64,000 nt of DNA from Emticicia agri (GTDB lineage Bacteria; Bacteroidota; Bacteroidia; Cytophagales; Spirosomataceae), in NCBI RefSeq assembly GCF_004168285.1, contig NZ_SEWF01000028.1:1-64000 (forward strand), given 5' to 3'. A program made the position numbers and the translations under genes. Of this stretch, positions 1 to 64,000 are shown one piece after another. The number at the start of each line of letters is the position of its first letter. Within the stretch, counting starts at the first letter, position 1. A model generated the notes under the pieces. That model was not told the DNA's origin. It did no database searches and worked only from the letters and a program-made list of their open reading frames with translations.

Positions 1-45
1 TTAAGTAATGCGACAAAATTATTTTAAAATTGTTAACTTTGCTCT

Positions 46-1067
46 ATGCGAGCAAAACGATATATTAAATTAGAGCCAAGTGAGGTCATCACAATGGAAG
101 AAGGGTACAAAAATGCTACCCATCATCAATTCAAACAACGTTGTCATTGTCTATTGCTAAGTCATCAGGGGTATGATATGTATAGCCTAAAATCTATATT
201 TCAAGTAAGCCACCCTACCATCACTAACTGGTTTGACAGTTGGGAAACGCATGGGATAGTAGGTTTACGCAATCAATTGGGTCAGGGTCGCAAACCTATT
301 TTCAATGCAGCTGATGAATCATTGGTAAAAAGCAAAGTAAAATCAAGCCCTCAGACTCTGAAAAAAGTACGTCAAGAACTGAAAGAAGCATTACAGAAAG
401 ACTTCTCTCAAAGAACATTAGAGCGTTTTTTAAAAACACTTGTCGAGCCAGTTGGAAAAGAGCCAGAAAAAGTTTAAAGTCAAAGCAAAACACTTCTGAG
501 TACGCATATAAAGAAGACTGCTTAAATGACTTACTCGAGCTCCACCAACAAAGTCATATTGACTTATTTTATGGTGATCAGGCTGGTTTTTCGCTCAATT
601 GTGTCGTACCTTACTGCTGGCAATTTCCAGATGAACCCGTTTATATTCTGCCACAAAAAGGCAAGAATATCAATGTATTTGGGTTGATGAATGCTGATGG
701 AAATGAACTTTACACTTTTGATGTAAAAGGTACTATTAATGCTGATTTTGTCATCAATTCAATAGAAATATTTATTGATAAAATTAGAAAACCAACAGTT
801 TTAGTAATTGATAATGCCAGAATTCATCACGCCAAAGTTTTTCAAGAAAAGTTAGAATTGTGGCAAAACAAAGGGCTCTATATTTTCTATTTGCCTGCTT
901 ACAGTCCACATCTAAACAGAATCGAAAGGCTTTGGAGGCATACTAAATATTATTGGCTTAAGCCTAGTGATTATCAAGATTTGGAAACCCTCAAAAAAGC
1001 CCTTGACAAAATTTGGTCTAAATTTGGTTTTGACTATCAAATCGACTTTTCTAAAATTAAAATTTAA
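46..1067 (+). CDS. IS630-family transposase, made by -1 frameshift
   Basis: DDE transposase that cuts and moves the surrounding IS. Two frames are needed. The first (46-477) carries the helix-turn-helix DNA-binding part (SHPTITNWFDSW). The second runs from about 435 to 1067 and carries the DDE catalytic residues in FYGDQAG, VLVIDNARIHHA and LPAYSPHLNRIERLW. A canonical slippery heptamer T TTA AAA lies at 429-435 in the first frame. A one-base backward slip there joins FLK to NTCRASWKRARKSLK, which restores the conserved SWKRxRKSLK stretch and gives about 340 residues, the normal IS630 length. Programmed frameshifting is known in this family; that it happens here is inferred. The upstream frame alone would end at 477 with no catalytic core. 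Confidence 0.85.
429..435 (+). promoter_or_regulatory. Slippery heptamer for -1 ribosomal frameshift
   Basis: T TTA AAA in phase with the first transposase frame (codons 430 and 433). It fits the X XXY YYZ rule, and slipping here joins the two frames with the conserved protein sequence intact. I did not establish a downstream stimulatory structure. Confidence 0.7.
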
Positions 1068-1090
1068 AATAATTTTGTCGTATTACTTAA

Positions 1091-1434
1091 ATGTGAATTT
1101 ATGAATGTATAAGTTTAGTGTTTTTTCCAACTTGTACCAAGAGATATATTACAAATATGTCAATTATTGATTAATTATAAAAGACAAGTTAATCCCAATT
1201 TTTTATGCTAATGTAATGAAAATACTTTTTTAATTCACATACTATAAGTTCCAAAGTATGTAAACCAAAGTTTACCAAATAGATTCTAAGCAAATGCAAT
1301 TTGCTGAAAAATAAACAATAATTATTGATCTAAAATTATCAATTTTGTTATTGAAATTTTAATTATCAGAAATCAGCTTTTTCAATTAATAAATGTATTA
1401 CTTTAACTTTTAATTCAACCAAAAAAACTCTAAA
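1091..1434. other. AT-rich intergenic region
   Basis: No convincing ORF, hairpin or full TTG/TAnnTTTG promoter was found. It separates the IS end from the DUF1080 gene and presumably holds that gene's promoter. Confidence 0.4.
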
Positions 1435-2382
1435 ATGACTACTCGATTTCAAAAATTTGCCAGCATTTTTAGCGCTCTATGTATTATAGGTCATACCTTG
1501 TCTGCCCAATTGGCACCTATCAAACATATCGAAGGCCGATGGGATATTACTGTTACAGGAAAAGATGGAAAAACTTCACCATCATGGCTGGAAGTAAACC
1601 ACTCGGGTGTAAAATACCTGAACGGACATTTTGTGGGTAGCGGTGGAAGTGCCAGACCGATTTCCCGTATCAATTTTGAAGGTGATAGGGTGTCGTTTTC
1701 TATTCCGCCACAATGGGATGCTGCCGAAAAAGACCTGGTAGTAGAAGGCGTTTTATCGGGCGATAAGATAACCGGAACCATGAACACACCTAACGGTGAA
1801 ATAATGAATTGGGTAGGGGTACGGGCACCTAAATTAAACAGTACCCGAACACCTGTGTGGGGAGCCCCAATCAAATTGTTCAATGGTAAAAATCTGGACG
1901 GTTGGCAGGCAACAGGTGCTAACAACCAATGGATTGTAGAAAACGGTATTCTAAAAAGTCCGAAATCAGGTTCAAATCTTCGTAGTACACAAACATTCAA
2001 CGACTTCAAATTGCATGTGGAATTCAGATACCCGAAAGAAAGTAATAGCGGGGTTTATTTAAGAGGCCGTTACGAAGTTCAGGTAACTGACAGTGAAGGA
2101 AGAGACCCACTGAAAGACCAGTTAGGGGCAGTGTACGGCTTTATTGCACCTTTAGAAATGCCAGCCAAACCAGCCGGAGAATGGCAGAGTTTTGATATTA
2201 CACTGGTAGGCAGAGTGGTAACTGTCGTATTAAATGGCAAAACCATTATTTATAAAAACGAAATTCCGGGTATTACAGGTGGTGCATTAGATAGCAACGA
2301 AGGCGAGCCAGGCCCTATCTTCTTCCAAGGCGACCACGGCCCAATTGAGTACAGAAATATTGTGATTACGCCTGCGAAGTAA
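1435..2382 (+). CDS. Secreted DUF1080 (3-keto-disaccharide hydrolase-like) protein
   Basis: 315 residues. Residues 1-24 are a signal peptide ending at SAQ, so the product is exported. Residues about 30-130 form a beta-rich domain that opens with EGRWDITV and reads like a lipocalin-type beta-barrel. Residues about 145-313 match the DUF1080/PF06439 concanavalin-like fold: LFNGKNLDGWQATG, GVYLRGRYEVQVTDS, then a C-terminal GPIEYRNIVI. Family members act on glycosides, some as 3-keto-glycoside hydrolases; the substrate here is unknown. The gene stands alone and is followed by a strong hairpin. The start is the only ATG that gives an intact signal peptide. Confidence 0.85.
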   Translation: MTTRFQKFASIFSALCIIGHTLSAQLAPIKHIEGRWDITVTGKDGKTSPSWLEVNHSGVKYLNGHFVGSGGSARPISRINFEGDRVSFSIPPQWDAAEKDLVVEGVLSGDKITGTMNTPNGEIMNWVGVRAPKLNSTRTPVWGAPIKLFNGKNLDGWQATGANNQWIVENGILKSPKSGSNLRSTQTFNDFKLHVEFRYPKESNSGVYLRGRYEVQVTDSEGRDPLKDQLGAVYGFIAPLEMPAKPAGEWQSFDITLVGRVVTVVLNGKTIIYKNEIPGITGGALDSNEGEPGPIFFQGDHGPIEYRNIVITPAK

Positions 2383-2404
2383 GTAGTATATTTTGTGATG
2401 AATT

Positions 2405-2448
2405 TATAGCCCTGAAAGAGGTTTGCACAAACCTGTTTCAGGGCTATA
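2405..2448 (+). terminator. Strong hairpin after the DUF1080 gene
   Basis: A 13-base perfect arm (2405-2417 with 2436-2448) extended by an inner GGTTT/AAACC stem around a short loop. It starts 22 bases past the stop codon at 2382. The T-run is weak, so it may be a stabilising structure rather than a classical intrinsic terminator. Confidence 0.6.
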
Positions 2449-2519
2449 TACTTTAGAAATATATTTAAACTTTCTTCAATTGTTATGAGTTTATAATACA
2501 AATACAATCTTTTGATGAA

Positions 2520-2816
2520 ATGAACAACAATGAACAATTAAAACAAGACATGGATAAGTTCCTACTTGATTTAGGCATAAACAATATTTTCAATAAGGAA
2601 CTTTATGAGAGTTTGAAAAATGCCATAGCAGTAGCTATGAATACCCAGACTGCTGATGAAGAATTTAAAAATATTGTCAGGGACGGGCTAAGTCAGGCAA
2701 AAATACAGATTAACAGCCACATGACTGCTAAAGATGATTTCTGGATAGAAGATATAGAAAGTGGCTATCTGGCAGGTAAAGTATTTGAAATTGATTCGAT
2801 ACTGGAGCAGCTTTGA
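2520..2816 (+). CDS. Small hypothetical protein, 98 residues
   Basis: Not recognised. The protein is acidic and mainly helical by composition, with no signal peptide or membrane segment, so it is probably cytoplasmic. Two candidate helices (about 5-45 and 50-75) are followed by an FWIEDIESGYLAGKVFEID stretch. It stands alone, 137 bases after the DUF1080 gene and past its hairpin. Support comes from length, codon usage like its neighbours and the absence of a better overlapping ORF. No function is proposed. Confidence 0.55.
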   Translation: MNNNEQLKQDMDKFLLDLGINNIFNKELYESLKNAIAVAMNTQTADEEFKNIVRDGLSQAKIQINSHMTAKDDFWIEDIESGYLAGKVFEIDSILEQL

Positions 2817-3029
2817 TGCAATAGATTTACGCATCCTGCAAAACTTTTAGTACAGGAAACCAAAAAATCTGGCCAATTTTGGTGTACAGGTTTAGACAGA
2901 ACCACACAATTCTACCAATAACTTCGCTTTAAATCAAATGGCTATATATTTTAATCAGGCGTGATATTTAAGCATATATCACTCCTGATCATTTAAAGAA
3001 TGTTGAAATTCAAAGGACACTAAAACTGC

Positions 3030-3515
3030 TTAATTAAGCAAGGCATCTAACTGGTTAAAAATATCAACAAGTCCATGTTCCATGCCGCTATTAATCATGG
3101 CATCACGGTCTGCTACCGAAAAACATACGTCGTGTATGGTTAATTTTGTTCTTCCATTTTCCAGTTCTTCAAAAAACATTGCTTCCATTACAGCATGACC
3201 TCTTTCGGGCATTTCCATAAACTCAGAGGTCTGAATGACCCGCTCCGGTGCTGTTAATTCGTGAATAGTACCGGCAAAAGTACATACAATCTTTCCCTCA
3301 GCATTTTTATTATACCAGCTATAACTTCCGCCGGATTTATAGTCATGATGATTAAAGTGCATGGTATTACCGAAAGGAGCAAAAAACTTAATCAGAATGT
3401 CCGGGTCAGTAAATGCTTTAAAAACCTTTTCCCGTGGGGCTTTAAATTCTCTGATAATAAATAACTCCTGTTTGCCGGGCTCGGCAATTACTTGTGTGTT
3501 GTTGTGAGTAATCAT
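3030..3515 (-). CDS. SRPBCC/AHSA1-domain protein
   Basis: 161 residues of the START-like fold in the Activator of Hsp90 ATPase homolog 1-like family (PF08327). Typical features are FKAPREKVFKAFTDPDILIKFFAP near the N-terminus, the GGSYSWYNK strand, the TFAGTIHELTAPERVIQT region and the C-terminal amphipathic helix ending FNQLDALLN. Such proteins bind hydrophobic ligands; the ligand is unknown. It follows the ArsR gene by about 12 bases in the same direction, the very common ArsR-SRPBCC pair, so it is probably co-transcribed and controlled by that repressor. Confidence 0.85.
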   Translation of the reverse strand: MITHNNTQVIAEPGKQELFIIREFKAPREKVFKAFTDPDILIKFFAPFGNTMHFNHHDYKSGGSYSWYNKNAEGKIVCTFAGTIHELTAPERVIQTSEFMEMPERGHAVMEAMFFEELENGRTKLTIHDVCFSVADRDAMINSGMEHGLVDIFNQLDALLN

Positions 3516-3527
3516 TTGCGGTTGATT

Positions 3528-3836
3528 TTAATTGTTTAAAATGTCGTCTAATCGGTTAAACCTGTCGTCCCACATTTGGGCAAACGGTGCTAACCATTCT
3601 GCTAATTCTTTCATTTTGTTAAGATTTAAGTGGTAATAAATCTCTCGTCCGTTTTGTTGTTGCGTCAGCAATTCGCATTCAGTAAGAATCTGAATGTGTT
3701 TGGAAATGGTTTGCCTGGCCGAGTCAAAACTTTCGGTAATGGCGCCGGGTGTCATTGCCTGCAATGCAACCAGCGTAAGTATCGCCCGACGGGTTGGGTC
3801 GGCGATGGCCTGAAAAATATCTCTACGTGTTTTCAT
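3528..3836 (-). CDS. ArsR-family winged-helix repressor
   Basis: 102 residues from the ATG at 3836. Winged-helix core: [20 protein letters not shown], then the recognition region [20 protein letters not shown] and the wing [13 protein letters not shown]. No ArsR metal-binding Cys pair is visible, as in other ArsR repressors paired with SRPBCC proteins. An upstream ATG at 3857 would put a likely operator and the -7 box inside the coding region, so I prefer 3836. The promoter and two operator-like palindromes lie directly upstream, which suggests it represses its own operon. Confidence 0.85.
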
Positions 3837-3839
3837 TAT

Positions 3840-3885
3840 GCAGTTATTTGACTGCAAATATATATGCAGCTATTTGACTGCGCAA
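3840..3885 (-). promoter_or_regulatory. Promoter of the ArsR-SRPBCC operon with two operator palindromes
   Basis: On the minus strand, TTG (3885-3883) is followed after 20 bases by TATATTTG (3862-3855), a full Bacteroidota promoter. Two near-identical palindromes occur: GCAGTTATTTGACTGC at 3840-3855 and GCAGCTATTTGACTGC at 3866-3881, written on the plus strand. One fills the spacer between the boxes and the other covers the expected transcription start. The arrangement fits autorepression by the adjacent ArsR protein. Confidence 0.65.
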
Positions 3886-4034
3886 GTTTTTTGAAGAATT
3901 TTTTTAGCACCTAAAAATCCACTGGCAAGCTAAGGGCTATTATGGTCTTGTATTTGCTGACTCTGATGGGGATGAGTTTAATATGATTTGTATGTAGGGC
4001 TTACTGGTTCTGAAGTAGTTCTTGTAAATCCATT

Positions 4035-4466
4035 TCAGGATTGTTCGCTTTTTTTGTTCCAGATTTTTGGTAAGTTTTCCATTTGAGTATTTGTCATTTG
4101 TTGCGTTCCGATTAATGTACGTATCCCATGTATCATAACCATCGAAGCTTTTCCTGTTTCAATAAAATACTTGAAATTAGTACCGTTGTACAATAAAATC
4201 TGTCCGAAAGTAAATGGTTTTTTATCTCTAAGTCCTTTAAAATCGCCATACGTTTCATGTGCTGCACCTTCTATGCTTCCGGCATTGGTTTCTCCTTTCT
4301 CTGTTGTTATAATTCGTCGGGTTGTCAGAATACTATAATTATCTGCATCAATCATAGTAGAACAGATAAATAATTCGTTCTCAGCCAATTGAAGTGGAAG
4401 TGCTGTATAGGGAAACTCTGCATTCGATTCATAAAACTTTGTCCATTTAAAGTCGTAAGGCTTCAT
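4035..4466 (-). CDS. Hypothetical protein, 143 residues
   Basis: Not recognised. I take the start at 4466 (MKPYDFKW); an in-frame ATG at 4526 would add 20 polar residues that look like leader sequence. The protein lacks a signal peptide or TM segment and alternates strands with polar loops (ENELFICSTMIDADNYSILTTRRIIT), so a cytoplasmic beta-rich fold is likely. It stands alone between the ArsR pair and the LysR gene, all on the minus strand. No function is proposed. Confidence 0.6.
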   Translation of the reverse strand: MKPYDFKWTKFYESNAEFPYTALPLQLAENELFICSTMIDADNYSILTTRRIITTEKGETNAGSIEGAAHETYGDFKGLRDKKPFTFGQILLYNGTNFKYFIETGKASMVMIHGIRTLIGTQQMTNTQMENLPKIWNKKSEQS

Positions 4467-4713
4467 GGTGTGTCTCTTAATGGCAGCGATACAGATATTG
4501 TGTTTTGATTTGTCTGTTTTAGTCATCTTAAGTTACAGCTAATGCGTAATATGTTAGAGTCTGTTTAAATAATATAATTCTACCTGCAAAGATATCCGTT
4601 TGGCATCTGCTTTTTTTAGTTATATCGCATTGTATTTTTCATCATAGCCGCCAATAAACTGCTTTATCTCAATACTATTGCCTGGTAGTGGTTCAAAATT
4701 CCGGGTTACTCGC

Positions 4714-5622
4714 TTAGGATTGTCGCCTGAATCGTTGCATGGCAAATTTTCTGAAATTATCGGGCAATCTGCCTATGACACCCTGTGGATGGACAAAAAA
4801 GAAGTAGCGTTCTATTTCAAAATCATTCAGTTCTACTATCTGTAATTCTTCGTTCTTTAACTCCTTGGTAATGGCGTGAATAGATAAAAAAGAGAAGCAG
4901 TTGGTAGTAAGCAGAAAATTCTTGATACTCTCGGTACTGGCCAGCACCACTTTTACATTCAACTCATGTAGGCCAATGCCTATTTTCATTAAGGCTTTTC
5001 TGATAACCTCATTGGTTCCCGAACCTTGTTCTCTCAGCACAAAATCAACCTCTTTCAATAGTTCGGGGTTTATGGCGTGCCTATTAGCCACCAACGGATT
5101 TTTGTGACGGGTTACCAGTACCAACTCATCTTTCAGAAACTCTTCATATTTCATCGAAGCATTGTCTGATAGCCCCTCAACAATACCTAAATCAATTTCT
5201 TTTTGTTGTAACCATTCTTCCACCTGCTTTGAATTTCCATGCAAGGTTTTGATCTTTATTAAAGGATATTGCGTATGGAAGTCTGCTAAAATTTCGGGAA
5301 TGATATAGTGTGAGATGGTAGTACTTGCTCCCAGACGCAGTTCTCCGGCAGTGCGTCCGTCGAGAATATCCAGATTTTCATTTAACTGGTTATAGATGTG
5401 CTGTATTTGCAGGGCATAATTTAGCAGCAATTGCCCGGTTTCTGTCAACACCAATCGGTTGCCGTTTCGCTCAAAAAGGTTACGCCCTGTGTGTATCTCC
5501 AGTTCATGTATGTTTTTACTGATGGCAGGCTGCGAGATATTTAACTCTTGTGCGGCCTTCGTAAAATTGAGGTGTCTTGCTGCCGCAATAAAAACCGACA
5601 TTTTGAAATCAATGGCTATCAT
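4714..5622 (-). CDS. LysR-family transcriptional regulator
   Basis: 302 residues from the ATG at 5622 (MIAIDFKMSVFIAAARHLNFTKAAQ). Residues 1-62 are the LysR winged helix, including the recognition helix NISQPAISKNIHELE and NRLVLTETG. Residues about 90-300 are the type 2 periplasmic-binding-like effector domain (LRLGASTTISHYIIPEIL, LREQGSGTNEVIRKAL). The sequence resembles the CysB/CysL-like branch, so a sulphur or amino-acid effector is possible but unproven. The frame stays open upstream to 5760, but the extra 46 codons are repeat-like and not conserved in character. A divergently transcribed target is not obvious; the next plus-strand gene is the desaturase about 630 bases away. Confidence 0.85.
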   Translation of the reverse strand: MIAIDFKMSVFIAAARHLNFTKAAQELNISQPAISKNIHELEIHTGRNLFERNGNRLVLTETGQLLLNYALQIQHIYNQLNENLDILDGRTAGELRLGASTTISHYIIPEILADFHTQYPLIKIKTLHGNSKQVEEWLQQKEIDLGIVEGLSDNASMKYEEFLKDELVLVTRHKNPLVANRHAINPELLKEVDFVLREQGSGTNEVIRKALMKIGIGLHELNVKVVLASTESIKNFLLTTNCFSFLSIHAITKELKNEELQIVELNDFEIERYFFFVHPQGVIGRLPDNFRKFAMQRFRRQS

Positions 5623-5722
5623 AATGCTCAATTCTGAGAACGGGTTAAAATCAGATTCCCAAAAAAATTGCCACAATGTACACAAAGAACACGGGGACGC
5701 CAAGTCAATGTTACACAATTGA

Positions 5723-5959
5723 TTAATGAAACATTGTATATGTGGTGTGCATTTTGACAAAATTGCTCAGTTTATGACCATGATTCACCCGTTTTTCAAA
5801 AAGACTACTTTTTTGTGTATCAGCCACAGAACCCTCTTTCCAGTATATTTTAGATAAAAGAAATAAACCTAATATTGATAAAAATGAGACCAATAGAAAC
5901 AAGATAGTCATGTATCGTTGTAAGAGTACTCGGTCGCTGCTTATATTTTCATTTTCCAT
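5723..5959 (-). CDS. Possible small single-pass membrane protein
   Basis: 78 residues if translation starts at 5959 (MENENISSDRVLLQRYM), otherwise 94 from 6007. One strong hydrophobic stretch (MTILFLLVSFLSILGLFLL) spans residues about 17-36, followed by a basic tail. No family recognised. It lies in the 630-base space between the LysR start and the desaturase. It may be a real small gene or a chance ORF. The region 5960-6186 shows nothing else clear. Confidence 0.35.
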   Translation of the reverse strand: MENENISSDRVLLQRYMTILFLLVSFLSILGLFLLSKIYWKEGSVADTQKSSLFEKRVNHGHKLSNFVKMHTTYTMFH

Positions 5960-6186
5960 TGTGCTATCGTTTATATGCAACAAAAGTATGTCTTTCGTGA
6001 GTAGCATTAAAAGGATAGTTTTTGATTGCCAATAACCTTTGGTTATGGAATGAGGGTGATTTAGCTACTTGATTTAGAAATATCAATTAAAAAATTATAT
6101 GGAAGAATGAGGTAGTGCGCAGGAAAATTAACTACTCAATTGGGCTTTCATTACTTTTCGATGGTCTGTTGTTTTATATTTAGCCC

Positions 6187-6194
6187 TACTTTTG
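6187..6194 (+). promoter_or_regulatory. -7 box (TACTTTTG) before the desaturase gene
   Basis: Matches TAnnTTTG about 60 bases before the start codon. The only nearby TTG (6169-6171) is 15 bases upstream, a little short for a -33 box. Confidence 0.4.
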
Positions 6195-6253
6195 CTATAT
6201 TGTCAATCAATTCCTCTGATTTTTATGCTGTCACTATTAGCTAAGATATTCCC

Positions 6254-7186
6254 ATGCACAGAAATACAAAATTAATTATCGAAACTATCAGTGTTTTTTT
6301 ACTTGTCAGTGTATTGGCTGTTTTTATTCAGCGACTGGAAATTGACAAATTGATAAAGACTATGCTGTATGTACCTGTTTTATTATTTCAGGGGCTGTGG
6401 TTTTATCGTTTTTATATAGTTGGGCATGAAGCGTCTCATAAAAAACTGTTTGCTGACAATCTGCAGGCTAATGATTTCTGGGGGAGTATCATTCTTTTGC
6501 CCCTGATGGTGCCAATTACCATTTACAGAAAAATTCATTATTTCCATCATGGGTTCAATCGTAAAGACGAGCATACTTCGGCATTAGATACATTTGTGGT
6601 AAAAAAAGAGCCTACTGCTTTTCAAAAAATATACTACTATATAGTCTGGTATCTGAGTGTGTTTTTTGGTGGATTCTTCATCCATTCGTTGGTATCAGTT
6701 ATCTTATTTTTGTTTATTCCACCCAGCTTGTCTGTTAAAATCTCTCCTGCATTCAAAGGTTGGACAATGCTCGACCAGTTAAAGTCTATCGCCCTGTTTA
6801 TTCTGGGAGTTTCATTACATCTCTCTGTATTCTTTGTATTTGGTAAAGAAATTTATCTGTTTACCTTGGGTTATCCGATGTTGTCGTTTGCTTGGGTGCT
6901 TTCATTGTTAGTGTATATTTTTCATTATGATACCACCATTGGCGACGGGGTAAGGTATAATGTACGTTCGGTTAAAAAAGTGCCTGTGATTTCGTGGATA
7001 CTGATGAATTTTAACGAGCATGCTACTCACCATCAGCATCCGAATATTCCATGGTATGAACTGCCGGACAAAAGAAAGGCTTTGCCTGATGAATACGACG
7101 AAAAGAACCAGAACACCTGGAATTTTTTCAGAGCCATTCTTAATCAACTCAAAGGCCCTCATATTACTCATGAACACACGCATTAG
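6254..7186 (+). CDS. Membrane fatty acid desaturase / hydroxylase-like di-iron protein
   Basis: 310 residues of the membrane fatty-acid desaturase/carotenoid-hydroxylase superfamily. Three histidine boxes are present: HEASH (58-62), HYFHH (95-99) and HATHHQH near the C-terminus, which bind two irons. Four to five hydrophobic segments surround them (for example 10-25, 36-54, 76-92, 130-155, 180-225). The enzyme would use O2 to desaturate or hydroxylate a lipid in the inner membrane; the substrate cannot be told from sequence. The following GNAT gene overlaps its 3' end, so the two are probably one transcript. Confidence 0.8.
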   Translation: MHRNTKLIIETISVFLLVSVLAVFIQRLEIDKLIKTMLYVPVLLFQGLWFYRFYIVGHEASHKKLFADNLQANDFWGSIILLPLMVPITIYRKIHYFHHGFNRKDEHTSALDTFVVKKEPTAFQKIYYYIVWYLSVFFGGFFIHSLVSVILFLFIPPSLSVKISPAFKGWTMLDQLKSIALFILGVSLHLSVFFVFGKEIYLFTLGYPMLSFAWVLSLLVYIFHYDTTIGDGVRYNVRSVKKVPVISWILMNFNEHATHHQHPNIPWYELPDKRKALPDEYDEKNQNTWNFFRAILNQLKGPHITHEHTH

Positions 7187-7799
7187 AAAAGCTGAGTTAA
7201 ATGATACTGAAGCCTTTATCGCTATCAAAAATCAGCTACCAATCTCAATGGTAGATGGTACCACTACCAAAGGTGGTTTTTTATTGGGCACTGATATTAA
7301 TACCTATCGCAGTTTTATAGAAAATGACTATTGTCTCGTAGCAGAAGTTGATACACAGGTAATAGGGTTTGGTATTATTCTGAAAGATTCGACCCTTCGT
7401 GCCTCAGAAGTCTGGGAGAAAAGAAGTAGTGCCGACTGGTTTATTAATTTAGCCGATTATGAATCACAGAGACTTGGCTATTTTGAGCAACTGGCTTTTT
7501 TGAAAGGGCATAGAAAATCAGTATTGATACTCTGCTATAATCTGGTAAAATGGGTATTTGAACAAGGATACGAAACACTGTTTACTACCACTGTTAATAA
7601 ACCAATTCTTAACCTAGCCGCTATTCCTTTTATTGAAGCTGTGGATGGTATTCAGGCAGGAAATATTGATGAGTTTTATCCGAAAATAGGACAGATTAAC
7701 TCGGATATTTATCTGATTGAGGCCAGGACCTTTTTAGAAAAAGTTAAAAATCTTCCTTTATATCCTTTCTTTGAAGCAAATACGCTGACATTTCATTAA
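7170..7799 (+). CDS. GNAT-like acetyltransferase
   Basis: 209 residues from the ATG at 7170 (MNTRIRKAELNDTEAFIAI), which overlaps the desaturase stop by 17 bases and suggests translational coupling. The N-terminal RKAELNDTEAFI and the VAEVDTQVIGFGII strand are GNAT-like, with a long middle insertion before the putative acetyl-CoA-binding helix (HRKSVLILCYNLVKWVFEQGY). The frame is open upstream to 7020, inside the desaturase gene, so that extension is rejected. Given the coupling, the target may be a lipid head group or a related metabolite; this is inference. Confidence 0.65.
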   Translation: MNTRIRKAELNDTEAFIAIKNQLPISMVDGTTTKGGFLLGTDINTYRSFIENDYCLVAEVDTQVIGFGIILKDSTLRASEVWEKRSSADWFINLADYESQRLGYFEQLAFLKGHRKSVLILCYNLVKWVFEQGYETLFTTTVNKPILNLAAIPFIEAVDGIQAGNIDEFYPKIGQINSDIYLIEARTFLEKVKNLPLYPFFEANTLTFH

Positions 7800-7872
7800 C
7801 AGGTCTAAACAAATTTACATTTGGTTTACATCTTTTTACAAGCCCTTAACTAAAGCCCCATACAAAGCCATT

Positions 7873-7880
7873 TATATTTG
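7873..7880 (+). promoter_or_regulatory. -7 box (TATATTTG) for the serine hydrolase gene
   Basis: A perfect TAnnTTTG. No TTG lies at the right distance upstream. Transcription from here would start near 7887, inside the open upstream extension (7878), which supports translation from 8034 with a leader of about 150 bases. Confidence 0.45.
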
Positions 7881-8033
7881 CTGAAACACCTGATACCAAA
7901 AGAAAAATGGCATGTATCTGCTTTGTTCCTGATGTTTGTTTTTGTGCTTCCAGTAAAGAAAAAAGCAAAACAGACCTATCAAAAGATACTGCAAGCCTAT
8001 TACGAACAACAATCTCACTTTCAAAATAAAATT

Positions 8034-9857
8034 ATGAAAAAAACAGCAACTCTTTTAACAGCACTGCTCCTTATACTTTTTGTATCTACTGAAACCATTG
8101 CCCAATTATCATCTCAAAAAATTGATTCGTTAGTGGAAAATGCCCTTTTAAAGTTGAAAGTAGCTGGCGCAGCTGTAGCCATTGTTAAGGATGGTAAAGT
8201 AATTCACCAAAAAGGGTATGGGCTTGCTTCGGTTACCACAAAAGAAAAGGTGAATGAATACACCAATTTTCAGATTGGCTCAAATACCAAGTCATTTACA
8301 ACGGCTGCACTTGCTATTTTAGAAGATGAAGGCAAACTGAAGTGGACTGATAAAGTAAAAGATCACCTGCCTGAATTTAAAATGTATAATGATTATGTAA
8401 CGGAGAACTTTAACATACAGGACCTTTTAACGCATCGAAGCGGACTCGGATTAGGTGCAGGTGATCTGATGTTTTTTCCTGATGGTTCCAATTTTACCAT
8501 CAAGGATGTTCTGACCAGTTTTCAATATTTTAAACCTGTTTCTGCTTTTCGAACCAAATATGATTATGACAATTTACTGTATATCGTGGCAGGAGAAGTA
8601 ATTGCCAGAGCCAGCGGTATGAGTTATGACGCATTTGTCCAGAAACGAATCGTTGAGCCCCTACAAATGAAAAATACATTTGTTGGTAGCATGATGAAAG
8701 ACAAAAGTAACCGGGCAACACCGCACTCAGCAGTGTCTGGGTCTATAAAAACAATTGCCGCTCAAGAGGCAGGAGTAGATAGCCCTGCCGGTGGAATACT
8801 TTCGAATGTGGCAGATATGTCAAAATGGATGCTGACTCAATTAAACAGAGGTAAGTACGGAGCTGATTTGAAATCAACCTTATTTTCTTCGAAAAACCAC
8901 AATGAAATGTGGAGGTTGCATACTGTTTTAGAAACCAATCGATTCCCAAGATACAACTCTCATTTTAACGGTTATGGTTTAGGTTGGTTCTTAACCGATG
9001 TGAAAGGAAATTTAAAAGTATCGCACACGGGAGGTTTACCGGGAATGATATCGGAAGTAACTATGATTCCTGATTTAAATCTGGGATTCGTGATATTAAC
9101 CAATTCAGATGAGGGTGGTGCATTTTTACAGGCGGTCTCAAGTACTATTAGTGACAGTTATTTAGGCCTGGACGACTATGGATGGACGGATAAAGTAGCA
9201 GGATGGATGCAATATCAACAGAATATGGGTGATGGAGTAACAAAAAAGGTTTGGGAAAAAGTTGAATCAGCCAAAAACGTAAAAGTCAAAAACTACGACT
9301 TTATCGGGATATACGAAGACTCTTGGTTTGGAAAAATTGAAGTGTTTGAAAAGGATAAAAATTTATGGTTCAAATCTTACCGCTCTCCAAAATTAAATGG
9401 CCCGATGGCTTTTTATAATGCCAATACTTTTGCTATCAAATGGGAATATCAGGCGATGAATGCCGATGCACTGGCCATGTTTTCATTAGATGAAAAAGGC
9501 AGAGCGCAATCAATAAAAATGAGAGGCATCTCGTCAAATATTGACTTTAGCTTTGATTTTCAGGATTTGGACTTACAAAGGAAGGATGATTTTAAAGCTT
9601 ATGAAGGATACTATACCTTTCAGTTTGAACCTGGCAAAGACGTGTATATAAAGATACTCACTAAAAATGGCCATCTGGGTTTAATTGAAACATGGCATGG
9701 AGGAGAAATTACTTTAGATCAGCAGTCTGAATTGGAGTTTTTTAATGAAACAAGAAATTACCCGATAAAGTTTACTAAAAATAAAGAAGGAGCCATTGTT
9801 GAGATGCTTGTACACAATAAGGATGTATGGAAAAAGGCTGATAATTATAAGCCATAA
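8034..9857 (+). CDS. Exported class C beta-lactamase-type serine hydrolase
   Basis: 607 residues. Signal peptide 1-24 (MKKTATLLTALLLILFVSTE, cleavage after IAQ) fixes the start at 8034; the frame is open to 7878 without sense. The beta-lactamase/PBP4*-type domain spans about 28-380 with S83-N-T-K86 (SxxK), Y178-D-N180 (YxN) and HTG in KVSHTGGLPG. The C-terminal 220 residues form two beta-rich DUF3471-like segments common in Bacteroidota family members. Probably a periplasmic peptidase or esterase; beta-lactam hydrolysis is not implied. It is followed closely by the Asp-box propeller gene. Confidence 0.85.
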   Translation: MKKTATLLTALLLILFVSTETIAQLSSQKIDSLVENALLKLKVAGAAVAIVKDGKVIHQKGYGLASVTTKEKVNEYTNFQIGSNTKSFTTAALAILEDEGKLKWTDKVKDHLPEFKMYNDYVTENFNIQDLLTHRSGLGLGAGDLMFFPDGSNFTIKDVLTSFQYFKPVSAFRTKYDYDNLLYIVAGEVIARASGMSYDAFVQKRIVEPLQMKNTFVGSMMKDKSNRATPHSAVSGSIKTIAAQEAGVDSPAGGILSNVADMSKWMLTQLNRGKYGADLKSTLFSSKNHNEMWRLHTVLETNRFPRYNSHFNGYGLGWFLTDVKGNLKVSHTGGLPGMISEVTMIPDLNLGFVILTNSDEGGAFLQAVSSTISDSYLGLDDYGWTDKVAGWMQYQQNMGDGVTKKVWEKVESAKNVKVKNYDFIGIYEDSWFGKIEVFEKDKNLWFKSYRSPKLNGPMAFYNANTFAIKWEYQAMNADALAMFSLDEKGRAQSIKMRGISSNIDFSFDFQDLDLQRKDDFKAYEGYYTFQFEPGKDVYIKILTKNGHLGLIETWHGGEITLDQQSELEFFNETRNYPIKFTKNKEGAIVEMLVHNKDVWKKADNYKP

Positions 9858-9907
9858 TTAACGCTCTTTTCCAGGTATAATATGATTTTACTTTAAAATA
9901 TAAAAAA

Positions 9908-11008
9908 ATGAAAAAACTATTTGTGTTTATTCCTGCTATCTTACTGGGATTATTTCTGCTAAATTCTTTTGTACTGAAAGAAAGGGAAGCAAAAAAGACA
10001 ATTCTTAAAGAAGGCAAATCATCAGAGATTGCCAACATCATTTTTAAATCTACTGATGGCGGGCAAACCTGGCAGGACATTAGCAAAGGGTTGCCTGAAA
10101 AATTGCAGAAAGAGGGTGTGTGGAGCAATGGTTTAATTGCCAATGACGGTGGGCTCTATTTACGGGCCGGTGATGGGATTTATCATAATGAACCAAATTC
10201 CATAACTACTTTTTGGACAAAAGAGAATTTTCCCGGTAAACAACGCAACATTACCCCTGGCAAGAATGGGATATTAGCCTATGATTTCAGGGGGCAATTT
10301 GTACAAAAAACAAACGGAGCGAGTGATTGGTCGCCTGTGTACACAGATTTTCAGGAGCAAGCCGTACGCTTAGACAAAACGGTAGACTGGATGTACAAGA
10401 ATTATAAAGAGAGACAGGTAACCAACATTTTTGAAACAACAGGAGGTACAGTTTTCATCAATGCCAGCAATATTCTATTCAGATCAGCTAACCATGGAAA
10501 AACCTGGGAAAAAGTGCATACCGGTGGCGTGGCAATGAAATTGATGGAGTCAAACGGTGTACTTATGGCTACCTACAAAGATGGAATATTAAGATCAACC
10601 GATAATGGTCAAAATTGGAATCTCGTGCTTAATGAAGGGGGTGTTGGCATGGCTGTGGAACGTATAGATGGGGGATTTGCTGCTATAGTAAACAATACAG
10701 TTACCAAAACAAATACCATACACATTTCAATGGATGGTGGGAAAACCTGGAATGCCATAGGCGAAGACCTTCAGCCTACCTGGAGTCATTCTTTCATGAG
10801 AAAAGTAGGCTTAATCAAATCTTCATCGGATATTTTATCTATTAAACAAATGGGTAAATATTTAATATGTAGTCGCGGAGATGGGCTATTCCGGTCATCT
10901 GATATGGGCAAAACATGGCAACAATTATTAATGCCACCTACAGAATTTGGCTTCAATTTATCTGTTTCGGGCAATGTGATGTATGTGATACCATATAAAG
11001 GGTGTTGA
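9908..11008 (+). CDS. Exported Asp-box (BNR) beta-propeller protein
   Basis: 366 residues with an N-terminal hydrophobic signal or anchor (8-24). At least five Asp-box repeats, SxDxGxTW, are visible: STDGGQTW, SANHGKTW, STDNGQNW, SMDGGKTW and SSDMGKTW. This is the sialidase/Ycf48-like propeller family. No full sialidase active site (RIP motif, Arg triad) is apparent, so a binding or scaffold role is more likely than catalysis. It begins 50 bases after the serine hydrolase on the same strand and may be co-expressed with it. Confidence 0.8.
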   Translation: MKKLFVFIPAILLGLFLLNSFVLKEREAKKTILKEGKSSEIANIIFKSTDGGQTWQDISKGLPEKLQKEGVWSNGLIANDGGLYLRAGDGIYHNEPNSITTFWTKENFPGKQRNITPGKNGILAYDFRGQFVQKTNGASDWSPVYTDFQEQAVRLDKTVDWMYKNYKERQVTNIFETTGGTVFINASNILFRSANHGKTWEKVHTGGVAMKLMESNGVLMATYKDGILRSTDNGQNWNLVLNEGGVGMAVERIDGGFAAIVNNTVTKTNTIHISMDGGKTWNAIGEDLQPTWSHSFMRKVGLIKSSSDILSIKQMGKYLICSRGDGLFRSSDMGKTWQQLLMPPTEFGFNLSVSGNVMYVIPYKGC

Positions 11009-11240
11009 AAAACGCCAAAATCAGCGTTTATGTATATGGCCGAGTTTACAAACATTTGTCAACGAGTATTAATCAATCAATAAAGATTATAGCAAAAAAA
11101 TAAATACCTGAACCCATAAAGGACTGTAAGTCAATCAGGTAAGGTTATTAGGTTCTGGTATAAGAACTTTAGATTGGTTGAAATATTTACTAAGACTCAG
11201 GCAAAGTTTCTTACCTGAATACATTAACATTTCATTAACC

Positions 11241-11269
11241 TTGCCCATTTATAAAAATCGGTAAGTTTG
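11241..11269 (+). promoter_or_regulatory. Promoter TTG-N18-TAAGTTTG
   Basis: TTG (11241-11243) and TAAGTTTG (11262-11269), 18 bases apart, match the Bacteroidota primary sigma pattern. The start codon of the propeller lipoprotein at 11296 is 26 bases downstream. Confidence 0.55.
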
Positions 11270-11295
11270 TTTATATCCTTTAAACAAAAAGAAAG

Positions 11296-12378
11296 ATGAA
11301 AAAACTCGTACAGCTATATGCTTTATTAATGCTTGTTTCCTGCACTTTGTGTGAAGGGCAAACCCAGCAAAAAAGTTATTATCCGACCGACACTAAAACT
11401 GAGGAAGCAATTACTTCGCACGGCCCTCTGAGTATAACGCGTAATATCAAACAGGATAGGAAAGGTAATATCTGGATTGCTGCATTCGATGGTGTTTTTC
11501 GCTATGACTCTGCTGCTGCACGCAAGGCAGGGGGAAAGGCTTTTACCAATATAACCAGTGAAGTGAGTAAGGCTCGTTTTTTTGATGTTTTAGAAGACAA
11601 AAAAGGGAATTTCTGGTTTTCTACTATTGGTTTGGGTGTGTTTTATTATGACCCTTCCAAGACAAGCAAGGATGCCTTTCATCATTTTACTACGAAAGAT
11701 GGGCTTGCTAATGACCGGGTTCCTCATATTTATGAAGATAAAAGTGGCAATATCTGGTTTGGTACTGAAAGCGGAGCCAGTCGTTATGACGGCAAATCTT
11801 TTCAGACTTTTAAGCCTAATGAAGGGTTGATTGAGGCAGACCCCAACGATAATGATGTTAATTCAATTATTGAAGACAAAACCGGAAAATTCTGGGTTGC
11901 TACAAGAGGCTATCTCTTCACTTTCGATGGTAAAAAGTTTACACCTGTCATTGATAAGGGTAAATCTTTTACTAATATCCGCACCCTTATGGAAGATAAA
12001 AAGGGCAATATCTGGTTAGCTGGCGGAGTAGGACTCTGGCGTTTTGATGGCACTAACTTTACCGAATTTACAAAGAATTTTGCCGGGTATGTCTATGAAG
12101 ATAGAAAAGGAAATATCTGGACGAGCTCACAACCTGATTATAATGGAACCGATAGATGGGCACTCTCTCGCTATGATGCAGCCACGTTGTCTATTTCAAA
12201 ACCGATGGCAACCGATGTTATGGTAGACTATGAAGGGTATAAAAATATGCTTTTCGGTATTTTAGAAGCAAATGATGGAGGTATCTGGTTTGGCTCGTTA
12301 GCTGGTGTGTTTCGGTATGACCCTGCCGCTTCTCTTAGAGCAGGAGAAAGAGTTATTACTGCTTTTAAAGATAAGTAG
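11296..12378 (+). CDS. Reg_prop beta-propeller lipoprotein
   Basis: 360 residues. The N-terminus MKKLVQLYALLMLVSC is a lipoprotein signal with Cys16. The rest is seven two-component-regulator-type propeller repeats (Reg_prop, PF07494) of the form DxxGNIWxxTxxGxxRYDG: DRKGNIWIAAFDGVFRYD, DKKGNFWFST, DKSGNIWFGTESG, DKTGKFWVATRG, DKKGNIWLAGG, DRKGNIWTSS and NDGGIWFGS. In hybrid two-component sensors such repeats form the periplasmic sensor; here no kinase or membrane domain is attached, so it is a stand-alone lipid-anchored propeller. Partner unknown. Confidence 0.85.
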   Translation: MKKLVQLYALLMLVSCTLCEGQTQQKSYYPTDTKTEEAITSHGPLSITRNIKQDRKGNIWIAAFDGVFRYDSAAARKAGGKAFTNITSEVSKARFFDVLEDKKGNFWFSTIGLGVFYYDPSKTSKDAFHHFTTKDGLANDRVPHIYEDKSGNIWFGTESGASRYDGKSFQTFKPNEGLIEADPNDNDVNSIIEDKTGKFWVATRGYLFTFDGKKFTPVIDKGKSFTNIRTLMEDKKGNIWLAGGVGLWRFDGTNFTEFTKNFAGYVYEDRKGNIWTSSQPDYNGTDRWALSRYDAATLSISKPMATDVMVDYEGYKNMLFGILEANDGGIWFGSLAGVFRYDPAASLRAGERVITAFKDK

Positions 12379-12431
12379 GGGTAATCTAATCTATATTCAG
12401 GAATTAAAAAACAATTTTAAAAGACACAAAT

Positions 12432-12990
12432 ATGCGGTTATTCTTCTTCTATCTGTTCATCCTGACAGGTTTCTTTGCCCTCGGTTCATGTGATACCTCA
12501 ACAAAACAGACAGACACGACTAAAGACATAATCTTACAGCATAGCTTGCCACGAGGGAATATACAACGACCCTGCCGGAAAAAACTTCATGTATATAGTA
12601 TTCTGGGCGAGTGTCACGAATAAAAATGCTACTCCGGTAGAGTTTACAATGAATTTCCCTGCTGATTCATTCGCGATTTCCGGTCAGCCTGAAGGCTATG
12701 TAAAGTTTTTTCTACCTCCTGGCACAATGACCCCTGAAAAGGATTCTGTGTATGACTATGGTTTAACGACTTTAAAATCTTTTTTAAACGACAACTTTCA
12801 TAAACCAACGCAATTGAAAAAAACGATTAAGCCCAAAGAAGAGTACCTTTTTTATATTGCGGTGGTTTCTGACGAGGGGTATAATGGGGCCGTACGAGCG
12901 GAGCTTGTTTTAAAAGAACAGCAGCTTTTTTATAAAATTAATATGCTTGATTCATTGCTTCCCTGTGGAAGTATTGTTTTTAAGAAATGA
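12432..12990 (+). pseudogene. Lipoprotein gene broken by a frameshift
   Basis: The 5' frame (12432-12623) begins with a lipoprotein signal (MRLFFFYLFILTGFFALGSC). It then loses sense, while the next frame reads IACHEGIYNDPAGKNFMYIVFWASVTNKNATPVEF and continues to 12990 with the FFLPPGTMTPEKDSVYDYG region. The two halves join naturally if one base is skipped between about 12532 and 12555. Either the gene is a recent pseudogene or the base count is wrong. The intact product would be a small surface or periplasmic lipoprotein of about 185 residues and unknown function. Confidence 0.6.
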
Positions 12991-13113
12991 GGCAAAGATA
13001 AAGTTTGCTATTAGGTATATTCTTAAATGAAGTTTATTTAGCTTTACAATTTAAAGACAGTATTTCTCATTCTTAAACAAAAAGCACAGCACCGCTATCA
13101 ATTGAGTTTTATT

Positions 13114-13581
13114 ATGAAAAAGCACAATTTCTTAATCTTCTTAAAGGCATTTGTTTTTATATTTTTTACATCGGTACTATTGAGTTGTAACTCTGATAAT
13201 AAAAAAGAACAAAAGAGTGATTCAACAGTAACTTCCGCAACCTCTGAAATTAGCAAATCAATACCCGATTCCACTGTACAGTTTTTAATCACATCAGCAT
13301 CAAACGATTTCAGTAAGCAAAAGCATCCAACTCCCATTGATTTTCGCCAGGTAAAGGTGGGTTATACACTATCATCCACTAACGAAAAGATATATGTATT
13401 ATGTGGAGAGTTTCTCGCAAAAGAGGAAAAGGAAAACTGGTTACTATTTGCTACTGTCAAGACATCGGGGTATGAACAATACTTGGGAAATCAGGCAAAA
13501 GCATTCTGTGAAAAATCAACTATGGATAATGTCGATTTATCTGCTGAATTAAAAAATAAACTGGTAGAGTCAAGAAAATAA
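13114..13581 (+). CDS. Small lipoprotein of unknown function
   Basis: 155 residues from the ATG at 13114 (MKKHNFLIFLKAFVFIFF). A hydrophobic signal ends in LLSC, a lipobox, followed by a polar Asn/Lys/Ser linker. The mature part (about 55-155) is not recognised; GYTLSSTNEKIYVLCGEFLAKE suggests a mixed beta domain. An in-frame ATG at 13102 would add only four residues. It is the last of three consecutive plus-strand lipoprotein or propeller genes and ends before a strong terminator. Confidence 0.65.
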   Translation: MKKHNFLIFLKAFVFIFFTSVLLSCNSDNKKEQKSDSTVTSATSEISKSIPDSTVQFLITSASNDFSKQKHPTPIDFRQVKVGYTLSSTNEKIYVLCGEFLAKEEKENWLLFATVKTSGYEQYLGNQAKAFCEKSTMDNVDLSAELKNKLVESRK

Positions 13582-13645
13582 AAATGAATTAATATAGCAG
13601 TTACTTTTCAGGTGTGGGCGGGAAACTGCATAACTCCAGATAAGG

Positions 13646-13693
13646 ATTAAAAGCACAAAAGCCCCGATTTCTCAGGGCTTTTGTGCTTTTAAT
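13646..13693. terminator. Bidirectional terminator
   Basis: A perfect 19-base inverted repeat (13646-13664 with 13675-13693) with A-rich and T-rich outer ends. It lies between a plus-strand lipoprotein gene and the convergent minus-strand LytTR gene, so it can stop transcription from both sides. Confidence 0.85.
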
Positions 13694-13718
13694 GCTGTTA
13701 CAGATGGTTTATAGCATT

Positions 13719-14069
13719 TTATTGATGAATAAGTGTTCTTGCTTTTCTTCTTGAAACTACAATTTTATCTCCGGTTGTCAGGTGGGCAATGTGTTCTTCA
13801 CCTACCGACTCTATACGTTTGAGGTATTGCAGATTAAGCATGAACTTTCTGTGAATACGGGCAAAATGCCCTTTTTCAACTAATTGTTTTTCGTGTACCC
13901 CCAGCGTGCGTGAAGACACTACTTTCTTTCCGCATTTAAGATGAAACTCGGTGTAATTTTCAAGACTACTCAAATACACTACTTCGTCTGGCTGAACACA
14001 GGTTTTACCGTGATCAAACCAAATCATCTGAGGATCACAATAGGTTGGCTTAATAAAAAATTTTCTCAT
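13719..14069 (-). CDS. Stand-alone LytTR DNA-binding protein
   Basis: 116 residues. After a short unique N-terminus, residues about 20-114 are a LytTR domain (PF04397): VVYLSSLENYTEFHL, the KKVVSSRTLGVHEKQL helix, FARIHRKFMLNLQYLKRI and GDKIVVSRRKARTL. No receiver domain is present. It follows two histidine kinases and a LytTR response regulator on the same strand (gap about 245 bases holding a repeat), so it probably takes part in the same regulon, perhaps as a competitor or co-regulator. How it is activated without a receiver is unknown. Confidence 0.8.
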   Translation of the reverse strand: MRKFFIKPTYCDPQMIWFDHGKTCVQPDEVVYLSSLENYTEFHLKCGKKVVSSRTLGVHEKQLVEKGHFARIHRKFMLNLQYLKRIESVGEEHIAHLTTGDKIVVSRRKARTLIHQ

Positions 14070-14226
14070 GGCTGTTCAAAAAAGGGATTATAATATGGAT
14101 TGTCAAATTTGACAAGAAAAATAGTATCTCTCAATACGCATTTAGTATTTGGCGGATATGGCAGATATTTGGTAGGTTTCGGTTAGTATTTGGAGAAGCA
14201 CCCGCCCCCCGCCCCTGCAGGGGAGC

Positions 14227-14312
14227 CACCCCCCGCCCCTAAAGGGGAGCAACAAATTCTATGCATTCTATTTTACGACGAATCTGAAGCTCCCCTTTAG
14301 GGGCGGGGGGTG
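14227..14312. repeat. Palindromic repeat with 24-base perfect inverted arms
   Basis: Arms 14227-14250 and 14289-14312 are exact inverted copies with the core CCCCTAAAGGGG. A diverged extra half-arm with CCCCTGCAGGGG lies at about 14200-14226. The right arm ends at the stop codon of the upstream kinase gene. Shorter relatives with the same core are at 23058, 26523 and 63390. Confidence 0.8.
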
Positions 14313-14313
14313 T

Positions 14314-16326
14314 TTATATGGGAATATGTATCGTCACCTTTGTGCCTAACGGTACATTTTCTTTTGATTTTTTATCTTCAATCATAATCTGGATATGCAA
14401 ATCGTTGGCCTGGCTCAGGAGTTTGATGCGCTCGTCGTTAATATCCATACCCATCGATTTGTATTTCGGTATGTTTTTGCGCAGTAAAGAAGCCTGCTCA
14501 CGGCCAATGCCGTTATCTTCAATAACTATTTCTATTGACTCGGTCAACTGTCTGATTTTTAGAGCTAAAACCCGTTTTTCATCCTTGTTCATCAAGCCAT
14601 GTTTAATGGCATTTTCAATATAAGGTTGCAAAAGCATAGGTGGGGTAAATATCTCGTCGGTATCAATGCTTTCATCTAATTCATAAATAAACTCAAAGTT
14701 ATCTTCAAAACGGAGCTTCTCTAATTTGATGTACAGCACAGCAGTTTCCAGTTCGTTAGTCAGCGAAATTAACTGCTCTTTTGAGTGTTGCAAGATAGAC
14801 CGCATCAGCATCGAGAAATCGGTCAGGTATTCGGCTGCTTCAAGAGAGCGGTGCGTAAGAATATAACTTTTGATAGAGTTAAGGCTATTGAAAACAAAGT
14901 GCGGATTAATCTGCGAACGGAGCGTACGCAACTCAGATTCTTTAATGGCTTTGAATAGTGAGTTCTGTTCTTTTTGTATATGATAACTACGGCTACCAAT
15001 AGCAATAGAAAAGAAAAAGATTTCTAACAATGTGCCTCCTACAAATACAATACTGGGTTCGATACGTAGAATGATATAAGACTCATGGCTGAACCATTGG
15101 GTCATGAAACCAACAAAACCGCCTAACATTAGAAATGTACTCCCTATTTTGATATTCCGGGCAATCTTCCCTCTGATTCTGAACACCATTACTAACAGCA
15201 CAATATTGAGTATAGGGAATACGCCTTGGAAAAGCCAGTAGAATCCATTGCTCCAATCGAGACGCCGGAAAACGAATAACACGATAACATCTACTATCAG
15301 AAATACCAGTAAGGTGCGGATAACACGCCGAAAGATGAATCCGAGGTGAGGAAATTTTTCTTTGAGTTCAAGAAACTGGTAGATAAACAGGTAATAAGAG
15401 ATTTGTGTGAGTAAAATATATACATTGCTATTGCCCGTGTATTTCAGAAAAGGCAGATAACTGAACAATATATGGAAATAAGGCGAATGCTCGTATTCCC
15501 AGAGATTAAAGAGTGCAATTGAGGTGGTATAAAATCCATAGTAAAGGTAATATTTTTGTCGGTCGAGAATGTAGAAGGTCAGTACAAATAGCGCAACAAA
15601 CAATAAAATAGAAATGATTACACCATTATTGACCAGATAAATGTATTCGTCATAAAATGCTTTTACCTTATGGTGGTTTTCCCAGAGATAGCTTACTAAC
15701 TTGGGTTTCAGGATAAAATCTTTTTTTGGGTAATCGTTTACCTTGACATATAACTGATATTGGGTACCTGGCAGAAAACGAATCGGTATATACTGGTCGT
15801 CGTAGCGGAACAGGCGTTTATCAGGCAGGTATTCTTCGTTGGTTTTATAAAGTTCTACCAACTGATGATAAATATCTCTGTAAACTATAACAGAATGATG
15901 TAGCCCGACAGTAAACAGTAAATCAAGTGTATCTTTGGTAGGATTGTGTATGGCGAGTTTCAACCAGTAATCGTAACGATACCCTGAAGAAAATGATTGA
16001 GGTATATATATGCTTTTGAGTCTGGCAAACTTTTGTTTCGGAATGGCTTGCACAGGTACTTGTCGGGTAGAGTCTATAAACAGAAAACTGCTGTCTGAAC
16101 AGTCGAGAAAACCATTTTTTTCTAATTCAAAATAGAGGGATACTTGTGCGTGGGTTTGGTGAGGGATTAAGAGATTGAAAAAGCAGAATAGGAAAAGACC
16201 CCTCCCTAACCCTCCCCAACAATGGGGAGGGAACAAAAAAAGTTTTTCTCTCCACCATTGTGGAGAGATACTTTTGCTTCCCTCTCCATAATTGGGAAAG
16301 AGTTGAGGATAAGATTCTTTTTTCAT
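14314..16326 (-). CDS. 7TMR-DISM sensor histidine kinase, second of a tandem pair
   Basis: 670 residues. After an odd N-terminus and signal-like stretch (FLFCFFNLLIPHQTHAQ, about 46-62), residues about 65-200 are the periplasmic 7TMR-DISMED2-type sensor, 215-420 seven TM helices, and 450-665 a LytS-type kinase: LRSQINPHFVFNSLNSIKSY with the phospho-acceptor His, then the ATPase N-box PPMLLQPYIENAIKHGL and the DNGIGREQA box. The ATG at 16326 directly follows the TAG of the paralogous kinase upstream. Codons about 5-45 are made of palindromic repeat sequence (16200-16310), with no other ATG downstream before the sensor. Partner regulators are the LytTR proteins nearby. Confidence 0.85.
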   Translation of the reverse strand: MKKESYPQLFPNYGEGSKSISPQWWREKLFLFPPHCWGGLGRGLFLFCFFNLLIPHQTHAQVSLYFELEKNGFLDCSDSSFLFIDSTRQVPVQAIPKQKFARLKSIYIPQSFSSGYRYDYWLKLAIHNPTKDTLDLLFTVGLHHSVIVYRDIYHQLVELYKTNEEYLPDKRLFRYDDQYIPIRFLPGTQYQLYVKVNDYPKKDFILKPKLVSYLWENHHKVKAFYDEYIYLVNNGVIISILLFVALFVLTFYILDRQKYYLYYGFYTTSIALFNLWEYEHSPYFHILFSYLPFLKYTGNSNVYILLTQISYYLFIYQFLELKEKFPHLGFIFRRVIRTLLVFLIVDVIVLFVFRRLDWSNGFYWLFQGVFPILNIVLLVMVFRIRGKIARNIKIGSTFLMLGGFVGFMTQWFSHESYIILRIEPSIVFVGGTLLEIFFFSIAIGSRSYHIQKEQNSLFKAIKESELRTLRSQINPHFVFNSLNSIKSYILTHRSLEAAEYLTDFSMLMRSILQHSKEQLISLTNELETAVLYIKLEKLRFEDNFEFIYELDESIDTDEIFTPPMLLQPYIENAIKHGLMNKDEKRVLALKIRQLTESIEIVIEDNGIGREQASLLRKNIPKYKSMGMDINDERIKLLSQANDLHIQIMIEDKKSKENVPLGTKVTIHIPI
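16200..16310. repeat. Palindromic repeats inside the 5' end of a kinase gene
   Basis: Two clear hairpins, CCCTCCCCA/TGGGGAGGG (16210-16231) and TCTCTCCAC/GTGGAGAGA (16247-16268), and a third imperfect one ending near 16305. The stretch is read in frame as about 40 residues (including SPQWWREK and FPPHCWGGLGRG) before the signal peptide of the kinase. Confidence 0.7.
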
Positions 16327-18294
16327 CTAATCAATCACGGGTAAATAAATCATTACCTTGGTGCCAAGGGCTTTGCCTGATGCTTTTTTATCAATAATTT
16401 GTATATCAATGTGCCAGTCGTTGGTCATGGCTAATAATTTTACCCTTTCGTCGTTGATATTCATTCCCATTGACTGATGTTTGAATATGTTTTTACGTAG
16501 CAATGACGCCTGTTCACGCCCTATGCCATTATCTTCGATGATTATCAGGGTTTTATAGGGCAATGCTTGTATGCTCATAGATAGCGTTCTGTCTGTTGGT
16601 TTATTCATGAGTCCATGTTTAATGGCATTTTCGATATAAGGCTGTAAAAGCATGGGTGGTATAAAGGTTTCTTCCGTGTCAATTTGTTCATCAATATGAT
16701 AGACAAACTCAAAACTATCGTCAAACCTTAGTTTTTCAAGTTTCACATACAGAAAAGTAGTTTCTAATTCATCGGCTAACGGAATAAGTTTTTCTTTGGA
16801 GTTTTGTAGAATAGACCTCATCAGGGTTGAAAAATCAGTCAGGTATTCGGCAGCTTCAACCGAGCGATGGTTAAGGATATAACTTTTGATGGCATTGAGG
16901 CTATTGAAAATAAAATGCGGATTAATCTGAGAGCGAAGCGTACGTAAATCAGATTCCTTTACCGATTTCATCAGCAAATTCCGGTTGCGTTGTCTGAGCC
17001 ATGTTTTATAGCCTAAAGCCGTAGAAAAAAACAGGATTTCGACTAGAACCCCGATATTGAAAGGCATACTTAAGGGCAGGCGCATCAATACGTTTTCAAA
17101 GGGTTTCATCATTAATAGCTGCTCTGAAATACCAACAATTACTCCTAACAGCAAAGCAACAGAACCCCACTTGATATACTTTACAACTGAACCTTTAATG
17201 GTAAGCACAACAATGGTTGAATAGATGCCAAAAAAAGCAATCATAGGTTGGGAGAGTATCCAAATATAGCCTCCAGCCTGATACGCCTGAAAAACAAAGT
17301 TTAACAACGTATCTGCTATCAATAGCACCACTAAAACTTTAATATATAGCCTGATAATTTTTTCAAATCTTGGGGCAACTTTAGGAAGTTCCAGAAAATT
17401 GCTCAGAAAGAGGTAATAAAAGATATTGGAGATGAGCGCATAAGTATTGTTGTTGGCCGAGAATTTGAGAAAAGGAATAAAACTAAAAAATGCCCGCATA
17501 TAGGGCGAATGTTCGATACCCCACAAGGCAAAGAGCAGAATAAAAATCAGATAACCTGCATAATAGCCATAATAGCGTCTATGTTCTACAAAATAAAGTA
17601 CAAACATATACATAGCTACAAAAAACAGAATAGAGGCAAAGAAACCGTCGGCCATCAGGTAACGGTATTCATCAAAAAACGCCCGCATTTTGTCGTTATA
17701 CTCCCAGCCGTAACTCACTAATTTTGGCTGTAGATTCATGTATAACTGTGGGTGTTCACTTATCTTAATCAGTAATTCATAAGTCTGATGCGGCGCAAAT
17801 TTTAAGGGAACATATTTTTCATCATACCGGAAAGGTCGTTCGTGCGGTAGTAAATCCTGTTGGGTAGATTCAAGTAAGACAAATTTGCCATTTACCTTAC
17901 GGAATATCTTAACCCCCTTATGGACTCCTGCCGTAAACAAGGCAGGAAGCATGGCGTTGGTGGGGTTATTGACAGTAATTCTAAGCCAGAAAACATAGTC
18001 GAAATAATCGAAAGCAAAGGGCCGGAAGCGATAATCGTTTAACGGAATAAATGCTTGCCTGTCAATTTGTTGTACAGGTGCTTTGCCACTCGAATCGATA
18101 TACAACTGTGCTTGTTCAGAACACAGAATTACTTTGTTGTCTATAAATTTCTTGTTAATAGTAATCGTGTCTGTTTTTTGCGAAAAACAGTAGGAGCCAA
18201 TGAATAAAAGAAGCGTAAATGTGAGAAAAATCCTCAAGGTAAATTTCTGTTTTAGAGCATATTTAAATTTTGTTATTCTGATCGAAAAGTTCAT
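16327..18294 (-). CDS. 7TMR-DISM sensor histidine kinase, first of a tandem pair
   Basis: 655 residues with the same architecture as its downstream neighbour: signal peptide about 1-39 (ending CFSQ), periplasmic 7TMR-DISMED2-type sensor about 50-200, seven TM helices about 215-415, and a LytS-type kinase domain with LRSQINPHFIFNSLNAIKSY, PPMLLQPYIENAIKHGL and DNGIGREQASLLRKN. The catalytic parts of the two proteins are nearly identical over long runs while the sensors differ more, so this is a tandem duplication with divergence in the input domain. The response regulator lies just upstream. The start codon falls in the left arm of a 95-base palindrome. Confidence 0.88.
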   Translation of the reverse strand: MNFSIRITKFKYALKQKFTLRIFLTFTLLLFIGSYCFSQKTDTITINKKFIDNKVILCSEQAQLYIDSSGKAPVQQIDRQAFIPLNDYRFRPFAFDYFDYVFWLRITVNNPTNAMLPALFTAGVHKGVKIFRKVNGKFVLLESTQQDLLPHERPFRYDEKYVPLKFAPHQTYELLIKISEHPQLYMNLQPKLVSYGWEYNDKMRAFFDEYRYLMADGFFASILFFVAMYMFVLYFVEHRRYYGYYAGYLIFILLFALWGIEHSPYMRAFFSFIPFLKFSANNNTYALISNIFYYLFLSNFLELPKVAPRFEKIIRLYIKVLVVLLIADTLLNFVFQAYQAGGYIWILSQPMIAFFGIYSTIVVLTIKGSVVKYIKWGSVALLLGVIVGISEQLLMMKPFENVLMRLPLSMPFNIGVLVEILFFSTALGYKTWLRQRNRNLLMKSVKESDLRTLRSQINPHFIFNSLNAIKSYILNHRSVEAAEYLTDFSTLMRSILQNSKEKLIPLADELETTFLYVKLEKLRFDDSFEFVYHIDEQIDTEETFIPPMLLQPYIENAIKHGLMNKPTDRTLSMSIQALPYKTLIIIEDNGIGREQASLLRKNIFKHQSMGMNINDERVKLLAMTNDWHIDIQIIDKKASGKALGTKVMIYLPVID

Positions 18295-18383
18295 ATTTTT
18301 CAGATAGACAAGGCGTCATTTTGCAGATGTAGCCAGCAGCTACATCGAAAAAATGCAACGCAGTATAGTTGAAAAAGATGAAC
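18289..18383. repeat. 95-base imperfect palindrome over a kinase start codon
   Basis: Arms of 45 bases (18289-18333 and 18339-18383) match at roughly three quarters of positions, with perfect outer (GTTCAT/ATGAAC) and inner (GATGTAGC/GCTACATC) ends around a 5-base loop. The left arm covers the start codon (18292-18294) of the first kinase. Confidence 0.7.
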
Positions 18384-18467
18384 TTTGTAGGTCGAATCAT
18401 AATTTTTAAACATGCTCTCACGTATATTTATTGTCGGTTGTGGGATACCTTGCAGTGAATAATAAAA

Positions 18468-19211
18468 TTATCTCACCAAATCCATCAATTTCATGCGGTT
18501 TGCCCTTGAAACCTGCAAGCTGGTGCCGTTGTTCATGACCACATAGCCACCTTCGCCTTTGATATACTTTTTGATATGTGTCAGGTTTACCAAATATGAC
18601 TGATGAATACGCACAAAAGGATGGTTGGATAGTAAAGTTTCAAGGTCTTTCAAAGTACGTGAAATCAGTACTTTTTCTTTATTGGCCATCATGATTCTCG
18701 AATAATTTCCGTCTGCTTCAGCGTAGATAATATCGTTGATAGAGATAAATTCCAGCCCCTCAGGTGTTGGCACAGCCACATTGGGTTTATGATGAATACC
18801 CCCACGCATATTTGCCAGCAATAGTTCAAGGTTTTGTATGTCCACCTGTTTGCTTTGTTTCTGGCGCACTTTGTCAACGGCTCTGATGAGTTTCTCTTTT
18901 GAAATAGGTTTCAGCAAATAATCTATGGCGCAAAATTCAAAGGCCGTAAGGGCATAGGCATCATAGGCCGTGCAGAAAATAACCTCAAAGTTGATTTTCG
19001 GAATTTTCAGTAGAAAATCAAAACCGTTCATCTGCGGCATACTGATGTCCAGAAAAATCATGTCTGGTCTGATAGTATCCAGCATTTCAAGAGCCTTTTC
19101 TGCTGACTGGAATTTGGCAAGTACTTTTACATCGGCGCAATAGGTTTGTAGTTCTATTTCAAGGGTATCAAGGCAACCTTTTTCGTCGTCAATTAAAATC
19201 GCGGTAAGCAT
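18468..19211 (-). CDS. LytR/AlgR-family response regulator
   Basis: 247 residues. The receiver domain (1-115) has the acidic pair DDE at 8-10, phospho-acceptor D55 (MIFLDISMP) and K101 (YLLKPIS). The LytTR DNA-binding domain (about 145-245) includes ISINDIIYAEADGNYSRIMM, VRIHQSYLVNLTHIKKYI and LQVSRANRMKLMDLV. It is the first gene of a minus-strand cluster, followed by the two LytS-type kinases and the lone LytTR protein, so one regulator may serve two sensors. Confidence 0.9.
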   Translation of the reverse strand: MLTAILIDDEKGCLDTLEIELQTYCADVKVLAKFQSAEKALEMLDTIRPDMIFLDISMPQMNGFDFLLKIPKINFEVIFCTAYDAYALTAFEFCAIDYLLKPISKEKLIRAVDKVRQKQSKQVDIQNLELLLANMRGGIHHKPNVAVPTPEGLEFISINDIIYAEADGNYSRIMMANKEKVLISRTLKDLETLLSNHPFVRIHQSYLVNLTHIKKYIKGEGGYVVMNNGTSLQVSRANRMKLMDLVR

Positions 19212-19490
19212 AACAGTAAGGATTTTCGGAAAGTGAAGCTACAAACATTTCTTCGAAATTTGTGTATCTTTTTATGAAAACACAAACTTTTTTGAGAACG
19301 CAGGGGTTATAATTTAAGAAATTGTAAATTTCAGCCCCCGATTTTATGGGCTGAGGTTAAATTTTAGTTGCCTTAACAAATATTTGTCTGTATATGGTTA
19401 TTTTTACGCTTTTTTTGTTATTATTGCAACGGAATTAGCAAAATAATTCATCAATAAAATTGATAACCACAAAATAAAATTAATGTTTTT

Positions 19491-20774
19491 ATGGCTGGTA
19501 CAGCAGAATTAATACTTGATGGTAAATCTTACCAATACCCTACCATAGAAGGTTCGGAAGGAGAGAAAGCGATAGATATTGCCAAACTCCGTGATGAAAC
19601 AGGTTATATAACAATCGATAGCGGCTATAAAAATACAGGAGCTACCAAAAGTGCCATTACATTCTTAGATGGTGAAGAAGGAATATTACGCTACCGTGGC
19701 TATGCCATTGAAGATTTAGCTGAAAAAGCTAATTTTCTTGGAGTAGCTTATTTATTAATCTATGGCGAATTGCCGAATAAAGAGCAATATGATAAATTTG
19801 ATAATGCTATTCGCAGACATACGTTAGTAAACGAAGATATGCGTCGCATTTTTGATGGATTTCCGGTAAATGCACACCCGATGGGCGTGATGTCGGCCAT
19901 GATTAGTGCCATGAGTGGTTTTTATCCTGATTCTTATGACGATAAAGCCCCTGACCATACCGAAACGCATATCATCCGTTTGTTAGCTAAATTCCCTACA
20001 CTGGCTACCTGGTGTTTCAAAAAATCAAACGGTCACCCGATCAATTATCCTAAAAATTCATTAGATTATTGCTCGAATTTTCTACATATGATGTTCTCGC
20101 TGCCGGTAGAAGAATATACAGTTGACCCGGTAGTTTCGGCGGCTTTGAACAAATTATTGATTCTTCATGCTGACCACGAGCAAAACTGCTCTACCTCAAC
20201 GGTTCGTCTGGTAGGCTCATCAAAAGCTAATTTGTATTCATCTATATCGGCAGGTATTTCAGCACTCTGGGGCCCACTACATGGCGGTGCCAATCAGGAA
20301 GTAATTGAAATGCTGGAAGATATTAAGGCCGATGGTGGTGATGTAATGAAGTTTGTGAATAAAGCCAAAGATAAAAATTCAGGTTTCCGTTTAATGGGCT
20401 TCGGTCACAGAGTTTACAAAAACTTCGACCCGCGTGCCAAAATCATTAAAAAAGCGGCTGACGATATTTTAGGTAAATTAGGGGTGAATGACCCTGTATT
20501 GGAAATTGCCAAAGGACTGGAAGAAGCAGCCTTGCACGATGATTATTTCGTATCAAGAAAACTGTATCCGAATGTAGATTTCTACTCAGGTATTATCTAC
20601 CGTGCTTTGGGCATTCCGACCAATATGTTTACAGTAATGTTTGCTTTAGGTCGCCTACCGGGTTGGATTGCGCAATGGAAAGAAATGAGAGCCAACAAAG
20701 AGCCAATCGGTCGCCCTCGCCAAATTTACACCGGAGCTACTTTGCGTCCTTTTGTAGAATTGGAGAACAGATAA
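19491..20774 (+). CDS. gltA: Citrate synthase
   Basis: 427 residues, the full length of a type II bacterial citrate synthase. It condenses oxaloacetate and acetyl-CoA to citrate, the first step of the TCA cycle, in the cytoplasm. Typical features are the N-terminal beta domain (YPTIEGSEGEKAIDI), ITFLDGEEGILRYRGY, catalytic His in ILHADHEQNCST, GPLHGGANQEVIEML, and the signature GFGHRVYKNFDPRA with catalytic His, plus the catalytic Asp in NVDFYSGI. It stands alone with a terminator just after it. The 279 bases upstream contain no convincing full promoter match. Confidence 0.97.
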   Translation: MAGTAELILDGKSYQYPTIEGSEGEKAIDIAKLRDETGYITIDSGYKNTGATKSAITFLDGEEGILRYRGYAIEDLAEKANFLGVAYLLIYGELPNKEQYDKFDNAIRRHTLVNEDMRRIFDGFPVNAHPMGVMSAMISAMSGFYPDSYDDKAPDHTETHIIRLLAKFPTLATWCFKKSNGHPINYPKNSLDYCSNFLHMMFSLPVEEYTVDPVVSAALNKLLILHADHEQNCSTSTVRLVGSSKANLYSSISAGISALWGPLHGGANQEVIEMLEDIKADGGDVMKFVNKAKDKNSGFRLMGFGHRVYKNFDPRAKIIKKAADDILGKLGVNDPVLEIAKGLEEAALHDDYFVSRKLYPNVDFYSGIIYRALGIPTNMFTVMFALGRLPGWIAQWKEMRANKEPIGRPRQIYTGATLRPFVELENR

Positions 20775-20797
20775 GAGTTTTGATTTGAAGATATATG

Positions 20798-20830
20798 AAA
20801 GCCTTGGAGATAAGTCTCTGGGGCTTTTTT
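20798..20830 (+). terminator. Terminator of the citrate synthase gene
   Basis: AAAGCC and GGCTTT arms with an inner GGAGA/TCTCT stem around TAAG, followed by a T-run. It begins 24 bases after the stop codon. Confidence 0.8.
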
Positions 20831-20954
20831 GGTATCTGATACCATAAACGATTTCCGTAACAACGGACGGTAAAAATCGTGATACACACCATTTCTTAAC
20901 CCAAGTCAATTTTTAAGAAAGTATGCTGCTCTAATTTTGAAACAAAATTCTAAA

Positions 20955-21599
20955 ATGATGAGCGCAAACAACACAGTATTAAAATTCTTCGGTATCTTCT
21001 TTATTGGGGCATTTATCTTTTACGCAATCGGAAATTACCTGATTGAATCCCAGATTCATAATTTAGAAAATTTGTCAGCCATTAATCAGCAAAAAAACCA
21101 GATGCTGATTGGTGCTTTGCTGATAACGTTCCTTCATACTCTTACGAATATAGGGTTAGTTGTTATTCTGTTTTCGGCGTTTAAAGACGTATTTAATATA
21201 CAAGCCTATGCGTATCTGGCAACCACTCTTATCTCCACCATTCTTCTGGCTATAGGAGGTATTTGCCTGGTGTTGATTATTCCGGTAAGTGAATGGGCGA
21301 ACACCTATAATCAGCAGTTGTTAGACAAACTTTTGCAAAAAGGACAATTCTATTTCTACCAGTTTGGAATGATGCTTTGGTGTATTGGAGGGTTAATTAT
21401 GTGTAATATACTAATACAAACCAGAGTTGTGCCCAAATGGCTATCCGTTTGGGGATTTATAGGTTATGTGGTTTTTATGGCAGGCTGTTTGTTTGAGATT
21501 TTTGGAGTAGCCATTGGTACTTATACTTCTATTGTGGGTGGGTTGTTTGAGATAACACTTTCGTTGGTGGCGATTTTTAAGGGGTTCAGGTCCCCGTGA
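20955..21599 (+). CDS. DUF4386 integral membrane protein
   Basis: 214 residues from the ATG at 20955 (or 20958). Six hydrophobic segments fit the DUF4386 family of small membrane proteins: about 10-28, 47-70, 80-105, 132-152, 160-180 and 185-205. Visible family-like stretches are NQMLIGALLITFLHTLTNIG and VPKWLSVWGFIGYV. Function unknown; no catalytic motif seen. The last codons and stop lie in the first stem of a twin-hairpin repeat, and the next gene is convergent. Confidence 0.75.
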   Translation: MMSANNTVLKFFGIFFIGAFIFYAIGNYLIESQIHNLENLSAINQQKNQMLIGALLITFLHTLTNIGLVVILFSAFKDVFNIQAYAYLATTLISTILLAIGGICLVLIIPVSEWANTYNQQLLDKLLQKGQFYFYQFGMMLWCIGGLIMCNILIQTRVVPKWLSVWGFIGYVVFMAGCLFEIFGVAIGTYTSIVGGLFEITLSLVAIFKGFRSP

Positions 21600-21720
21600 T
21601 ACGGCTATACTCGTCCGCAATAGGTCGTGGCACGGGTATTTTAGCTAATCATCTTTCTGTTCTTTCACTCCAATTTATACGTGACACGCGCTTTTGCGGA
21701 CGAGTAGTAGGCGTGCCACG
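21594..21720. repeat. Twin-hairpin repeat, copy A
   Basis: Hairpin 1 (21594-21635) has arms CCGTGATACG/CGTGGCACGG and hairpin 2 (21680-21720) has arms CGTGACACGC/GCGTGCCACG. The loops contain TACTCGTCCGCAA (21608-21620) and TTGCGGACGAGTA (21694-21706), exact complements over 13 bases. It overlaps the DUF4386 stop codon and ends just past the stop of the convergent Crp-like gene. A second copy is at 59958-60096. Confidence 0.8.
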
Positions 21721-21726
21721 CAGGAA

Positions 21727-22314
21727 CTACCTGTTTTTAGCCATCCGTTTCCTGATTCTACTCAAAGATTCCGGTTTTACACCAATGTAACTGGCTAACT
21801 GATATTGAGGAATGCGCTGAATTAAATCTGGTTTAGATTCAAGAAGTCTTATATAGCGTTGTTCGGGACTGTCTGTAAGATAGGTATTGATGGTGTGCTG
21901 GTAGTCGATAAAAGCATTTTCTACAATCTTTCGGGCAATGGATTCGAGGCGGGGAAACTGGTCGAAAATGTTTTGCGCCTTTTGGTCATTGCCTATCAAC
22001 AAGTAACAATCTTCCTCGCATATCCAATAATATTTTGATGGTACATCAGCCGTACCCAATGAAAGTACCCATTGATTTTCGGTAAAAAAAGCAGTGGTTT
22101 TCTCTTCACCATCAATAAGATTATATTGTCTTACCAAGCCTTCTAAAACAAAAAAAGTGTCGCTAGCATATTGCCCCTCACGTACCAGAAAATCTCCCTT
22201 GCAATATTTCTTTATTACTGCACTATCGGCAATAGCCTTTGCCTCGTCGGCTGAGAGCGTTTGTATGGCAGAAAAATAGCTGACAACCTTTTCTTTCATC
22301 AATGGCTCATTCAT
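21727..22314 (-). CDS. Crp/Fnr-family regulator
   Basis: 195 residues. The N-terminal cNMP-binding beta-barrel (about 20-115) contains YCKGDFLVREGQYASDTFFVLEGLVRQYN. It lacks a clear Arg-Ser phosphate cassette, so it may not bind cAMP. The C-terminal helix-turn-helix is short (IPQYQLASYIGVKPESLSRIRKRM), as in the many Bacteroidota Crp-like proteins. It begins two bases after the stop of riboflavin synthase and is probably in that operon. Target genes unknown. Confidence 0.8.
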   Translation of the reverse strand: MNEPLMKEKVVSYFSAIQTLSADEAKAIADSAVIKKYCKGDFLVREGQYASDTFFVLEGLVRQYNLIDGEEKTTAFFTENQWVLSLGTADVPSKYYWICEEDCYLLIGNDQKAQNIFDQFPRLESIARKIVENAFIDYQHTINTYLTDSPEQRYIRLLESKPDLIQRIPQYQLASYIGVKPESLSRIRKRMAKNR

Positions 22315-22316
22315 GG

Positions 22317-22949
22317 CTATTGTTTTCTTTGCATAATACGCTGCATATATTTGCCCAATATATCAAACTCCAGATTGATAGTACTACCTACTGCTAACTG
22401 ATGGAAATTGGTATGCTCCCAGGTGTAAGGAATAATAGCTACACTAAAGCCATTGTCTTTTGAGTTGACAACTGTCAGGCTTACCCCATTCACACAGATA
22501 GAACCTTTTTCAACTGTTATATTATTGGTTGCAGCATCATATTCAAAAGAAATCAGCCAACTGCCATTCTGGTCTTCAAGGGCTGTGCAGATACCTGTCT
22601 GGTCAACATGGCCTTGCACAATATGACCATCAAAACGTCCGTTAGCAGGCATACAACGTTCTAAATTTACTTTGTTGCCAATGGCTAATTTACCTAAATT
22701 GGTTTTTTTCAGGGTTTCGTCAATGGCCGTTACTTTGTATCGCACGGCTGTATCCCCATTTGTTCCTTTAATGGATTCATATTCAGCATTCAGCAATGCT
22801 ACAACTGTCAGGCAAACGCCGTTATGCGATAAACTCTGGTCTATTTTTAGCTCGTGGGCAATATCAGATTCAAAAGTAAAAGTTAAATTTGTGCCATCTG
22901 GCTGAATATCAATGAGGTGTCCCATTGACTCTACGATTCCGGTAAACAT
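22317..22949 (-). CDS. ribE: Riboflavin synthase, alpha subunit
   Basis: 210 residues. Dismutates two 6,7-dimethyl-8-ribityllumazine molecules into riboflavin and the pyrimidinedione. The two lumazine-binding barrels are both present: MFTGIVESMG, SHNGVCLTVV and the EHTNLE-like NKVNLERCMPANGRFDGHIVQGHVDQTG in the first half, then GSICVNGVSLTVV and the terminal GKYMQRIM. Length and layout are normal. It forms an operon with the downstream Crp-like regulator, although no other rib gene is nearby. No FMN riboswitch was recognised upstream. Confidence 0.93.
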   Translation of the reverse strand: MFTGIVESMGHLIDIQPDGTNLTFTFESDIAHELKIDQSLSHNGVCLTVVALLNAEYESIKGTNGDTAVRYKVTAIDETLKKTNLGKLAIGNKVNLERCMPANGRFDGHIVQGHVDQTGICTALEDQNGSWLISFEYDAATNNITVEKGSICVNGVSLTVVNSKDNGFSVAIIPYTWEHTNFHQLAVGSTINLEFDILGKYMQRIMQRKQ

Positions 22950-23057
22950 ATACTAAACAATAAGGTTTTCGACTGCGAATTACGATATTTCAATTGAGAA
23001 TAGCGAAAAAAAGTTCTTATTAGCTATATTAGCGGAAGATAAACTACAAACCCCCGA

Positions 23058-23069
23058 CCCCTAAAGGGG
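23058..23069. repeat. CCCCTAAAGGGG short palindrome
   Basis: Core of the repeat family seen with long arms at 14227-14312, here as a single hairpin with a partial second arm (AAAGGGGAAT) near 23103. It lies between riboflavin synthase and the divergent DUF1684 gene. Confidence 0.6.
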
Positions 23070-23147
23070 AGTTGCAGAATTGTCGATAAAGCTAAAATTC
23101 TTAAAGGGGAATAAACTATAAAAGGTTTCCAAAAATCATCTAATCAT

Positions 23148-23738
23148 ATGTTTAAAAACAAATTTGTTCTTTTTTTTCTTGTTATCGCTATTGCAGGTAT
23201 TCTGTTTTACTCGCTCAGGGGTACAGAAGACTACATTGCTACCATCAGTGAGAGACGTAATGAATATGCCCAGACATTAGCTAACGATAAAGATTCGCCC
23301 ATTGCCAATCTGTCTAACTTTACAGGCTTCAAATACTTTGAACCTAATGTGGACTACCGCATTGAGGCTGATTATAAAGGCACGGCAGATGGCGGACAAA
23401 CCATGATTCTGATGACTGACAGCACCCAGAGCGAAATCAAAAAAGCCGGAGAAGCCACCTTTCTGCTAAATGGTGAGAATTATACAGTAAGTCTTTTTGA
23501 TGAAGGGAAAATCTATCTTTTACCTTTCAGAGACCTAACAAGCGGTAAAGAAACCTACGGTGGCGGACGCTACATTAATATTCCGAAAGAAAAACTGGTA
23601 GGCGATAAAATAGAGATTGATTTCAACAATGCTCATAATTTTTATTGTGCCTATAACGAAAGCTTTATATGCCCGATTCCACCGAAAGAGAATTTTATTC
23701 AAGCAGAAATTAAGGTAGGAGAGAAGGTGTATAAGTAG
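23148..23738 (+). CDS. DUF1684 protein with N-terminal membrane anchor
   Basis: 196 residues. An N-terminal hydrophobic segment (4-21) acts as signal or anchor. The remainder matches DUF1684 (PF07920): FTGFKYFEPNVDYRIEADY, the strongly conserved LPFRDLTSGKETYGGGRYI and DFNNAHNFYCAYNESFICPIPPKENF. The conserved Gly-rich, Asn and Cys-containing motifs suggest an enzyme or binding site, but none is established. It is probably periplasmic. It stands alone, followed by a repeat element. Confidence 0.8.
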   Translation: MFKNKFVLFFLVIAIAGILFYSLRGTEDYIATISERRNEYAQTLANDKDSPIANLSNFTGFKYFEPNVDYRIEADYKGTADGGQTMILMTDSTQSEIKKAGEATFLLNGENYTVSLFDEGKIYLLPFRDLTSGKETYGGGRYINIPKEKLVGDKIEIDFNNAHNFYCAYNESFICPIPPKENFIQAEIKVGEKVYK

Positions 23739-23770
23739 GGGTTAAAAACTAAATATATGGATTAATAATG

Positions 23771-23973
23771 TCGACTTGAGTCGGCATCAGCAACTAAAAA
23801 TAATCCCGCGCGGCGTCCGCTTTGTTTAATTAGGCGGCGACCGCAACGGCGGAGCGTTTCTATTCGCTGTCTGCCAGGTGCAAAGGAAAACAGCCAATAC
23901 CCGGGTTCACCGAATAGAATTCGGTGGCTAAGATAACAACGGAACAATTTCAGTATATGCCGACTCAAGTCGG
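23771..23973. repeat. 203-base element with 16-base inverted ends
   Basis: Ends CGACTTGAGTCGGCAT (23772-23787) and its exact inverse (23957-23972). An inner hairpin ACCGAAT/ATTCGGT sits near 23909-23925. The 33-base core at 23911-23943 recurs with four mismatches at 46558-46590. No ORF inside is convincing. Confidence 0.75.
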
Positions 23974-24033
23974 CCCTTATTAAGAAAATAAAAACCAACC
24001 CTACAAATAACCAAAAAACAAACAATATCTTTC

Positions 24034-26508
24034 ATGAAAAAACGCTTCATCCAAACACTAACCTTTGTTATTATCAGTGCTTATTCACTGGCACAAGACA
24101 TCAAATCTATCGATGCCTTTACTATCGGAATGTATAAGAACGAAGGCTTTTTGAATTTTTACTGGAACGATAAAGATGGCAAGGTCTATCTTGAAATCGA
24201 CAAGTTCGATACCGAACTATTGTATTATCCCTCATTGGCGCAGGGTGTAGGCTCAAACGACATTGGTTTAGACCGTGGGCGTTTGGGGCAAGAACATGTA
24301 GTGAAGTTTCAAAGAAGCGGCAATAAGGTTTTGATGATTGAGCCGAACTATTCGTACAGAGCCATTTCTGAAGACCCTCTGGAACGCAGAGCCGTAGAGC
24401 AATCGTTTGCCAAATCAGTTCATTTTGGTTTTGAAGTAAAGGCTGAAACCTATGGCAGAGTATTAGTGGATTTGACGCCTTTTCTGATTCAGGATGCCGT
24501 AGGAGCTATACAGGATATTGCCCGAACCCGACAAGGGGCTTTTCGTTTAGATGCTTCCCGCTCGGCATTATACCTTCCTAATACCAAAAACTTTCCTAAG
24601 AACTCTGAGTTTGAAGTAATCATTACTTTAACAGGCGATAATCCGGGAGGCTATCTGCGTGAGGTAGTACCTATTGCTAACATCGTAACCATGCACCAGC
24701 ACCACTCATTTGTGGAGTTGCCTGACATAGAAGCCGACAGAAAAACAAAAGCTTTTACTCCCAGAGAGTTTGATCCACGCATTGGGTATGGCGGCATAGA
24801 ATACTTTGATTATGCCACGCCTATTAGCGAGCCTATCATGAAACGATATATCTCTCGCCATCGGCTACAAAAGAAAGACCCGACTTCCATTCTGAGCGAA
24901 CCTGTAAAACCGATTATCTATTACATGGATCCGGGTGCGCCTGAACCCATACGCTCGGCATTGATGGAGGGTGGTGCCTGGTGGAATCAGGCTTATGAAG
25001 CGGCCGGATACAAAGATGCTTTTCAGGTAAAACTACTCCCAGCTGATGCCGACCCAATGGATGTTCGCTACAACCTTATTCAATGGGTGCATCGCAGTAC
25101 ACGTGGCTGGTCTTATGGCGCCAGTATTATAGACCCTCGTACCGGAGAAATACTAAAAGGTAAAGTAACTTTGGGGTCATTGCGTGTTCGTCAGGACTTC
25201 CTGATTGCGCAGGGTTTCATCGGCAATTATGAAACTGATACTTCAAAAGTCGGTGAAATCAACCAAATGGCCTTAGACAGATTGAAACAGCTATCTGCTC
25301 ATGAAATCGGACATACGCTGGGGTTGCCGCATAACTATATTTCAAGTATTAATGGCCGTGCTTCAGTAATGGACTATCCGCATCCGCTTATCAGCTATGC
25401 CAATGGTAAGTTCGACCTTTCCCGTGCGTACGCAATGGGCATTGGTGAGTACGATAAAGCCTCTATTATCTGGGGTTATCAGGATTTCCCTGATCATGTA
25501 AACGAGAAAGCAGAGTTAGAGAAAATTGTACAGAATACACTTAGAAAAGGATTACGCTTTTTAACCGACCAGGATGCCCGTCCTGAAGGCTCGGTGAGTC
25601 CGTCGGCGCACTTGTGGGACAATGGCGGCGATGCTGTTACAGAATTAAAAAGAGTAACAGAACTGCGTAAAATTGCTTTGAGAGAGTTTACTGACAACAA
25701 AATCAGAGTTAATACACCTATGTCATCTGTAGAAGAAGTATTGGTGCCGATATATATGTTTCACCGCTATCAGACCGAATCGGCGGCTAAGGTATTAGGT
25801 GGTGCCGATTATAATTTTGCCTTGCGTGGTGACGGACAGGTTATTTATGACCCTGTACCTGCCGCTAAACAGCGTGAAGCCTTCAATGCGTTAATGCAAA
25901 CCCTCACACCGGAGTTTTTAGCCGTGCCAGACCATATTCTGAAAATGATTCCGCCAAGGGCATTCCGTTACCAGGCTAATCCAAGAGAAGTTTTTAAACG
26001 TCATACAGGTTTGGGATTTGACCCATTGGCTCCGGCAGAAGCATCGGCAGCTTTTACGCTACGACTGATGCTGAACCCTGAACGTAGTGCCAGATTAGTG
26101 AGCCAGAAAGTGATGAAACCTGATTTGCCGACTCTGGCAGAAATTTCAAGCCTGATGGTGCAAAAATTGTGGAAAAAGCCGGAAATGTTTAAAAATAACA
26201 GTTATTATGCACAAATAGACCGGATGGTAGCCATGTTGTTTTTAGACCAGTTGATGAGTCTGGCAAATAACAAAGATGCCGCTATGGAAGCCCGTGCCAA
26301 TGCTTATGGTGCTATTGACGATATACAGGATTGGCTGAAAAGCAATACCGTTGACGGTGCAGGCTTTGCTCGTCTGGCATTATTGAAAATCAAACAATTT
26401 GAAGAAAACCCTGATATTACTATCCCGACTAATGCTTTAGCTGCCCCTGATGGTGCCCCAATCGACCCGGGCTATGAGTGGTTGAATGAGGATTGTGAGT
26501 GGAAGTGA
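24034..26508 (+). CDS. Zinc-dependent metalloprotease (DUF4953/DUF5117 type), exported
   Basis: 824 residues. Signal peptide 1-20 (MKKRFIQTLTFVIISAYSLA). Residues about 25-300 are the N-terminal DUF5118/5117-like beta region with GSNDIGLDRGRLGQEHVVKF. The catalytic site is SAHEIGHTLGLPHNY, an HExxHxxGxxH zinc motif of the metzincin clan, with a SVMDYPHP Met-turn about 25 residues later. The C-terminal third is helical. The enzyme probably degrades proteins in the periplasm or outside. Length and layout are typical for this common Bacteroidota family. Confidence 0.88.
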   Translation: MKKRFIQTLTFVIISAYSLAQDIKSIDAFTIGMYKNEGFLNFYWNDKDGKVYLEIDKFDTELLYYPSLAQGVGSNDIGLDRGRLGQEHVVKFQRSGNKVLMIEPNYSYRAISEDPLERRAVEQSFAKSVHFGFEVKAETYGRVLVDLTPFLIQDAVGAIQDIARTRQGAFRLDASRSALYLPNTKNFPKNSEFEVIITLTGDNPGGYLREVVPIANIVTMHQHHSFVELPDIEADRKTKAFTPREFDPRIGYGGIEYFDYATPISEPIMKRYISRHRLQKKDPTSILSEPVKPIIYYMDPGAPEPIRSALMEGGAWWNQAYEAAGYKDAFQVKLLPADADPMDVRYNLIQWVHRSTRGWSYGASIIDPRTGEILKGKVTLGSLRVRQDFLIAQGFIGNYETDTSKVGEINQMALDRLKQLSAHEIGHTLGLPHNYISSINGRASVMDYPHPLISYANGKFDLSRAYAMGIGEYDKASIIWGYQDFPDHVNEKAELEKIVQNTLRKGLRFLTDQDARPEGSVSPSAHLWDNGGDAVTELKRVTELRKIALREFTDNKIRVNTPMSSVEEVLVPIYMFHRYQTESAAKVLGGADYNFALRGDGQVIYDPVPAAKQREAFNALMQTLTPEFLAVPDHILKMIPPRAFRYQANPREVFKRHTGLGFDPLAPAEASAAFTLRLMLNPERSARLVSQKVMKPDLPTLAEISSLMVQKLWKKPEMFKNNSYYAQIDRMVAMLFLDQLMSLANNKDAAMEARANAYGAIDDIQDWLKSNTVDGAGFARLALLKIKQFEENPDITIPTNALAAPDGAPIDPGYEWLNEDCEWK

Positions 26509-26522
26509 GAAACCGCCCCTAA

Positions 26523-26575
26523 CCCCTAAAGGGGAATTTTAATTCTGCAATAGATTTAATAAATCTATTGCAGAA
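26523..26575. repeat. Two adjacent repeat hairpins
   Basis: A CCCCTAAAGGGG palindrome (26523-26534) is followed by hairpin TTCTGCAATAGATTT (26543-26557) with its exact inverse at 26561-26575, a 15-base perfect stem and 3-base loop. The second hairpin is the first of three copies spaced along the next 2.3 kb. It may also serve as a terminator for the metalloprotease gene. Confidence 0.75.
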
Positions 26576-26678
26576 CTATTTATTTAGGGAGTATAAGAAA
26601 TTTTAATTGACCTAATTGAGATTGAAAATTTTCGGGTATAATTGTGAAATTTTTTAGACTAAAAAAGAAACTTCAATC

Positions 26679-27695
26679 ATGCTAAAAATATCATTACTCA
26701 TTATCCTTTTATTGCTTTGTTTTCCGGCATTAACGCAGAAAACAAAAAAAGAAACCATGTTGCGGGCTCACAAACTGCTTGAAAAAGACAATTGGAAAGA
26801 GGCTGAAAAATTGGTCATGGAATATGCAGAAAATGGCGATGCAGAAGCACAATATTTAATGACGAAGCTTATAGGAATTAAGATAATTGACTTAAATGGA
26901 AAGAGATATGATGAAGGAGTCGTACAAGCAAAGAATTGGCTTGGAAAAGCTAATAACCATGATTGGCTATTGACTAAAAACCCTTCGGATGAAGACTCCA
27001 TTAGAACTCAATATGTTGCTATTTCTCACAACCCTGATTATACTTCAACTGGAAATCTTGCACCAGAGGGCTCACTTATATTTAAGGAAGAAAAACGAAT
27101 AGGAATCATCAGAAAAGCCGCGGAGAAAAACATTTTAGATGCCCAATTAATGTATTCAACAGGGTTACTATTAAGAGGAGACTCCTTAGAAGGTATTAAA
27201 TGGTTGAATATGGCCGCCGATAATAAACATAGTGAGGCCCTTTATCAATTAGGAGCACTATATAGTAAGGGAAAGTGGTTAAAAAAAGATATTAGTAAGG
27301 CGCTTGATTGCTTTTCTAAATCCTTGGAAACTGGCTGGGGAAAGGCGGCCTGGAGTTTAGGTTATTTTTATTATGAGGGAAAAGAAGTTGAACGAGACTT
27401 AGATAAAGCAATTTACTATTTTGATAAAGCCTATCTCTTATCGGAAAAATACAACCATACTAAAAATTCTTCATTATTTCGTTTGGGGGCTATTTACGTT
27501 GAAAAAAAAGCATATCAGAAAGCTATTAGTATGTATCAATTAGTGGATGATTATTCTAATGATATTGGAGAGGCAAGGTTCAGAATGGGTGAAATTTATG
27601 CAACTTTAAAACAATATAATAAAGCGGTTTATTGGCTGAGTAAGTCTAATTACAAAGATGCAAACCGTAAACTAAAAGAAATAAGGAATAGATAA
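26679..27695 (+). CDS. Exported Sel1-like repeat protein
   Basis: 338 residues. A signal peptide (1-19, ending LTQ) precedes Sel1/TPR-like helical repeats from about 20 to 330, such as AENGDAEAQYLMTKL, AADNKHSEALYQLGALYSKGKWLKKDISKALDCF and AAWSLGYFYYEGKEVERDLDKAIYYFDKA. Sel1 repeats mediate protein-protein contacts. Base composition is clearly more AT-rich than the flanking metabolic genes. It opens a short accessory stretch with two further small genes, each set off by copies of the same hairpin. Confidence 0.8.
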   Translation: MLKISLLIILLLLCFPALTQKTKKETMLRAHKLLEKDNWKEAEKLVMEYAENGDAEAQYLMTKLIGIKIIDLNGKRYDEGVVQAKNWLGKANNHDWLLTKNPSDEDSIRTQYVAISHNPDYTSTGNLAPEGSLIFKEEKRIGIIRKAAEKNILDAQLMYSTGLLLRGDSLEGIKWLNMAADNKHSEALYQLGALYSKGKWLKKDISKALDCFSKSLETGWGKAAWSLGYFYYEGKEVERDLDKAIYYFDKAYLLSEKYNHTKNSSLFRLGAIYVEKKAYQKAISMYQLVDDYSNDIGEARFRMGEIYATLKQYNKAVYWLSKSNYKDANRKLKEIRNR

Positions 27696-27860
27696 AAGAT
27701 AGATTGTTGGTTGTTAAGCAACAGATAAACAATATTCTAATTAATAAATAACCTCCCCCATGAAATAAGAAATCGAAAAACACGAAATACCTTATGAAAG
27801 AGTCATAGTTATCAGTTTACAGATTTGAAAGAGTGTAGGATTTTAATTAAATAAACTTCC

Positions 27861-27892
27861 TCTGCAATAGATTTACACAAATCTATTGCAGA
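27861..27892. repeat. CTGCAATAGATTT hairpin, second copy
   Basis: A 14-base perfect stem (27861-27874 with 27879-27892) and ACAC loop, 26 bases before the next start codon. Confidence 0.75.
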
Positions 27893-27917
27893 AATTACTA
27901 CATATAAAACAACCATA

Positions 27918-28373
27918 ATGAAAGCTCTTCTGATTATATCAATAGTCAATTTTGTAATTGCTTGTGGTGGTACAGATAAGCCCAGTTATGTTCAAAATAA
28001 AGATACATTAGCCATAGCAAGAAAAGACACAGTAAAGATTATTGACTCTTTAAGAAGTGGATTGTCTGAGAAAGAAAACACCATAACTGTTTCTTATGCT
28101 GCCATAGCATGTGGTTGTCCACAATGGTTTGAAACAAAATTTAAGGATATAGCATTTTTAGAAGGTGTTGGAAAGTTCTATGTAGAGCCGATAAGTAAAG
28201 ATTTAATTGATGCGAATACTATATGGGATGGCGAGCATCTTCCTCTTACCATTAAAGTCACCGGAAGATTTTCTAAAGAAAAAGGAATACCACGCAATCG
28301 TTTTACTAAAGAAATACCTGAAGAAGCCCAAGTTTTTTGGTATGATAAAATTAAGGTTATTTCACCTGAGTAA
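27918..28373 (+). CDS. Small lipoprotein of unknown function
   Basis: 151 residues. The signal MKALLIISIVNFVIAC has a lipobox-like end with Cys16, followed by GGTDKPS. The mature part (about 45-151) carries AAIACGCPQWFE, an unusual CxC pair, and an aspartate-rich loop. Not assigned to a family with confidence. It is separated by two bases from the CdiI-like gene downstream, so the two are probably co-expressed. Confidence 0.65.
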   Translation: MKALLIISIVNFVIACGGTDKPSYVQNKDTLAIARKDTVKIIDSLRSGLSEKENTITVSYAAIACGCPQWFETKFKDIAFLEGVGKFYVEPISKDLIDANTIWDGEHLPLTIKVTGRFSKEKGIPRNRFTKEIPEEAQVFWYDKIKVISPE

Positions 28374-28375
28374 GC

Positions 28376-28762
28376 ATGGAAAATAACTACCAGTCATTAT
28401 TTGAATTGGATAATTCCCTGAAGCTTGCTACTAGTGAACCTACGCCCTTAGTACAGAATCATAATGCCTTACTAATAAAGAAATTGAAAGACTTGCGATT
28501 CATGATTGGTCAAAAAACAGGTTTGGCATACTTAGTACCAATGGCTATTCAGGTTTTGCAAGAGAATATTTTTGCAGAAGGAGATTTTTATGAAGGAGAC
28601 TTGTTGCAAAATGTTTTATCAATTGATAAAGTTTTCTGGACAAAGAATAATGACCTTTATTTAAGGCTTAAAGAAATTATACAACAGGATTTTGATATGA
28701 ATAAGATTGAGACTACTGATGAAATAAAAGCTATGCTTCAATCTTTAGCTGATAATTTCTGA
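28376..28762 (+). CDS. CdiI-like contact-dependent inhibition immunity protein (orphan)
   Basis: 128 residues resembling the CdiI_2-type immunity family of contact-dependent growth inhibition. The family-like core is LRFMIGQKTGLAYLVPMAIQVL, then NIFAEGDFYEGDLLQNVLSIDKVFW. Such proteins bind and neutralise a matching toxin C-terminus delivered by a neighbouring cell. No toxin, polymorphic-toxin repeat protein or secretion gene is visible nearby, so it looks like an orphan immunity gene. It shares an operon with the small lipoprotein upstream. Recognition is from memory of the motif and needs a profile search. Confidence 0.65.
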   Translation: MENNYQSLFELDNSLKLATSEPTPLVQNHNALLIKKLKDLRFMIGQKTGLAYLVPMAIQVLQENIFAEGDFYEGDLLQNVLSIDKVFWTKNNDLYLRLKEIIQQDFDMNKIETTDEIKAMLQSLADNF

Positions 28763-28776
28763 AATTAAGTTTTCCT

Positions 28777-28806
28777 CTGAAATAGATTTACAAAAACCTA
28801 TTGCAG
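28777..28806. repeat. CTGCAATAGATTT hairpin, third and decayed copy
   Basis: CTGAAATAGATTT (28777-28789) and AAACCTATTGCAG (28794-28806) form the same stem with two mismatches. Its right arm holds the TTG of the promoter for the metallo-beta-lactamase gene. Confidence 0.65.
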
Positions 28807-28828
28807 GCCTATAAATTTATTAATTTTG
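28801..28828 (+). promoter_or_regulatory. Promoter TTG-N17-TAATTTTG for the metallo-beta-lactamase
   Basis: TTG at 28801-28803 and TAATTTTG at 28821-28828, 17 bases apart. The gene starts at 28879. The TTG lies in a repeat hairpin arm. Confidence 0.55.
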
Positions 28829-28878
28829 ATAATACTTTGACGTACTTTCCATAAACGCTTAAAATCAATAAATCCAGC

Positions 28879-29637
28879 ATGAAAATCCTTGCAAAAACGC
28901 TATTACTGATTGCAGTTGCTCTCACAATTTTAAATTGCACGCCTCAAAAACAACAAGTATTTAAACCCGGTGAGGTTTACAAATCAAAGGGCTTAGTGAT
29001 TAACCAGATTGCCGAAAACTCCTTTCAGCATACCTCATTTAAACAAACCAACGATTTTGGATACGTGCCTTGTAATGGCCTTGTGGTGAGAAATGGGAAT
29101 GAAACCATTATTTTTGACACACCTACTAACGATAAAAGCTCAGAAGAGTTAATCAAATGGGTTCAGGACTCACTTCATTGTCAGATAAATGCCATTATTC
29201 CCACCCATTTTCACGATGATTGTTTGGGCGGGCTGAAAGCGTTTCACGAACATTCGATTCCATCTTTTGCTAATTTTACAACCATAGAACTGGCCACGCA
29301 GAATAAATATACCGTTCCCGGAAACAGTTTTAAGGATTCACTTAAACTGAAAGTAGGCGAAGAATATATTACTGCTAAGTTTTTCGGAGAAGGGCATACC
29401 AAAGATAATGTAGTAGGGTATTTTCCGGGCGACCATATTCTATTTGGTGGTTGTTTAATTAAAGAATTAGAGGCCGGAAAAGGTTATTTGGGCGATGCAA
29501 ATGTGGCAGAATGGTCTAATACAGTTGGAAAAGTTAAAAAGGCCTACCCCGATGTAAAAATTGTTGTTCCGGGACATGGAAACTATGGAAGTGGAAAATT
29601 ATTGGATTTTACTATTAATTTATTCAAGACCAGGTAG
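28879..29637 (+). CDS. Subclass B1 metallo-beta-lactamase, predicted lipoprotein
   Basis: 252 residues. Zinc ligands of subclass B1 are all present: H110-F-H112-D-D114 (IPTHFHDDCLGG), H173 (EGHTKDN), C192 with K195 (GGCLIK) and H233 (VVPGHGNYG). This enzyme class hydrolyses penicillins, cephalosporins and carbapenems in the periplasm. The N-terminus MKILAKTLLLIAVALTILNC ends in a lipobox with Cys20, so the product may be lipid-anchored, as known for NDM-type enzymes. It has its own promoter, lies next to an accessory stretch, and has no transposase nearby. Activity and spectrum are not shown by sequence alone. Confidence 0.9.
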   Translation: MKILAKTLLLIAVALTILNCTPQKQQVFKPGEVYKSKGLVINQIAENSFQHTSFKQTNDFGYVPCNGLVVRNGNETIIFDTPTNDKSSEELIKWVQDSLHCQINAIIPTHFHDDCLGGLKAFHEHSIPSFANFTTIELATQNKYTVPGNSFKDSLKLKVGEEYITAKFFGEGHTKDNVVGYFPGDHILFGGCLIKELEAGKGYLGDANVAEWSNTVGKVKKAYPDVKIVVPGHGNYGSGKLLDFTINLFKTR

Positions 29638-29705
29638 AGGAAATTTTGTACCTACTACAGCCTTTATGTGAATATTCTTTAACATTCCACCGGAAGAAAA
29701 AATTG

Positions 29706-29804
29706 TTTGTATAACGATTTATTAATCGTTTCGCTTCGCACATCGGTAATCAGAAATTACACGTTGCATGGGCTAAACAACGATTTAAAAAATCGTTATA
29801 CAAA
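29706..29804. repeat. 99-base element with 15-base inverted ends
   Basis: TTTGTATAACGATTT (29706-29720) and its exact inverse (29790-29804). The arm motif ACGATTTnAAAAATCGT recurs at 33673-33708. It lies between the metallo-beta-lactamase and the convergent fucosidase gene. Confidence 0.75.
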
Positions 29805-29818
29805 TGAAAACAACTACC

Positions 29819-31144
29819 TCAATTCGCAGGCGTATCATACAATTCTACATTCGCAATCAAAGGTTTGGCTAATGTGCCTTGAATAGCTACACGCACTTCC
29901 TTGCTATTTGTTCTCGGGAAATACACAATGCGTTTGTTGCCGATGGTAGTAGCTGTGGCAACAGTTTTCCACTCATTGTTTTCTTTTACCTGTACTGCAA
30001 AATCACTTACTCTTTGCCCGTAACGAATATCTTCCTGCACCACCAGACAATTAAAATTGTGTGCTTTGTTCATTTTAATATCCACACTGTTTTCGCCCAC
30101 AGTTTTCGTGAAAGTACCCTTGGTTAAAAGATTTTTCTTAAAATATTCATCACGCATTTTCTTGAATTCCACCAACGATTTTTCGTCGTTTTCATGTACC
30201 AGTCCACGACCATCTACCGGAAGATTCAATAATAAATTAGCCCCTCTGCCCACTGATTTATTCCAGATGTCCATCAATGCTTCAGGCGTTTTTACTTTGT
30301 CGTCCTCGTTTTTGTGATAAAACCAGCCCGGACGAATAGACACATCACATTCTGCCGGAATCCAGTGGGTGCCATTCGCATCGCCTACATTCAGGTGTTT
30401 GGGTTTATCATAGGCAGGAAACAACTGTGCCCCGTTAATAGTACTCCAGCAAGTTTCTCCGGCAAATCCTCTTTCATTACCCACCCAACGAATATCAGGG
30501 CCTGCATCACTGAAAATAAGGGCATGTGGTTGGTAGGTTTTCACGGTTTTATTAAACAACGGAAAATCATATACCTGTTTTTTGCCATTAGGGCCTTCGC
30601 CATTGGCACCGTCAAACCATACTTCAAATAAATCGCCGTATTGGGTAGTGATTTCTTTCAGCATATTTACATATACCTGATTGTATTCTAGTGTGCCGTA
30701 GGTAGGGTGGTTTCTGTCCCACGGAGAGATATAGATGCCCATTTTTAGCCCATATTCTTTACATGCGGCTGATAATTCTTTCAGTACATCGCCCTTCCCA
30801 TCTTTCCATTTCGATTCTCTTACGGTATGGGTTGAATATTTGCTTGGATAGAGCGCAAAACCATCGTGGTGTTTGGCGGTAATAATAATGCCTTTCATGC
30901 CTGCAGCTTTGGCAACCCTTGCCCATTGACGGCAATCTAATTGTGTGGGATTAAATACTTCTTCCTTTTCTGTACCATCGCCCCATTCTTTATCAGTAAA
31001 GGAATTCGGCCCGAAATGCACAAAAGCATAGTATTCCATCTTATGCCATTTGAGTTGGTCAGCAGAGGGTGTGGCACCATAAGGCTTAGGGGTTTGAGCC
31101 ATTGAAATGCCTGCAAGCAAGCATAAAAAGAGGATTTTTCTCAT
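29819..31144 (-). CDS. Alpha-L-fucosidase, GH29, exported
   Basis: 441 residues from the ATG at 31144 (MRKILFLCLLAGISMAQ signal); the frame stays open to 31480 without sense. The GH29 barrel (about 20-340) includes HFGPNSFTDKEWGDG, IITAKHHDGFALYPSKYSTH and KMGIYISPWDRNHP, with the nucleophile Asp in EVWFDGANG. The C-terminal 100 residues form a small beta domain. The enzyme removes alpha-L-fucose from glycans in the periplasm. It is divergent from the TIM-barrel gene, with a 326-base spacer; no sus-type transport genes are nearby. Confidence 0.9.
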   Translation of the reverse strand: MRKILFLCLLAGISMAQTPKPYGATPSADQLKWHKMEYYAFVHFGPNSFTDKEWGDGTEKEEVFNPTQLDCRQWARVAKAAGMKGIIITAKHHDGFALYPSKYSTHTVRESKWKDGKGDVLKELSAACKEYGLKMGIYISPWDRNHPTYGTLEYNQVYVNMLKEITTQYGDLFEVWFDGANGEGPNGKKQVYDFPLFNKTVKTYQPHALIFSDAGPDIRWVGNERGFAGETCWSTINGAQLFPAYDKPKHLNVGDANGTHWIPAECDVSIRPGWFYHKNEDDKVKTPEALMDIWNKSVGRGANLLLNLPVDGRGLVHENDEKSLVEFKKMRDEYFKKNLLTKGTFTKTVGENSVDIKMNKAHNFNCLVVQEDIRYGQRVSDFAVQVKENNEWKTVATATTIGNKRIVYFPRTNSKEVRVAIQGTLAKPLIANVELYDTPAN

Positions 31145-31470
31145 GAGTGTTTTGTAGTAGAGTGTGTTGACCGATGGGTATCGGCTATTTTTTGTAGGGT
31201 CAAAATTAGTGAATTTGCATTTGTTTAATAGTATTTTTATGGGAGGAAATGTTTTGCGAAAATCTATTTCAGGAAAAATCACTTTCCTAATGGTTAAGCC
31301 CCTTGCCCTCAGCGTCTCATTGATTAATTCTTTCCTCAGTGAATGGGAGACTGAGAGAACAAAAGTTATGGACACATATAATCCAGAAATAAGTTTACAC
31401 GAACCTGTTTTAAGACTTTGCAATATTAACTTATATTGCAATCCATAATACTTTAACTCAATAAGTTTAT
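31145..31470. promoter_or_regulatory. Divergent intergenic region of the fucosidase and TIM-barrel genes
   Basis: On the minus strand, TAATTTTG (31208-31201) matches the -7 box for the fucosidase gene, about 57 bases before its start; no TTG lies at the right distance. No convincing box was found for the plus-strand gene. No other gene is apparent. Confidence 0.4.
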
Positions 31471-32409
31471 ATGTCAACACGAAGACTTTTTATGAAGCAG
31501 GCTTTATTAAGTACAGGTGCATTGGTAATGAATATCCCCGTGTTTGCCGCAGCCAGAGAGGCAGGGTTAAAATTATCGCTGGCTCAATGGTCGTTCCACA
31601 GAATGCTTCAGTCAGGCAAACTGGATCATCTGGATTTTGCTGCCAAAGCCAAAAATGAATTTGGTATTGATGCCGTAGAGTATGTAAATGGATTCTTTGG
31701 TGGTAAAACCATGAATTTTAAAGAAGCTGCAAAAAACCAGAATTACCTGAATGAAGTGTTGAAGCGAAGCAAAGATGCTGGCGTATTTAATCACCTGATT
31801 ATGGTTGATGAAGAAGGGTCGTTGGCATTGCCCAATGATAAAGAAAGATTGCAGGCTGTGGACAACCATAAGAAATGGATAGAAGCCGCCAGATTTTTAG
31901 GTTGCCTGACCGTGCGTGTGAACCTGCATGGAGACGGAGAGACGAATGCCAAAAAGACGGCCTCCATAGATTCGCTTGCAAGATTGGGAGAATTTGCCAG
32001 CACGATGAATATAAATGTGGTTGTTGAAAATCATGGGAGTGATTCATCAAAGGGTTTCTGGGTGGCTGAAGTAATGAAGCAGGTAAATAAACCGAATGTA
32101 GGTACGCTTCCTGATTTTGGTAATTTCTGTATTTCACATCCGTGGGGAACCACACAAGAAGGTTGTCAGGAGGAATATGACCGCTATAAAGGTTTGGGTG
32201 AATTACTGCCATTTGCCAAAGGCGTGAGCGCAAAAACCTATGACTTTGATGCTAAAGGAGAACAACCCATCATGGACTACAAAAGATTAATAGACATCGT
32301 AAAAAAATCAGGCTTTAAAGGGTATATCGGGATAGAGTTTGAAGGAGTTAAAGGCGATGAAGAAGAGGGCGTACGTAAAACAATTGCCTTGCTTGAGCGG
32401 TATTTGTGA
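31471..32409 (+). CDS. Sugar phosphate isomerase/epimerase-like TIM barrel, Tat-type signal
   Basis: 312 residues. The N-terminus MSTRRLFMKQALLSTGALVM has a twin-arginine-type motif and hydrophobic core, common for this Bacteroidota family. The AP_endonuc_2/xylose-isomerase-like barrel (PF01261) covers about 35-310, with AQWSFHRML, ENHGSDSSKGFW, GTLPDFGNFC and the C-terminal GYIGIEFEG, which supply metal-binding Glu, Asp and His residues. Probably acts on a sugar derivative in the periplasm. Its divergent neighbour is a fucosidase, but no shared pathway is proven. Confidence 0.83.
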   Translation: MSTRRLFMKQALLSTGALVMNIPVFAAAREAGLKLSLAQWSFHRMLQSGKLDHLDFAAKAKNEFGIDAVEYVNGFFGGKTMNFKEAAKNQNYLNEVLKRSKDAGVFNHLIMVDEEGSLALPNDKERLQAVDNHKKWIEAARFLGCLTVRVNLHGDGETNAKKTASIDSLARLGEFASTMNINVVVENHGSDSSKGFWVAEVMKQVNKPNVGTLPDFGNFCISHPWGTTQEGCQEEYDRYKGLGELLPFAKGVSAKTYDFDAKGEQPIMDYKRLIDIVKKSGFKGYIGIEFEGVKGDEEEGVRKTIALLERYL

Positions 32410-32477
32410 GAATAAATGTCTGGACTCACAATGTGTACCCCAACAGCCGATGAATGGTTATTTAACCATCAGAAAAA

Positions 32478-33095
32478 ATGAAAAACATAATTACTGTTCT
32501 ATACTTAGCAATTGCTTTATGCATATCTTCATGTAATACTCAAGATAATAATAACTTGATACTTGATGCATCTTTGCCTGGGCGTGGACCTACCTATAAT
32601 GTTTTTGAAAAGAATAAAGATGGTTTGATTCTGCCTAAATACAATTTCATTGACTACCACTATAAAAGTTTAAATGATAGCATGAAGGCTTATTACTATC
32701 ATACTGACCAACTGTATTTGAAATCATTTTTGGCATTTCCGGAAAAATATGCTAAAAACACCTTTATTTCTTTTTCAGACGATACTATTTCAATTAGTCA
32801 AAAACTAAAAATCAGCATATATAATAATGATGATATTTACCGCCTATTTTACAAAAATTATCATATCATTACTAAGGAAGTAACAGGACGTGTCAGTTTA
32901 TATTATGTGCCTGTAAATAAAACTGGGATGAATAGCATAAAAATTAAACAAAAATCAACAAATAGGGATATTGTATTTAACTTTTGGGTAATTGAAGAAA
33001 ATAGACTCAAAAAAGACAGTGTTTTATTTTATAACATAACATCTGTTGATTCGATTGGTAATGAAAATATAAGAAAAATATTATACCCGGATTAA
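32478..33095 (+). CDS. Lipoprotein of unknown function, 205 residues
   Basis: MKNIITVLYLAIALCISSC is a lipoprotein signal with a lipobox ending SSC, followed by NTQDNNN. The mature domain (about 35-205) is mixed and AT-rich, with YHYKSLNDSMKAYYYHTDQ and a beta-rich C-terminal half. No family recognised. The gene is more AT-rich than the preceding TIM-barrel gene, like many fast-evolving surface lipoproteins in this window. Confidence 0.65.
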   Translation: MKNIITVLYLAIALCISSCNTQDNNNLILDASLPGRGPTYNVFEKNKDGLILPKYNFIDYHYKSLNDSMKAYYYHTDQLYLKSFLAFPEKYAKNTFISFSDDTISISQKLKISIYNNDDIYRLFYKNYHIITKEVTGRVSLYYVPVNKTGMNSIKIKQKSTNRDIVFNFWVIEENRLKKDSVLFYNITSVDSIGNENIRKILYPD

Positions 33096-33230
33096 TGTTC
33101 TTAGTTCGACTTGTCATACAAAAAAAATACTATTATCTGTTTCAGAAGTAGATGACATTTATACATAAAAGCCAATCAAAGACTTTCCTGAAACATACTT
33201 ATTCTGACAGAATCTAAAACTCAAACCTAT

Positions 33231-33611
33231 ATGAAAAAACTAAATACATTCTTTGCAGGACTAATGTTACTCCTGCTCTCGCTACAGGTTAATGCCCAGA
33301 CAAAAAAAGGAGTTGATTATTTTGAGGGAAAATGGAAAATAGCCATACCCGGAACACCCTTGGGAGATTTAAAGCGGTTAATCATTCTTGAGAAAAAAGA
33401 TAATGGCTTATCGGGCGTTGTGAAAGATGACGCAACCGGAAAAGAAATCGCCAAAATTTCAAAAGTGGAAGTAAAAGACAACGAAATAACCATTTATTAC
33501 AATGCAAATGATGTAGATGCGGTGTTGCTTCTAACCAGAAAAGACGATGAACACGTGGCAGGAAACTTACTGGAAGCCTATACTGTGGAAGGGATTCGGG
33601 TGAAAGAGTAA
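33231..33611 (+). CDS. Small exported beta-rich protein
   Basis: 126 residues with a clear signal peptide (1-22, ending VNAQ). The mature part starts DYFEGKWKIAIPGTPLGDL and alternates short strands (LIILEKKDNGLSGVVKD, EITIYYNANDVDAVLLLTRK), which reads like a small lipocalin-type barrel. Its opening resembles the N-terminal domain of the DUF1080 protein at 1435 (EGRWDITVTG), although similarity is short. Function unknown. Confidence 0.65.
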   Translation: MKKLNTFFAGLMLLLLSLQVNAQTKKGVDYFEGKWKIAIPGTPLGDLKRLIILEKKDNGLSGVVKDDATGKEIAKISKVEVKDNEITIYYNANDVDAVLLLTRKDDEHVAGNLLEAYTVEGIRVKE

Positions 33612-33672
33612 GTTTTGGACTAATTTATCTGCAACTACATTTCAACAATAACGATAAAATCCTTCTGAATTT

Positions 33673-33708
33673 TGACGATTTACGTAGCGACGATTTGAAA
33701 AATCGTCA
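33673..33708. repeat. ACGATTT palindromic repeat, short copy
   Basis: TGACGATTT (33673-33681) pairs with AAATCGTCA (33700-33708), with an inner GACGATTTGAAAAATCGTC. Same arm motif as the element at 29706-29804. Confidence 0.6.
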
Positions 33709-33767
33709 TACATATTTTATGTTTCCTCGTGCGTAAGCCAAACAAAGATTCTAACTCCCCAAACCTC

Positions 33768-33816
33768 ACTTTTTGCCATTTGGCAAAAAGTTTTATTTTT
33801 TAATGTAGCACCTTTG
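33768..33816 (+). promoter_or_regulatory. 24-base palindrome and -7-like box before the SDR gene
   Basis: ACTTTTTGCCA and its exact inverse (33768-33778 and 33781-33791) flank TT, giving an operator-like palindrome. CACCTTTG at 33809-33816 is a one-mismatch -7 box. The SDR start is at 33850. The palindrome would lie about 20 bases upstream of the -7 box and could bind the Crp-like protein of the same operon. Confidence 0.45.
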
Positions 33817-33849
33817 TCCCATAATTAGTTAATTCAAAAAATTAAAAAT

Positions 33850-34662
33850 ATGGGAAAGACAGTTTTAGTTACAGGCGCATCGTCAGGAATCGGTAAAGCA
33901 ACTGCTATATATCTGGCACAGAATGGATACAATGTATATGGTGCGGCTCGCAGAGTAGAAAAAATGCAAGACCTAAAAACATACGGCATTCATCCGATTG
34001 CTTTAGATGTTACCAAAGAAGAAAGCATGGTAGCGTGTGTTGAACAGATGCTGAAAGAAGCAGGAAGTATAGATATTCTCATTAATAATGCCGGGTCAGG
34101 CTATTATGGCGCTTTGGAAGATATGCCGATGGCTGACGCAAAATACCAGATAGAAGTAAACGTTTTTGGCGTGGCCCGACTGATACAACTGGTGTTACCG
34201 ACTATGCGAAAGAATAACTATGGGAAAATCGTCAATATTTCATCGGTTGGCGGTAAGGTAACCTTGCCAATGGGGGCGTGGTATCATGCCAGTAAATTTG
34301 CCATTGAGGGTTTAAGTGATGCCCTTCGGAAAGAAGTAAAGCCATTCGGTGTGGACGTAATTGTAATTGAACCGGGCGGTACAAAATCAGAAATGACAGC
34401 TTTAGGCGACGAATATATGACAGGGGTTTCAGGCAATACCGTTTACAGTTCTTTGGCAAAGGGAGTGAGTAAAATGTATGCAACTATGCAAAAGGATGCT
34501 GCCGACCCGATTGTGATTGCTAAATTGATTAAACAAGGAATTGAAGCCACGCATCCGAAAACAAGATATGCAGGTGCTGCAGGCGCAAAACTGATATTGT
34601 TTCTCAGAAAAATTTTATCAGATAAATTATTTGACAGGCTCATTATGAGTCAGATGAAATAA
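33850..34662 (+). CDS. Short-chain dehydrogenase/reductase
   Basis: 270 residues of a classical NAD(P)-dependent SDR. Cofactor motif TGASSGIGKAT (7-17), NNAG in ILINNAGSGYYG, catalytic Ser in VNISSVGGK and YxxxK as YHASK. The Arg-containing GAARRVEKMQDL stretch after the first strand suggests NADPH. Substrate unknown. The Crp-like regulator follows seven bases later, so the two form an operon. Confidence 0.9.
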   Translation: MGKTVLVTGASSGIGKATAIYLAQNGYNVYGAARRVEKMQDLKTYGIHPIALDVTKEESMVACVEQMLKEAGSIDILINNAGSGYYGALEDMPMADAKYQIEVNVFGVARLIQLVLPTMRKNNYGKIVNISSVGGKVTLPMGAWYHASKFAIEGLSDALRKEVKPFGVDVIVIEPGGTKSEMTALGDEYMTGVSGNTVYSSLAKGVSKMYATMQKDAADPIVIAKLIKQGIEATHPKTRYAGAAGAKLILFLRKILSDKLFDRLIMSQMK

Positions 34663-34669
34663 TCATTTT

Positions 34670-35239
34670 ATGGAAATACTGATTAACTATTTATTACAAT
34701 TCGCCCATCTGAACCAACAGCAGATTGATTTAATTAAAAGCAAGGCTGTGGTAAAGGAACTCAAAAAAGACGAATATTTTCATGAAGCGGGAAGAATACC
34801 TCGTGAGGTGATTTTTCTGACAGAGGGAATTATGCGGGTTTGTTATTATAACAACAAAGGCGATGAGATTACGAAGTACTTTATAGATGAAAACAATTTT
34901 GTGGCAGATATTAATAGCTATAATCAGGAAATTCCTTCTACTGAATATATACAAGCCATAACACCTTGTACCTATCTGGTACTATCTAAAAGTGCCATGA
35001 AAGACCTGTCGATGACGATTATTGAATGGGACGCCATTGTTGCCAAAATAACAGCCAAAGGGCTGGCAGATAAGGTAAATAAAATTAGTCCGATGATGGC
35101 TGAAGATGCCACCGAGCGATATCTGTCTTTTCTTGAAAAATTCCCTAAACTGGCTAACCGCATTCCGCTTTCATATTTAGCTTCCTATCTGGGTATTACA
35201 CAGTCTTCATTGAGTAGGATAAGAAAGAATATTAGGTGA
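34670..35239 (+). CDS. Crp/Fnr-family regulator in an operon with an SDR
   Basis: 189 residues. cNMP-binding barrel about 15-110 (KKDEYFHEAGRIPREVIFLTEGIMRVCYYNNKGDEITKYF) without the Arg-Ser cassette, then a helix and a short helix-turn-helix (IPLSYLASYLGITQSSLSRIRKNI). It is a paralogue-like relative of the Crp protein at 21727. Its stop overlaps the convergent methylase stop by eight bases (35232-35239). It may regulate its own operon through the palindrome at 33768-33791, which is inference. Confidence 0.82.
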   Translation: MEILINYLLQFAHLNQQQIDLIKSKAVVKELKKDEYFHEAGRIPREVIFLTEGIMRVCYYNNKGDEITKYFIDENNFVADINSYNQEIPSTEYIQAITPCTYLVLSKSAMKDLSMTIIEWDAIVAKITAKGLADKVNKISPMMAEDATERYLSFLEKFPKLANRIPLSYLASYLGITQSSLSRIRKNIR

Positions 35240-36137
35240 AAGACCTTGGGCTGGTACTGTTTTCCCACCATAAGAAGTTATCTGAAATAATGAGTTCATT
35301 CTTCTCAAAATGAAGAGTTGTCTTCATTGGGATTGTCCTATATTGTAAGTTATATTTATCTGCGAGTTGTCGTATTTCAGGTGTATCATCATAGGTCAAC
35401 ATAAATTTTCCTTTGAGCTTTGAAGTTAATTCAAAAAGTTTTTCATGGTTAATGTCGAAATAAGTATAAAGTCGTTTTCCTGCAATTGTATATGGAGGAT
35501 CAATAAAGAAATAGGCACTTTCATTGCTTAGATTCTGTTCTAAAACATTAAATGCATCGCCAGTTATAAATTTAATTTTATCTTTTACGAAATTGATGGA
35601 AAGTATTCTGTCGCGCAAAGTTTTCGGATACCAACGTGAAGATAATCCCTTCCCATTCTCGCCATTCTTAATCATTCCCGAACCTTTCGCAATAATACCA
35701 CCATGAAAAACCCTGTTTTTTAAAATAGTACAAAATGCAATGTCCTGAAGCTCTTTGTTTGGGTTTTCTAATTCAGCTTTTACATTTGCATGAGTCAAGT
35801 CGTAGGAGTAAATTTTATCCGCCAACCATTGGTTTTTTCCATTAAATATAACTTCCCAGACTGCTGCAATTTCTTCGTCCATCTCAACCATTATAATTTG
35901 TTTAGCCAATTTCTCAAATGCCGCTGTTAAACTAACAATACCACCACCTGCAAAAGGTTCAATTAATTCATTTGCTATTTTTTTTTCTTGTTTTAGCCAT
36001 TTCCTCACAGTTGGGATTAGCCATGTCTTGCCACCTGGATACCGGAATGGACTGCGTTGCGGTACTGATGCAACGTTGCTAATAGATTGTCCATTTGTTT
36101 GTTCGCTAATATCGAACATAGTCATTTGGTTCTTCAT
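35232..36137 (-). CDS. D12-class DNA adenine methyltransferase of a restriction-modification pair
   Basis: 301 residues. SAM-dependent N6-adenine methylase of the Dam/MboI-type alpha class: PFRYPGGKTWLIP (motif X), EPFAGGGIVSLTA (motif I) and FIDPPYTIAGKRLY (catalytic DPPY). The ORF is complete and should methylate the site of the adjacent nuclease. The start ATG overlaps the nuclease stop by four bases (ATGA), a translationally coupled pair. The recognition sequence cannot be read from the gene. Confidence 0.88.
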   Translation of the reverse strand: MKNQMTMFDISEQTNGQSISNVASVPQRSPFRYPGGKTWLIPTVRKWLKQEKKIANELIEPFAGGGIVSLTAAFEKLAKQIIMVEMDEEIAAVWEVIFNGKNQWLADKIYSYDLTHANVKAELENPNKELQDIAFCTILKNRVFHGGIIAKGSGMIKNGENGKGLSSRWYPKTLRDRILSINFVKDKIKFITGDAFNVLEQNLSNESAYFFIDPPYTIAGKRLYTYFDINHEKLFELTSKLKGKFMLTYDDTPEIRQLADKYNLQYRTIPMKTTLHFEKNELIISDNFLWWENSTSPRSFT

Positions 36138-37017
36138 TCTACAACTATGTTTTCAAGGTTATAGATATCAGAAGCACTTGTTCTTTTGGCATCAAGTTTC
36201 TTCTGCAATAGTTCTGTAAAATAGCTAATAGATCCGGCTTCAAATTTTGCAATCTGCTCTAAAGCATTTGAGAATTTTGTATAAACAATTCTCTGAAGTT
36301 TAAGAGAAAGTATTCTTGTTTTATTGTCAGGAATAAGCTCGTAAAGAAAGAAGGCAAAATCTGATTCTGTCTTTTCAACCTCTGGAAGTGCGGGTAAGGT
36401 GTAATAAAAGCTTGTCTGCAATGCAACAACTTGCTTTTATTCCATTGATTCAAGATTGACCCTTTAGCAATTATTTGCGGAATAAGTCTTTTCCTGGACG
36501 AAGATAGATAGTCAGGTTTTGGATATTTAAAAGCCTTTGTCCAAGTAAAATCTGATACAGGGTTTTCTAAATAAGTAGTAAAAGGACCCATTAAATTTCC
36601 TGAAATGTATACTGCCTGAACTTCAAGAGAACCAAAATCTACAACTTGACCTTTTTCATCATAAGAAACTAAAACATAGTCAATATTTCCTGCTGATTTA
36701 CCATGTTTGTCTTTCAATTTCACTTCGCCTACATGTGTCCAGGTAGCTTTATCTCCAAAGATAAAGTTTGCAGCATTGCTAATAATTATCCAGTCTTCCC
36801 TGAATCGTATTGGACAAATGATTACTTGTTTTCCTTTATGTTTTAGACTACAAACGCCCAAAGGAAACTCTATGCTATTTTTAGTGCAGTTTGAAACGAT
36901 ATTATTAAATGGGCATAACTTATTATCCCTATACCGCATTGCTCTATCGCTTTCATTGTCAATAGGAAAGCCAAAAACTTCGCCTAAAGGATGTAAATCT
37001 TTTTTGTCTAAACTCAT
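36134..37017 (-). pseudogene. NotI-family restriction endonuclease, frameshifted
   Basis: The first frame (37017 to about 36425) gives the NotI-like N-terminus LHPLGEVFGFP and four cysteines in KLCPF, SNCTK, LGVCSL and IICPIRF that fit a Cys4 metal site. It continues with REDWIII, the GKSAGNIDYVLVSYDE strand and the FGSLEVQAVYISGN active-site segment. After about WNKSKLLHC the frame turns to nonsense, while another frame reads QTSFYYTLPALPEVEKTESD and runs to the stop at 36134 beside the methylase. A one-base deletion near 36420-36432 explains it. Without correction the enzyme lacks its C-terminal 90 residues. Confidence 0.7.
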
Positions 37018-37323
37018 TGTTAAAAATAATATATATTACTCATCTTTAGGCCTTTCAAATAATAATTGTTGAGGGTTAGTTAGCAACAATCATTTATTAA
37101 TAATATCCTGAATCTAAATACTATTTAACCTAATTGATAAAAAATACCTACACAAAAGATTAGATATTATTTTTTAGGCTGTTGAATTTCAGTAAATTAT
37201 TGTATTGTTTAGGTATAAGACATGCAAATTTACCCAAATCTCTTATTCTCACACAAAAAATATTTCAATTTACAAACTATATTCATTCGCCATTTGCAAA
37301 TATTCAACAAATCCGCTAAACAA

Positions 37324-37354
37324 TTGATTATCAACTAACAATTGATTAGTTTTG
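37324..37354 (+). promoter_or_regulatory. Promoter TTG-N20-TAGTTTTG of the NarL-type regulator gene
   Basis: TTG (37324-37326) and TAGTTTTG (37347-37354) are 20 bases apart. A direct repeat CAATTGATTA (37321-37330 and 37339-37348) overlaps both boxes and could be a regulator site. The rest of 37018-37390 is AT-rich and shows no gene. Confidence 0.55.
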
Positions 37355-37390
37355 GGCCTGATAATTATAGCCCTCTAACCCGAAACTGCA

Positions 37391-38038
37391 ATGCCCATCA
37401 GAATCCTCATTGTAGACGACCACCAGATTCTATTGGATAGCCTGTCTTTATTGATTTCATCTATCCCGAATATGGATGTAGTAGGTACCTTGTACGACAG
37501 CCGGAAAGTACCGGATTTCCTGGAAAATCATGAAATAGATATACTGGTAAGTGATATGAATATGCCCTATCTGACAGGCATTGACCTTACCCTGAAATTG
37601 CGAAATCAATATCCGAATCTGAAAATTCTGATGCTGACTGTAAACGATGAGGCCGAGAATATCCGTCATGCGTTTCAGGCAGGTATATCAGGCTATGTTA
37701 CCAAAAAAGCCAATCGTGCTGAGTTAGAACGGGCACTTACGACTATCAGCAAAGGCGAAAAATATTTTAGTGAAGCCGTATTGAAAGAATTGCTGACACC
37801 TGTCTCGTTTAATGCAGGTCCGATAGAAGAAATTCAGCCGGAACCTAAAGCTTTGACTTTACGGGAATTAGAGATTGTAAAACTGATTGCGCAGGAATTG
37901 TCTTCGTCTCAGATTGCTGACCGATTGTTTATCAGTGTGGGTACAGTAGAAAATCACCGCCACAATATTCTGCAGAAACTGGCTGTAAAGAATACCATCG
38001 GTATTATTAAATATGCTATTAAGTACCGTTTGATTTAA
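37391..38038 (+). CDS. NarL/FixJ-family response regulator
   Basis: 215 residues. Receiver domain 1-120 with DDHQ at 9-12, phospho-acceptor D55 (ILVSDMNMP) and K105 (GYVTKKA). LuxR-type helix-turn-helix about 152-212 (LTLRELEIVKLIAQELSSSQIADRLFISVGTVENHRHNILQKL). The partner kinase is convergent, with 11 bases between the two stop codons. Targets unknown; the repeat-rich region at 40031-40286 near the kinase promoter is a candidate. Confidence 0.9.
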   Translation: MPIRILIVDDHQILLDSLSLLISSIPNMDVVGTLYDSRKVPDFLENHEIDILVSDMNMPYLTGIDLTLKLRNQYPNLKILMLTVNDEAENIRHAFQAGISGYVTKKANRAELERALTTISKGEKYFSEAVLKELLTPVSFNAGPIEEIQPEPKALTLRELEIVKLIAQELSSSQIADRLFISVGTVENHRHNILQKLAVKNTIGIIKYAIKYRLI

Positions 38039-38049
38039 GAACCTTTTTC

Positions 38050-39921
38050 TTACAGTGTTACATCTACCTGTACATTGGTGCCGTGGGTACTTTGTCGGGT
38101 TATCTGTACCCTGCCGTTCAGGTTATCTACTCTTGAGCGTACATTCCGCAAGCCAACGCCATTTATATGCTGGTCTAAATCTATCCCTTTGCCGTTGTCT
38201 GATACCGTCAGCGAAATTCTATCGTCTTGCTGTGTAAGGCTTACCCAGGCCTGTGTGGCTTGTGCGTGTTTCAGAATATTGTTAATCAACTCTAAAGCAA
38301 TGTTGTAAAGTTCGTGTTCTAACTGGGGTTCAAGCCTTTGCGTAACGCCTTCGGTCAGAAAATGAAAATGAATGTGTCGGTTGCTGATATTGTTCAGTAA
38401 TTTTTGCAGAGCTACCGGTAAACCTTGTGTTTCGAGTTCGGCAGGTAGCAGGTTGTGTGCAATCAGGCGTACATCCATGTAAATATCGTCTAATACCTGT
38501 ACAAAGTCTGACAAGACTTTCTGGTCGTATGCGCTGTATTTAGAAGTATCTAACGCTTCAAAACGCCATTTCAAGGCTACTATTTTGGTGTTCAGGTTGT
38601 CGTGCAGTTCAGAAGCTACCCGTTTGCGCTCAAGTGTTTGCCCCTTAAACATGGCTCCTGAAATTTCGTCGTTTTTGGCTTTTAGTTCTTCATTTTTGGT
38701 TTTCAACTGTCTGTTGTTTGAGAAAACATAAGCTACCAGCCCCAACCCAATCAACAGGCTGACAAGCAAGGTGTTTCTAATCCATTCATCACGTTCGTTG
38801 GCACGTTTCAGATTCTCGTTTTCAAGGGTTTTTATCTGGTTTTTCTGCTTTTCGTCTTCATATTTTACCTGCCATTCCCCAAAATTCTGATTCAGTTTTT
38901 TGGCTTCTGCTTCCTCTTCATACTCCTTTACTTTTTCCAGATAAATAAACGCTTTGGCGGGTTGGTTAAGTGCTTTGTAGGTCTGATAGAGCGTTTTGTT
39001 CAGGGCATTGTTATAATAAGGGAAATTCAGGAAATTGGCATTCTTCTCGCCAAGTAAAGAGAGTTGCAGGGCATTCTGATAGTCTTTCTTTTCTAAATAA
39101 TAGCGTCCGGCAAAGGCACCTATCTGGCTCAATACATATTTCGCTTCGTTAAGGTTTTTGTTTTGCTGGCATACGGCAATTATCTCGTCGAGCATAGCCC
39201 GGCCTTGTTTTTCTTTGCCCATATTCAGCAGGCTCAGGCTTTGCCCCAATTTGCTGATATAGTAATAATCAAACCATTGCCTGCGGTTTTTCTTTTCTAT
39301 CAGTTGTATCACTTCTCCGGCATTGCGGTAACATTCCTCGTAGTCTTTTAAAACAAAAATGTAGTAGCCTGCCAGTGTAATCTGAATATTGGCCCATACT
39401 GCTGTATCTTTCTTTACCTGTGGCAAGGCCAGCGCATCTTTAATGTATTGCAGATACCGTTGCTGGGCATCTCTCGGAATTTCGTTTTCAATGATATTCC
39501 AACTGATAAGCGGAATAAATTTGTTGTTGACTTTAAGGTAATTCCTGTAGTCTTTCTGTTCCTTAAACATGAGCATGGCCCGCTCTAACTCATAAAAAGC
39601 TGAATACAATTCGTTGGCGAACAGGTGCATAGTGCCACTCATATAAGCATAATGTGCCTGCGCTTTATTCCATTGGGTAGTTGCTAATAGCTGTTGAAAA
39701 TGGCGTTTTGCCTCATTATATAGTGCTGTATCTCCTGCAGGTATTTCATAAACCATATCGCCAAGCGTCCTAATCATCAATGAGTCTCTTGCAATAGAAA
39801 CCTTTTCTTTTTTCAGCGTTTCAAAAACGGTTCTGAGCGAATCAAGGGTTTTATCAGGCGTTTGTGCTGATAAAACCTGAGATGTGAAGCAGAATAGTAA
39901 AAAGAGAAAAACGCTCTTCAT
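38050..39921 (-). CDS. TPR-containing sensor histidine kinase (HisKA_3)
   Basis: 623 residues. Signal peptide 1-19 (MKSVFLFLLFCFTSQVLSA), periplasmic TPR-like helical repeats about 25-340, a coiled-coil, one TM helix about 383-400 (LLVSLLIGLGLVAYVFS), a second coiled-coil, then HisKA_3 with LERKRVASELHDNLNTKIVALKW and a C-terminal HATPase (VSDNGKGIDLDQHINGVGLRNVRSRV). It pairs with the convergent NarL-type regulator. The divergent neighbour is the coiled-coil membrane protein that opens the Ser/Thr signalling block. Confidence 0.88.
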   Translation of the reverse strand: MKSVFLFLLFCFTSQVLSAQTPDKTLDSLRTVFETLKKEKVSIARDSLMIRTLGDMVYEIPAGDTALYNEAKRHFQQLLATTQWNKAQAHYAYMSGTMHLFANELYSAFYELERAMLMFKEQKDYRNYLKVNNKFIPLISWNIIENEIPRDAQQRYLQYIKDALALPQVKKDTAVWANIQITLAGYYIFVLKDYEECYRNAGEVIQLIEKKNRRQWFDYYYISKLGQSLSLLNMGKEKQGRAMLDEIIAVCQQNKNLNEAKYVLSQIGAFAGRYYLEKKDYQNALQLSLLGEKNANFLNFPYYNNALNKTLYQTYKALNQPAKAFIYLEKVKEYEEEAEAKKLNQNFGEWQVKYEDEKQKNQIKTLENENLKRANERDEWIRNTLLVSLLIGLGLVAYVFSNNRQLKTKNEELKAKNDEISGAMFKGQTLERKRVASELHDNLNTKIVALKWRFEALDTSKYSAYDQKVLSDFVQVLDDIYMDVRLIAHNLLPAELETQGLPVALQKLLNNISNRHIHFHFLTEGVTQRLEPQLEHELYNIALELINNILKHAQATQAWVSLTQQDDRISLTVSDNGKGIDLDQHINGVGLRNVRSRVDNLNGRVQITRQSTHGTNVQVDVTL

Positions 39922-40030
39922 AAGGCAAAGGGTTTAATTCTACAGGATTTAGCAAAAAGAGTTTTTATGTTAGGTAATTCTCTCAAAAGATACAATCAGA
40001 GAGCCATTATTTCCAAGCGTTTGGCACAAA

Positions 40031-40286
40031 ATGTAGGGAAACCTATATTACTTCTATAGTGAAATACAGGGTTTCCTGTAGGTGAAATGTAGAGGTTTAT
40101 AGATTTACTGGTATTGCCCTAAGACAGAACTTTGTAGTAAGTCATAGTATGCAAACGGCTCATTCCTTGTACAATGTCTCCAAATAATTATTTATTTCAA
40201 TTATCCTTCTGAGCTATAGGTTTCCCTACATAAAAAAAATGTAGGGAAACCTACCCCCAAAATGTAGGCGTTTGCAGATTTACAGG
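40031..40286. repeat. Array of ATGTAGGGAAACCTA and related repeats
   Basis: The 15-mer occurs at 40031-40045, 40239-40253 and inverted at 40217-40231; the last two form a perfect hairpin with a 7-base loop. A related direct repeat, AAATGTAGnnGTTTnnAGATTTAC, occurs at 40085-40108 and 40260-40283. A further palindrome TACAGG/CCTGTA is at 40065-40080. It lies between the divergent kinase and membrane-protein genes, where it could act as operator sites. Confidence 0.7.
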
Positions 40287-40301
40287 CGTTGGTATTCGCT
40301 C

Positions 40302-40309
40302 TAATTTTG
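40302..40309 (+). promoter_or_regulatory. -7 box (TAATTTTG) before the Ser/Thr signalling block
   Basis: A perfect TAnnTTTG 46 bases before the start codon at 40356. No TTG lies at the usual distance, so activation by a bound regulator at the adjacent repeats is possible. Confidence 0.45.
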
Positions 40310-40355
40310 TATCGTTCAAAAAGCATAGCGATTAAACTAATACCCAATCAAATTT

Positions 40356-41654
40356 ATGAAACGCCAGCACACCCCCCCAACTGAAGCTACCGATGATGAT
40401 GGATTCTGGACAATACTTTATGATATTATTCAAAAACACCCGATGATTTTTACATTGTTGTTCCTGATACCATTGATTGCCTTGTTGATTTCAATGGCCT
40501 TCAAATGGCATTATGTGTTCAGCGATTCGATGCACTACCTGTCAGACTACTCAGTAGTAAATGGTAAATGGAATGATACAAGCGTTTATTTCAGTCCGGG
40601 TATTGACCGCTATATCAGAGAGCTCGACATCGCAGGTTTGATGGGTGGTATTGTAGGTATTTTCATTGGTTTGTATGTAGCAGTATCTACCGAGAAAATC
40701 AACCGCCAGAAAGAGCGTACCAATCAGCAGGACATGGAGCGCATTAAAACCCAAACAAGCCTGCTGGTACAGGCTACGCAATCATTAAACACGCTGATGA
40801 TTGATGTAAGCGGCAAGGTAAACGAAAAGGTACAGTTGATGGAAGGCACTACCGAACTACTAGACGGTATTTCAAAAGTGATAGAATCTTCCAAAAATCA
40901 GGGTAACAACTTATTAGTTTTGTCGAATACTGCACGTATTGAAGGCATCTCACCTTATAGAATGGAGTACGTAGCGAAACATGCCGGATTGAAACCACAT
41001 GAACTGAAAAACGCTACCCAGTTTGACTATGCCCGTAAAGCAGAAGCCTTGCAACGAGATGCCACCGATATAGAAAATAAACTGAAAGAAGTATCTATCT
41101 ATCTGCAAAACATGGGTAGCGATGCAAAGGTAGATTATGTAACCCTTAATGACCAGAGTGAAGGCGCTACTCATGCGTTTCTGAAATATTTAGGCAAGGT
41201 TTTCAACGAGCATGTAGTGGTGGAAACCTACCGTAGCGGAAGCAATGCCTTATTGAGTAACTTAGACAGTGTACCGCACCATAACCGCTTTCTGGTACCA
41301 AGCAATACGACTGATGTAGATAATCCGCAGGCATATCTGGTACGTCAATTATACGACCAACAGGTACAGGCGATTAAGGAAATGCAGGAATTAGGTATCA
41401 AAGTTACCAAAATTAATAAAACCTTGCCGATTCAGTTGTTTATCTCCGCTCCTTTAGAAAATAAACCGGGTATTTATAAAGGCTTGTGTGTGTGTATTTT
41501 AGGTAGTGGCTCAAGTACCAGCGGCAGAGCCTCAAAACTAACAGCCTTCCTGACTGATGACCCACATATTGTCGCATCTATGACAGAGCTATTCTATGAT
41601 TATGAGAATGATGCACAGATGAATACGAAAGAGTTTATCCGGCCATTGGTGTAG
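40356..41654 (+). CDS. Two-TM membrane protein with coiled-coil and unknown cytoplasmic domain
   Basis: 432 residues, not recognised. TM1 about 30-49 and TM2 about 92-111 enclose a 40-residue extracytoplasmic loop. Residues about 112-180 are a coiled-coil (INRQKERTNQQDMERIKTQT). The C-terminal 250 residues are a soluble domain with FLKYLGKVFNEHVVVETYRSGSNALLSNLDS and KGLCVCILGSGSSTSGRASKL, possibly nucleotide- or ligand-binding. It opens the same-strand run of ABC exporter, FHA-protease, kinases and phosphatase, so it may be a sensor or scaffold in that system. Confidence 0.75.
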   Translation: MKRQHTPPTEATDDDGFWTILYDIIQKHPMIFTLLFLIPLIALLISMAFKWHYVFSDSMHYLSDYSVVNGKWNDTSVYFSPGIDRYIRELDIAGLMGGIVGIFIGLYVAVSTEKINRQKERTNQQDMERIKTQTSLLVQATQSLNTLMIDVSGKVNEKVQLMEGTTELLDGISKVIESSKNQGNNLLVLSNTARIEGISPYRMEYVAKHAGLKPHELKNATQFDYARKAEALQRDATDIENKLKEVSIYLQNMGSDAKVDYVTLNDQSEGATHAFLKYLGKVFNEHVVVETYRSGSNALLSNLDSVPHHNRFLVPSNTTDVDNPQAYLVRQLYDQQVQAIKEMQELGIKVTKINKTLPIQLFISAPLENKPGIYKGLCVCILGSGSSTSGRASKLTAFLTDDPHIVASMTELFYDYENDAQMNTKEFIRPLV

Positions 41655-41677
41655 GGGATATAATGAAAACGACGTTC

Positions 41678-41811
41678 CGTAGAGACGTATTGCAATACGT
41701 CTCCAAGGGTCTATCCAATTCCATAAATAACTTACGAGGAATGTATCGAAAAAATAGATGATTAATCTGATATAGACAGACCCATGAGACGTATTGCAAT
41801 ACGTCTCTACG
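41678..41811. repeat. 134-base MITE-like element with 26-base perfect inverted ends
   Basis: Ends 41678-41703 and 41786-41811 are exact inverted copies, and each contains a 22-base palindrome centred on ATTGCAAT (41682-41703 and 41786-41807). No ORF inside. It ends 15 bases before the start codon of the ABC exporter, so it may alter that gene's leader. Confidence 0.85.
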
Positions 41812-41826
41812 AAAAAAAAATACTCA

Positions 41827-43608
41827 ATGAACACCATCCATATATTAAAAAAATTATTCCCTTTTATCAGAAAATACCGAGGTAGTCTGATACTGGCATT
41901 GGTGCTGACGACCGTTGGTGCATTGCTCTCGCAGGTAACACCACTGGTGATGGAGTACTCGGTAAACACGGTGCAAGGGATGCTTGACAAGCCCGTCGAT
42001 AAACAACGTATATATATAATAGTAGGTACGCTTGTGGCCATCTTATTAGGGAAAGAAATACTGAGTTTATTAGTGGCTTTAGGACAGAAATTTCTGAGCG
42101 ACCGAATCCGTTTCCGTATGGCAGGTGACTTATACGATTATACCATTAACCGCATTACCTCTTATCATCTGAGCTTTTTTGCACTGTCGCAGAACCAGAC
42201 GGGAAAACTCGAAAAAAGAATTGATAAGGGCATTGAGAGCCTGACCAAAACCGTGAAGAATATTTTTGTAGATATTCTGCCGATGCTCGCCAACGCTGCT
42301 TTTGCGCTGATGCTGATTTATAAAAAGAATGTATGGGTAGGTCTGGTTGCTACCATTATTCTGCCTTGCTATATTTATATCAGCCGTGAGCAGACACTCC
42401 GGCAGAAGAGTATCCGCCATAATATTCAGCATGTAAGAGAAGAAAAGGCTAACTCATTGTTCGGATTATTAGAGTCGATTTTTGTGGTGAAATCATTTGT
42501 AAGAGAACGCTACGAAACAGGCCGCCAGCAAGGCATTAACCTGAAACTGACCGAAAACGAAATCAAGCATCATCGCACCAATTATTTGTTTGACGGGCTT
42601 AAAAGCATAGCCGAGCAATTGGGGGTTGTGATGGTATTTACACTGACAATCTTCTTTGTATTGAACAAAGAAATGACCGTTGGAGCCATTCTGTTGCATA
42701 TCATGCTGTTCAACAATGTATCTTCACCCGTGCGCCATCTGCACCGCATCTATGATGAATATACAGAGGCATTGACCTATTCGGAAGGTTTTTTTGATAT
42801 GATAGAAAATGATAAATATCTGTCGAAAAAAGGAGGTATTCGTTCTAACAATCTACAGGGAAATTTCAGTTTTCAGCACGTAGATTTTGTGTATCCTAAT
42901 GGAAAACAAGCCTTGAAAGATGTAAGGTTTGAACTGAAAAATGGCAAAACAACTGCTTTGGTAGGATTGTCGGGTGCAGGTAAAAGTTCAGCCATGAATC
43001 TTCTGGCAGGGTTCTATGACCCAACGCAGGGAAGCATCTTATTAGACGGCAAACCCTTAGCCGATTATGATACCGACTTTGTGCGTGAAAACATTGGCCT
43101 GGTGATGCAGAAAAACCATATATTCTCGGGTACTATCGAAGAGAATATCCGCTATGGTGAATTGAATGCTACCCGCGAGGCCATTGAAGAAGCCGCTAAA
43201 AAAGCCAGTCTGCACGACCAGATTTTAAGAATGCCCAATGGCTACGAAACACAGGCACGTGAACTCTCAGGCGGACAGCAACAGCGCATTGCCATTGCCC
43301 GATTGTTCCTCAAAAATCCGCCTATCATCTTTTTAGATGAGCCTACGGCAAGCCTTGATGCCATTACAACTGAGCAGATTAAAGAAAGTATTGACGCTGT
43401 AAAAAATAACCGTACCGTGTTGATTATCTCTCATAACATCAGCCAGATAATGGATGCCGACCATATCTATGTACTGAGCGAAGGCGAGATAGTAGGGCAC
43501 GGCACCCATGAGTCGCTCTATAAAGAAGGCGGCTTGTATAGCCAGATTATTGACTCTAATGCAAGAACCCTTAACATTGGTCGCCTGGCGGCTACTGTGT
43601 TGGGGTAA
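41827..43608 (+). CDS. Type I ABC exporter (membrane and ATPase domains fused)
   Basis: 593 residues from the ATG at 41827. Six TM helices in about 15-320 (ABC_membrane), then an ATPase domain about 345-580: Walker A GLSGAGKSS, Q-loop LVMQKNHIF, signature LSGGQQQR, Walker B IIFLDEP and H-loop IISHN. It would act as a homodimer in the inner membrane exporting a lipid, peptide or drug. It is followed after a repeat by the FHA-trypsin gene. Its presence in a Ser/Thr kinase cluster suggests the export may be phosphorylation-controlled or the exporter delivers the protease's substrate; this is inference. Confidence 0.9.
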   Translation: MNTIHILKKLFPFIRKYRGSLILALVLTTVGALLSQVTPLVMEYSVNTVQGMLDKPVDKQRIYIIVGTLVAILLGKEILSLLVALGQKFLSDRIRFRMAGDLYDYTINRITSYHLSFFALSQNQTGKLEKRIDKGIESLTKTVKNIFVDILPMLANAAFALMLIYKKNVWVGLVATIILPCYIYISREQTLRQKSIRHNIQHVREEKANSLFGLLESIFVVKSFVRERYETGRQQGINLKLTENEIKHHRTNYLFDGLKSIAEQLGVVMVFTLTIFFVLNKEMTVGAILLHIMLFNNVSSPVRHLHRIYDEYTEALTYSEGFFDMIENDKYLSKKGGIRSNNLQGNFSFQHVDFVYPNGKQALKDVRFELKNGKTTALVGLSGAGKSSAMNLLAGFYDPTQGSILLDGKPLADYDTDFVRENIGLVMQKNHIFSGTIEENIRYGELNATREAIEEAAKKASLHDQILRMPNGYETQARELSGGQQQRIAIARLFLKNPPIIFLDEPTASLDAITTEQIKESIDAVKNNRTVLIISHNISQIMDADHIYVLSEGEIVGHGTHESLYKEGGLYSQIIDSNARTLNIGRLAATVLG

Positions 43609-43612
43609 AATA

Positions 43613-43709
43613 CCTCACCCCGGCCCTCTCCTGAAAAAAGGAGCGGGAGATTTTAAGACCCTTGAACTAAATGCCCTTCTCCTTTTTCAGGAGAAGGGTT
43701 GGGATGAGG
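43613..43709. repeat. 97-base palindromic element between exporter and FHA-protease genes
   Basis: Left arm from 43613 (CCTCACCCCGGCCCTCTCCT) pairs imperfectly with the right arm ending 43709. It starts five bases after the exporter stop codon and fills most of the gap to the next gene. Confidence 0.7.
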
Positions 43710-43763
43710 AAAAACATCAAAAAAATCTATTAAAATAACATTATTTAATATCTAACAAAGACC

Positions 43764-45455
43764 ATGAGCACCACAGTACAAAATTTTGTCATTCGCCATA
43801 TGGCGGGTGCAAAAGCCAACCAGATTGAAGAATTTGATTTTCAGAAACATAACGAGCTGTCATTAGGCAGAGCCAGCACCAGCGATGTGCAGTTTGACCC
43901 TGACCTTGATACTGTAGTAAGCCGTGAGCACGGCAAAATTGTGAAAGATTCAATTGACCCGCTTTCGTTTATGCTGATTGATAATAATAGCCGTAATGGC
44001 ATTATGGTTAACAAAATCAAGGTAAAAGGTTCTACCAGACTATACCCCGGCGATGAAATTCAGTTGGGAAACAACGGCCCGATTTTCGTATTCGACCTTG
44101 ACCCTCGTCCGCAGGAATTTATGCCACAAACCCGCATGGTGGACATCAGCAAACCAACAGCCGAGTTTATTCCGACAGAGGTAGCCAATACTGCTAACAC
44201 AGGTAAAACAGGCATTGGTAAACAAACCTTTGAGCGTGTGATTACTCACGAACGCAAAAAATCGCAACGCATGTTGTGGACAGGATTAGCCGCTGCATTG
44301 GTATTGGTGAGTGCCGTGAGTTTTGTTGTCTGGAAAAACGGAAAAGATAAAAACGATGAAATGGCGGCACAAATGGGTAATGCCAGCAAACAATTAGATT
44401 CGTTAAAAAACTCAGTATCTATCAAACAACAGAAGGGAGAATCTTTATCGCCGGAAGAAATTGTAGCGGCCAATCAGGACAAAGTGGTAAAAATTGAGTT
44501 TGGCTGGCAGTTGTTTGACCCAAGTACTAGCGATGAAATCTGGCACGTGTATATTCCAATGAAAATGCAGGATGGTAGCGAGCGTTACATGGCAGCTTAT
44601 ATACAAAATTCTCAAGGACGCATTGAGCCTTATCTGAATACCAAAAGAAATGTAGCTATGGGTGTACCTATCGGTATGACAGGTGCTTCCGGCTCAGGCT
44701 TTGTAGTATCAGATGCAGGGTTTATCCTCACCAACCGCCATGTGGCCGCCTCATGGAATACAGGCTTCTCTTTTCCTGAATATGCCTTTCCGGGAGTGTT
44801 GTTAGATGCACAAGGCAAAGCTACCAATCAGATGATTTCGGCAGGAGATGTGTATGGTTGGGTGCCCTCTGAAACTTCTATGCTGGGCGGGCGGGCGCTT
44901 AATTCAAGAGTAGAAGGTCGTAATACTTATCTCAAAGTAACCTTTGCCAACAATGTATTGCGTCGTAATGCTACCGTAGAAGCTGTATCAGACAACCATG
45001 ATGCTGCCATGATTAAAGTATCGATGCCGGGCAAACTGGCAAGCGTAGAGCTTCTGGATAATTACGACGATATAAAAGCCGGACAAGCCGTAACTGTAAT
45101 GGGTTATCCGGGTGTAGCACCGGAGCAATACGTAGTGCGTAAATCAAGCGACCCATTCAAACCGAATATGGATTTCAACAGCGTACCGTCGCCTACTGTT
45201 ACACCGGGGAATATCGGTCGCCTGATTAAAACTTCAACTGAGAAAAACAATCTATATAGCACCTTTGGCGACTCCTATCAACTCACTATCAACGCTACAG
45301 GTGGCGGTAACAGCGGCGGCCCGATGTTCGATGATAAAGGGCGTGTGATAGGCATTTACTACGCTGGCAAAAGCGATGCCCGTGGTACACAAATCTCCTT
45401 CGCCGTTCCGATTAAATACGGTATGGAATTGATGGGAAATACGAAGGTGCTTTAG
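43764..45455 (+). CDS. FHA-TM-trypsin protein: phosphothreonine reader fused to a periplasmic serine protease
   Basis: 563 residues. FHA domain about 25-115 with G35-R36, S53-R-E-H56 and N78-G79, the phosphothreonine-binding signature, cytoplasmic. A linker leads to one TM helix at 171-190 (LWTGLAAALVLVSAVSFVVW). The periplasmic part (about 290-555) is an HtrA/trypsin-type protease with catalytic H326 (LTNRHVAA), D413 (NHDAAMIKV) and S517 (GGGNSGGP), all present. No PDZ domain is seen. It sits directly before two Ser/Thr kinases and a PP2C phosphatase. Binding of a phosphorylated partner inside could gate proteolysis outside; this is inference from architecture and context. Confidence 0.88.
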   Translation: MSTTVQNFVIRHMAGAKANQIEEFDFQKHNELSLGRASTSDVQFDPDLDTVVSREHGKIVKDSIDPLSFMLIDNNSRNGIMVNKIKVKGSTRLYPGDEIQLGNNGPIFVFDLDPRPQEFMPQTRMVDISKPTAEFIPTEVANTANTGKTGIGKQTFERVITHERKKSQRMLWTGLAAALVLVSAVSFVVWKNGKDKNDEMAAQMGNASKQLDSLKNSVSIKQQKGESLSPEEIVAANQDKVVKIEFGWQLFDPSTSDEIWHVYIPMKMQDGSERYMAAYIQNSQGRIEPYLNTKRNVAMGVPIGMTGASGSGFVVSDAGFILTNRHVAASWNTGFSFPEYAFPGVLLDAQGKATNQMISAGDVYGWVPSETSMLGGRALNSRVEGRNTYLKVTFANNVLRRNATVEAVSDNHDAAMIKVSMPGKLASVELLDNYDDIKAGQAVTVMGYPGVAPEQYVVRKSSDPFKPNMDFNSVPSPTVTPGNIGRLIKTSTEKNNLYSTFGDSYQLTINATGGGNSGGPMFDDKGRVIGIYYAGKSDARGTQISFAVPIKYGMELMGNTKVL

Positions 45456-45668
45456 AGAATTTAGTGATTTAGTGAATGAGTGATTTAATGATTAAAACGC
45501 TGGTGATTTAGCCGCCGCACGGTAAATGTTTTTAGTTAAGAATTAGCGAAGGAATAATTGTGGAATATAGACTGGGTGTCTCCGTGCATTTGTATGCATA
45601 GTAGCAACTCGATTACAGTGAATTATTTAATCACTAAATCATTCAATAAATCACTCAATTAATTTTTA
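45456..45668. repeat. AGTGAATG/AGTGATTT repeat element between FHA-protease and kinase genes
   Basis: The left arm is built of degenerate units like TTAGTGATTTAGTGAATG; the right arm (about 45620-45668) is its inverse. Relatives occur at 56120-56330, 57036-57157 and 58621-58677 in the efflux operon. Confidence 0.7.
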
Positions 45669-45675
45669 TCTCAAC

Positions 45676-46527
45676 ATGCAGGAACCATTTTTAAATAAGA
45701 ATATCAGAGGATACATACTCACGCAATGGTTGGGTTCGGGTGGGATGGGAGAAGTATATCAGGCACAACATCAACACTCTCGTCAGACTGCTGCTGTAAA
45801 AGTACTGAATCGTATCGACCAGGTAGAGCGTTTCCGTAATGAAGCCTATGTGCAATCGTCGGTGAAGCACCCGAATATTGCCGCACTTTACGAGTATTCG
45901 GTCGAAAATGGCATCCCTTGCATTGTAATGGAGTATGTAGAGGGACTGACACTCGAAAGGCTCATAAAAAGACAGGGAGCATTGCCTGAAACCTTTGTCT
46001 GGAAAGTATTGGAACAAATGGCTGCCGCAGTAGCGCACCTGCATACCAATACCATTTTTCATCGGGATTTAAAACCTGCTAATATCAAAGTAACCAAAGA
46101 GAGTGTGGTAAAGCTGTTGGATTTTGGTATTGCCAAAGCCGCTTATACCCCCAAACTTACACAGGAGGGATATATTGTTGGTACATCGTACTACATGGCT
46201 CCTGAACAGTTTCAGGGCAAAGGGAATGTACAGTCAGACTGTTGGGCATTAGGTGTGATTCTCTACGAAATGCTGACCGGACAACTGCCTTTTGACGGCA
46301 AAACAGACACAGAAACCCGTATCAGAATTGAGCGTGGCGAGTACATGGCACCGAATCTGATTAATCCGCATATTTCAAAAAAGAGCAAGCGGCTGATAGA
46401 GAAATTGTTACAGCATAATCCTAAAAAACGCATGACCGCCGAAGCACTTTTAAGCGAATTGAGAGGTGAAACTGACCCGAATAATTTATTCAATAGGGTT
46501 AGTGACTGGGTGAGGAATGCGTTTTAG
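45676..46527 (+). CDS. Cytoplasmic Ser/Thr protein kinase
   Basis: 283 residues, essentially a single Hanks-type kinase domain. Gly-rich loop LGSGGMGEVY (19-28), catalytic Lys42, Glu56, HRDLKPAN with D131, DFG at 149-151 and APE at 175-177 are all intact. No TM segment or extra sensory domain. It lies between the FHA-protease and the PP2C phosphatase, which makes the FHA partner or the membrane kinase its likely substrates. The C-terminus is short after the kinase fold. Confidence 0.93.
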   Translation: MQEPFLNKNIRGYILTQWLGSGGMGEVYQAQHQHSRQTAAVKVLNRIDQVERFRNEAYVQSSVKHPNIAALYEYSVENGIPCIVMEYVEGLTLERLIKRQGALPETFVWKVLEQMAAAVAHLHTNTIFHRDLKPANIKVTKESVVKLLDFGIAKAAYTPKLTQEGYIVGTSYYMAPEQFQGKGNVQSDCWALGVILYEMLTGQLPFDGKTDTETRIRIERGEYMAPNLINPHISKKSKRLIEKLLQHNPKKRMTAEALLSELRGETDPNNLFNRVSDWVRNAF

Positions 46528-46549
46528 CATGGTAAACCTAATTACTGCG

Positions 46550-46695
46550 ACTGACAGCGAATAGAATTCGCCGCCTAAGATAACAATGGAAATATCATCT
46601 TACATATGCGGACTTAAGCGACCGACGCCCGGTCCGCATCACGCTACTAAAACTATTCCTTTGTTTGCTTAGCCGCCGACTTCAGTCGGTGAGAC
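46550..46695. repeat. Repeat element related to 23771-23973
   Basis: Shares the 33-base core CGAATAGAATTCG...TAAGATAACAA (46558-46590 against 23911-23943, four mismatches) and a CCGACTTnAGTCGG palindrome near 46676-46689. It fills the gap between the kinase and phosphatase genes. Outer boundaries are approximate. Confidence 0.6.
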
Positions 46696-46741
46696 CATAA
46701 GCAAGATACATTTAACATCAATCATTTAACCATCTATAAAG

Positions 46742-47602
46742 ATGTTTTGGAAAAAATGGTTATCGGGAGGCGAGCCTAAGCCTACAGAAGAACACTCCAT
46801 CAGAGAAGAAGACCTGAGGGCGGTGGTGGTAACCGATGTAGGGCGAGTACGCACCAACAATGAAGATGCGGCCCGGTTTGTACGTCCATCAAAAATTCTG
46901 ATAAGAATACAAAAAGGTTTCTTAGCCCTTGTGGCTGATGGCATGGGTGGACACGCCGCCGGAGAGATAGCCTCGCAAATGGCTGTTGAAACCATTGCCA
47001 AAGCCTATTATCAGCAGGAAGATACGCCAGAATCAAGTTTGTTTGTGGCGTTTGCTAAAGCCAACAGAGCTATCTGGCAAACGGCTAATAAAAACGTGAT
47101 GCAAAAAGGAATGGGTACAACATGCACGGCTGTTGCCATTTGCCAGAATAGGCTGTATATGGCACATGTAGGCGACAGTCGGCTGTACCTGTTTAAAGAT
47201 GGCCAACTGATTCAGTTATCAACCGACCATACTTATGTGCAGGAACTCATTCAGCAGGGCGTTATTTCGGCAGAAGAGGCCGAAAAGCACCCCGACCGCA
47301 ATATGTTGACCCGTGCTATGGGTACGCACAACAAAGTAGAAGTAGATGTACAGGCTATTTCGACGCTTTTTGAGAACAACGACCGGATTATGCTTTGTAG
47401 CGATGGACTCTACGACTATTTCAGCCTGGCAGAAATTGCTACTTTTCTAACGATTCCTGCGCTGAATGAAGCCGCACAACAAATGGTAGATGCGGCCAAG
47501 CAGAGAGGCGGACACGACAACATAACTGTGCTGCTGGTAGAGCGTGTAAACCCCGAAGAGTTTCAGCCTGCCAAACCCACCGAAAATATTGACATACCAT
47601 GA
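46742..47602 (+). CDS. PP2C-family Ser/Thr phosphatase
   Basis: 286 residues. Metal-dependent PP2C with the conserved Asp sites VTDVGRVRTNNED (D32, D42), VADGMGGHAAGE, VGDSRLYL, CSDGLYDY and the C-terminal GGHDNITVLLV. It removes phosphate from proteins phosphorylated by the flanking kinases. Its last codon overlaps the start of the second kinase by four bases (ATGA at 47599-47602), so kinase and phosphatase are translationally coupled, as in PrkC/PrpC-type pairs. Confidence 0.93.
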   Translation: MFWKKWLSGGEPKPTEEHSIREEDLRAVVVTDVGRVRTNNEDAARFVRPSKILIRIQKGFLALVADGMGGHAAGEIASQMAVETIAKAYYQQEDTPESSLFVAFAKANRAIWQTANKNVMQKGMGTTCTAVAICQNRLYMAHVGDSRLYLFKDGQLIQLSTDHTYVQELIQQGVISAEEAEKHPDRNMLTRAMGTHNKVEVDVQAISTLFENNDRIMLCSDGLYDYFSLAEIATFLTIPALNEAAQQMVDAAKQRGGHDNITVLLVERVNPEEFQPAKPTENIDIP

Positions 47603-49401
47603 TAGGCCAGAAGATACAAAATTATAACGTAGAAGAACTACTGGGCGAAGGGGGCATGGGAACCGTCTATCGGGCTACTGATACCTTGTTACAACGTTCG
47701 GTGGCAGTTAAAATTCTGCACCCACATCTGGTGCGAGACACGACATTCTTTGAGCGTTTCCGCAATGAGGCCATCCTGTCAGCCAAGCTGAATCACTCCA
47801 ATGTGGCTGTGTTGTATAACTTCCTCAGAGACCGCAACGACAACTTCATGGTAATGGAGTATATCGACGGCATGACCTTAGAGAAGTTGCTCAAGCAAAA
47901 CGGAGGCTTACCCTTGGAGTCGGTGCTTAAAATCATGATGCAGACTTTAGATGGCTTGCATCACGCCCACGAAAAGGGTATTCTGCACCGTGATATAAAG
48001 CCTGCTAATCTTATGCTCACCCGTGACGGTATCGTGAAGCTCATGGACTTTGGGATTGCCCGTATGGTAGGCTCTCAAAGACTTACACGGGCAGATAGAA
48101 TTGTAGGAACACTTGAATACATGGCTCCCGAACTATTAGATGGCAGCGAGCCAGGTGTACAATCAGACCTGTATGCCATTGGTGTTCTGATGTACGAATT
48201 ACTATCTGGCAAAATGCCTTTTGAAGCCTCAACGGACTCAACACTCATTACTCAGATTCTCACTAAGAAGCCAATTCCATTGCGCTCACGCATAGGTAAT
48301 CTGCCCAAAAAGGTAGAGGAAATACTGGATACATTGCTGCAAAAGAAACCCGAAAAACGCTTTGAAAGTGCAGCAGACTTGCGCTATTTACTTAGTACAA
48401 TTGTAACGCCGGGCAAAGTAATACCGCAAACATTGCAACCAAAAAAAGTAGAAGTAAACATTGCCCCTACAGAAATGTATACCAAGGCCAATACCAACCC
48501 GACCCGATTGGCTGAACATCAGCAACAACGAAAAACAGGGTCTAAGCCAACAGTAGTACAAACGGTTAAATCAAGCATGTTATCAACCGAGGGAATGATT
48601 TTAGGTGGGGCAGTGCTGGTGGCGATTATGATTGTCATTGGTGGTGTATTCTTTATGTCGCCTGAAAAGCCGGACAAGCAAGAGCAGAGTTTTACTCCCA
48701 CTACTGAAGTAGTAATTCCGCAGACAGTTGCCAATACAGATTCGCAAAAGGTCAGCAATCAGGATATAGGTTTCCAACAGCCTTTGGATAAGGTAGTTAA
48801 TCCGACTGAAAAAAAAGAAACCAAACCTATAAATATACCTCCGACAGACAATAAAGAAAAAGGAAAGGAGAAAGACAAGGGCAAACAGCCGATAGAGAAA
48901 AAAGAGGAGGAAAAAAAGAAAGAAGAACCTAAGCCATCTCCTACTGAACCTATTGTGAAACAACCTGTAACAGAACCAGTCAAAGAGCCTGAACCTGTGA
49001 GAGAAGAACCCAAAGCCAAACATACGCAGAATGTTTCTATCAGGGGCTTATCGGTAGCAGTGGTATTAGACGAAACCATTTCTTCTAACGACCCGGGTAT
49101 CAGAGGCAAGAGTATTAACCTGCGGGTATTGAACGATATACGGGTAGATGGAATTGTGGTAATTGCCGCAGGTGCCCGAGCTACCGGAAAAGTAACCAGT
49201 GCCCGTTCGAGTGATGCCGGAAAGTCATTCCTGGAGTTCAGACCCGAGCGTGTACAGGCCGTCAATGGTGACTGGGTACCGCTCAGAAGTCCTGATTTAG
49301 GCAAATCAGGGAGTTCTACTGAACCTGTTGTTTTTACAAGAGGGATGCGCATCTTACCCGACCCGAAAACCGCTAATGCTATCTTAACTATTACACTGTA
49401 A
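47599..49401 (+). CDS. Membrane Ser/Thr kinase with extracytoplasmic barrel-like domain
   Basis: 600 residues. Hanks kinase domain about 10-265 with LGEGGMGTVY, Lys38, H130-R-D132-IKPAN, DFG at 150-152 and APE at 176-178. One TM helix at 333-353, then a long Lys/Glu/Pro-rich flexible spacer (about 355-475). The C-terminal domain (about 476-600) contains VRGLSVAVVLDET-like strands, DIRVDGIVVIAAGARATGKV and GMRILPDPKTANAIL, and resembles the extracytoplasmic beta domains of TrbI/TraM-like conjugation or TonB-like spanning proteins. No PASTA repeats. The spacer could cross the periplasm to reach the outer-membrane protein encoded next. Confidence 0.88.
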   Translation: MIGQKIQNYNVEELLGEGGMGTVYRATDTLLQRSVAVKILHPHLVRDTTFFERFRNEAILSAKLNHSNVAVLYNFLRDRNDNFMVMEYIDGMTLEKLLKQNGGLPLESVLKIMMQTLDGLHHAHEKGILHRDIKPANLMLTRDGIVKLMDFGIARMVGSQRLTRADRIVGTLEYMAPELLDGSEPGVQSDLYAIGVLMYELLSGKMPFEASTDSTLITQILTKKPIPLRSRIGNLPKKVEEILDTLLQKKPEKRFESAADLRYLLSTIVTPGKVIPQTLQPKKVEVNIAPTEMYTKANTNPTRLAEHQQQRKTGSKPTVVQTVKSSMLSTEGMILGGAVLVAIMIVIGGVFFMSPEKPDKQEQSFTPTTEVVIPQTVANTDSQKVSNQDIGFQQPLDKVVNPTEKKETKPINIPPTDNKEKGKEKDKGKQPIEKKEEEKKKEEPKPSPTEPIVKQPVTEPVKEPEPVREEPKAKHTQNVSIRGLSVAVVLDETISSNDPGIRGKSINLRVLNDIRVDGIVVIAAGARATGKVTSARSSDAGKSFLEFRPERVQAVNGDWVPLRSPDLGKSGSSTEPVVFTRGMRILPDPKTANAILTITL

Positions 49402-49420
49402 ACTTAAAAACATAATCTTT

Positions 49421-50053
49421 ATGAAAACTATCTTGGTAAAAAAATACATGGCTCTTGCATGGTTATGCTCCACCATAAGTCTTTCTTGCTTTGCACAGGA
49501 TGCACTCACGTTGCGGTCCAATACAGAGGGCTTTCATATTGGGCTGAGTGGTGGCTATAAACACTGGATTTCGTCATACTTCAATCAATTAGATGAACTG
49601 GAACCTACAGGTATCGGGGGAGGGCTCAACTTAGGTTTCGGGCTGAATCAGCATATAGAACTTTTTGCAACGCTCGATTACCATACTTTTGCTTTTCAGA
49701 ACGACTGGGACGCTTATGGTATGACCATTGCTGGTGTAGGAACCCGTTATAATTTTGGAGGTACACTGCAAAAAGTACGACCTTATGCCGAATTAGCCTA
49801 TAATTATCAGTATCTGGTGGTTAGCCCTGTGCAGTTGAATGGACAATTGTTTAAATATGAACTGAGTGGTGGCGCACTTTCGTTGGGCGGTGGGATTAAT
49901 TTCTTTGTATCGCCCAGATTTGCCATAAATCTTAAAGGCGGAGCCAACTTAGGCAAATTTAATAGCTTCCTCTTAAACGAAAGCGGCATAGAAGACCGCC
50001 CCGATGTAAAGACTTTTCAGTTTGGGTTAGGGTTGAATTATTTTTTTAATTGA
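49421..50053 (+). CDS. Outer-membrane beta-barrel protein
   Basis: 210 residues with a signal peptide (1-25, ending CFAQ). The mature protein is rich in alternating aromatic/Gly strands: GFHIGLSGGYKHWISSYF, GGLNLGFGLNQHIELFATLDYH, AGVGTRYNFGG, LSLGGGINFFVSPRFAINLKGGANLG, ending FQFGLGLNYFFN with a terminal aromatic residue. This fits an OmpA-type/porin-like barrel of about eight strands. It begins 20 bases after the membrane kinase, so it may be the outer-membrane partner of that kinase's extracytoplasmic domain. Confidence 0.8.
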   Translation: MKTILVKKYMALAWLCSTISLSCFAQDALTLRSNTEGFHIGLSGGYKHWISSYFNQLDELEPTGIGGGLNLGFGLNQHIELFATLDYHTFAFQNDWDAYGMTIAGVGTRYNFGGTLQKVRPYAELAYNYQYLVVSPVQLNGQLFKYELSGGALSLGGGINFFVSPRFAINLKGGANLGKFNSFLLNESGIEDRPDVKTFQFGLGLNYFFN

Positions 50054-50067
50054 TACTATATATGGCT

Positions 50068-50165
50068 TAACCACGGAGTACCTCGGAGTTTGGCACGGAG
50101 TGTCACAGAGTATTTTTTTGCCTCCGTGTAAGCTTCGTGCTTAACTCCGAGCCACTCCGTGGTTA
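50068..50165. repeat. ACGGAG palindromic element
   Basis: TAACCACGGAGT (50068-50079) and its exact inverse (50154-50165), with inner degenerate ACGGAG units. It separates the end of the Ser/Thr block from the convergent two-component genes and could also stop transcription. Confidence 0.75.
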
Positions 50166-50177
50166 AAAACAAAAACA

Positions 50178-51494
50178 TCAAAACCGTATCTGAAAACCCG
50201 TCAAACCATTCTCATTCGTCTTTAAAGAGTACTGAAATCCATGATTGACTAATACCTCACGGATGAGTGTCAGGCCGATGCCTTGTCCGTTTTCTTTGGT
50301 GGTGAAGAAAGGTGAGAAAAGCTGTTGCTCTACTTCCGGCGAGATACCCATGCCATTGTCTACGATTACCAATTGCTTGGGCTTATAAGAAGTCCGGATA
50401 GTGATTACTCCATCAGAAGCAGCATCACGATTGCGTAGTTGACGTATTTCTATTGATTCAATAGCATTTTTGATGATATTGATAACGACCTGCTCTAACT
50501 GATGCAAATCTGCTGAAATCAGAAAAGGCATTTCGGTGAGTTGTACCACCAAGGTAATTCCCGATTGCGTTGCCCTGAATTCCATCAGCCGGATAGCGTT
50601 TCTCATCAATTCATTCAAATCTACTTTTTCAGGGCGAGGTTCAGGCAGACGAACCATATCGGCAAAATTCCGCATGAAATAATTCAGATGGTCGTTCCGC
50701 TGAATGGCTATTTCAAGGGCATACTTTATATCTGATTCATTTTCCTGTAGCTGAATAGTAGTATCTAAAATAGAATTAACCGAGCCTATGGAATTGTTTA
50801 CCTCATGCGCCATCATCCGTATTACCTTGCCGTAGGCTTTCTTTTCAGCGGTCAGAATCTCGGCCGTCAGTTCTTCTATCATTACAAAAAACCTTGGGAA
50901 ACCTCTGTCGATAAAATGCGATTTCTGACACTTATAGGTCTGGATTCCATTCAACGAAATCGTCCTTGATTCACCCGTTTTCAGGGTACCAATGGCTTGT
51001 AGCAGTACTTTGTCAAAATCAAAAATAGATTGCCCTATCAGGTCTTTTGCTTCCATACCCAATATCTCACAAACCTTCGGATTGATATTGGCAATTTTAT
51101 CATCAAAATCAAGAATCAGAATACCCGTAGGAGAGGTTTGTACTAATTTTTCGAGGAAATAATGTTGCTGTTCCTGTTGTGTCCGTTCATGCCTGAGCTG
51201 GTCAACCATACCGTTGTACACATCAATCAGCGTATCCATTTCAATCTTGCCTATTTTCAGAAATTTCACACTGAAATCCTTGTCCCGCATGGCATCGACG
51301 CCCGTCATTAATAATCGGATTGGTGCAATTAAATCATTGTACAACTGCCACCCTATGAAGATAGAGATTAATACAAAAACCTCTGAAACGATAAATATCT
51401 CTTTATTATCCTGAAAAATATAGAAAGAAAGGCCAATCATTACCGAGTGAATGACCACCATAAAAAGTAAAAACTTAGTCCGAATCTTCATCAT
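50178..51494 (-). CDS. NtrY/NtrB-type sensor histidine kinase
   Basis: 438 residues. The start at 51494 (MMKIRTKFLLFMVVIH) overlaps the regulator gene by about 20 bases, so coupling is likely. Two TM helices (about 7-22 and 30-52) enclose almost no periplasmic loop, followed by a HAMP-like segment, a PAS domain (about 110-215, SPTGILILDFDDKIANINPKV), the His box MMAHEVNNSIGS and an HATPase (IVDNGMGISPEVEQQLFSPFFTTK). It should phosphorylate the adjacent sigma-54 activator. The sensed signal is probably membrane-intrinsic or cytoplasmic. Confidence 0.88.
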   Translation of the reverse strand: MMKIRTKFLLFMVVIHSVMIGLSFYIFQDNKEIFIVSEVFVLISIFIGWQLYNDLIAPIRLLMTGVDAMRDKDFSVKFLKIGKIEMDTLIDVYNGMVDQLRHERTQQEQQHYFLEKLVQTSPTGILILDFDDKIANINPKVCEILGMEAKDLIGQSIFDFDKVLLQAIGTLKTGESRTISLNGIQTYKCQKSHFIDRGFPRFFVMIEELTAEILTAEKKAYGKVIRMMAHEVNNSIGSVNSILDTTIQLQENESDIKYALEIAIQRNDHLNYFMRNFADMVRLPEPRPEKVDLNELMRNAIRLMEFRATQSGITLVVQLTEMPFLISADLHQLEQVVINIIKNAIESIEIRQLRNRDAASDGVITIRTSYKPKQLVIVDNGMGISPEVEQQLFSPFFTTKENGQGIGLTLIREVLVNHGFQYSLKTNENGLTGFQIRF

Positions 51495-52848
51495 GCGGGA
51501 TATTATATTTCTCCAATCTACGATATAAAGCACTGCGTGTCAAGCCTAATGCTTTGGCTACCGTCATTACCTTTCCCTTATGAAACTCTAATGCCCTGCG
51601 TATCATCTGCACTTCCATTTCCTCAAGAGTCATGCTACCTACTTCGGGCAAGGCTACCGAGCTTGGTTTGCGTGCTGTTGGTTGCCATTGTGCCTGAAAA
51701 TCGGCTACTTCTAAAGTATCGTGGTTGCTCACTAAAATAGTGCGTTCCACTAAGTTTTTTAACTGACGGATATTCCCCGGTAGCGGCAATTGTTTCAGCC
51801 ACTTCATGGCTTCTTGTGTAACTCGCAGATTCGGACGGTTATAAATTTCACGCAGATTCTGCACAAAGAAATTCACCAGTAATGGAATATCGTTCGGACG
51901 TTTGCGTAGGGGAGGAAGGTGAATCGTAATCAGGTTAATCCGATACAGCAAATCTTCTCTGAAAGCGTTTTTCTGTACGCTTTCTTCCAGATTTTTGTTG
52001 GTAGCACATACTACCCTTACATCAAGGGTTTTGGTACGGCTGCTACCCAGTACCTCATAGGTGCGGTCTTGCAATACCCGTAATAATTTCACCTGACTGC
52101 TCATATCTAAATCACCGATTTCGTCCAGAAAAATTGTGCCTTTATTGGCCATTTCAAAACGCCCCACACGGTCGTAGCGAGCATCTGTAAAGGCTCCCCG
52201 CACGTGTCCGAACATTTCAGATTCAAACAGACTGGTAGAAACTCCCCCCAGATTCACTTTCACAAAGGGCTTCCGGTTACGCTGACTATTCTGGTGAATG
52301 GCCTCGGCAATCAGTTCTTTACCTGTGCCACTCTCCCCCATAATCAGCACCGAAGCATCAGTAGAGGCAACCCTGCCAATGGTTTCTAATATTTTCAGAA
52401 ACTCGGCATCTTCCCCTATCAACTGACTGAAATTATACTGGGCATCTAATTTCTTGCGTGTCAGGGTCAGGGTTTTCTTTTCTGATAAATCTAATATAGT
52501 TCTGATAGATTGCATCAGATGCGCATTTTGCCAGGGTTTATTGATAAAATCGCTTGCACCTAATTTCATACCTTTTACGGCCAAATCAATAGTAGCCCAA
52601 CCGGTAATCAATATCACCGGAATAGCATTATTGATTTTCTTGATTTTGGCTAATAGACTCAGGCCATCATCACCCGACGTATCATTCGAGAAATTCATGT
52701 CAAGAATAACCAAATCAGGCACTTCCAGTTGCAGAAACGCCAAAGCCTCCTGCTGTGAACCCACAGCAACAAACTCAAACCCTTCTTTTTTCATGAGTAA
52801 TGAAAGAGAGGTTCTAACAGCTATGTCATCGTCGATAATAAGAAGCAT
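51475..52848 (-). CDS. NtrC-family sigma-54 activator
   Basis: 457 residues from the ATG at 52848; the open frame to 52896 is repeat sequence. Receiver domain (1-120) with DDD at 6-8 and D50 (LVILDMNF). AAA+ sigma-54 interaction domain about 145-370: GESGTGKEL Walker A, GAFTDA loop (a variant of GAFTGA), FLDEIGDLD Walker B. Fis-type helix-turn-helix about 410-450 (KGKVMTVAKALGLTRSALYRRLEKY). It lies at the end of the efflux operon and overlaps its kinase, so it probably activates the operon's own sigma-54-like promoter. Confidence 0.9.
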   Translation of the reverse strand: MLLIIDDDIAVRTSLSLLMKKEGFEFVAVGSQQEALAFLQLEVPDLVILDMNFSNDTSGDDGLSLLAKIKKINNAIPVILITGWATIDLAVKGMKLGASDFINKPWQNAHLMQSIRTILDLSEKKTLTLTRKKLDAQYNFSQLIGEDAEFLKILETIGRVASTDASVLIMGESGTGKELIAEAIHQNSQRNRKPFVKVNLGGVSTSLFESEMFGHVRGAFTDARYDRVGRFEMANKGTIFLDEIGDLDMSSQVKLLRVLQDRTYEVLGSSRTKTLDVRVVCATNKNLEESVQKNAFREDLLYRINLITIHLPPLRKRPNDIPLLVNFFVQNLREIYNRPNLRVTQEAMKWLKQLPLPGNIRQLKNLVERTILVSNHDTLEVADFQAQWQPTARKPSSVALPEVGSMTLEEMEVQMIRRALEFHKGKVMTVAKALGLTRSALYRRLEKYNIPHDEDSD

Positions 52849-52854
52849 GGAGCA

Positions 52855-53047
52855 TAGGGCATAGGGCATGGGGCAAGGAGCGGTGGGAAAGAGCATAGGG
52901 CGTGGGCAGGTGGCTAAGGGTATGGTAAAGATGGAAATGGAAATAAAGAGTAAATCTTTATACTCTATAATTTTATTTCCTCCTCGCTCAACGCCCTACG
53001 CAAATCACCCTCTGCCCTTTCCCCTCTGCTCCACGCCCCATGCCCAA
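52855..53047. repeat. GGGCATGGGGC palindromic element, left of the four-helix gene
   Basis: A G-rich left arm of degenerate GGGCATAGGGCATGG units and a C-rich right arm inverse to it, with an inner GGAAATAAA/TTTATTTCC stem. It starts just past the start codon of the NtrC-type gene and runs to the stop of the four-helix-bundle gene. Boundaries approximate. The same family recurs at 53466-53663. Confidence 0.75.
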
Positions 53048-53425
53048 TCACCCACGTAATGTTTTCTGGAAATTTGTTATTTTTCTACTTAGCACTTCTA
53101 ATTCTTCAAACAGTTGATTTTTCACCATTTCATCAATGAGATTCCTTCTTAATAGAATGATAAGAATATTGGCACTTTCAAAGCAGGAACGTCGGGCATA
53201 GTTTAAGAACAAAATAAATTCCTTGTCAGAAAAAGAGCCCGCACCCTCGGCAATATTATTCGAAATACTCATACCACAACCCCTTAGCTGTTCTGCAAAA
53301 CGAAAAAGTTTTTTATTTTCCAAAGTATCAGAAATATTACAAAGATGATCTCCGACCTCAATGGCTGATTGCCATATTTCTAAATCTTCAAAACGAAACT
53401 TTCGTTTTATCGAAGCCATAAGCAT
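53048..53425 (-). CDS. Four-helix-bundle protein (23S rRNA IVP / Avd-like family)
   Basis: 125 residues (or 123 from the second ATG). Typical PF05635-type sequence: FRFEDLEIWQSAIEVGDHLCNI, LFRFAEQLRGCGMSISNNIAEGAGSFSDKEFILFLNYARRSCFESANILIILLRR. Relatives are encoded in 23S rRNA intervening sequences or accompany diversity-generating retroelements (Avd); most lie elsewhere with unknown roles. Here neither rRNA nor a reverse transcriptase is nearby. The gene is inserted in an efflux operon between two copies of one palindromic repeat family, which suggests it came in with them. Confidence 0.85.
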   Translation of the reverse strand: MLMASIKRKFRFEDLEIWQSAIEVGDHLCNISDTLENKKLFRFAEQLRGCGMSISNNIAEGAGSFSDKEFILFLNYARRSCFESANILIILLRRNLIDEMVKNQLFEELEVLSRKITNFQKTLRG

Positions 53426-53465
53426 AGAGTGTTAGGTATTTATTTTTACAAATATAGGTAATTTT

Positions 53466-53663
53466 TGCATGGGGCATAGGGTGCGGAGCATGGGGTAATA
53501 ATTAGGGAGTATGGGGTATAGGGTAAAAATCTTGGTTGAACTCTCTAGTATTAGTCCTTATGCCTTGCGCAAAAATTCTCAATACCTCTTACAACCCTCT
53601 ACTCTTACCCCATGCCCTTTGCTCCAAGCCCTTACCCCTCTGCTCCATGCCCTCTGCCCTATG
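53466..53663. repeat. GGGCATGGGGC palindromic element, right of the four-helix gene
   Basis: Left arm with GCATGGGGCATAGGGTGCGG units (from about 53469) and right arm with inverse C-rich units ending ATGCCCTCTGCCCTATGC (to about 53661). Same family and design as 52855-53047. Boundaries approximate. Confidence 0.75.
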
Positions 53664-53668
53664 CAAAA

Positions 53669-54826
53669 TCACTCCTCATGCAACGCAACAGCAGGATAAA
53701 TCTCTGAAGCCTGCTTGCTTGGAAATAAAGCGCACGCAATCACTAATACATAAATAGAGATAATTGCCAGCACAATTCCTACTATATAAACAAAAGCCTC
53801 TAAATCAAAAACATTTAATAATGGGAATTGAATGGCAAAGAATAAGCCTAAAATAATGCCGAAAGTAGTAATAACGGCTGTTTCGCCTACAAAATGCCAC
53901 AAGATATGACCTTTAGTGGCACCAATGGCACGGCGCACGCCGATTTCTTGTTTACGGCGACTAATGGTCTGAAACAATACTCCGAAAAGACCCAATGCCA
54001 CATTGAAAATCAGGAAGCTGCATACAATAAACAATATCAGGATAGGTACCCAGATGATACGATTTTTATTGGCTTTCATATTGTCGAGGTGCTGAATCTC
54101 TACCGACCAGTCTTTGCCTAATTGTACCAGTGCTTTTGATATTTTCATTTCGGTTTCTACCGTAGTGCCGGGTTTTATCCGTACCAACATATCTGATGGC
54201 CAGCCACCGAGAGGTTCTATCATACAACTGGATTCCGGCTGAAAATCATTTTCAAATTTAAAATGACTTACTACCCCTACAACCTGTCTTTTGTCGTCCT
54301 TTTCTCCTATTATTTTACCCAACGCATTTTCATTACCGAATAATTCTTCTTTCATACGCCTCGTGACAATTATAGGTTTGATTTTGTTTACTTTGTCTCC
54401 TTCTGTAAACCAACGACCCTCCGTTAATTTCATTTTCAGTACATCCGGGTAACTTGGGTCAACGCTCATGATTTCGGCGTGAGTTGTATTGCCTTTATAG
54501 GAAATATTGTTATTAGATGAGCTGAAACTATAAGGCATATTACTTGAACTGAACGCAAAGGCTTCAATTTCAGGATAGGTTTTTAGTTTTTGCCTTACCA
54601 AATCACGGTAGATATTTTTAAGGCTGTCGCTATCGGTATTAAAATCTATAAAAACTGCCCAGACGTTTTCGTGGTCAATGCCTGAAGGCTTTGAATAATT
54701 ACGATAGTTATAGAAACTAAGTGTCCAGACTGCAAACAATATCAGAAAGGAAACAAAGATTTCGAGCATCATCAGAAAATTGCTCTTTTTCTTCTTCCAT
54801 ATTAATTTAAAAAGATGTTTAAACAT
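53669..54826 (-). CDS. MacB-type ABC transporter permease, second
   Basis: 385 residues. One N-terminal TM helix (about 17-40), a periplasmic MacB_PCD domain (about 45-250), then three TM helices in the FtsX domain (about 255-380), with the RRKQEIGVRRAIGATKGHILW loop between TM2 and TM3 that couples to the ATPase. No ATPase domain is fused. It pairs with the other permease (gap 39 bases) and the separate ATPase to form a heterodimeric MacB-like mechanotransmission transporter. Confidence 0.85.
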   Translation of the reverse strand: MFKHLFKLIWKKKKSNFLMMLEIFVSFLILFAVWTLSFYNYRNYSKPSGIDHENVWAVFIDFNTDSDSLKNIYRDLVRQKLKTYPEIEAFAFSSSNMPYSFSSSNNNISYKGNTTHAEIMSVDPSYPDVLKMKLTEGRWFTEGDKVNKIKPIIVTRRMKEELFGNENALGKIIGEKDDKRQVVGVVSHFKFENDFQPESSCMIEPLGGWPSDMLVRIKPGTTVETEMKISKALVQLGKDWSVEIQHLDNMKANKNRIIWVPILILFIVCSFLIFNVALGLFGVLFQTISRRKQEIGVRRAIGATKGHILWHFVGETAVITTFGIILGLFFAIQFPLLNVFDLEAFVYIVGIVLAIISIYVLVIACALFPSKQASEIYPAVALHEE

Positions 54827-54865
54827 AGTTGTAATGATTTTAAATGTAATTGATTGAATCTTCGC

Positions 54866-56119
54866 CTATTCGCCCCCTCTCAATGCTGTAACCACTTGCA
54901 AACGAGACATACGCCATGCCGGATAAACCCCAGACAATAGCCCGAATACCAGGCTTACTAAGATAGCTACTACAAAAACCTTCCAGTTGATGGTCAAATC
55001 GGCGTAGTTAATCATGCCACTGGTATTGATAAAATAGATAACACCTACCGAGAGAATCAACGCAATGACCCCACCAATCAGCGTGAGAATGATATTTTCG
55101 GTAATAAACTGATAGGTAAGTACTTTTGATGAAGCCCCGAATGCCTTACGGATACCAATTTCAGAAGCCCGCTCCATGATACGGCTGATATTGACATTGA
55201 CTAAATTAATGGCAGGTAACGACATGAAAAGCAAAGCGAAGCCTATCAATGCCATGTATAGATATTGCTTTTTGGTGTCGCCGTCTGAATGTGTAAACTG
55301 ACTTAAAAATGAACCGACATAAGTATCGGCAGTAGAGGCTATCTTATTTGGTTTGAACCACTTTTCTTCACTACCGATAGGTACTTTGCTCATAATTGAC
55401 TGAAACTCGGCCTTGATTTTCGGAAAATCACCGCTGCTTTTAGCTAATAAGAAAACCAGGTAATTGCCGTTCAGGTCTTTCTTGGTCTGGTCTCTTTTGG
55501 CCGTATTATAAGGCAGATAAACATCTGAAGCCACATAAATACGGGTAACAGGACAGCCCCGCACAACCCCGATAATACGGTAGTTCACATTGTCAAGCTC
55601 CATGGTTTTTCCTACTGCCGATACCCCCTTACCGAAGTATTTATCACGGGTGTCGTCGTTAATAACCATTACATAATCATTATTATCAATATTCTGTTTG
55701 GTAAATGGTTTACCCTCTATAAAATCAAAACTGGTAATGTCCCAGAAATTGCCATCTGTATATTTATACATCAACTTTACCTTATTCTGATTGGCATAGG
55801 CATTAATCGTGTTCGGGTACGAAGCAAAGCCAATCATTTCAGGTGTTGTCATCTTCAGTACATAATTCTGAATGAAGTACATACTCACGGGGCCGCTTCT
55901 GCTCCCATTTTGAGTGGTGTCTTGCTGCAACATTTTTTCGATGTACAAAGACCTGTCCCTGTTAAGCTCAGGATAGCCAGCCGAAACAAGGTGGTCGAGA
56001 AAAGAAGTAATGACTACCAGCACCAATAAGGTGAAACTAATGCCGAACAGACTGATAAACGTGAAGAACTTTCTACGTTTCAGTACGGCGAATGTTATTT
56101 TTAGATAATTCTTTAACAT
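54866..56119 (-). CDS. MacB-type ABC transporter permease, first
   Basis: 417 residues of the same architecture: TM1 about 14-36, periplasmic MacB_PCD about 40-285, then TM2-TM4 with the ISRIMERASEIGIRKAFGASSKVL coupling loop and the C-terminal SGVYPAWRMSRLQVVTALRGGE. Together with its paralogue it drives substrate from the periplasm into a TolC channel rather than across the inner membrane. The gap to the ATPase gene holds an AGTGAATG-type repeat. Confidence 0.85.
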   Translation of the reverse strand: MLKNYLKITFAVLKRRKFFTFISLFGISFTLLVLVVITSFLDHLVSAGYPELNRDRSLYIEKMLQQDTTQNGSRSGPVSMYFIQNYVLKMTTPEMIGFASYPNTINAYANQNKVKLMYKYTDGNFWDITSFDFIEGKPFTKQNIDNNDYVMVINDDTRDKYFGKGVSAVGKTMELDNVNYRIIGVVRGCPVTRIYVASDVYLPYNTAKRDQTKKDLNGNYLVFLLAKSSGDFPKIKAEFQSIMSKVPIGSEEKWFKPNKIASTADTYVGSFLSQFTHSDGDTKKQYLYMALIGFALLFMSLPAINLVNVNISRIMERASEIGIRKAFGASSKVLTYQFITENIILTLIGGVIALILSVGVIYFINTSGMINYADLTINWKVFVVAILVSLVFGLLSGVYPAWRMSRLQVVTALRGGE

Positions 56120-56330
56120 AAGAATTTATTGATTGAGCGAATGAGTGAATGAGTGAATGAGTGATTATTTTTTAGTTAGTGACTGAGCAAATGCCGACTG
56201 GTAAATAAGTGATTGTTTTTAATTTAGTGAATTATTGTGAAACATAGTGCCTAATCATGTCCATAGTGACCATTTTTTAAAATGCTATTATTAATCACTA
56301 AATCACACATTCACACAATCACTAAATTCC
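56120..56330. repeat. AGTGAATG repeat element in the efflux operon (permease/ATPase gap)
   Basis: Left arm near 56120-56165 holds GAATGAGTGAATGAGTGAAT-type tandem units. The right arm near 56288-56328 is inverse (AATCACTAAATCACACATTC). It fills the whole gap between the two genes. Confidence 0.65.
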
Positions 56331-56996
56331 TCACATAACCTGCGTTCCGTCAAATAGCCTTACCAGACGATTGGTCTTTTTTGCCATATTTTCGTCGTGC
56401 GTTACCATCACAATGGTAGTACCATCATTCTTGTTGAGGTTGATGAGTATATCCATAATTTCATTACCCATCGCACTGTCAAGGTTTCCGGTAGGCTCAT
56501 CGGCTAAGATAATTTCCGGACGACCTACAATGGCACGGGCAATGGCTACCCGTTGTTTTTGTCCGCCCGATAATTGGGTAGGGTAGTGTTTCATCCGATT
56601 GCTCAACCCTACTTTTTGCAGAGCTTCAGTGGCCAGTTGCGTACGTTCACTTGCCGACGACGACCGATACAGCAACGGTAACTCTACGTTATCAAGCACG
56701 GGCAAATCATTAATGAGGTGGTAGCTCTGGAAAATAAACCCTAACTTCTGATTGCGGAAATGCGCCAGTTTTTTGTCAGAAAAACCACTAATAGTCTCAT
56801 TATCTACGGTTATTTCTCCTTTAGAGGGTTCATCTAACAAACCCATAATGTTGAGCAGTGTACTTTTTCCACAGCCCGATGGCCCCATGATAGAGAGAAA
56901 TTCTCCTTTTCCTACTTCAAGGTTAATCTCGTTCAGGGCAAGGGTTTCGATAGTACTGGTACGATAAACTTTTTCGATGTTCTTTAACTTAATCAT
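56331..56996 (-). CDS. MacB/LolD-type ABC transporter ATPase
   Basis: 221 residues. Walker [11 protein letters not shown]-loop [11 protein letters not shown], signature LSGGQKQR, Walker [14 protein letters not shown] and H-loop [14 protein letters not shown], all intact and typical of the LolD/FtsE/MacB subfamily. It powers the two FtsX-type permeases encoded downstream. Confidence 0.93.
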
Positions 56997-57035
56997 AATT
57001 AACTGCGAATTAGTGAATGGGTAAATATGTTAATG

Positions 57036-57157
57036 GCGAATTAGCGAATGGTGAATTAGTGAATAATTTAATGATTAATTAGCGAATGATGATAGTGAAT
57101 AAGGTCATGTTAAATTGTAGCAATTATTTATTCGCTAATTCACCATTCGCTAATTCG
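57036..57157. repeat. CGAATTAGCGAATGG inverted element in the efflux operon (ATPase/TolC gap)
   Basis: Arms 57037-57066 and 57128-57157 match over 30 bases with one mismatch. The units (GAATTAGCGAATGGTG) belong to the AGTGAATG family. Confidence 0.8.
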
Positions 57158-57160
57158 TTA

Positions 57161-58618
57161 TTATTCCACCGCTATTTTCCGGTTCTTTTCAAAATCATAA
57201 AGCGTCAGATACCGTAATTCATAGTGTGTTTTCCAGTAATCCTGTAAGGCATTGATGTAATCACGTTTGGCCTGGTCTTTTTCCTGAAAAGCGATACTTA
57301 AATCCGTGATACTCAGGTTGCCTAATACATAGCGGTCTTGCGCAATCTGGTATTTTTCAGAAGCAATACTATCGGCCTGAGCGGTCAGACTTAACTGATT
57401 ACGCAACATTTCTAAAAGCGTAACCTGCGTATAAATTTCCTGCCTGAAAGTCTGTTTAGCTTGTTCAACTGTATATTCTGTCAGTTTTTTTTGCGCCTCG
57501 GCAGTTTTAGTTCTTGATTTCGAGCGTCCCCAGTCCAGAATCGGAATATCTAACTGCAATTGCACCGACTCCTGACTTTGAGGTTTCTGATACAATTCCG
57601 GTATCGTCAAGCCTCTGTTCGAGAAGCCTAAAGTAGCTGTCAAAGTCATATTCAGCCCGTTATCACCGATGGCTTTGGCTACTGCACGGTCAGCCTCTAA
57701 AATCAGGCGGCGGAACGAAATAGCATCTGAACGATTCTCAAAGGCTTCCTGTAAGGCTACCTGATTTGAGATAGGAAAAGTAGAAATATCTGCCGGAATC
57801 AATAATTCTAATCGGGTATCTGTCTGCAAACCAATATAGGCTTTCAGGTTCAGCGTGGCAATCTCTAAATCCCGTTTGGCAGTAGCAATAGCCTTTTGTG
57901 CTTTCAACGATTCCAATTGCAATTGCAGAATTTCGTTACGGGTTGTTTTACCGATGTCGTATTTTTCGTTGGCTATCTTTACAATGGTCTGCGTATTGGC
58001 TAAGTTGGTTTCAGCAATCTGCAGATTCACCTGTGCCAATAGCAGATTAAAAAAATACTCAGTGGATTTAACTGCAATTTTTTCCAGCGACTCAATGAAT
58101 ACCTGACGGCTTTCGTCATATTTCAAAGGCTCAATCTTTTTATCCCATTTCATGGGATTGAATCTGAAAAATGGTTGAGAGTATCCCACCGCAAAAGGTG
58201 TACTATTGTAAAGGGTATTCTTGCGGGCAAAATCGTCAAAACGTTGCAATTCTGTAGTGGCATAAATTTGTCCTCCGGTTTGCATCACCGATTGGCTCAA
58301 AGATAGGTTCAGTGATGAATTATTATAGCGAACAGGCTGAAACTGAATGGTACCATCAGGCTGAACCACTTCGATAAACGAACGGGTAAAAGCCGGGAGA
58401 TTTCCATTCAAAGTCAGTTGTGGTTTATAGTTCGACTGAAATGTGCGCCACTCCCAGTATTTGGTTTCTTTGGTAGTAGATGCCTGCCGAGCCGCAATAG
58501 ACTGCCCTTTAGCCATTTCTACCACTTCAGGCAGGGATAGTCTTGTTACACCCTGTGCCTGCGAAGTATAGGTATGGGTGAGCAGATAAATGAGTATAAT
58601 GTAAATGAGCTGTTTCAT
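57161..58618 (-). CDS. TolC-like outer-membrane efflux protein
   Basis: 485 residues. Signal peptide 1-21 (ending SQAQ). Two outer-membrane-efflux (OEP) halves with long coiled-coil helices: LANTQTIVKIANEKYDIGKTTRNEILQLQLESLKAQKAIATAKRDLEIA in the first and KYQIAQDRYVLGNLSITDLSIAFQEKDQAKRDYINALQDYW in the second. It forms the trimeric outer-membrane channel of the efflux machine encoded by the operon. Upstream gap of 59 bases holds a short AGTGAATG-type repeat. Confidence 0.88.
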   Translation of the reverse strand: MKQLIYIILIYLLTHTYTSQAQGVTRLSLPEVVEMAKGQSIAARQASTTKETKYWEWRTFQSNYKPQLTLNGNLPAFTRSFIEVVQPDGTIQFQPVRYNNSSLNLSLSQSVMQTGGQIYATTELQRFDDFARKNTLYNSTPFAVGYSQPFFRFNPMKWDKKIEPLKYDESRQVFIESLEKIAVKSTEYFFNLLLAQVNLQIAETNLANTQTIVKIANEKYDIGKTTRNEILQLQLESLKAQKAIATAKRDLEIATLNLKAYIGLQTDTRLELLIPADISTFPISNQVALQEAFENRSDAISFRRLILEADRAVAKAIGDNGLNMTLTATLGFSNRGLTIPELYQKPQSQESVQLQLDIPILDWGRSKSRTKTAEAQKKLTEYTVEQAKQTFRQEIYTQVTLLEMLRNQLSLTAQADSIASEKYQIAQDRYVLGNLSITDLSIAFQEKDQAKRDYINALQDYWKTHYELRYLTLYDFEKNRKIAVE

Positions 58619-58620
58619 AA

Positions 58621-58677
58621 TAATTGCGAATGGTGAATAACGAATTAGTGAATAAGGAATAGTGAATTAGGCGTTCA
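58621..58677. repeat. AGTGAATG-type repeat between TolC and adaptor genes
   Basis: TTGCGAATGGTGAATAACGA and following units, a single-arm relative of the 57036-57157 element. Confidence 0.55.
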
Positions 58678-59925
58678 TTACTTAATCTCTAATTCTTTGG
58701 TGTTTTTGTATTCGCTCAAATCCGAAATAATCACTGTTTCTCCGGGTTTCACTCCGTCTATGATTTCCACATAATCAAAGTTGGCAAGTCCTACTTTTAC
58801 CGTTCGTTTTTCAGCTTTACCGTCTTTTCTCAGTACAAAAATTTCTTGTACCGAACCACCTTTAAACGCAGGTCCATTGGCTACACGCACCACATTCTGC
58901 TGGGCGGCTGTTATCAGAAAAACCTCAACTTTCAGCTTTGGGCGAAGCAAATCGGTGCTTTTACTATCTAATGCCACATCAAAACTCAGGATATTGTTTT
59001 GTACTGATGGCTGAATATTCGTCAGACTCCCACGCAATTGCGTATCGTTGATACGGATAATCACAGGCATTCCGATTTTTACCTGATTGGCATAATTATC
59101 AGAGATAGAACCGATTATTTTAAAACTCCCAAGGTCGGCCAAACGAGCAAGAATTTCACCCTCCGATACCTTAGACCCCAGATTTTTGTTTACATAGGTG
59201 AGCACACCCGGACGTGTGGCAATGATATTGGCCTTTTGCAATTTGCTCTGATACTCCATCAGTTGTTTCTCCTGAATCTGAGCCGATAATTCAGAGTCTT
59301 TAATATCAGCACGCATGGTTTGTTGCTTGATTCTAATGTCGTTTTCCAACTGTTTTTTCTCTAATTCAGCTATACGCAGGTTCATTTCTGCGGTTTCAAT
59401 GGCCTCACGGGTACCACCTCCGGCTTTTTGCAGGCGTTTGGCATTTTCAACATCAGCTTTCAGGCTCGTGATTTTCATGGCCTTGATAGAGTCGTCTATT
59501 TTCAGGTCATAAAAACTTTTGTCTAAATCAAGGCGCAGTTTCACCACTTTGTTTTTCTTGAGTTCTACCTCATCTTTTTCTTTGTCGAAAGTCAGTTGGG
59601 TAGTTTCTTTGTCCAGTTCCAAAATTTTCTCTCCGGCTTTTACCTGTGTTCCGGCATCTAATACTACCTGCTGAATCACGGCCGTAATAGGGCTGGTAAT
59701 TACCTGTTCAAACTCGGGTTGCACTTCGCCTGAGGCCGTTAGTGTATTTTCTACGGCTCCCATTTCGGCAACAGCTGTTCTGATTTCTGCCCTGGTAATA
59801 GAAGAAGAGAGTGTATTTCTGAGCCACCATACAATCAGTATGATAACCACAAGTGCCACTATACCTATCAACCAGTTTTTACTTTTCTGTTTTCGGACCT
59901 CCTGTATCGAGATTTCTTTGTCCAT
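58678..59925 (-). CDS. MacA/HlyD-type periplasmic adaptor
   Basis: 415 residues. N-terminal TM helix about 17-36, a biotinyl-lipoyl-like domain (TLTASGEVQPEFEQVITSPITAVIQQVVLDAGTQVKAGEKIL, about 55-100), a long coiled-coil hairpin (about 110-220), then barrel and membrane-proximal domains (ATRPGVLTYVNKNLGSKVSEGEIL). It links the inner-membrane MacB-like transporter to TolC. First gene of the operon. Confidence 0.9.
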   Translation of the reverse strand: MDKEISIQEVRKQKSKNWLIGIVALVVIILIVWWLRNTLSSSITRAEIRTAVAEMGAVENTLTASGEVQPEFEQVITSPITAVIQQVVLDAGTQVKAGEKILELDKETTQLTFDKEKDEVELKKNKVVKLRLDLDKSFYDLKIDDSIKAMKITSLKADVENAKRLQKAGGGTREAIETAEMNLRIAELEKKQLENDIRIKQQTMRADIKDSELSAQIQEKQLMEYQSKLQKANIIATRPGVLTYVNKNLGSKVSEGEILARLADLGSFKIIGSISDNYANQVKIGMPVIIRINDTQLRGSLTNIQPSVQNNILSFDVALDSKSTDLLRPKLKVEVFLITAAQQNVVRVANGPAFKGGSVQEIFVLRKDGKAEKRTVKVGLANFDYVEIIDGVKPGETVIISDLSEYKNTKELEIK

Positions 59926-59957
59926 AGCTTTTTTATAATTTTGTATATTGTTTTTAT

Positions 59958-60096
59958 CGTGCCACAGCTATACTCTTCCGCAAACGGCTGTGGCACGGTT
60001 ATGCGTTGGTAATTGTTAGACTTCTTAATAATAAGTCTTGAAAGCGTCTTAACCGTGCCATGCGCTTTTGCGGACGAGTATACGCATGACACGGTT
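59958..60096. repeat. Twin-hairpin repeat, copy B
   Basis: Hairpin 1 (59958-59997) has 10-base arms CGTGCCACAG/CTGTGGCACG; hairpin 2 (60051-60096) has 14-base arms with one mismatch. Loop 1 (59969-59983) and loop 2 (60068-60082) are complementary over 15 bases with one mismatch. The inner arms (59991-60000 and 60051-60060) are also exact inverses, so two alternative folds are possible. It lies in the predicted leader of the efflux operon. Same family as 21594-21720. Confidence 0.85.
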
Positions 60097-60137
60097 GAGG
60101 ATACTGTTCATTTTTGAAACAAATACAATAGAAGTCC

Positions 60138-60153
60138 TCCAATCAACGTGCCA
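60138..60153 (-). promoter_or_regulatory. Sigma-54-like promoter of the efflux operon
   Basis: Minus-strand TGGCACGTTGATTGGA (60153-60138) matches the -24/-12 consensus TGGCACG-N4-TTGCA except GG in place of GC in the -12 box. The expected start near 60127 would give a leader of about 200 bases that includes twin-hairpin copy B. Confidence 0.45.
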
Positions 60154-60205
60154 AATGATAATTGATTGATAGTGAGTATTTTATGTGATTTTGAGATTTA
60201 GAAAA

Positions 60206-60244
60206 GTGTCCGATACTGGGACGGGGTGTGCGGTTTTGGGATGA
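60206..60244 (-). promoter_or_regulatory. Two phased upstream activator sites
   Basis: GTGTCCGATACTGGGACGG (60206-60224) and GTGTGCGGTTTTGGGATGA (60226-60244), written on the plus strand, are repeats exactly 20 bases apart. The first is near-palindromic, TGTCC-N7-GGAC. They lie about 80-117 bases upstream of the predicted sigma-54-type start, the usual place for NtrC-type enhancer sites. The rest of 60245-60437 shows nothing else clear. Confidence 0.5.
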
Positions 60245-60437
60245 AGAAAAAAAGGTTGTGCCGTATGTGATACTGTGCTAAAGATAATAGCAAACATTGA
60301 AAAAGATAAACCAATATTACAACAGCATAAAGAAATGGTAAATGAATAGTTTCTGTTATTTCTATACTTTGCCTGAAAATTTTCTGATGTTCTTGTAGTA
60401 AATTAGCAAATATTTAAACCACCTTTAACAACATACT

Positions 60438-60827
60438 ATGGAAATCGTAGAAGGAGTTATTACACTTCTTTCCAGTAAATATTCTGCTTTTTGTATGACT
60501 GCTGTAATATTTTTGCTATTCTCTATGCCTACCAGTGGCATTAGCAAAAGTATGGTGAGTAATGGTATTAAAGTAAATGGTTATCTCGACAAAATAGCAC
60601 ACTTTGTAGCCTTCGCTGCCTGGGCATTCTGCTGGCAGTTTGTATTTAAAAACTATATTCAGACCCTTATCATAGGAATCATCTATGGTATTCTATTAGA
60701 AGTATGGCAGGATAAACTACCCGGAAAATACAGACGAACCTTTAGTTGGTATGATGGCGTAGCAGATGGTTTAGGTGTAATAATGGGGTTATTTATGTAT
60801 TACCTGGTTCAATTGTTTTTAGAATGA
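60438..60827 (+). CDS. VanZ-like membrane protein
   Basis: 129 residues with three to four TM helices (about 13-31, 56-73, 76-92, 106-127). The VanZ-like features are DKIAHFVAFAAWAF with the conserved His in the second helix, and SWYDGVADGLGVIMG near the C-terminus. Function of chromosomal VanZ-like proteins is unclear; the founding member confers low-level teicoplanin resistance. It stands alone, divergent from the efflux operon. Confidence 0.8.
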   Translation: MEIVEGVITLLSSKYSAFCMTAVIFLLFSMPTSGISKSMVSNGIKVNGYLDKIAHFVAFAAWAFCWQFVFKNYIQTLIIGIIYGILLEVWQDKLPGKYRRTFSWYDGVADGLGVIMGLFMYYLVQLFLE

Positions 60828-61438
60828 AAAAACTTTTATCCTAAGTGCCTGTGCCTAAATTACGCACTTGAGAGATTCTTTCACCGTATGATGCCTTGTA
60901 GGCTATAGTAATCTGCAAAAGAGCTTTTGATGTTGTTTATTTTTGAAGCAAATCAGGCTTTTTTAGCCAATTGATAAAGGTACTGGAAATTATTAAACAA
61001 TAAAAATACGGCTATCAGACATCTGAATGTAGCGGTTTTCATGGATGTTGTTTTTGGGTTTGGTAGAAGTCAATCCTACTAATCTACAAAAACGCGGGTA
61101 TTATTCTCAGAATAGTACAGAAAATTTATTTAGTGGTTCATGGAATGGAGTTTGGAATAGAACTTTATCTACTCACACCCCTTTATCTCTGCCTTAAATA
61201 CACTGCCTATTTGTGCATTAAAAGACCGGATAATGTTTTTTATTGAATTAATTGCCGTGGATTAATAAATTCATATCAACTAATTTAGCTTTATCCGAAG
61301 TTTGCCGTCCTAAAATAGATTGACACAAAACTCTTTAAGGGCAGAAGAGTTTAAGGCACCTCAGAGTCCAGTTGCTTAGCTTATTTGATTATGTATGGAG
61401 GAACATCCTGTCGGGAGATACTTAAGGAACAGAGATGA
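60828..61438. other. Intergenic region without a supported gene
   Basis: 611 AT-rich bases between the VanZ-like gene and the convergent propeller gene. No long ORF, tRNA-like fold or strong hairpin was found. A 50-codon ORF near 61045 has no support. Confidence 0.4.
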
Positions 61439-63283
61439 TTATTCAGGCGTAAAAATTACCAGTTCTCTATTATCTTTGAAAGAAACACCTTTGCCAAAAC
61501 TCCTGAACTCAGGATTTGAAACAAACCCCCATCCTAAATCAGTTTTATGAAAAACAGGGCAATTATCTTGTATCTTTATAATATGAAGACTACCTGCTTG
61601 TACAAGAAACCATAAGGCACCTTCACTATCCTGGCAAATCCCATGCACTCTACCATAGGTATTGTCATTAGATAAATTATTATAATATACCCAGGCATTA
61701 TTTTTTAAAACAAAAGCACCTCTGCCCGTACCGACCCAAAGGTTCTTTTGGTTGTCTTCAAAGAAACAATACACCTCGTTTTTCAGCGTTTCTTCAAATG
61801 ATTCTGCCTTATTTTTATCGTTCAATTTTACTTTTAAAAGTTTATAACCTTTATTTATGCTAAAAATCCAGAGTGTATTATTGGCATCTACATAAAAATT
61901 ATGTATCGCACTAATTTTTAATTCTTTTATTCCTAAAGGTTGCCACGATTGTCCATCTTTTTTGTATATTTCTTGATCCGCTAAAATATAAACCCCATTG
62001 TTTTTACTAATAACAAGTGATTTCTCTCCAATTGGTATTGGCCTTTCACGGTTGAATTTTGAATGGAACTCAGGTACTTGTTGCCATATGTTTCCATTGA
62101 AAAAGTTTATACCATGACCGGTTGCTGACCATATAGTACCATCACTGGCCTCTGTTATTTTCCATACAATTGTTTCCTGCTTAGGACTAAAAAAAGGAGA
62201 AAGTTGATAATAATCCCATTTATCCTTGGTTTTGCATGCTAACCTTGATGTATTAGTGGCTAGCCATAACCTGTTTTTAGAGTCTAATAAATAACTGTGT
62301 AGATCGTATCCCTGAATACCATCTTCATAATAGGAAGTCCATTTTCCTTTGTCTAAACAATGAAGACCATGAAACCCTCCCATCCAGATTTTACCATTTT
62401 TATCAGTGCCAATTACTCCAGATAAACCTGATAGAGGGTATTTACCTGTTTCCCAATATTGTTTGTACTCTTTTGTTTTATTCCAACGGATAAGCCCTCC
62501 GTTAATTGACAACCAGAGATCTCCTGCTTTATCACTCGTGACTCCATAAATAGAACCTGCAATACCAGCATATTTATGTATTTTTACCTCTTTGCCATTC
62601 CATTGATATAAATCTGTTTTTGTTCCAAACCAGAAGTCTTTAGTAATAGGGTGTTCATAAAGATAGCCGCTATCTCCGTAAGAATCCTTCAGATATATCC
62701 ACTTGTTACCATCTTTTTCCTTGTAGTAAGTATACCTATCTGTGCCACACCAATACCTTCCATCTTTATGTTGTTTGAAATATTTGATTGGTGCGCCAAT
62801 TATTCCGGAAGTAGTATCTAGTTTTTCAATATTATTCTCAATGTAGGATAATAGCGCTTTTTTATTGGAATACTTACTCATCCACATATTTCCGGCATTA
62901 TCAAAAGCTATAAATGAAGAGCGAACGGAGTCTGCAAAAGGCTTTTCCCATGATTTTCCATTGAATTTCCTGATTACGCCATCTTCAAAGCATATCCATA
63001 AGTTTGATTTTTTATCAAAATCCATATATCTTATTCTGACCGGACGCTGCTCATCTCTTGGCATAGTAGAGGGAAACATATATTCTTTTATTTTCTTCCC
63101 GTTGATATTTCTAATCACAAGCCCGGCTGCAGTGGCAATATAAATTGTGGTATCTTGTATCATAATTTTAGAGATATAATTATGGCTACCCATAAACTCT
63201 AATTTGCCGACAAGTTTTTGTGCGTGGGTATCAAGAGTTAGTAAGAAGAACAAAGTCAACAGCAGTAACGAAGGATATTTCAT
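61439..63283 (-). CDS. Exported Reg_prop beta-propeller protein
   Basis: 614 residues with a signal peptide (1-21, ending DTHAQ). The mature protein consists of Reg_prop-type propeller repeats of the form DKxGNLWxxxxxGxxxxNG: DFDKKSNLWICFEDGVIRKFNG, DNAGNMWMSK, DKAGDLWLSINGGLIRW, DKNGKIWMGGFHGLHCL, DSKNRLWLAT, ASDGTIWSATGHGINFFNG, DNQKNLWVGTGRGAFVL and DSEGALWFLV, enough for two propellers. As with the lipoprotein at 11296, the C-terminal Y_Y_Y, TM and kinase parts of hybrid sensors are missing. Role unknown. Confidence 0.82.
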   Translation of the reverse strand: MKYPSLLLLTLFFLLTLDTHAQKLVGKLEFMGSHNYISKIMIQDTTIYIATAAGLVIRNINGKKIKEYMFPSTMPRDEQRPVRIRYMDFDKKSNLWICFEDGVIRKFNGKSWEKPFADSVRSSFIAFDNAGNMWMSKYSNKKALLSYIENNIEKLDTTSGIIGAPIKYFKQHKDGRYWCGTDRYTYYKEKDGNKWIYLKDSYGDSGYLYEHPITKDFWFGTKTDLYQWNGKEVKIHKYAGIAGSIYGVTSDKAGDLWLSINGGLIRWNKTKEYKQYWETGKYPLSGLSGVIGTDKNGKIWMGGFHGLHCLDKGKWTSYYEDGIQGYDLHSYLLDSKNRLWLATNTSRLACKTKDKWDYYQLSPFFSPKQETIVWKITEASDGTIWSATGHGINFFNGNIWQQVPEFHSKFNRERPIPIGEKSLVISKNNGVYILADQEIYKKDGQSWQPLGIKELKISAIHNFYVDANNTLWIFSINKGYKLLKVKLNDKNKAESFEETLKNEVYCFFEDNQKNLWVGTGRGAFVLKNNAWVYYNNLSNDNTYGRVHGICQDSEGALWFLVQAGSLHIIKIQDNCPVFHKTDLGWGFVSNPEFRSFGKGVSFKDNRELVIFTPE

Positions 63284-63329
63284 TAAAAAATTTGGTTTTT
63301 ATCTATTAATATAATCTCAGATTCTCTTA

Positions 63330-63337
63330 CAAATATA
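63330..63337 (-). promoter_or_regulatory. -7 box (TATATTTG) for the propeller gene
   Basis: A perfect TAnnTTTG on the minus strand, 47 bases before the start codon. No TTG at the usual distance. Confidence 0.4.
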
Positions 63338-63389
63338 CAAAAACAAAAACGCCGAATAACACCCTAATGCATTATCCGGCCGATCAAAA

Positions 63390-63410
63390 GTTCCCCTTTA
63401 GGGGTTACTC
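63390..63410. repeat. CCCCTTTAGGGG short palindrome
   Basis: TTCCCCTTTAGGGGTTAC at the 3' end of the AMP nucleosidase gene; same core as 14227-14312, 23058 and 26523. Confidence 0.55.
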
Positions 63411-64000
63411 AAATCTCAAATGTTTTACAGATTCGCCTGAGTTGGCTAATTCTTCTAAAGAGTCTATACCAATCTGTAAATGATTTTTTACGTAGCTACC
63501 AGTTACTTTTTTGTCGCTTTCTTCTGTTTTTACACCGTCCGGTGTCATGGGGTTGTCTGATACCAATAATAAGGCTCCGTGAGGGATGGCGTTTACAAAA
63601 CCTACAATGAAAATAGTGGCGGTTTCCATGTCAATGGCCATGGCACGAATTTCTTTCAGGTATTCTTTAAATACGGTATCGTGTTCCCATACACGGCGGT
63701 TGGTCGTATAAACTGTTCCGGTCAGGTAATCTAATTCGTGTTTTTTTATCATCGAACTAACGGCTCTTTGCAAACGAAACGAAGGTAAAGCCGGAATTTC
63801 CGGGCGGGCATAATCATTACTGGTTCCTTCGCCACGGATAGCTGCTATGGGCAGAATCAAATCGCCTAAGCGGGTTGTTTTCTTCAAACCACCACATTTG
63901 CCCAAGAATAAAACAGCTTTGGGCTGAATAGCTGAGAGTAAGTCCATTACAGTAGCGGCCATTGCACTACCCATACCGAAGTTAATAATAGTAATATTCC
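63405..64000 (-). CDS. amn: AMP nucleosidase, C-terminal part (continues beyond window)
   Basis: The visible 198 codons form the catalytic nucleoside-phosphorylase-like domain: NITIINFGMGSAMAATVMDLL, LFLGKCGGLKKTTRLGDLILPIAAIRGEGTSNDY, TGTVYTTNRRVWEHD, AIDMETATIFIVGF and LLLVSDNPMTPDGVK. It hydrolyses AMP to adenine and ribose 5-phosphate in purine salvage. The frame stays open through base 64000, so the ATG at 63974 is internal and the true start lies outside the window. Confidence 0.9.
   Translation of the reverse strand, partial: NITIINFGMGSAMAATVMDLLSAIQPKAVLFLGKCGGLKKTTRLGDLILPIAAIRGEGTSNDYARPEIPALPSFRLQRAVSSMIKKHELDYLTGTVYTTNRRVWEHDTVFKEYLKEIRAMAIDMETATIFIVGFVNAIPHGALLLVSDNPMTPDGVKTEESDKKVTGSYVKNHLQIGIDSLEELANSGESVKHLRFE

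Follow-up and report, generated by a model that had tools for sequence, protein, structure and literature searches.

A proposed trans-membrane Ser/Thr phospho-signalling system with an FHA-linked serine protease in Emticicia agri and other Bacteroidota

Introduction

Several described systems combine parts of the kind reported here. PrkC/PrpC and PknB/PstP place a transmembrane Hanks kinase beside a PP2C phosphatase of the Stp1/IreP type, with overlapping genes, and PpkA/PppA/Fha1 of type VI secretion bring together a kinase, a PP2C and an FHA protein. DegS, HtrA and MarP are membrane-anchored periplasmic serine proteases, and VirB10 is laid out as one helix, a Pro-rich arm and a C-terminal beta domain. 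The FHA proteins OdhI and GarA have, next to the domain, a conserved Thr motif that can be phosphorylated, and they dock on the kinase PknG through FHA (PMC8546545). The KKP module (PfkA/PfkB/PfpC) clusters two kinases with a PP2C and an FHA domain; FHA and cold-shock domains sit on its kinases (PMC11341870).

Here we analyse a (+)-strand cluster, genes A to G, at 40356-50053 of a 64,000-nt stretch (the window) of Emticicia agri contig NZ_SEWF01000028.1; we found no description of it in the open-licence literature searched. The cluster resembles each of these systems in part and departs from each. Its transmembrane kinase F overlaps the PP2C gene E, as in PrkC/PrpC and PknB/PstP, but F is non-PASTA, has a different outer domain and has a dedicated FHA-protease partner, C. 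As in OdhI/GarA, C has a conserved Thr motif beside its FHA domain; unlike theirs, its Thr lies C-terminal to FHA, and a membrane helix links the domain to a protease. This fusion also separates C from Fha1, and the FHA domain of KKP differs in that the cluster's own is on a separate membrane protease, with no cold-shock domain and with envelope genes nearby. C is a helix-anchored trypsin-like protease like DegS, HtrA and MarP, but it has a cytoplasmic FHA domain. F resembles VirB10, TraM and ComB10 in having one helix, a Pro-rich arm and a C-terminal beta domain of similar predicted fold; unlike them, it has a kinase at its cytoplasmic end, and the sequence similarity is marginal. We favour, with moderate confidence, a Ser/Thr phospho-signalling system that works across the membrane and has as its output a membrane-anchored serine protease in the periplasm.

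Results

All seven genes are present with open reading frames (Table 1), and Pfam returned the families that the initial annotation had assigned: ABC, FHA, Trypsin_2, Pkinase (D and F), PP2C and OMP_b-brl. That inventory was right for the seven cluster genes but left out a divergent histidine kinase and a response regulator. We took the start of B as ATG 41827, where the ORF list gave TTG 41794. The ATGA overlap between E and the second kinase, F, is at 47599-47602, as had been noted. By ORF coordinates, the A-B, B-C, C-D and D-E gaps in the window measure 155-220 bp, so we do not claim a single transcript. Many relatives have shorter intergenic gaps than the window.

Table 1. Features of the cluster and its flank, in window coordinates.
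Feature	Coordinates	Strand	Basis
RR, NarL/LuxR-type response regulator, convergent with histidine kinase	37391..38038	+	ORF; family by sequence reading
HK, histidine kinase, divergent from cluster	38050..39921	-	Pfam HisKA_3, HATPase_c
A, two TM helices, coiled coil, C-terminal domain without assigned family	40356..41654	+	Hydropathy; coiled coil by reading
B, MsbA-like ABC exporter	41827..43608	+	Pfam ABC_tran/ABC_membrane; Walker, signature, H-loop residues present
C, FHA-TM-trypsin-like serine protease	43764..45455	+	Pfam, conservation, hydropathy
C FHA domain (aa 33-102)	43860..44069	+	Pfam FHA E 2.1e-13
C Thr123, proposed phospho-site, T-R-x-V-[DE]-like motif	44130..44132	+	Row conservation
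C transmembrane helix (aa 171-189)	44274..44330	+	Hydropathy
C trypsin-like domain (aa 310-531), H326, D413, S517	44691..45356	+	Pfam Trypsin_2 E 1.3e-18
D, soluble Ser/Thr kinase, 283 aa	45676..46527	+	Pfam Pkinase E ~1e-59
E, PP2C phosphatase, Stp1/IreP family	46742..47602	+	NF033484; Pfam PP2C
F, Ser/Thr kinase-TM-Pro/Lys/Glu-rich linker-outer beta domain	47599..49401	+	Pfam Pkinase E ~1e-59; hydropathy
F outer domain, probably VirB10-like fold	49006..49398	+	Predicted structure, PDB matches, hhalign
G, outer-membrane beta-barrel, 210 aa	49421..50053	+	Pfam OMP_b-brl E 3.7e-07

The FHA domain of C scores 50.9 bits against a Pfam cut-off of 20.7. R36, R54, H56 and N78 are kept in 47/48 C rows (window included; the gap is one contig-cut row) and S53 in 45/48; we take these Arg, Ser, His and Asn positions to be phosphothreonine-ligand residues. 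Directly after the domain, the Thr123 motif forms a conserved island within a variable linker: the residue is T in 46/48 rows and a gap in the remaining two, and so is invariant where alignable. Hydropathy finds one TM helix, above threshold in 44/48 rows, from which we infer, in line with the initial annotation, that FHA lies inside and the protease outside the inner membrane. The trypsin triad is kept in 45 of the 48 rows, window included, and of the three exceptions two are non-trypsin proteins and the third has FHA alone. Loci L067 and L068 keep FHA and have trypsin swapped for a transglutaminase-like domain; in locus L075, C carries FHA without a protease.

HtrA/Do models and structures match the trypsin domain of C in part. 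Such matches would suit an FHA domain that acts solely as a spatial anchor or recruitment site for a constitutive protease, engaged in HtrA-like quality control of the envelope. We regard this explanation as quite unlikely, because Pfam found no PDZ domain in C, because C scores far below the HtrA/DegS cut-offs (TIGR02037, 47.6 vs 416.2; TIGR02038, 28.9 vs 422.95), and because Thr123, being invariant, points to regulation at a site on C itself. The MarP model NF033740 gave 32.9 bits vs a cut-off of 250.

A Pkinase search at E<=1e-10 of the window's 6.65-Mb, 174-contig genome matches D and F and nothing else, so their pairing in the cluster is not chance. With the window included in each count, all 30 D rows keep the Lys/HRD/DFG residues, as do 48/48 or 47/48 of the F rows, where one row is contig-cut; the five aspartates of PP2C are kept in 47/47 or 46/47 rows of E. 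The catalytic residues earlier read in the kinases, PP2C and protease are thus present and conserved among homologues. E is a member of the Stp1/IreP family (NF033484, 259.6 bits vs a cut-off of 230), and its gene is fused to that of the kinase in the Gemmatimonadaceae locus L026. A likeness to PrkC, drawn in the initial annotation, did not extend to its PASTA kinase class: the model NF033483 gave 330 bits for F and 237.3 for D vs a cut-off of 450, and Pfam found no PASTA repeats, FHA or cold-shock domain in either. A tree of the D kinases separates three groups, namely long membrane forms, short forms next to C, and the kinases of A-B, with their mutual branching order weakly determined. F has one helix by hydropathy (334-352). 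Between kinase and helix, T[RQK][LVIMF] motifs occur in 29/46 F rows, vs 11.9 expected from shuffles that are generous because the rows are related; TRL-like motifs are absent from the other 17.

F also carries a long, exposed Pro/Lys/Glu-rich linker, and its outer domain probably has a VirB10-like fold, as modelled. The model, from a six-sequence input, has a mean pLDDT of 73 (54-65 for the other four models). Every one of its first 19 PDB matches is a ComB10 or T4SS outer-membrane-complex entry, with TMq of 0.39-0.57; the best E is 2.8e-3, and none reaches E<=0.001. An hhalign comparison with TraM gave P 0.0016 (19 unrelated slices gave 0.033 or worse), yet a probability of 16%. Nothing significant came from a profile search against PDB sequences (best E 0.34) or from Pfam on 27 members of the domain, one of which touches TraM at E 0.062. 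TraM/TrbI had no Pfam match in the window's F, nor TraM any in its genome, and sequence matching to TraM/TrbI does not place F among T4SS proteins. Judged by eye, L026 and L075 lack the domain.

The character of this linker would also fit a signal running from outside to inside, in which the protease of C acts upstream as sensor or actuator, cleaving the F linker or an envelope protein, FHA informs the kinases, and the final outputs are cytoplasmic kinase substrates. Docking of FHA proteins on kinases is known from OdhI/GarA and PknG (PMC8546545). We consider this route unlikely, since the exchange of trypsin behind a kept FHA in L067 and L068 is easier to reconcile with an output than with a sheddase dedicated to F.

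C was found in 38 of 222 family genomes and had no match in 8/10 congeners, so the genus can do without the system. E matched at E<=7.7e-69 in all 38 C-bearing family genomes and one 570-contig draft, with the next match at 4.5e-40. Our co-occurrence sample was 47 other genomes; the searches in which they turned up place 46 in Bacteroidota and one in Gemmatimonadota. Kinase F lies within three labelled genes after C in all 47, and E within two in 46, the remaining one having a kinase-PP2C fusion; Gemmatimonadota have kinase-PP2C-C sets with rearranged gene order. G follows C within four labelled genes in 39/47 loci and was not found in eight, one being contig-cut. The initial annotation had named two findings that would count against it, namely no co-occurrence in related genomes, or FHA and catalytic residues not conserved among homologues; we found neither.

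The co-occurrence does not extend to the whole block as one unit. A has no Pfam match above cut-off, and its predicted structure (mean pLDDT 39) was discarded. It occurs in 30/222 family genomes (29 C-bearing and one draft) and is unlinked to C in 14 genomes; A-B-kinase stands alone in all eight loci examined from these, which rules out the seven genes as a single conserved unit. They fall into two modules, the core C-(D)-E-F-G and A-B-kinase, which is often unlinked to it.

Alongside the locus stands a divergent histidine kinase, in many cases together with a response regulator. The kinase is the nearest labelled upstream gene in 34/47 loci (gap <500 bp in 27), and a response regulator is the next labelled gene past it in 20/47, at distances from overlapping to ~5 kb. 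Of 25 other genomes, 18 have the best match of the window's histidine kinase no more than 15 kb from C, and seven have it elsewhere.

Kinase, PP2C and FHA protein are the same three protein kinds that control type VI secretion in PpkA/PppA/Fha-like systems, a link made in the initial annotation. However, the TssC/VipB sheath gene (PF05943) was absent from 30/30 carriers searched, with a positive E. coli control, and we regard this reading as close to refuted. Two kinases with a PP2C and FHA, together with patchy presence, would also fit an anti-phage or conflict system like KKP (kinase-kinase-phosphatase) or PD-T4-6, and PADLOC kinase models do hit D and F, though such hits are generic for kinases. 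We think this very unlikely: the KKP kinases have cold-shock and FHA domains (PMC11341870), D and F neither, and the locus contains an outer-membrane barrel and a two-component pair. Among 72,556 plasmid records nothing matched the cluster at E<=1e-10, and no relative was confirmed on viral contigs in a scan sensitive to close relatives only. With generic PADLOC matches and these results, a defence or mobile role was rejected.

Discussion

In the favoured system, F is a single-pass kinase whose extracytoplasmic arm, with its probably VirB10-like end, would sense envelope state, perhaps by touching the barrel G. F and D would phosphorylate Thr123 of C and the TRL-like motifs beside the F helix. 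The FHA domain of C would read these pThr marks either in cis, on another C molecule or on F; C would thereby be docked or clustered, and its trypsin activity towards a presumed substrate across the membrane altered. E would reset the phosphorylation state. The histidine kinase and response regulator probably control expression, and A-B-kinase would be an accessory module, probably bringing an exporter under this control as well.

Counting for this explanation are (i) the swap of trypsin behind a kept FHA in L067 and L068; (ii) the presence of C, E and F together in 47 other genomes and of E in all 38 C-bearing family genomes; (iii) the L026 fusion and the reordered Gemmatimonadota sets; and (iv) the FHA and catalytic conservation, the Thr123 island, the F motifs and the presence of only two Pkinases. 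Counting against it are the gaps in the F motifs, the weak VirB10 scores and the lack of the F domain in L026 and L075, as well as the gaps in G, the FHA-only L075, the histidine kinases whose best match lies elsewhere and the congeners without C.

A more ambitious version, which we put forward tentatively and hold to be doubtful, is a phosphorelay across the whole envelope. The VirB10-armed kinase would span the periplasm, feel G and write pThr123, and FHA would act through one helix to switch an exchangeable enzyme (trypsin or transglutaminase-like) beyond the inner membrane, giving a protease that is phospho-gated from inside to outside.

Bacterial Ser/Thr kinases are usually regarded as acting on cytoplasmic targets. 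The gene set described here suggests a direct route, through a single protein, by which a phospho-mark in the cytoplasm could reach an enzyme in the periplasm. Because the cluster holds both Pkinase genes detected in the genome, deletion of the two should abolish Hanks-type signalling in E. agri, which would make it an unusually clean model.

Gene content of the cluster

ORF listing and Pfam searches bore out the initial annotation of the seven genes (A to G in the table) and the ATGA it had placed at the shared ends of E and F. The window comes from contig C28 of a 6.65-Mb genome, and the closest named relatives of C are in Emticicia sp. C21 (94% identity) and BO119 (93%). Between genera, protein A shares about 70% identity and is better conserved than C, but no family matches it; the C-terminal half is a domain of unknown family. 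The two copies of GAGACGTATTGCAATACGTCTC in the A-B gap are the only ones in the window, where none would be expected by chance. The long intergenic gaps in the window's genome may hold small insertions, since in several relatives only a few bases separate the genes. G+C content is 0.41-0.46 over window positions 40001-50000 versus 0.34-0.42 in almost every 2-kb step elsewhere (exception outside the cluster, 0.443 at 24-26 kb), and C and E are both missing from 8 of 10 congeners in the family genome search. Given this G+C content and the absence of C from those congeners, gain by transfer is possible.

Features of the cluster, its flanks and variant loci (window positions unless a locus or genome is named)
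Feature	Coordinates	Strand	Description
A	40356-41654	+	two predicted helices; no family above cut-off
A-B gap	41675-41814		filled by 29-nt arms, 97% complementary, each with GAGACGTATTGCAATACGTCTC
B		+	half exporter, MsbA-like
C		+	FHA, residues 33-102; single helix, 171-189; trypsin-like, 310-531
C-D gap	45458-45660		imperfect inverted repeats
D		+	soluble kinase
E		+	PP2C
F		+	kinase, one helix, outer domain
G		+	small outer-membrane barrel
Stretch after G	50067-50166		imperfect inverted repeats
Pair after G	50178-52896	-	PAS histidine kinase and sigma-54 response regulator
L067 protein	L067:8141-9835		FHA-membrane protein at C's place; outer domain read as transglutaminase-like
L068 protein	L068:9452-11146		FHA-membrane protein at C's place; outer domain read as transglutaminase-like
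A in G617	G617:C1:2788225-2789489		match split into two overlapping pieces

A conserved core and an accessory module

At a threshold of E<=1e-10, C had matches in 38 of the 222 family genomes, spread over 13 of 36 genera; a phylum-wide sample of 395 genomes gave nine with a match, from 7 of 171 genera. Both tallies take in the window's genome and G226. Among the named relatives are Arundinibacter roseus, a Persicitalea, Chitinophagales and Tannerella MAGs and a Gemmatimonadaceae MAG. We gathered neighbourhoods from 47 other genomes, L025-L027 via named relatives of C; L076 was left out because only the trypsin end of C matched. Counting only genes that matched one of nine window queries, with unlabelled ORFs sometimes intervening, F lay within three labelled genes after C in 47/47 loci, although the contig cuts it short in L080. 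E followed within two labelled genes in 46 loci and G within four in 39; D was the next labelled gene in 29. The proposed co-occurrence held for C, E and F, found together in 46 of the 47 loci; L026, the sole locus without a separate E, encodes a 715-aa protein combining kinase and PP2C domains. Many of these genomes are closely related, so the loci are not 47 independent events. The exact four-base E-F overlap recurred in 22 of 46 loci (longest-ORF starts). E matches at E<=7.7e-69 fell in 39 of 222 family genomes: every one of the 38 that carry C, and G574 (a draft in 570 contigs). The next match was at 4.5e-40; co-occurrence of C and E is tight. Among six candidates scored in the window's genome, only D and F were Pkinase matches at E<=1e-10.

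Searching the 222 family genomes for A gave 30: 29 that also carry C, and G574, where the match is partial. A-B lay upstream of C in 13 of the 29 C-bearing genomes (window's genome counted), after G in two, and unlinked to C in 14; all eight unlinked loci fetched had the order A-B-kinase. The seven genes do stand together in the window, but since A-B-kinase is found alone elsewhere, the single block of the initial annotation divides into an accessory A-B-kinase module and a core made up of C, E, F and G, with D optional between C and E. A tree of D-type kinases grouped long membrane forms, short forms adjoining C, and A-B kinases, with the order among groups not resolved. The split A match in G617 may reflect a disrupted gene or an error in sequencing.

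In 34 of 47 loci the first labelled gene upstream was a divergent histidine kinase (gap <500 bp in 27); beyond it, a response regulator was the next labelled gene in 20, up to ~5 kb away. Each genome had 8-31 matches of this kinase type (E<=1e-5), yet in 18 of 25 other genomes the best match of the window's kinase was no more than 15 kb from C; the exceptions were G607, G618, G606, G600, G547, G526 and G001 (same contig, ~20 kb off). We read this kinase as a linked regulator of the locus, probably acting on transcription. The pair after G we take to be NtrB/NtrC-like.

Residues of C and F

In an alignment of 48 C sequences, the window's included, FHA residues R36, R54, H56 and N78 were kept in 47 rows (S53 in 45); the remaining row, L074, has a gap from a contig cut. 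Trypsin residues H326, D413 and S517 were each present in 45, and both sets are conserved among homologues. Of the exceptions, L075 is FHA only, and L067 and L068 keep the FHA domain, with a hydrophobic stretch just below the helix threshold used and a different C-terminal domain whose Cys, His and Glu residues look transglutaminase-like in context. This reading is motif-level, because Pfam DUF553 (transglutaminase-like) touches both at E 0.2 only. A rival to a switched protease is that it is constitutive and the FHA domain merely an anchor.

Thr123 was T in 46/46 rows with a letter there, after a variable linker, followed by R in 41 rows and by V/I/M at +3 in 45. A second conserved island, which holds T155 (T in 45/45 rows with a letter), lies shortly before the helix. 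Between the F kinase domain and helix, T[RQK][LVIMF] occurred in 29/46 rows against 11.9 expected from shuffles, a count inflated by relatedness. We propose Thr123 as a candidate phospho-site read by C's FHA domain. OdhI/GarA are reported to carry a conserved phosphorylatable motif, with FHA docking onto autophosphorylated PknG (PMC8546545).

Among 200 Gemmatimonadota genomes, nine (source genome counted) had full-length C at E<=4e-138 and 27 more matched its N-terminal part only. Fifteen neighbourhoods from these 36 were read by BLAST and eye, without Pfam. C was accompanied by kinase and PP2C in L135-L137; the order was kinase-PP2C-(FHA-TM-trypsin) in L126-L130, L140 and L141; in L132 C came after PP2C and the kinase lay on the opposite strand; L131 had C with neither of them in 14 kb; and L133, L134 and L139 had short FHA proteins near large kinases (843-888 aa). 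The Thr123-type TR motif followed FHA in L135-L137, and TR[VA] was seen by eye in L126, L129 and L132 and absent from the six other distant proteins. At 24-32% identity, orthology of these distant C proteins is uncertain.

The outer domain of F

The outer domain of F in the window matched no Pfam family. Models from six sequences reached a best mean pLDDT of 73 (the remaining four, 54-65). The best 19 PDB matches of the model were all ComB10 or T4SS outer-membrane-complex entries holding VirB10-type proteins (E 2.8e-3 to 0.14, none <=0.001; probability 0.96-1.00; TMq 0.39-0.57), chain names being printed for part of them; at rank 20 the probability fell to 0.23. A profile against 16 sequences of TraM, the Bacteroidota counterpart of VirB10, gave P 0.0016 with a probability of only 16%; 19 unrelated alignment slices gave P >=0.033, F's own slice 9.5e-41 and protein A 0.14. 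A sequence-profile search of PDB found no significant match. A VirB10-like fold is therefore likely, and homology possible. TraM had no match in the window's genome, which places F outside any detected conjugation apparatus. By gene order and the role of VirB10, the outer domain may touch G.

Proposed signalling and novelty

For a cluster of observed anatomy, conservation and co-occurrence, the best-supported signal flow, which we infer throughout, would have F sense the envelope and mark Thr sites; the FHA domain of C would read these marks and so switch its protease on the outer side, and E would reset the system. Outside-in signalling is a rival to this flow; type VI control, a setting from which the initial annotation noted that kinase/phosphatase/FHA sets are known, is nearly excluded, as the type VI sheath gene had no match in any of the 30 carrier genomes tested.

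The individual components are known. The open-licence literature searched gave no description of a kinase/PP2C-controlled output built as FHA, helix and protease and having an outer domain that can be exchanged. The closest papers concern the KKP system (PMC11341870) and vWA/MoxR conflict systems (PMC7159879). The latter are reported to include trypsin-like domains and, less often, FHA or transglutaminase-like ones, arranged differently from the cluster. A defence system is a further rival. We call the cluster a variant form, not previously described in the literature searched, of Ser/Thr kinase-phosphatase-FHA signalling.
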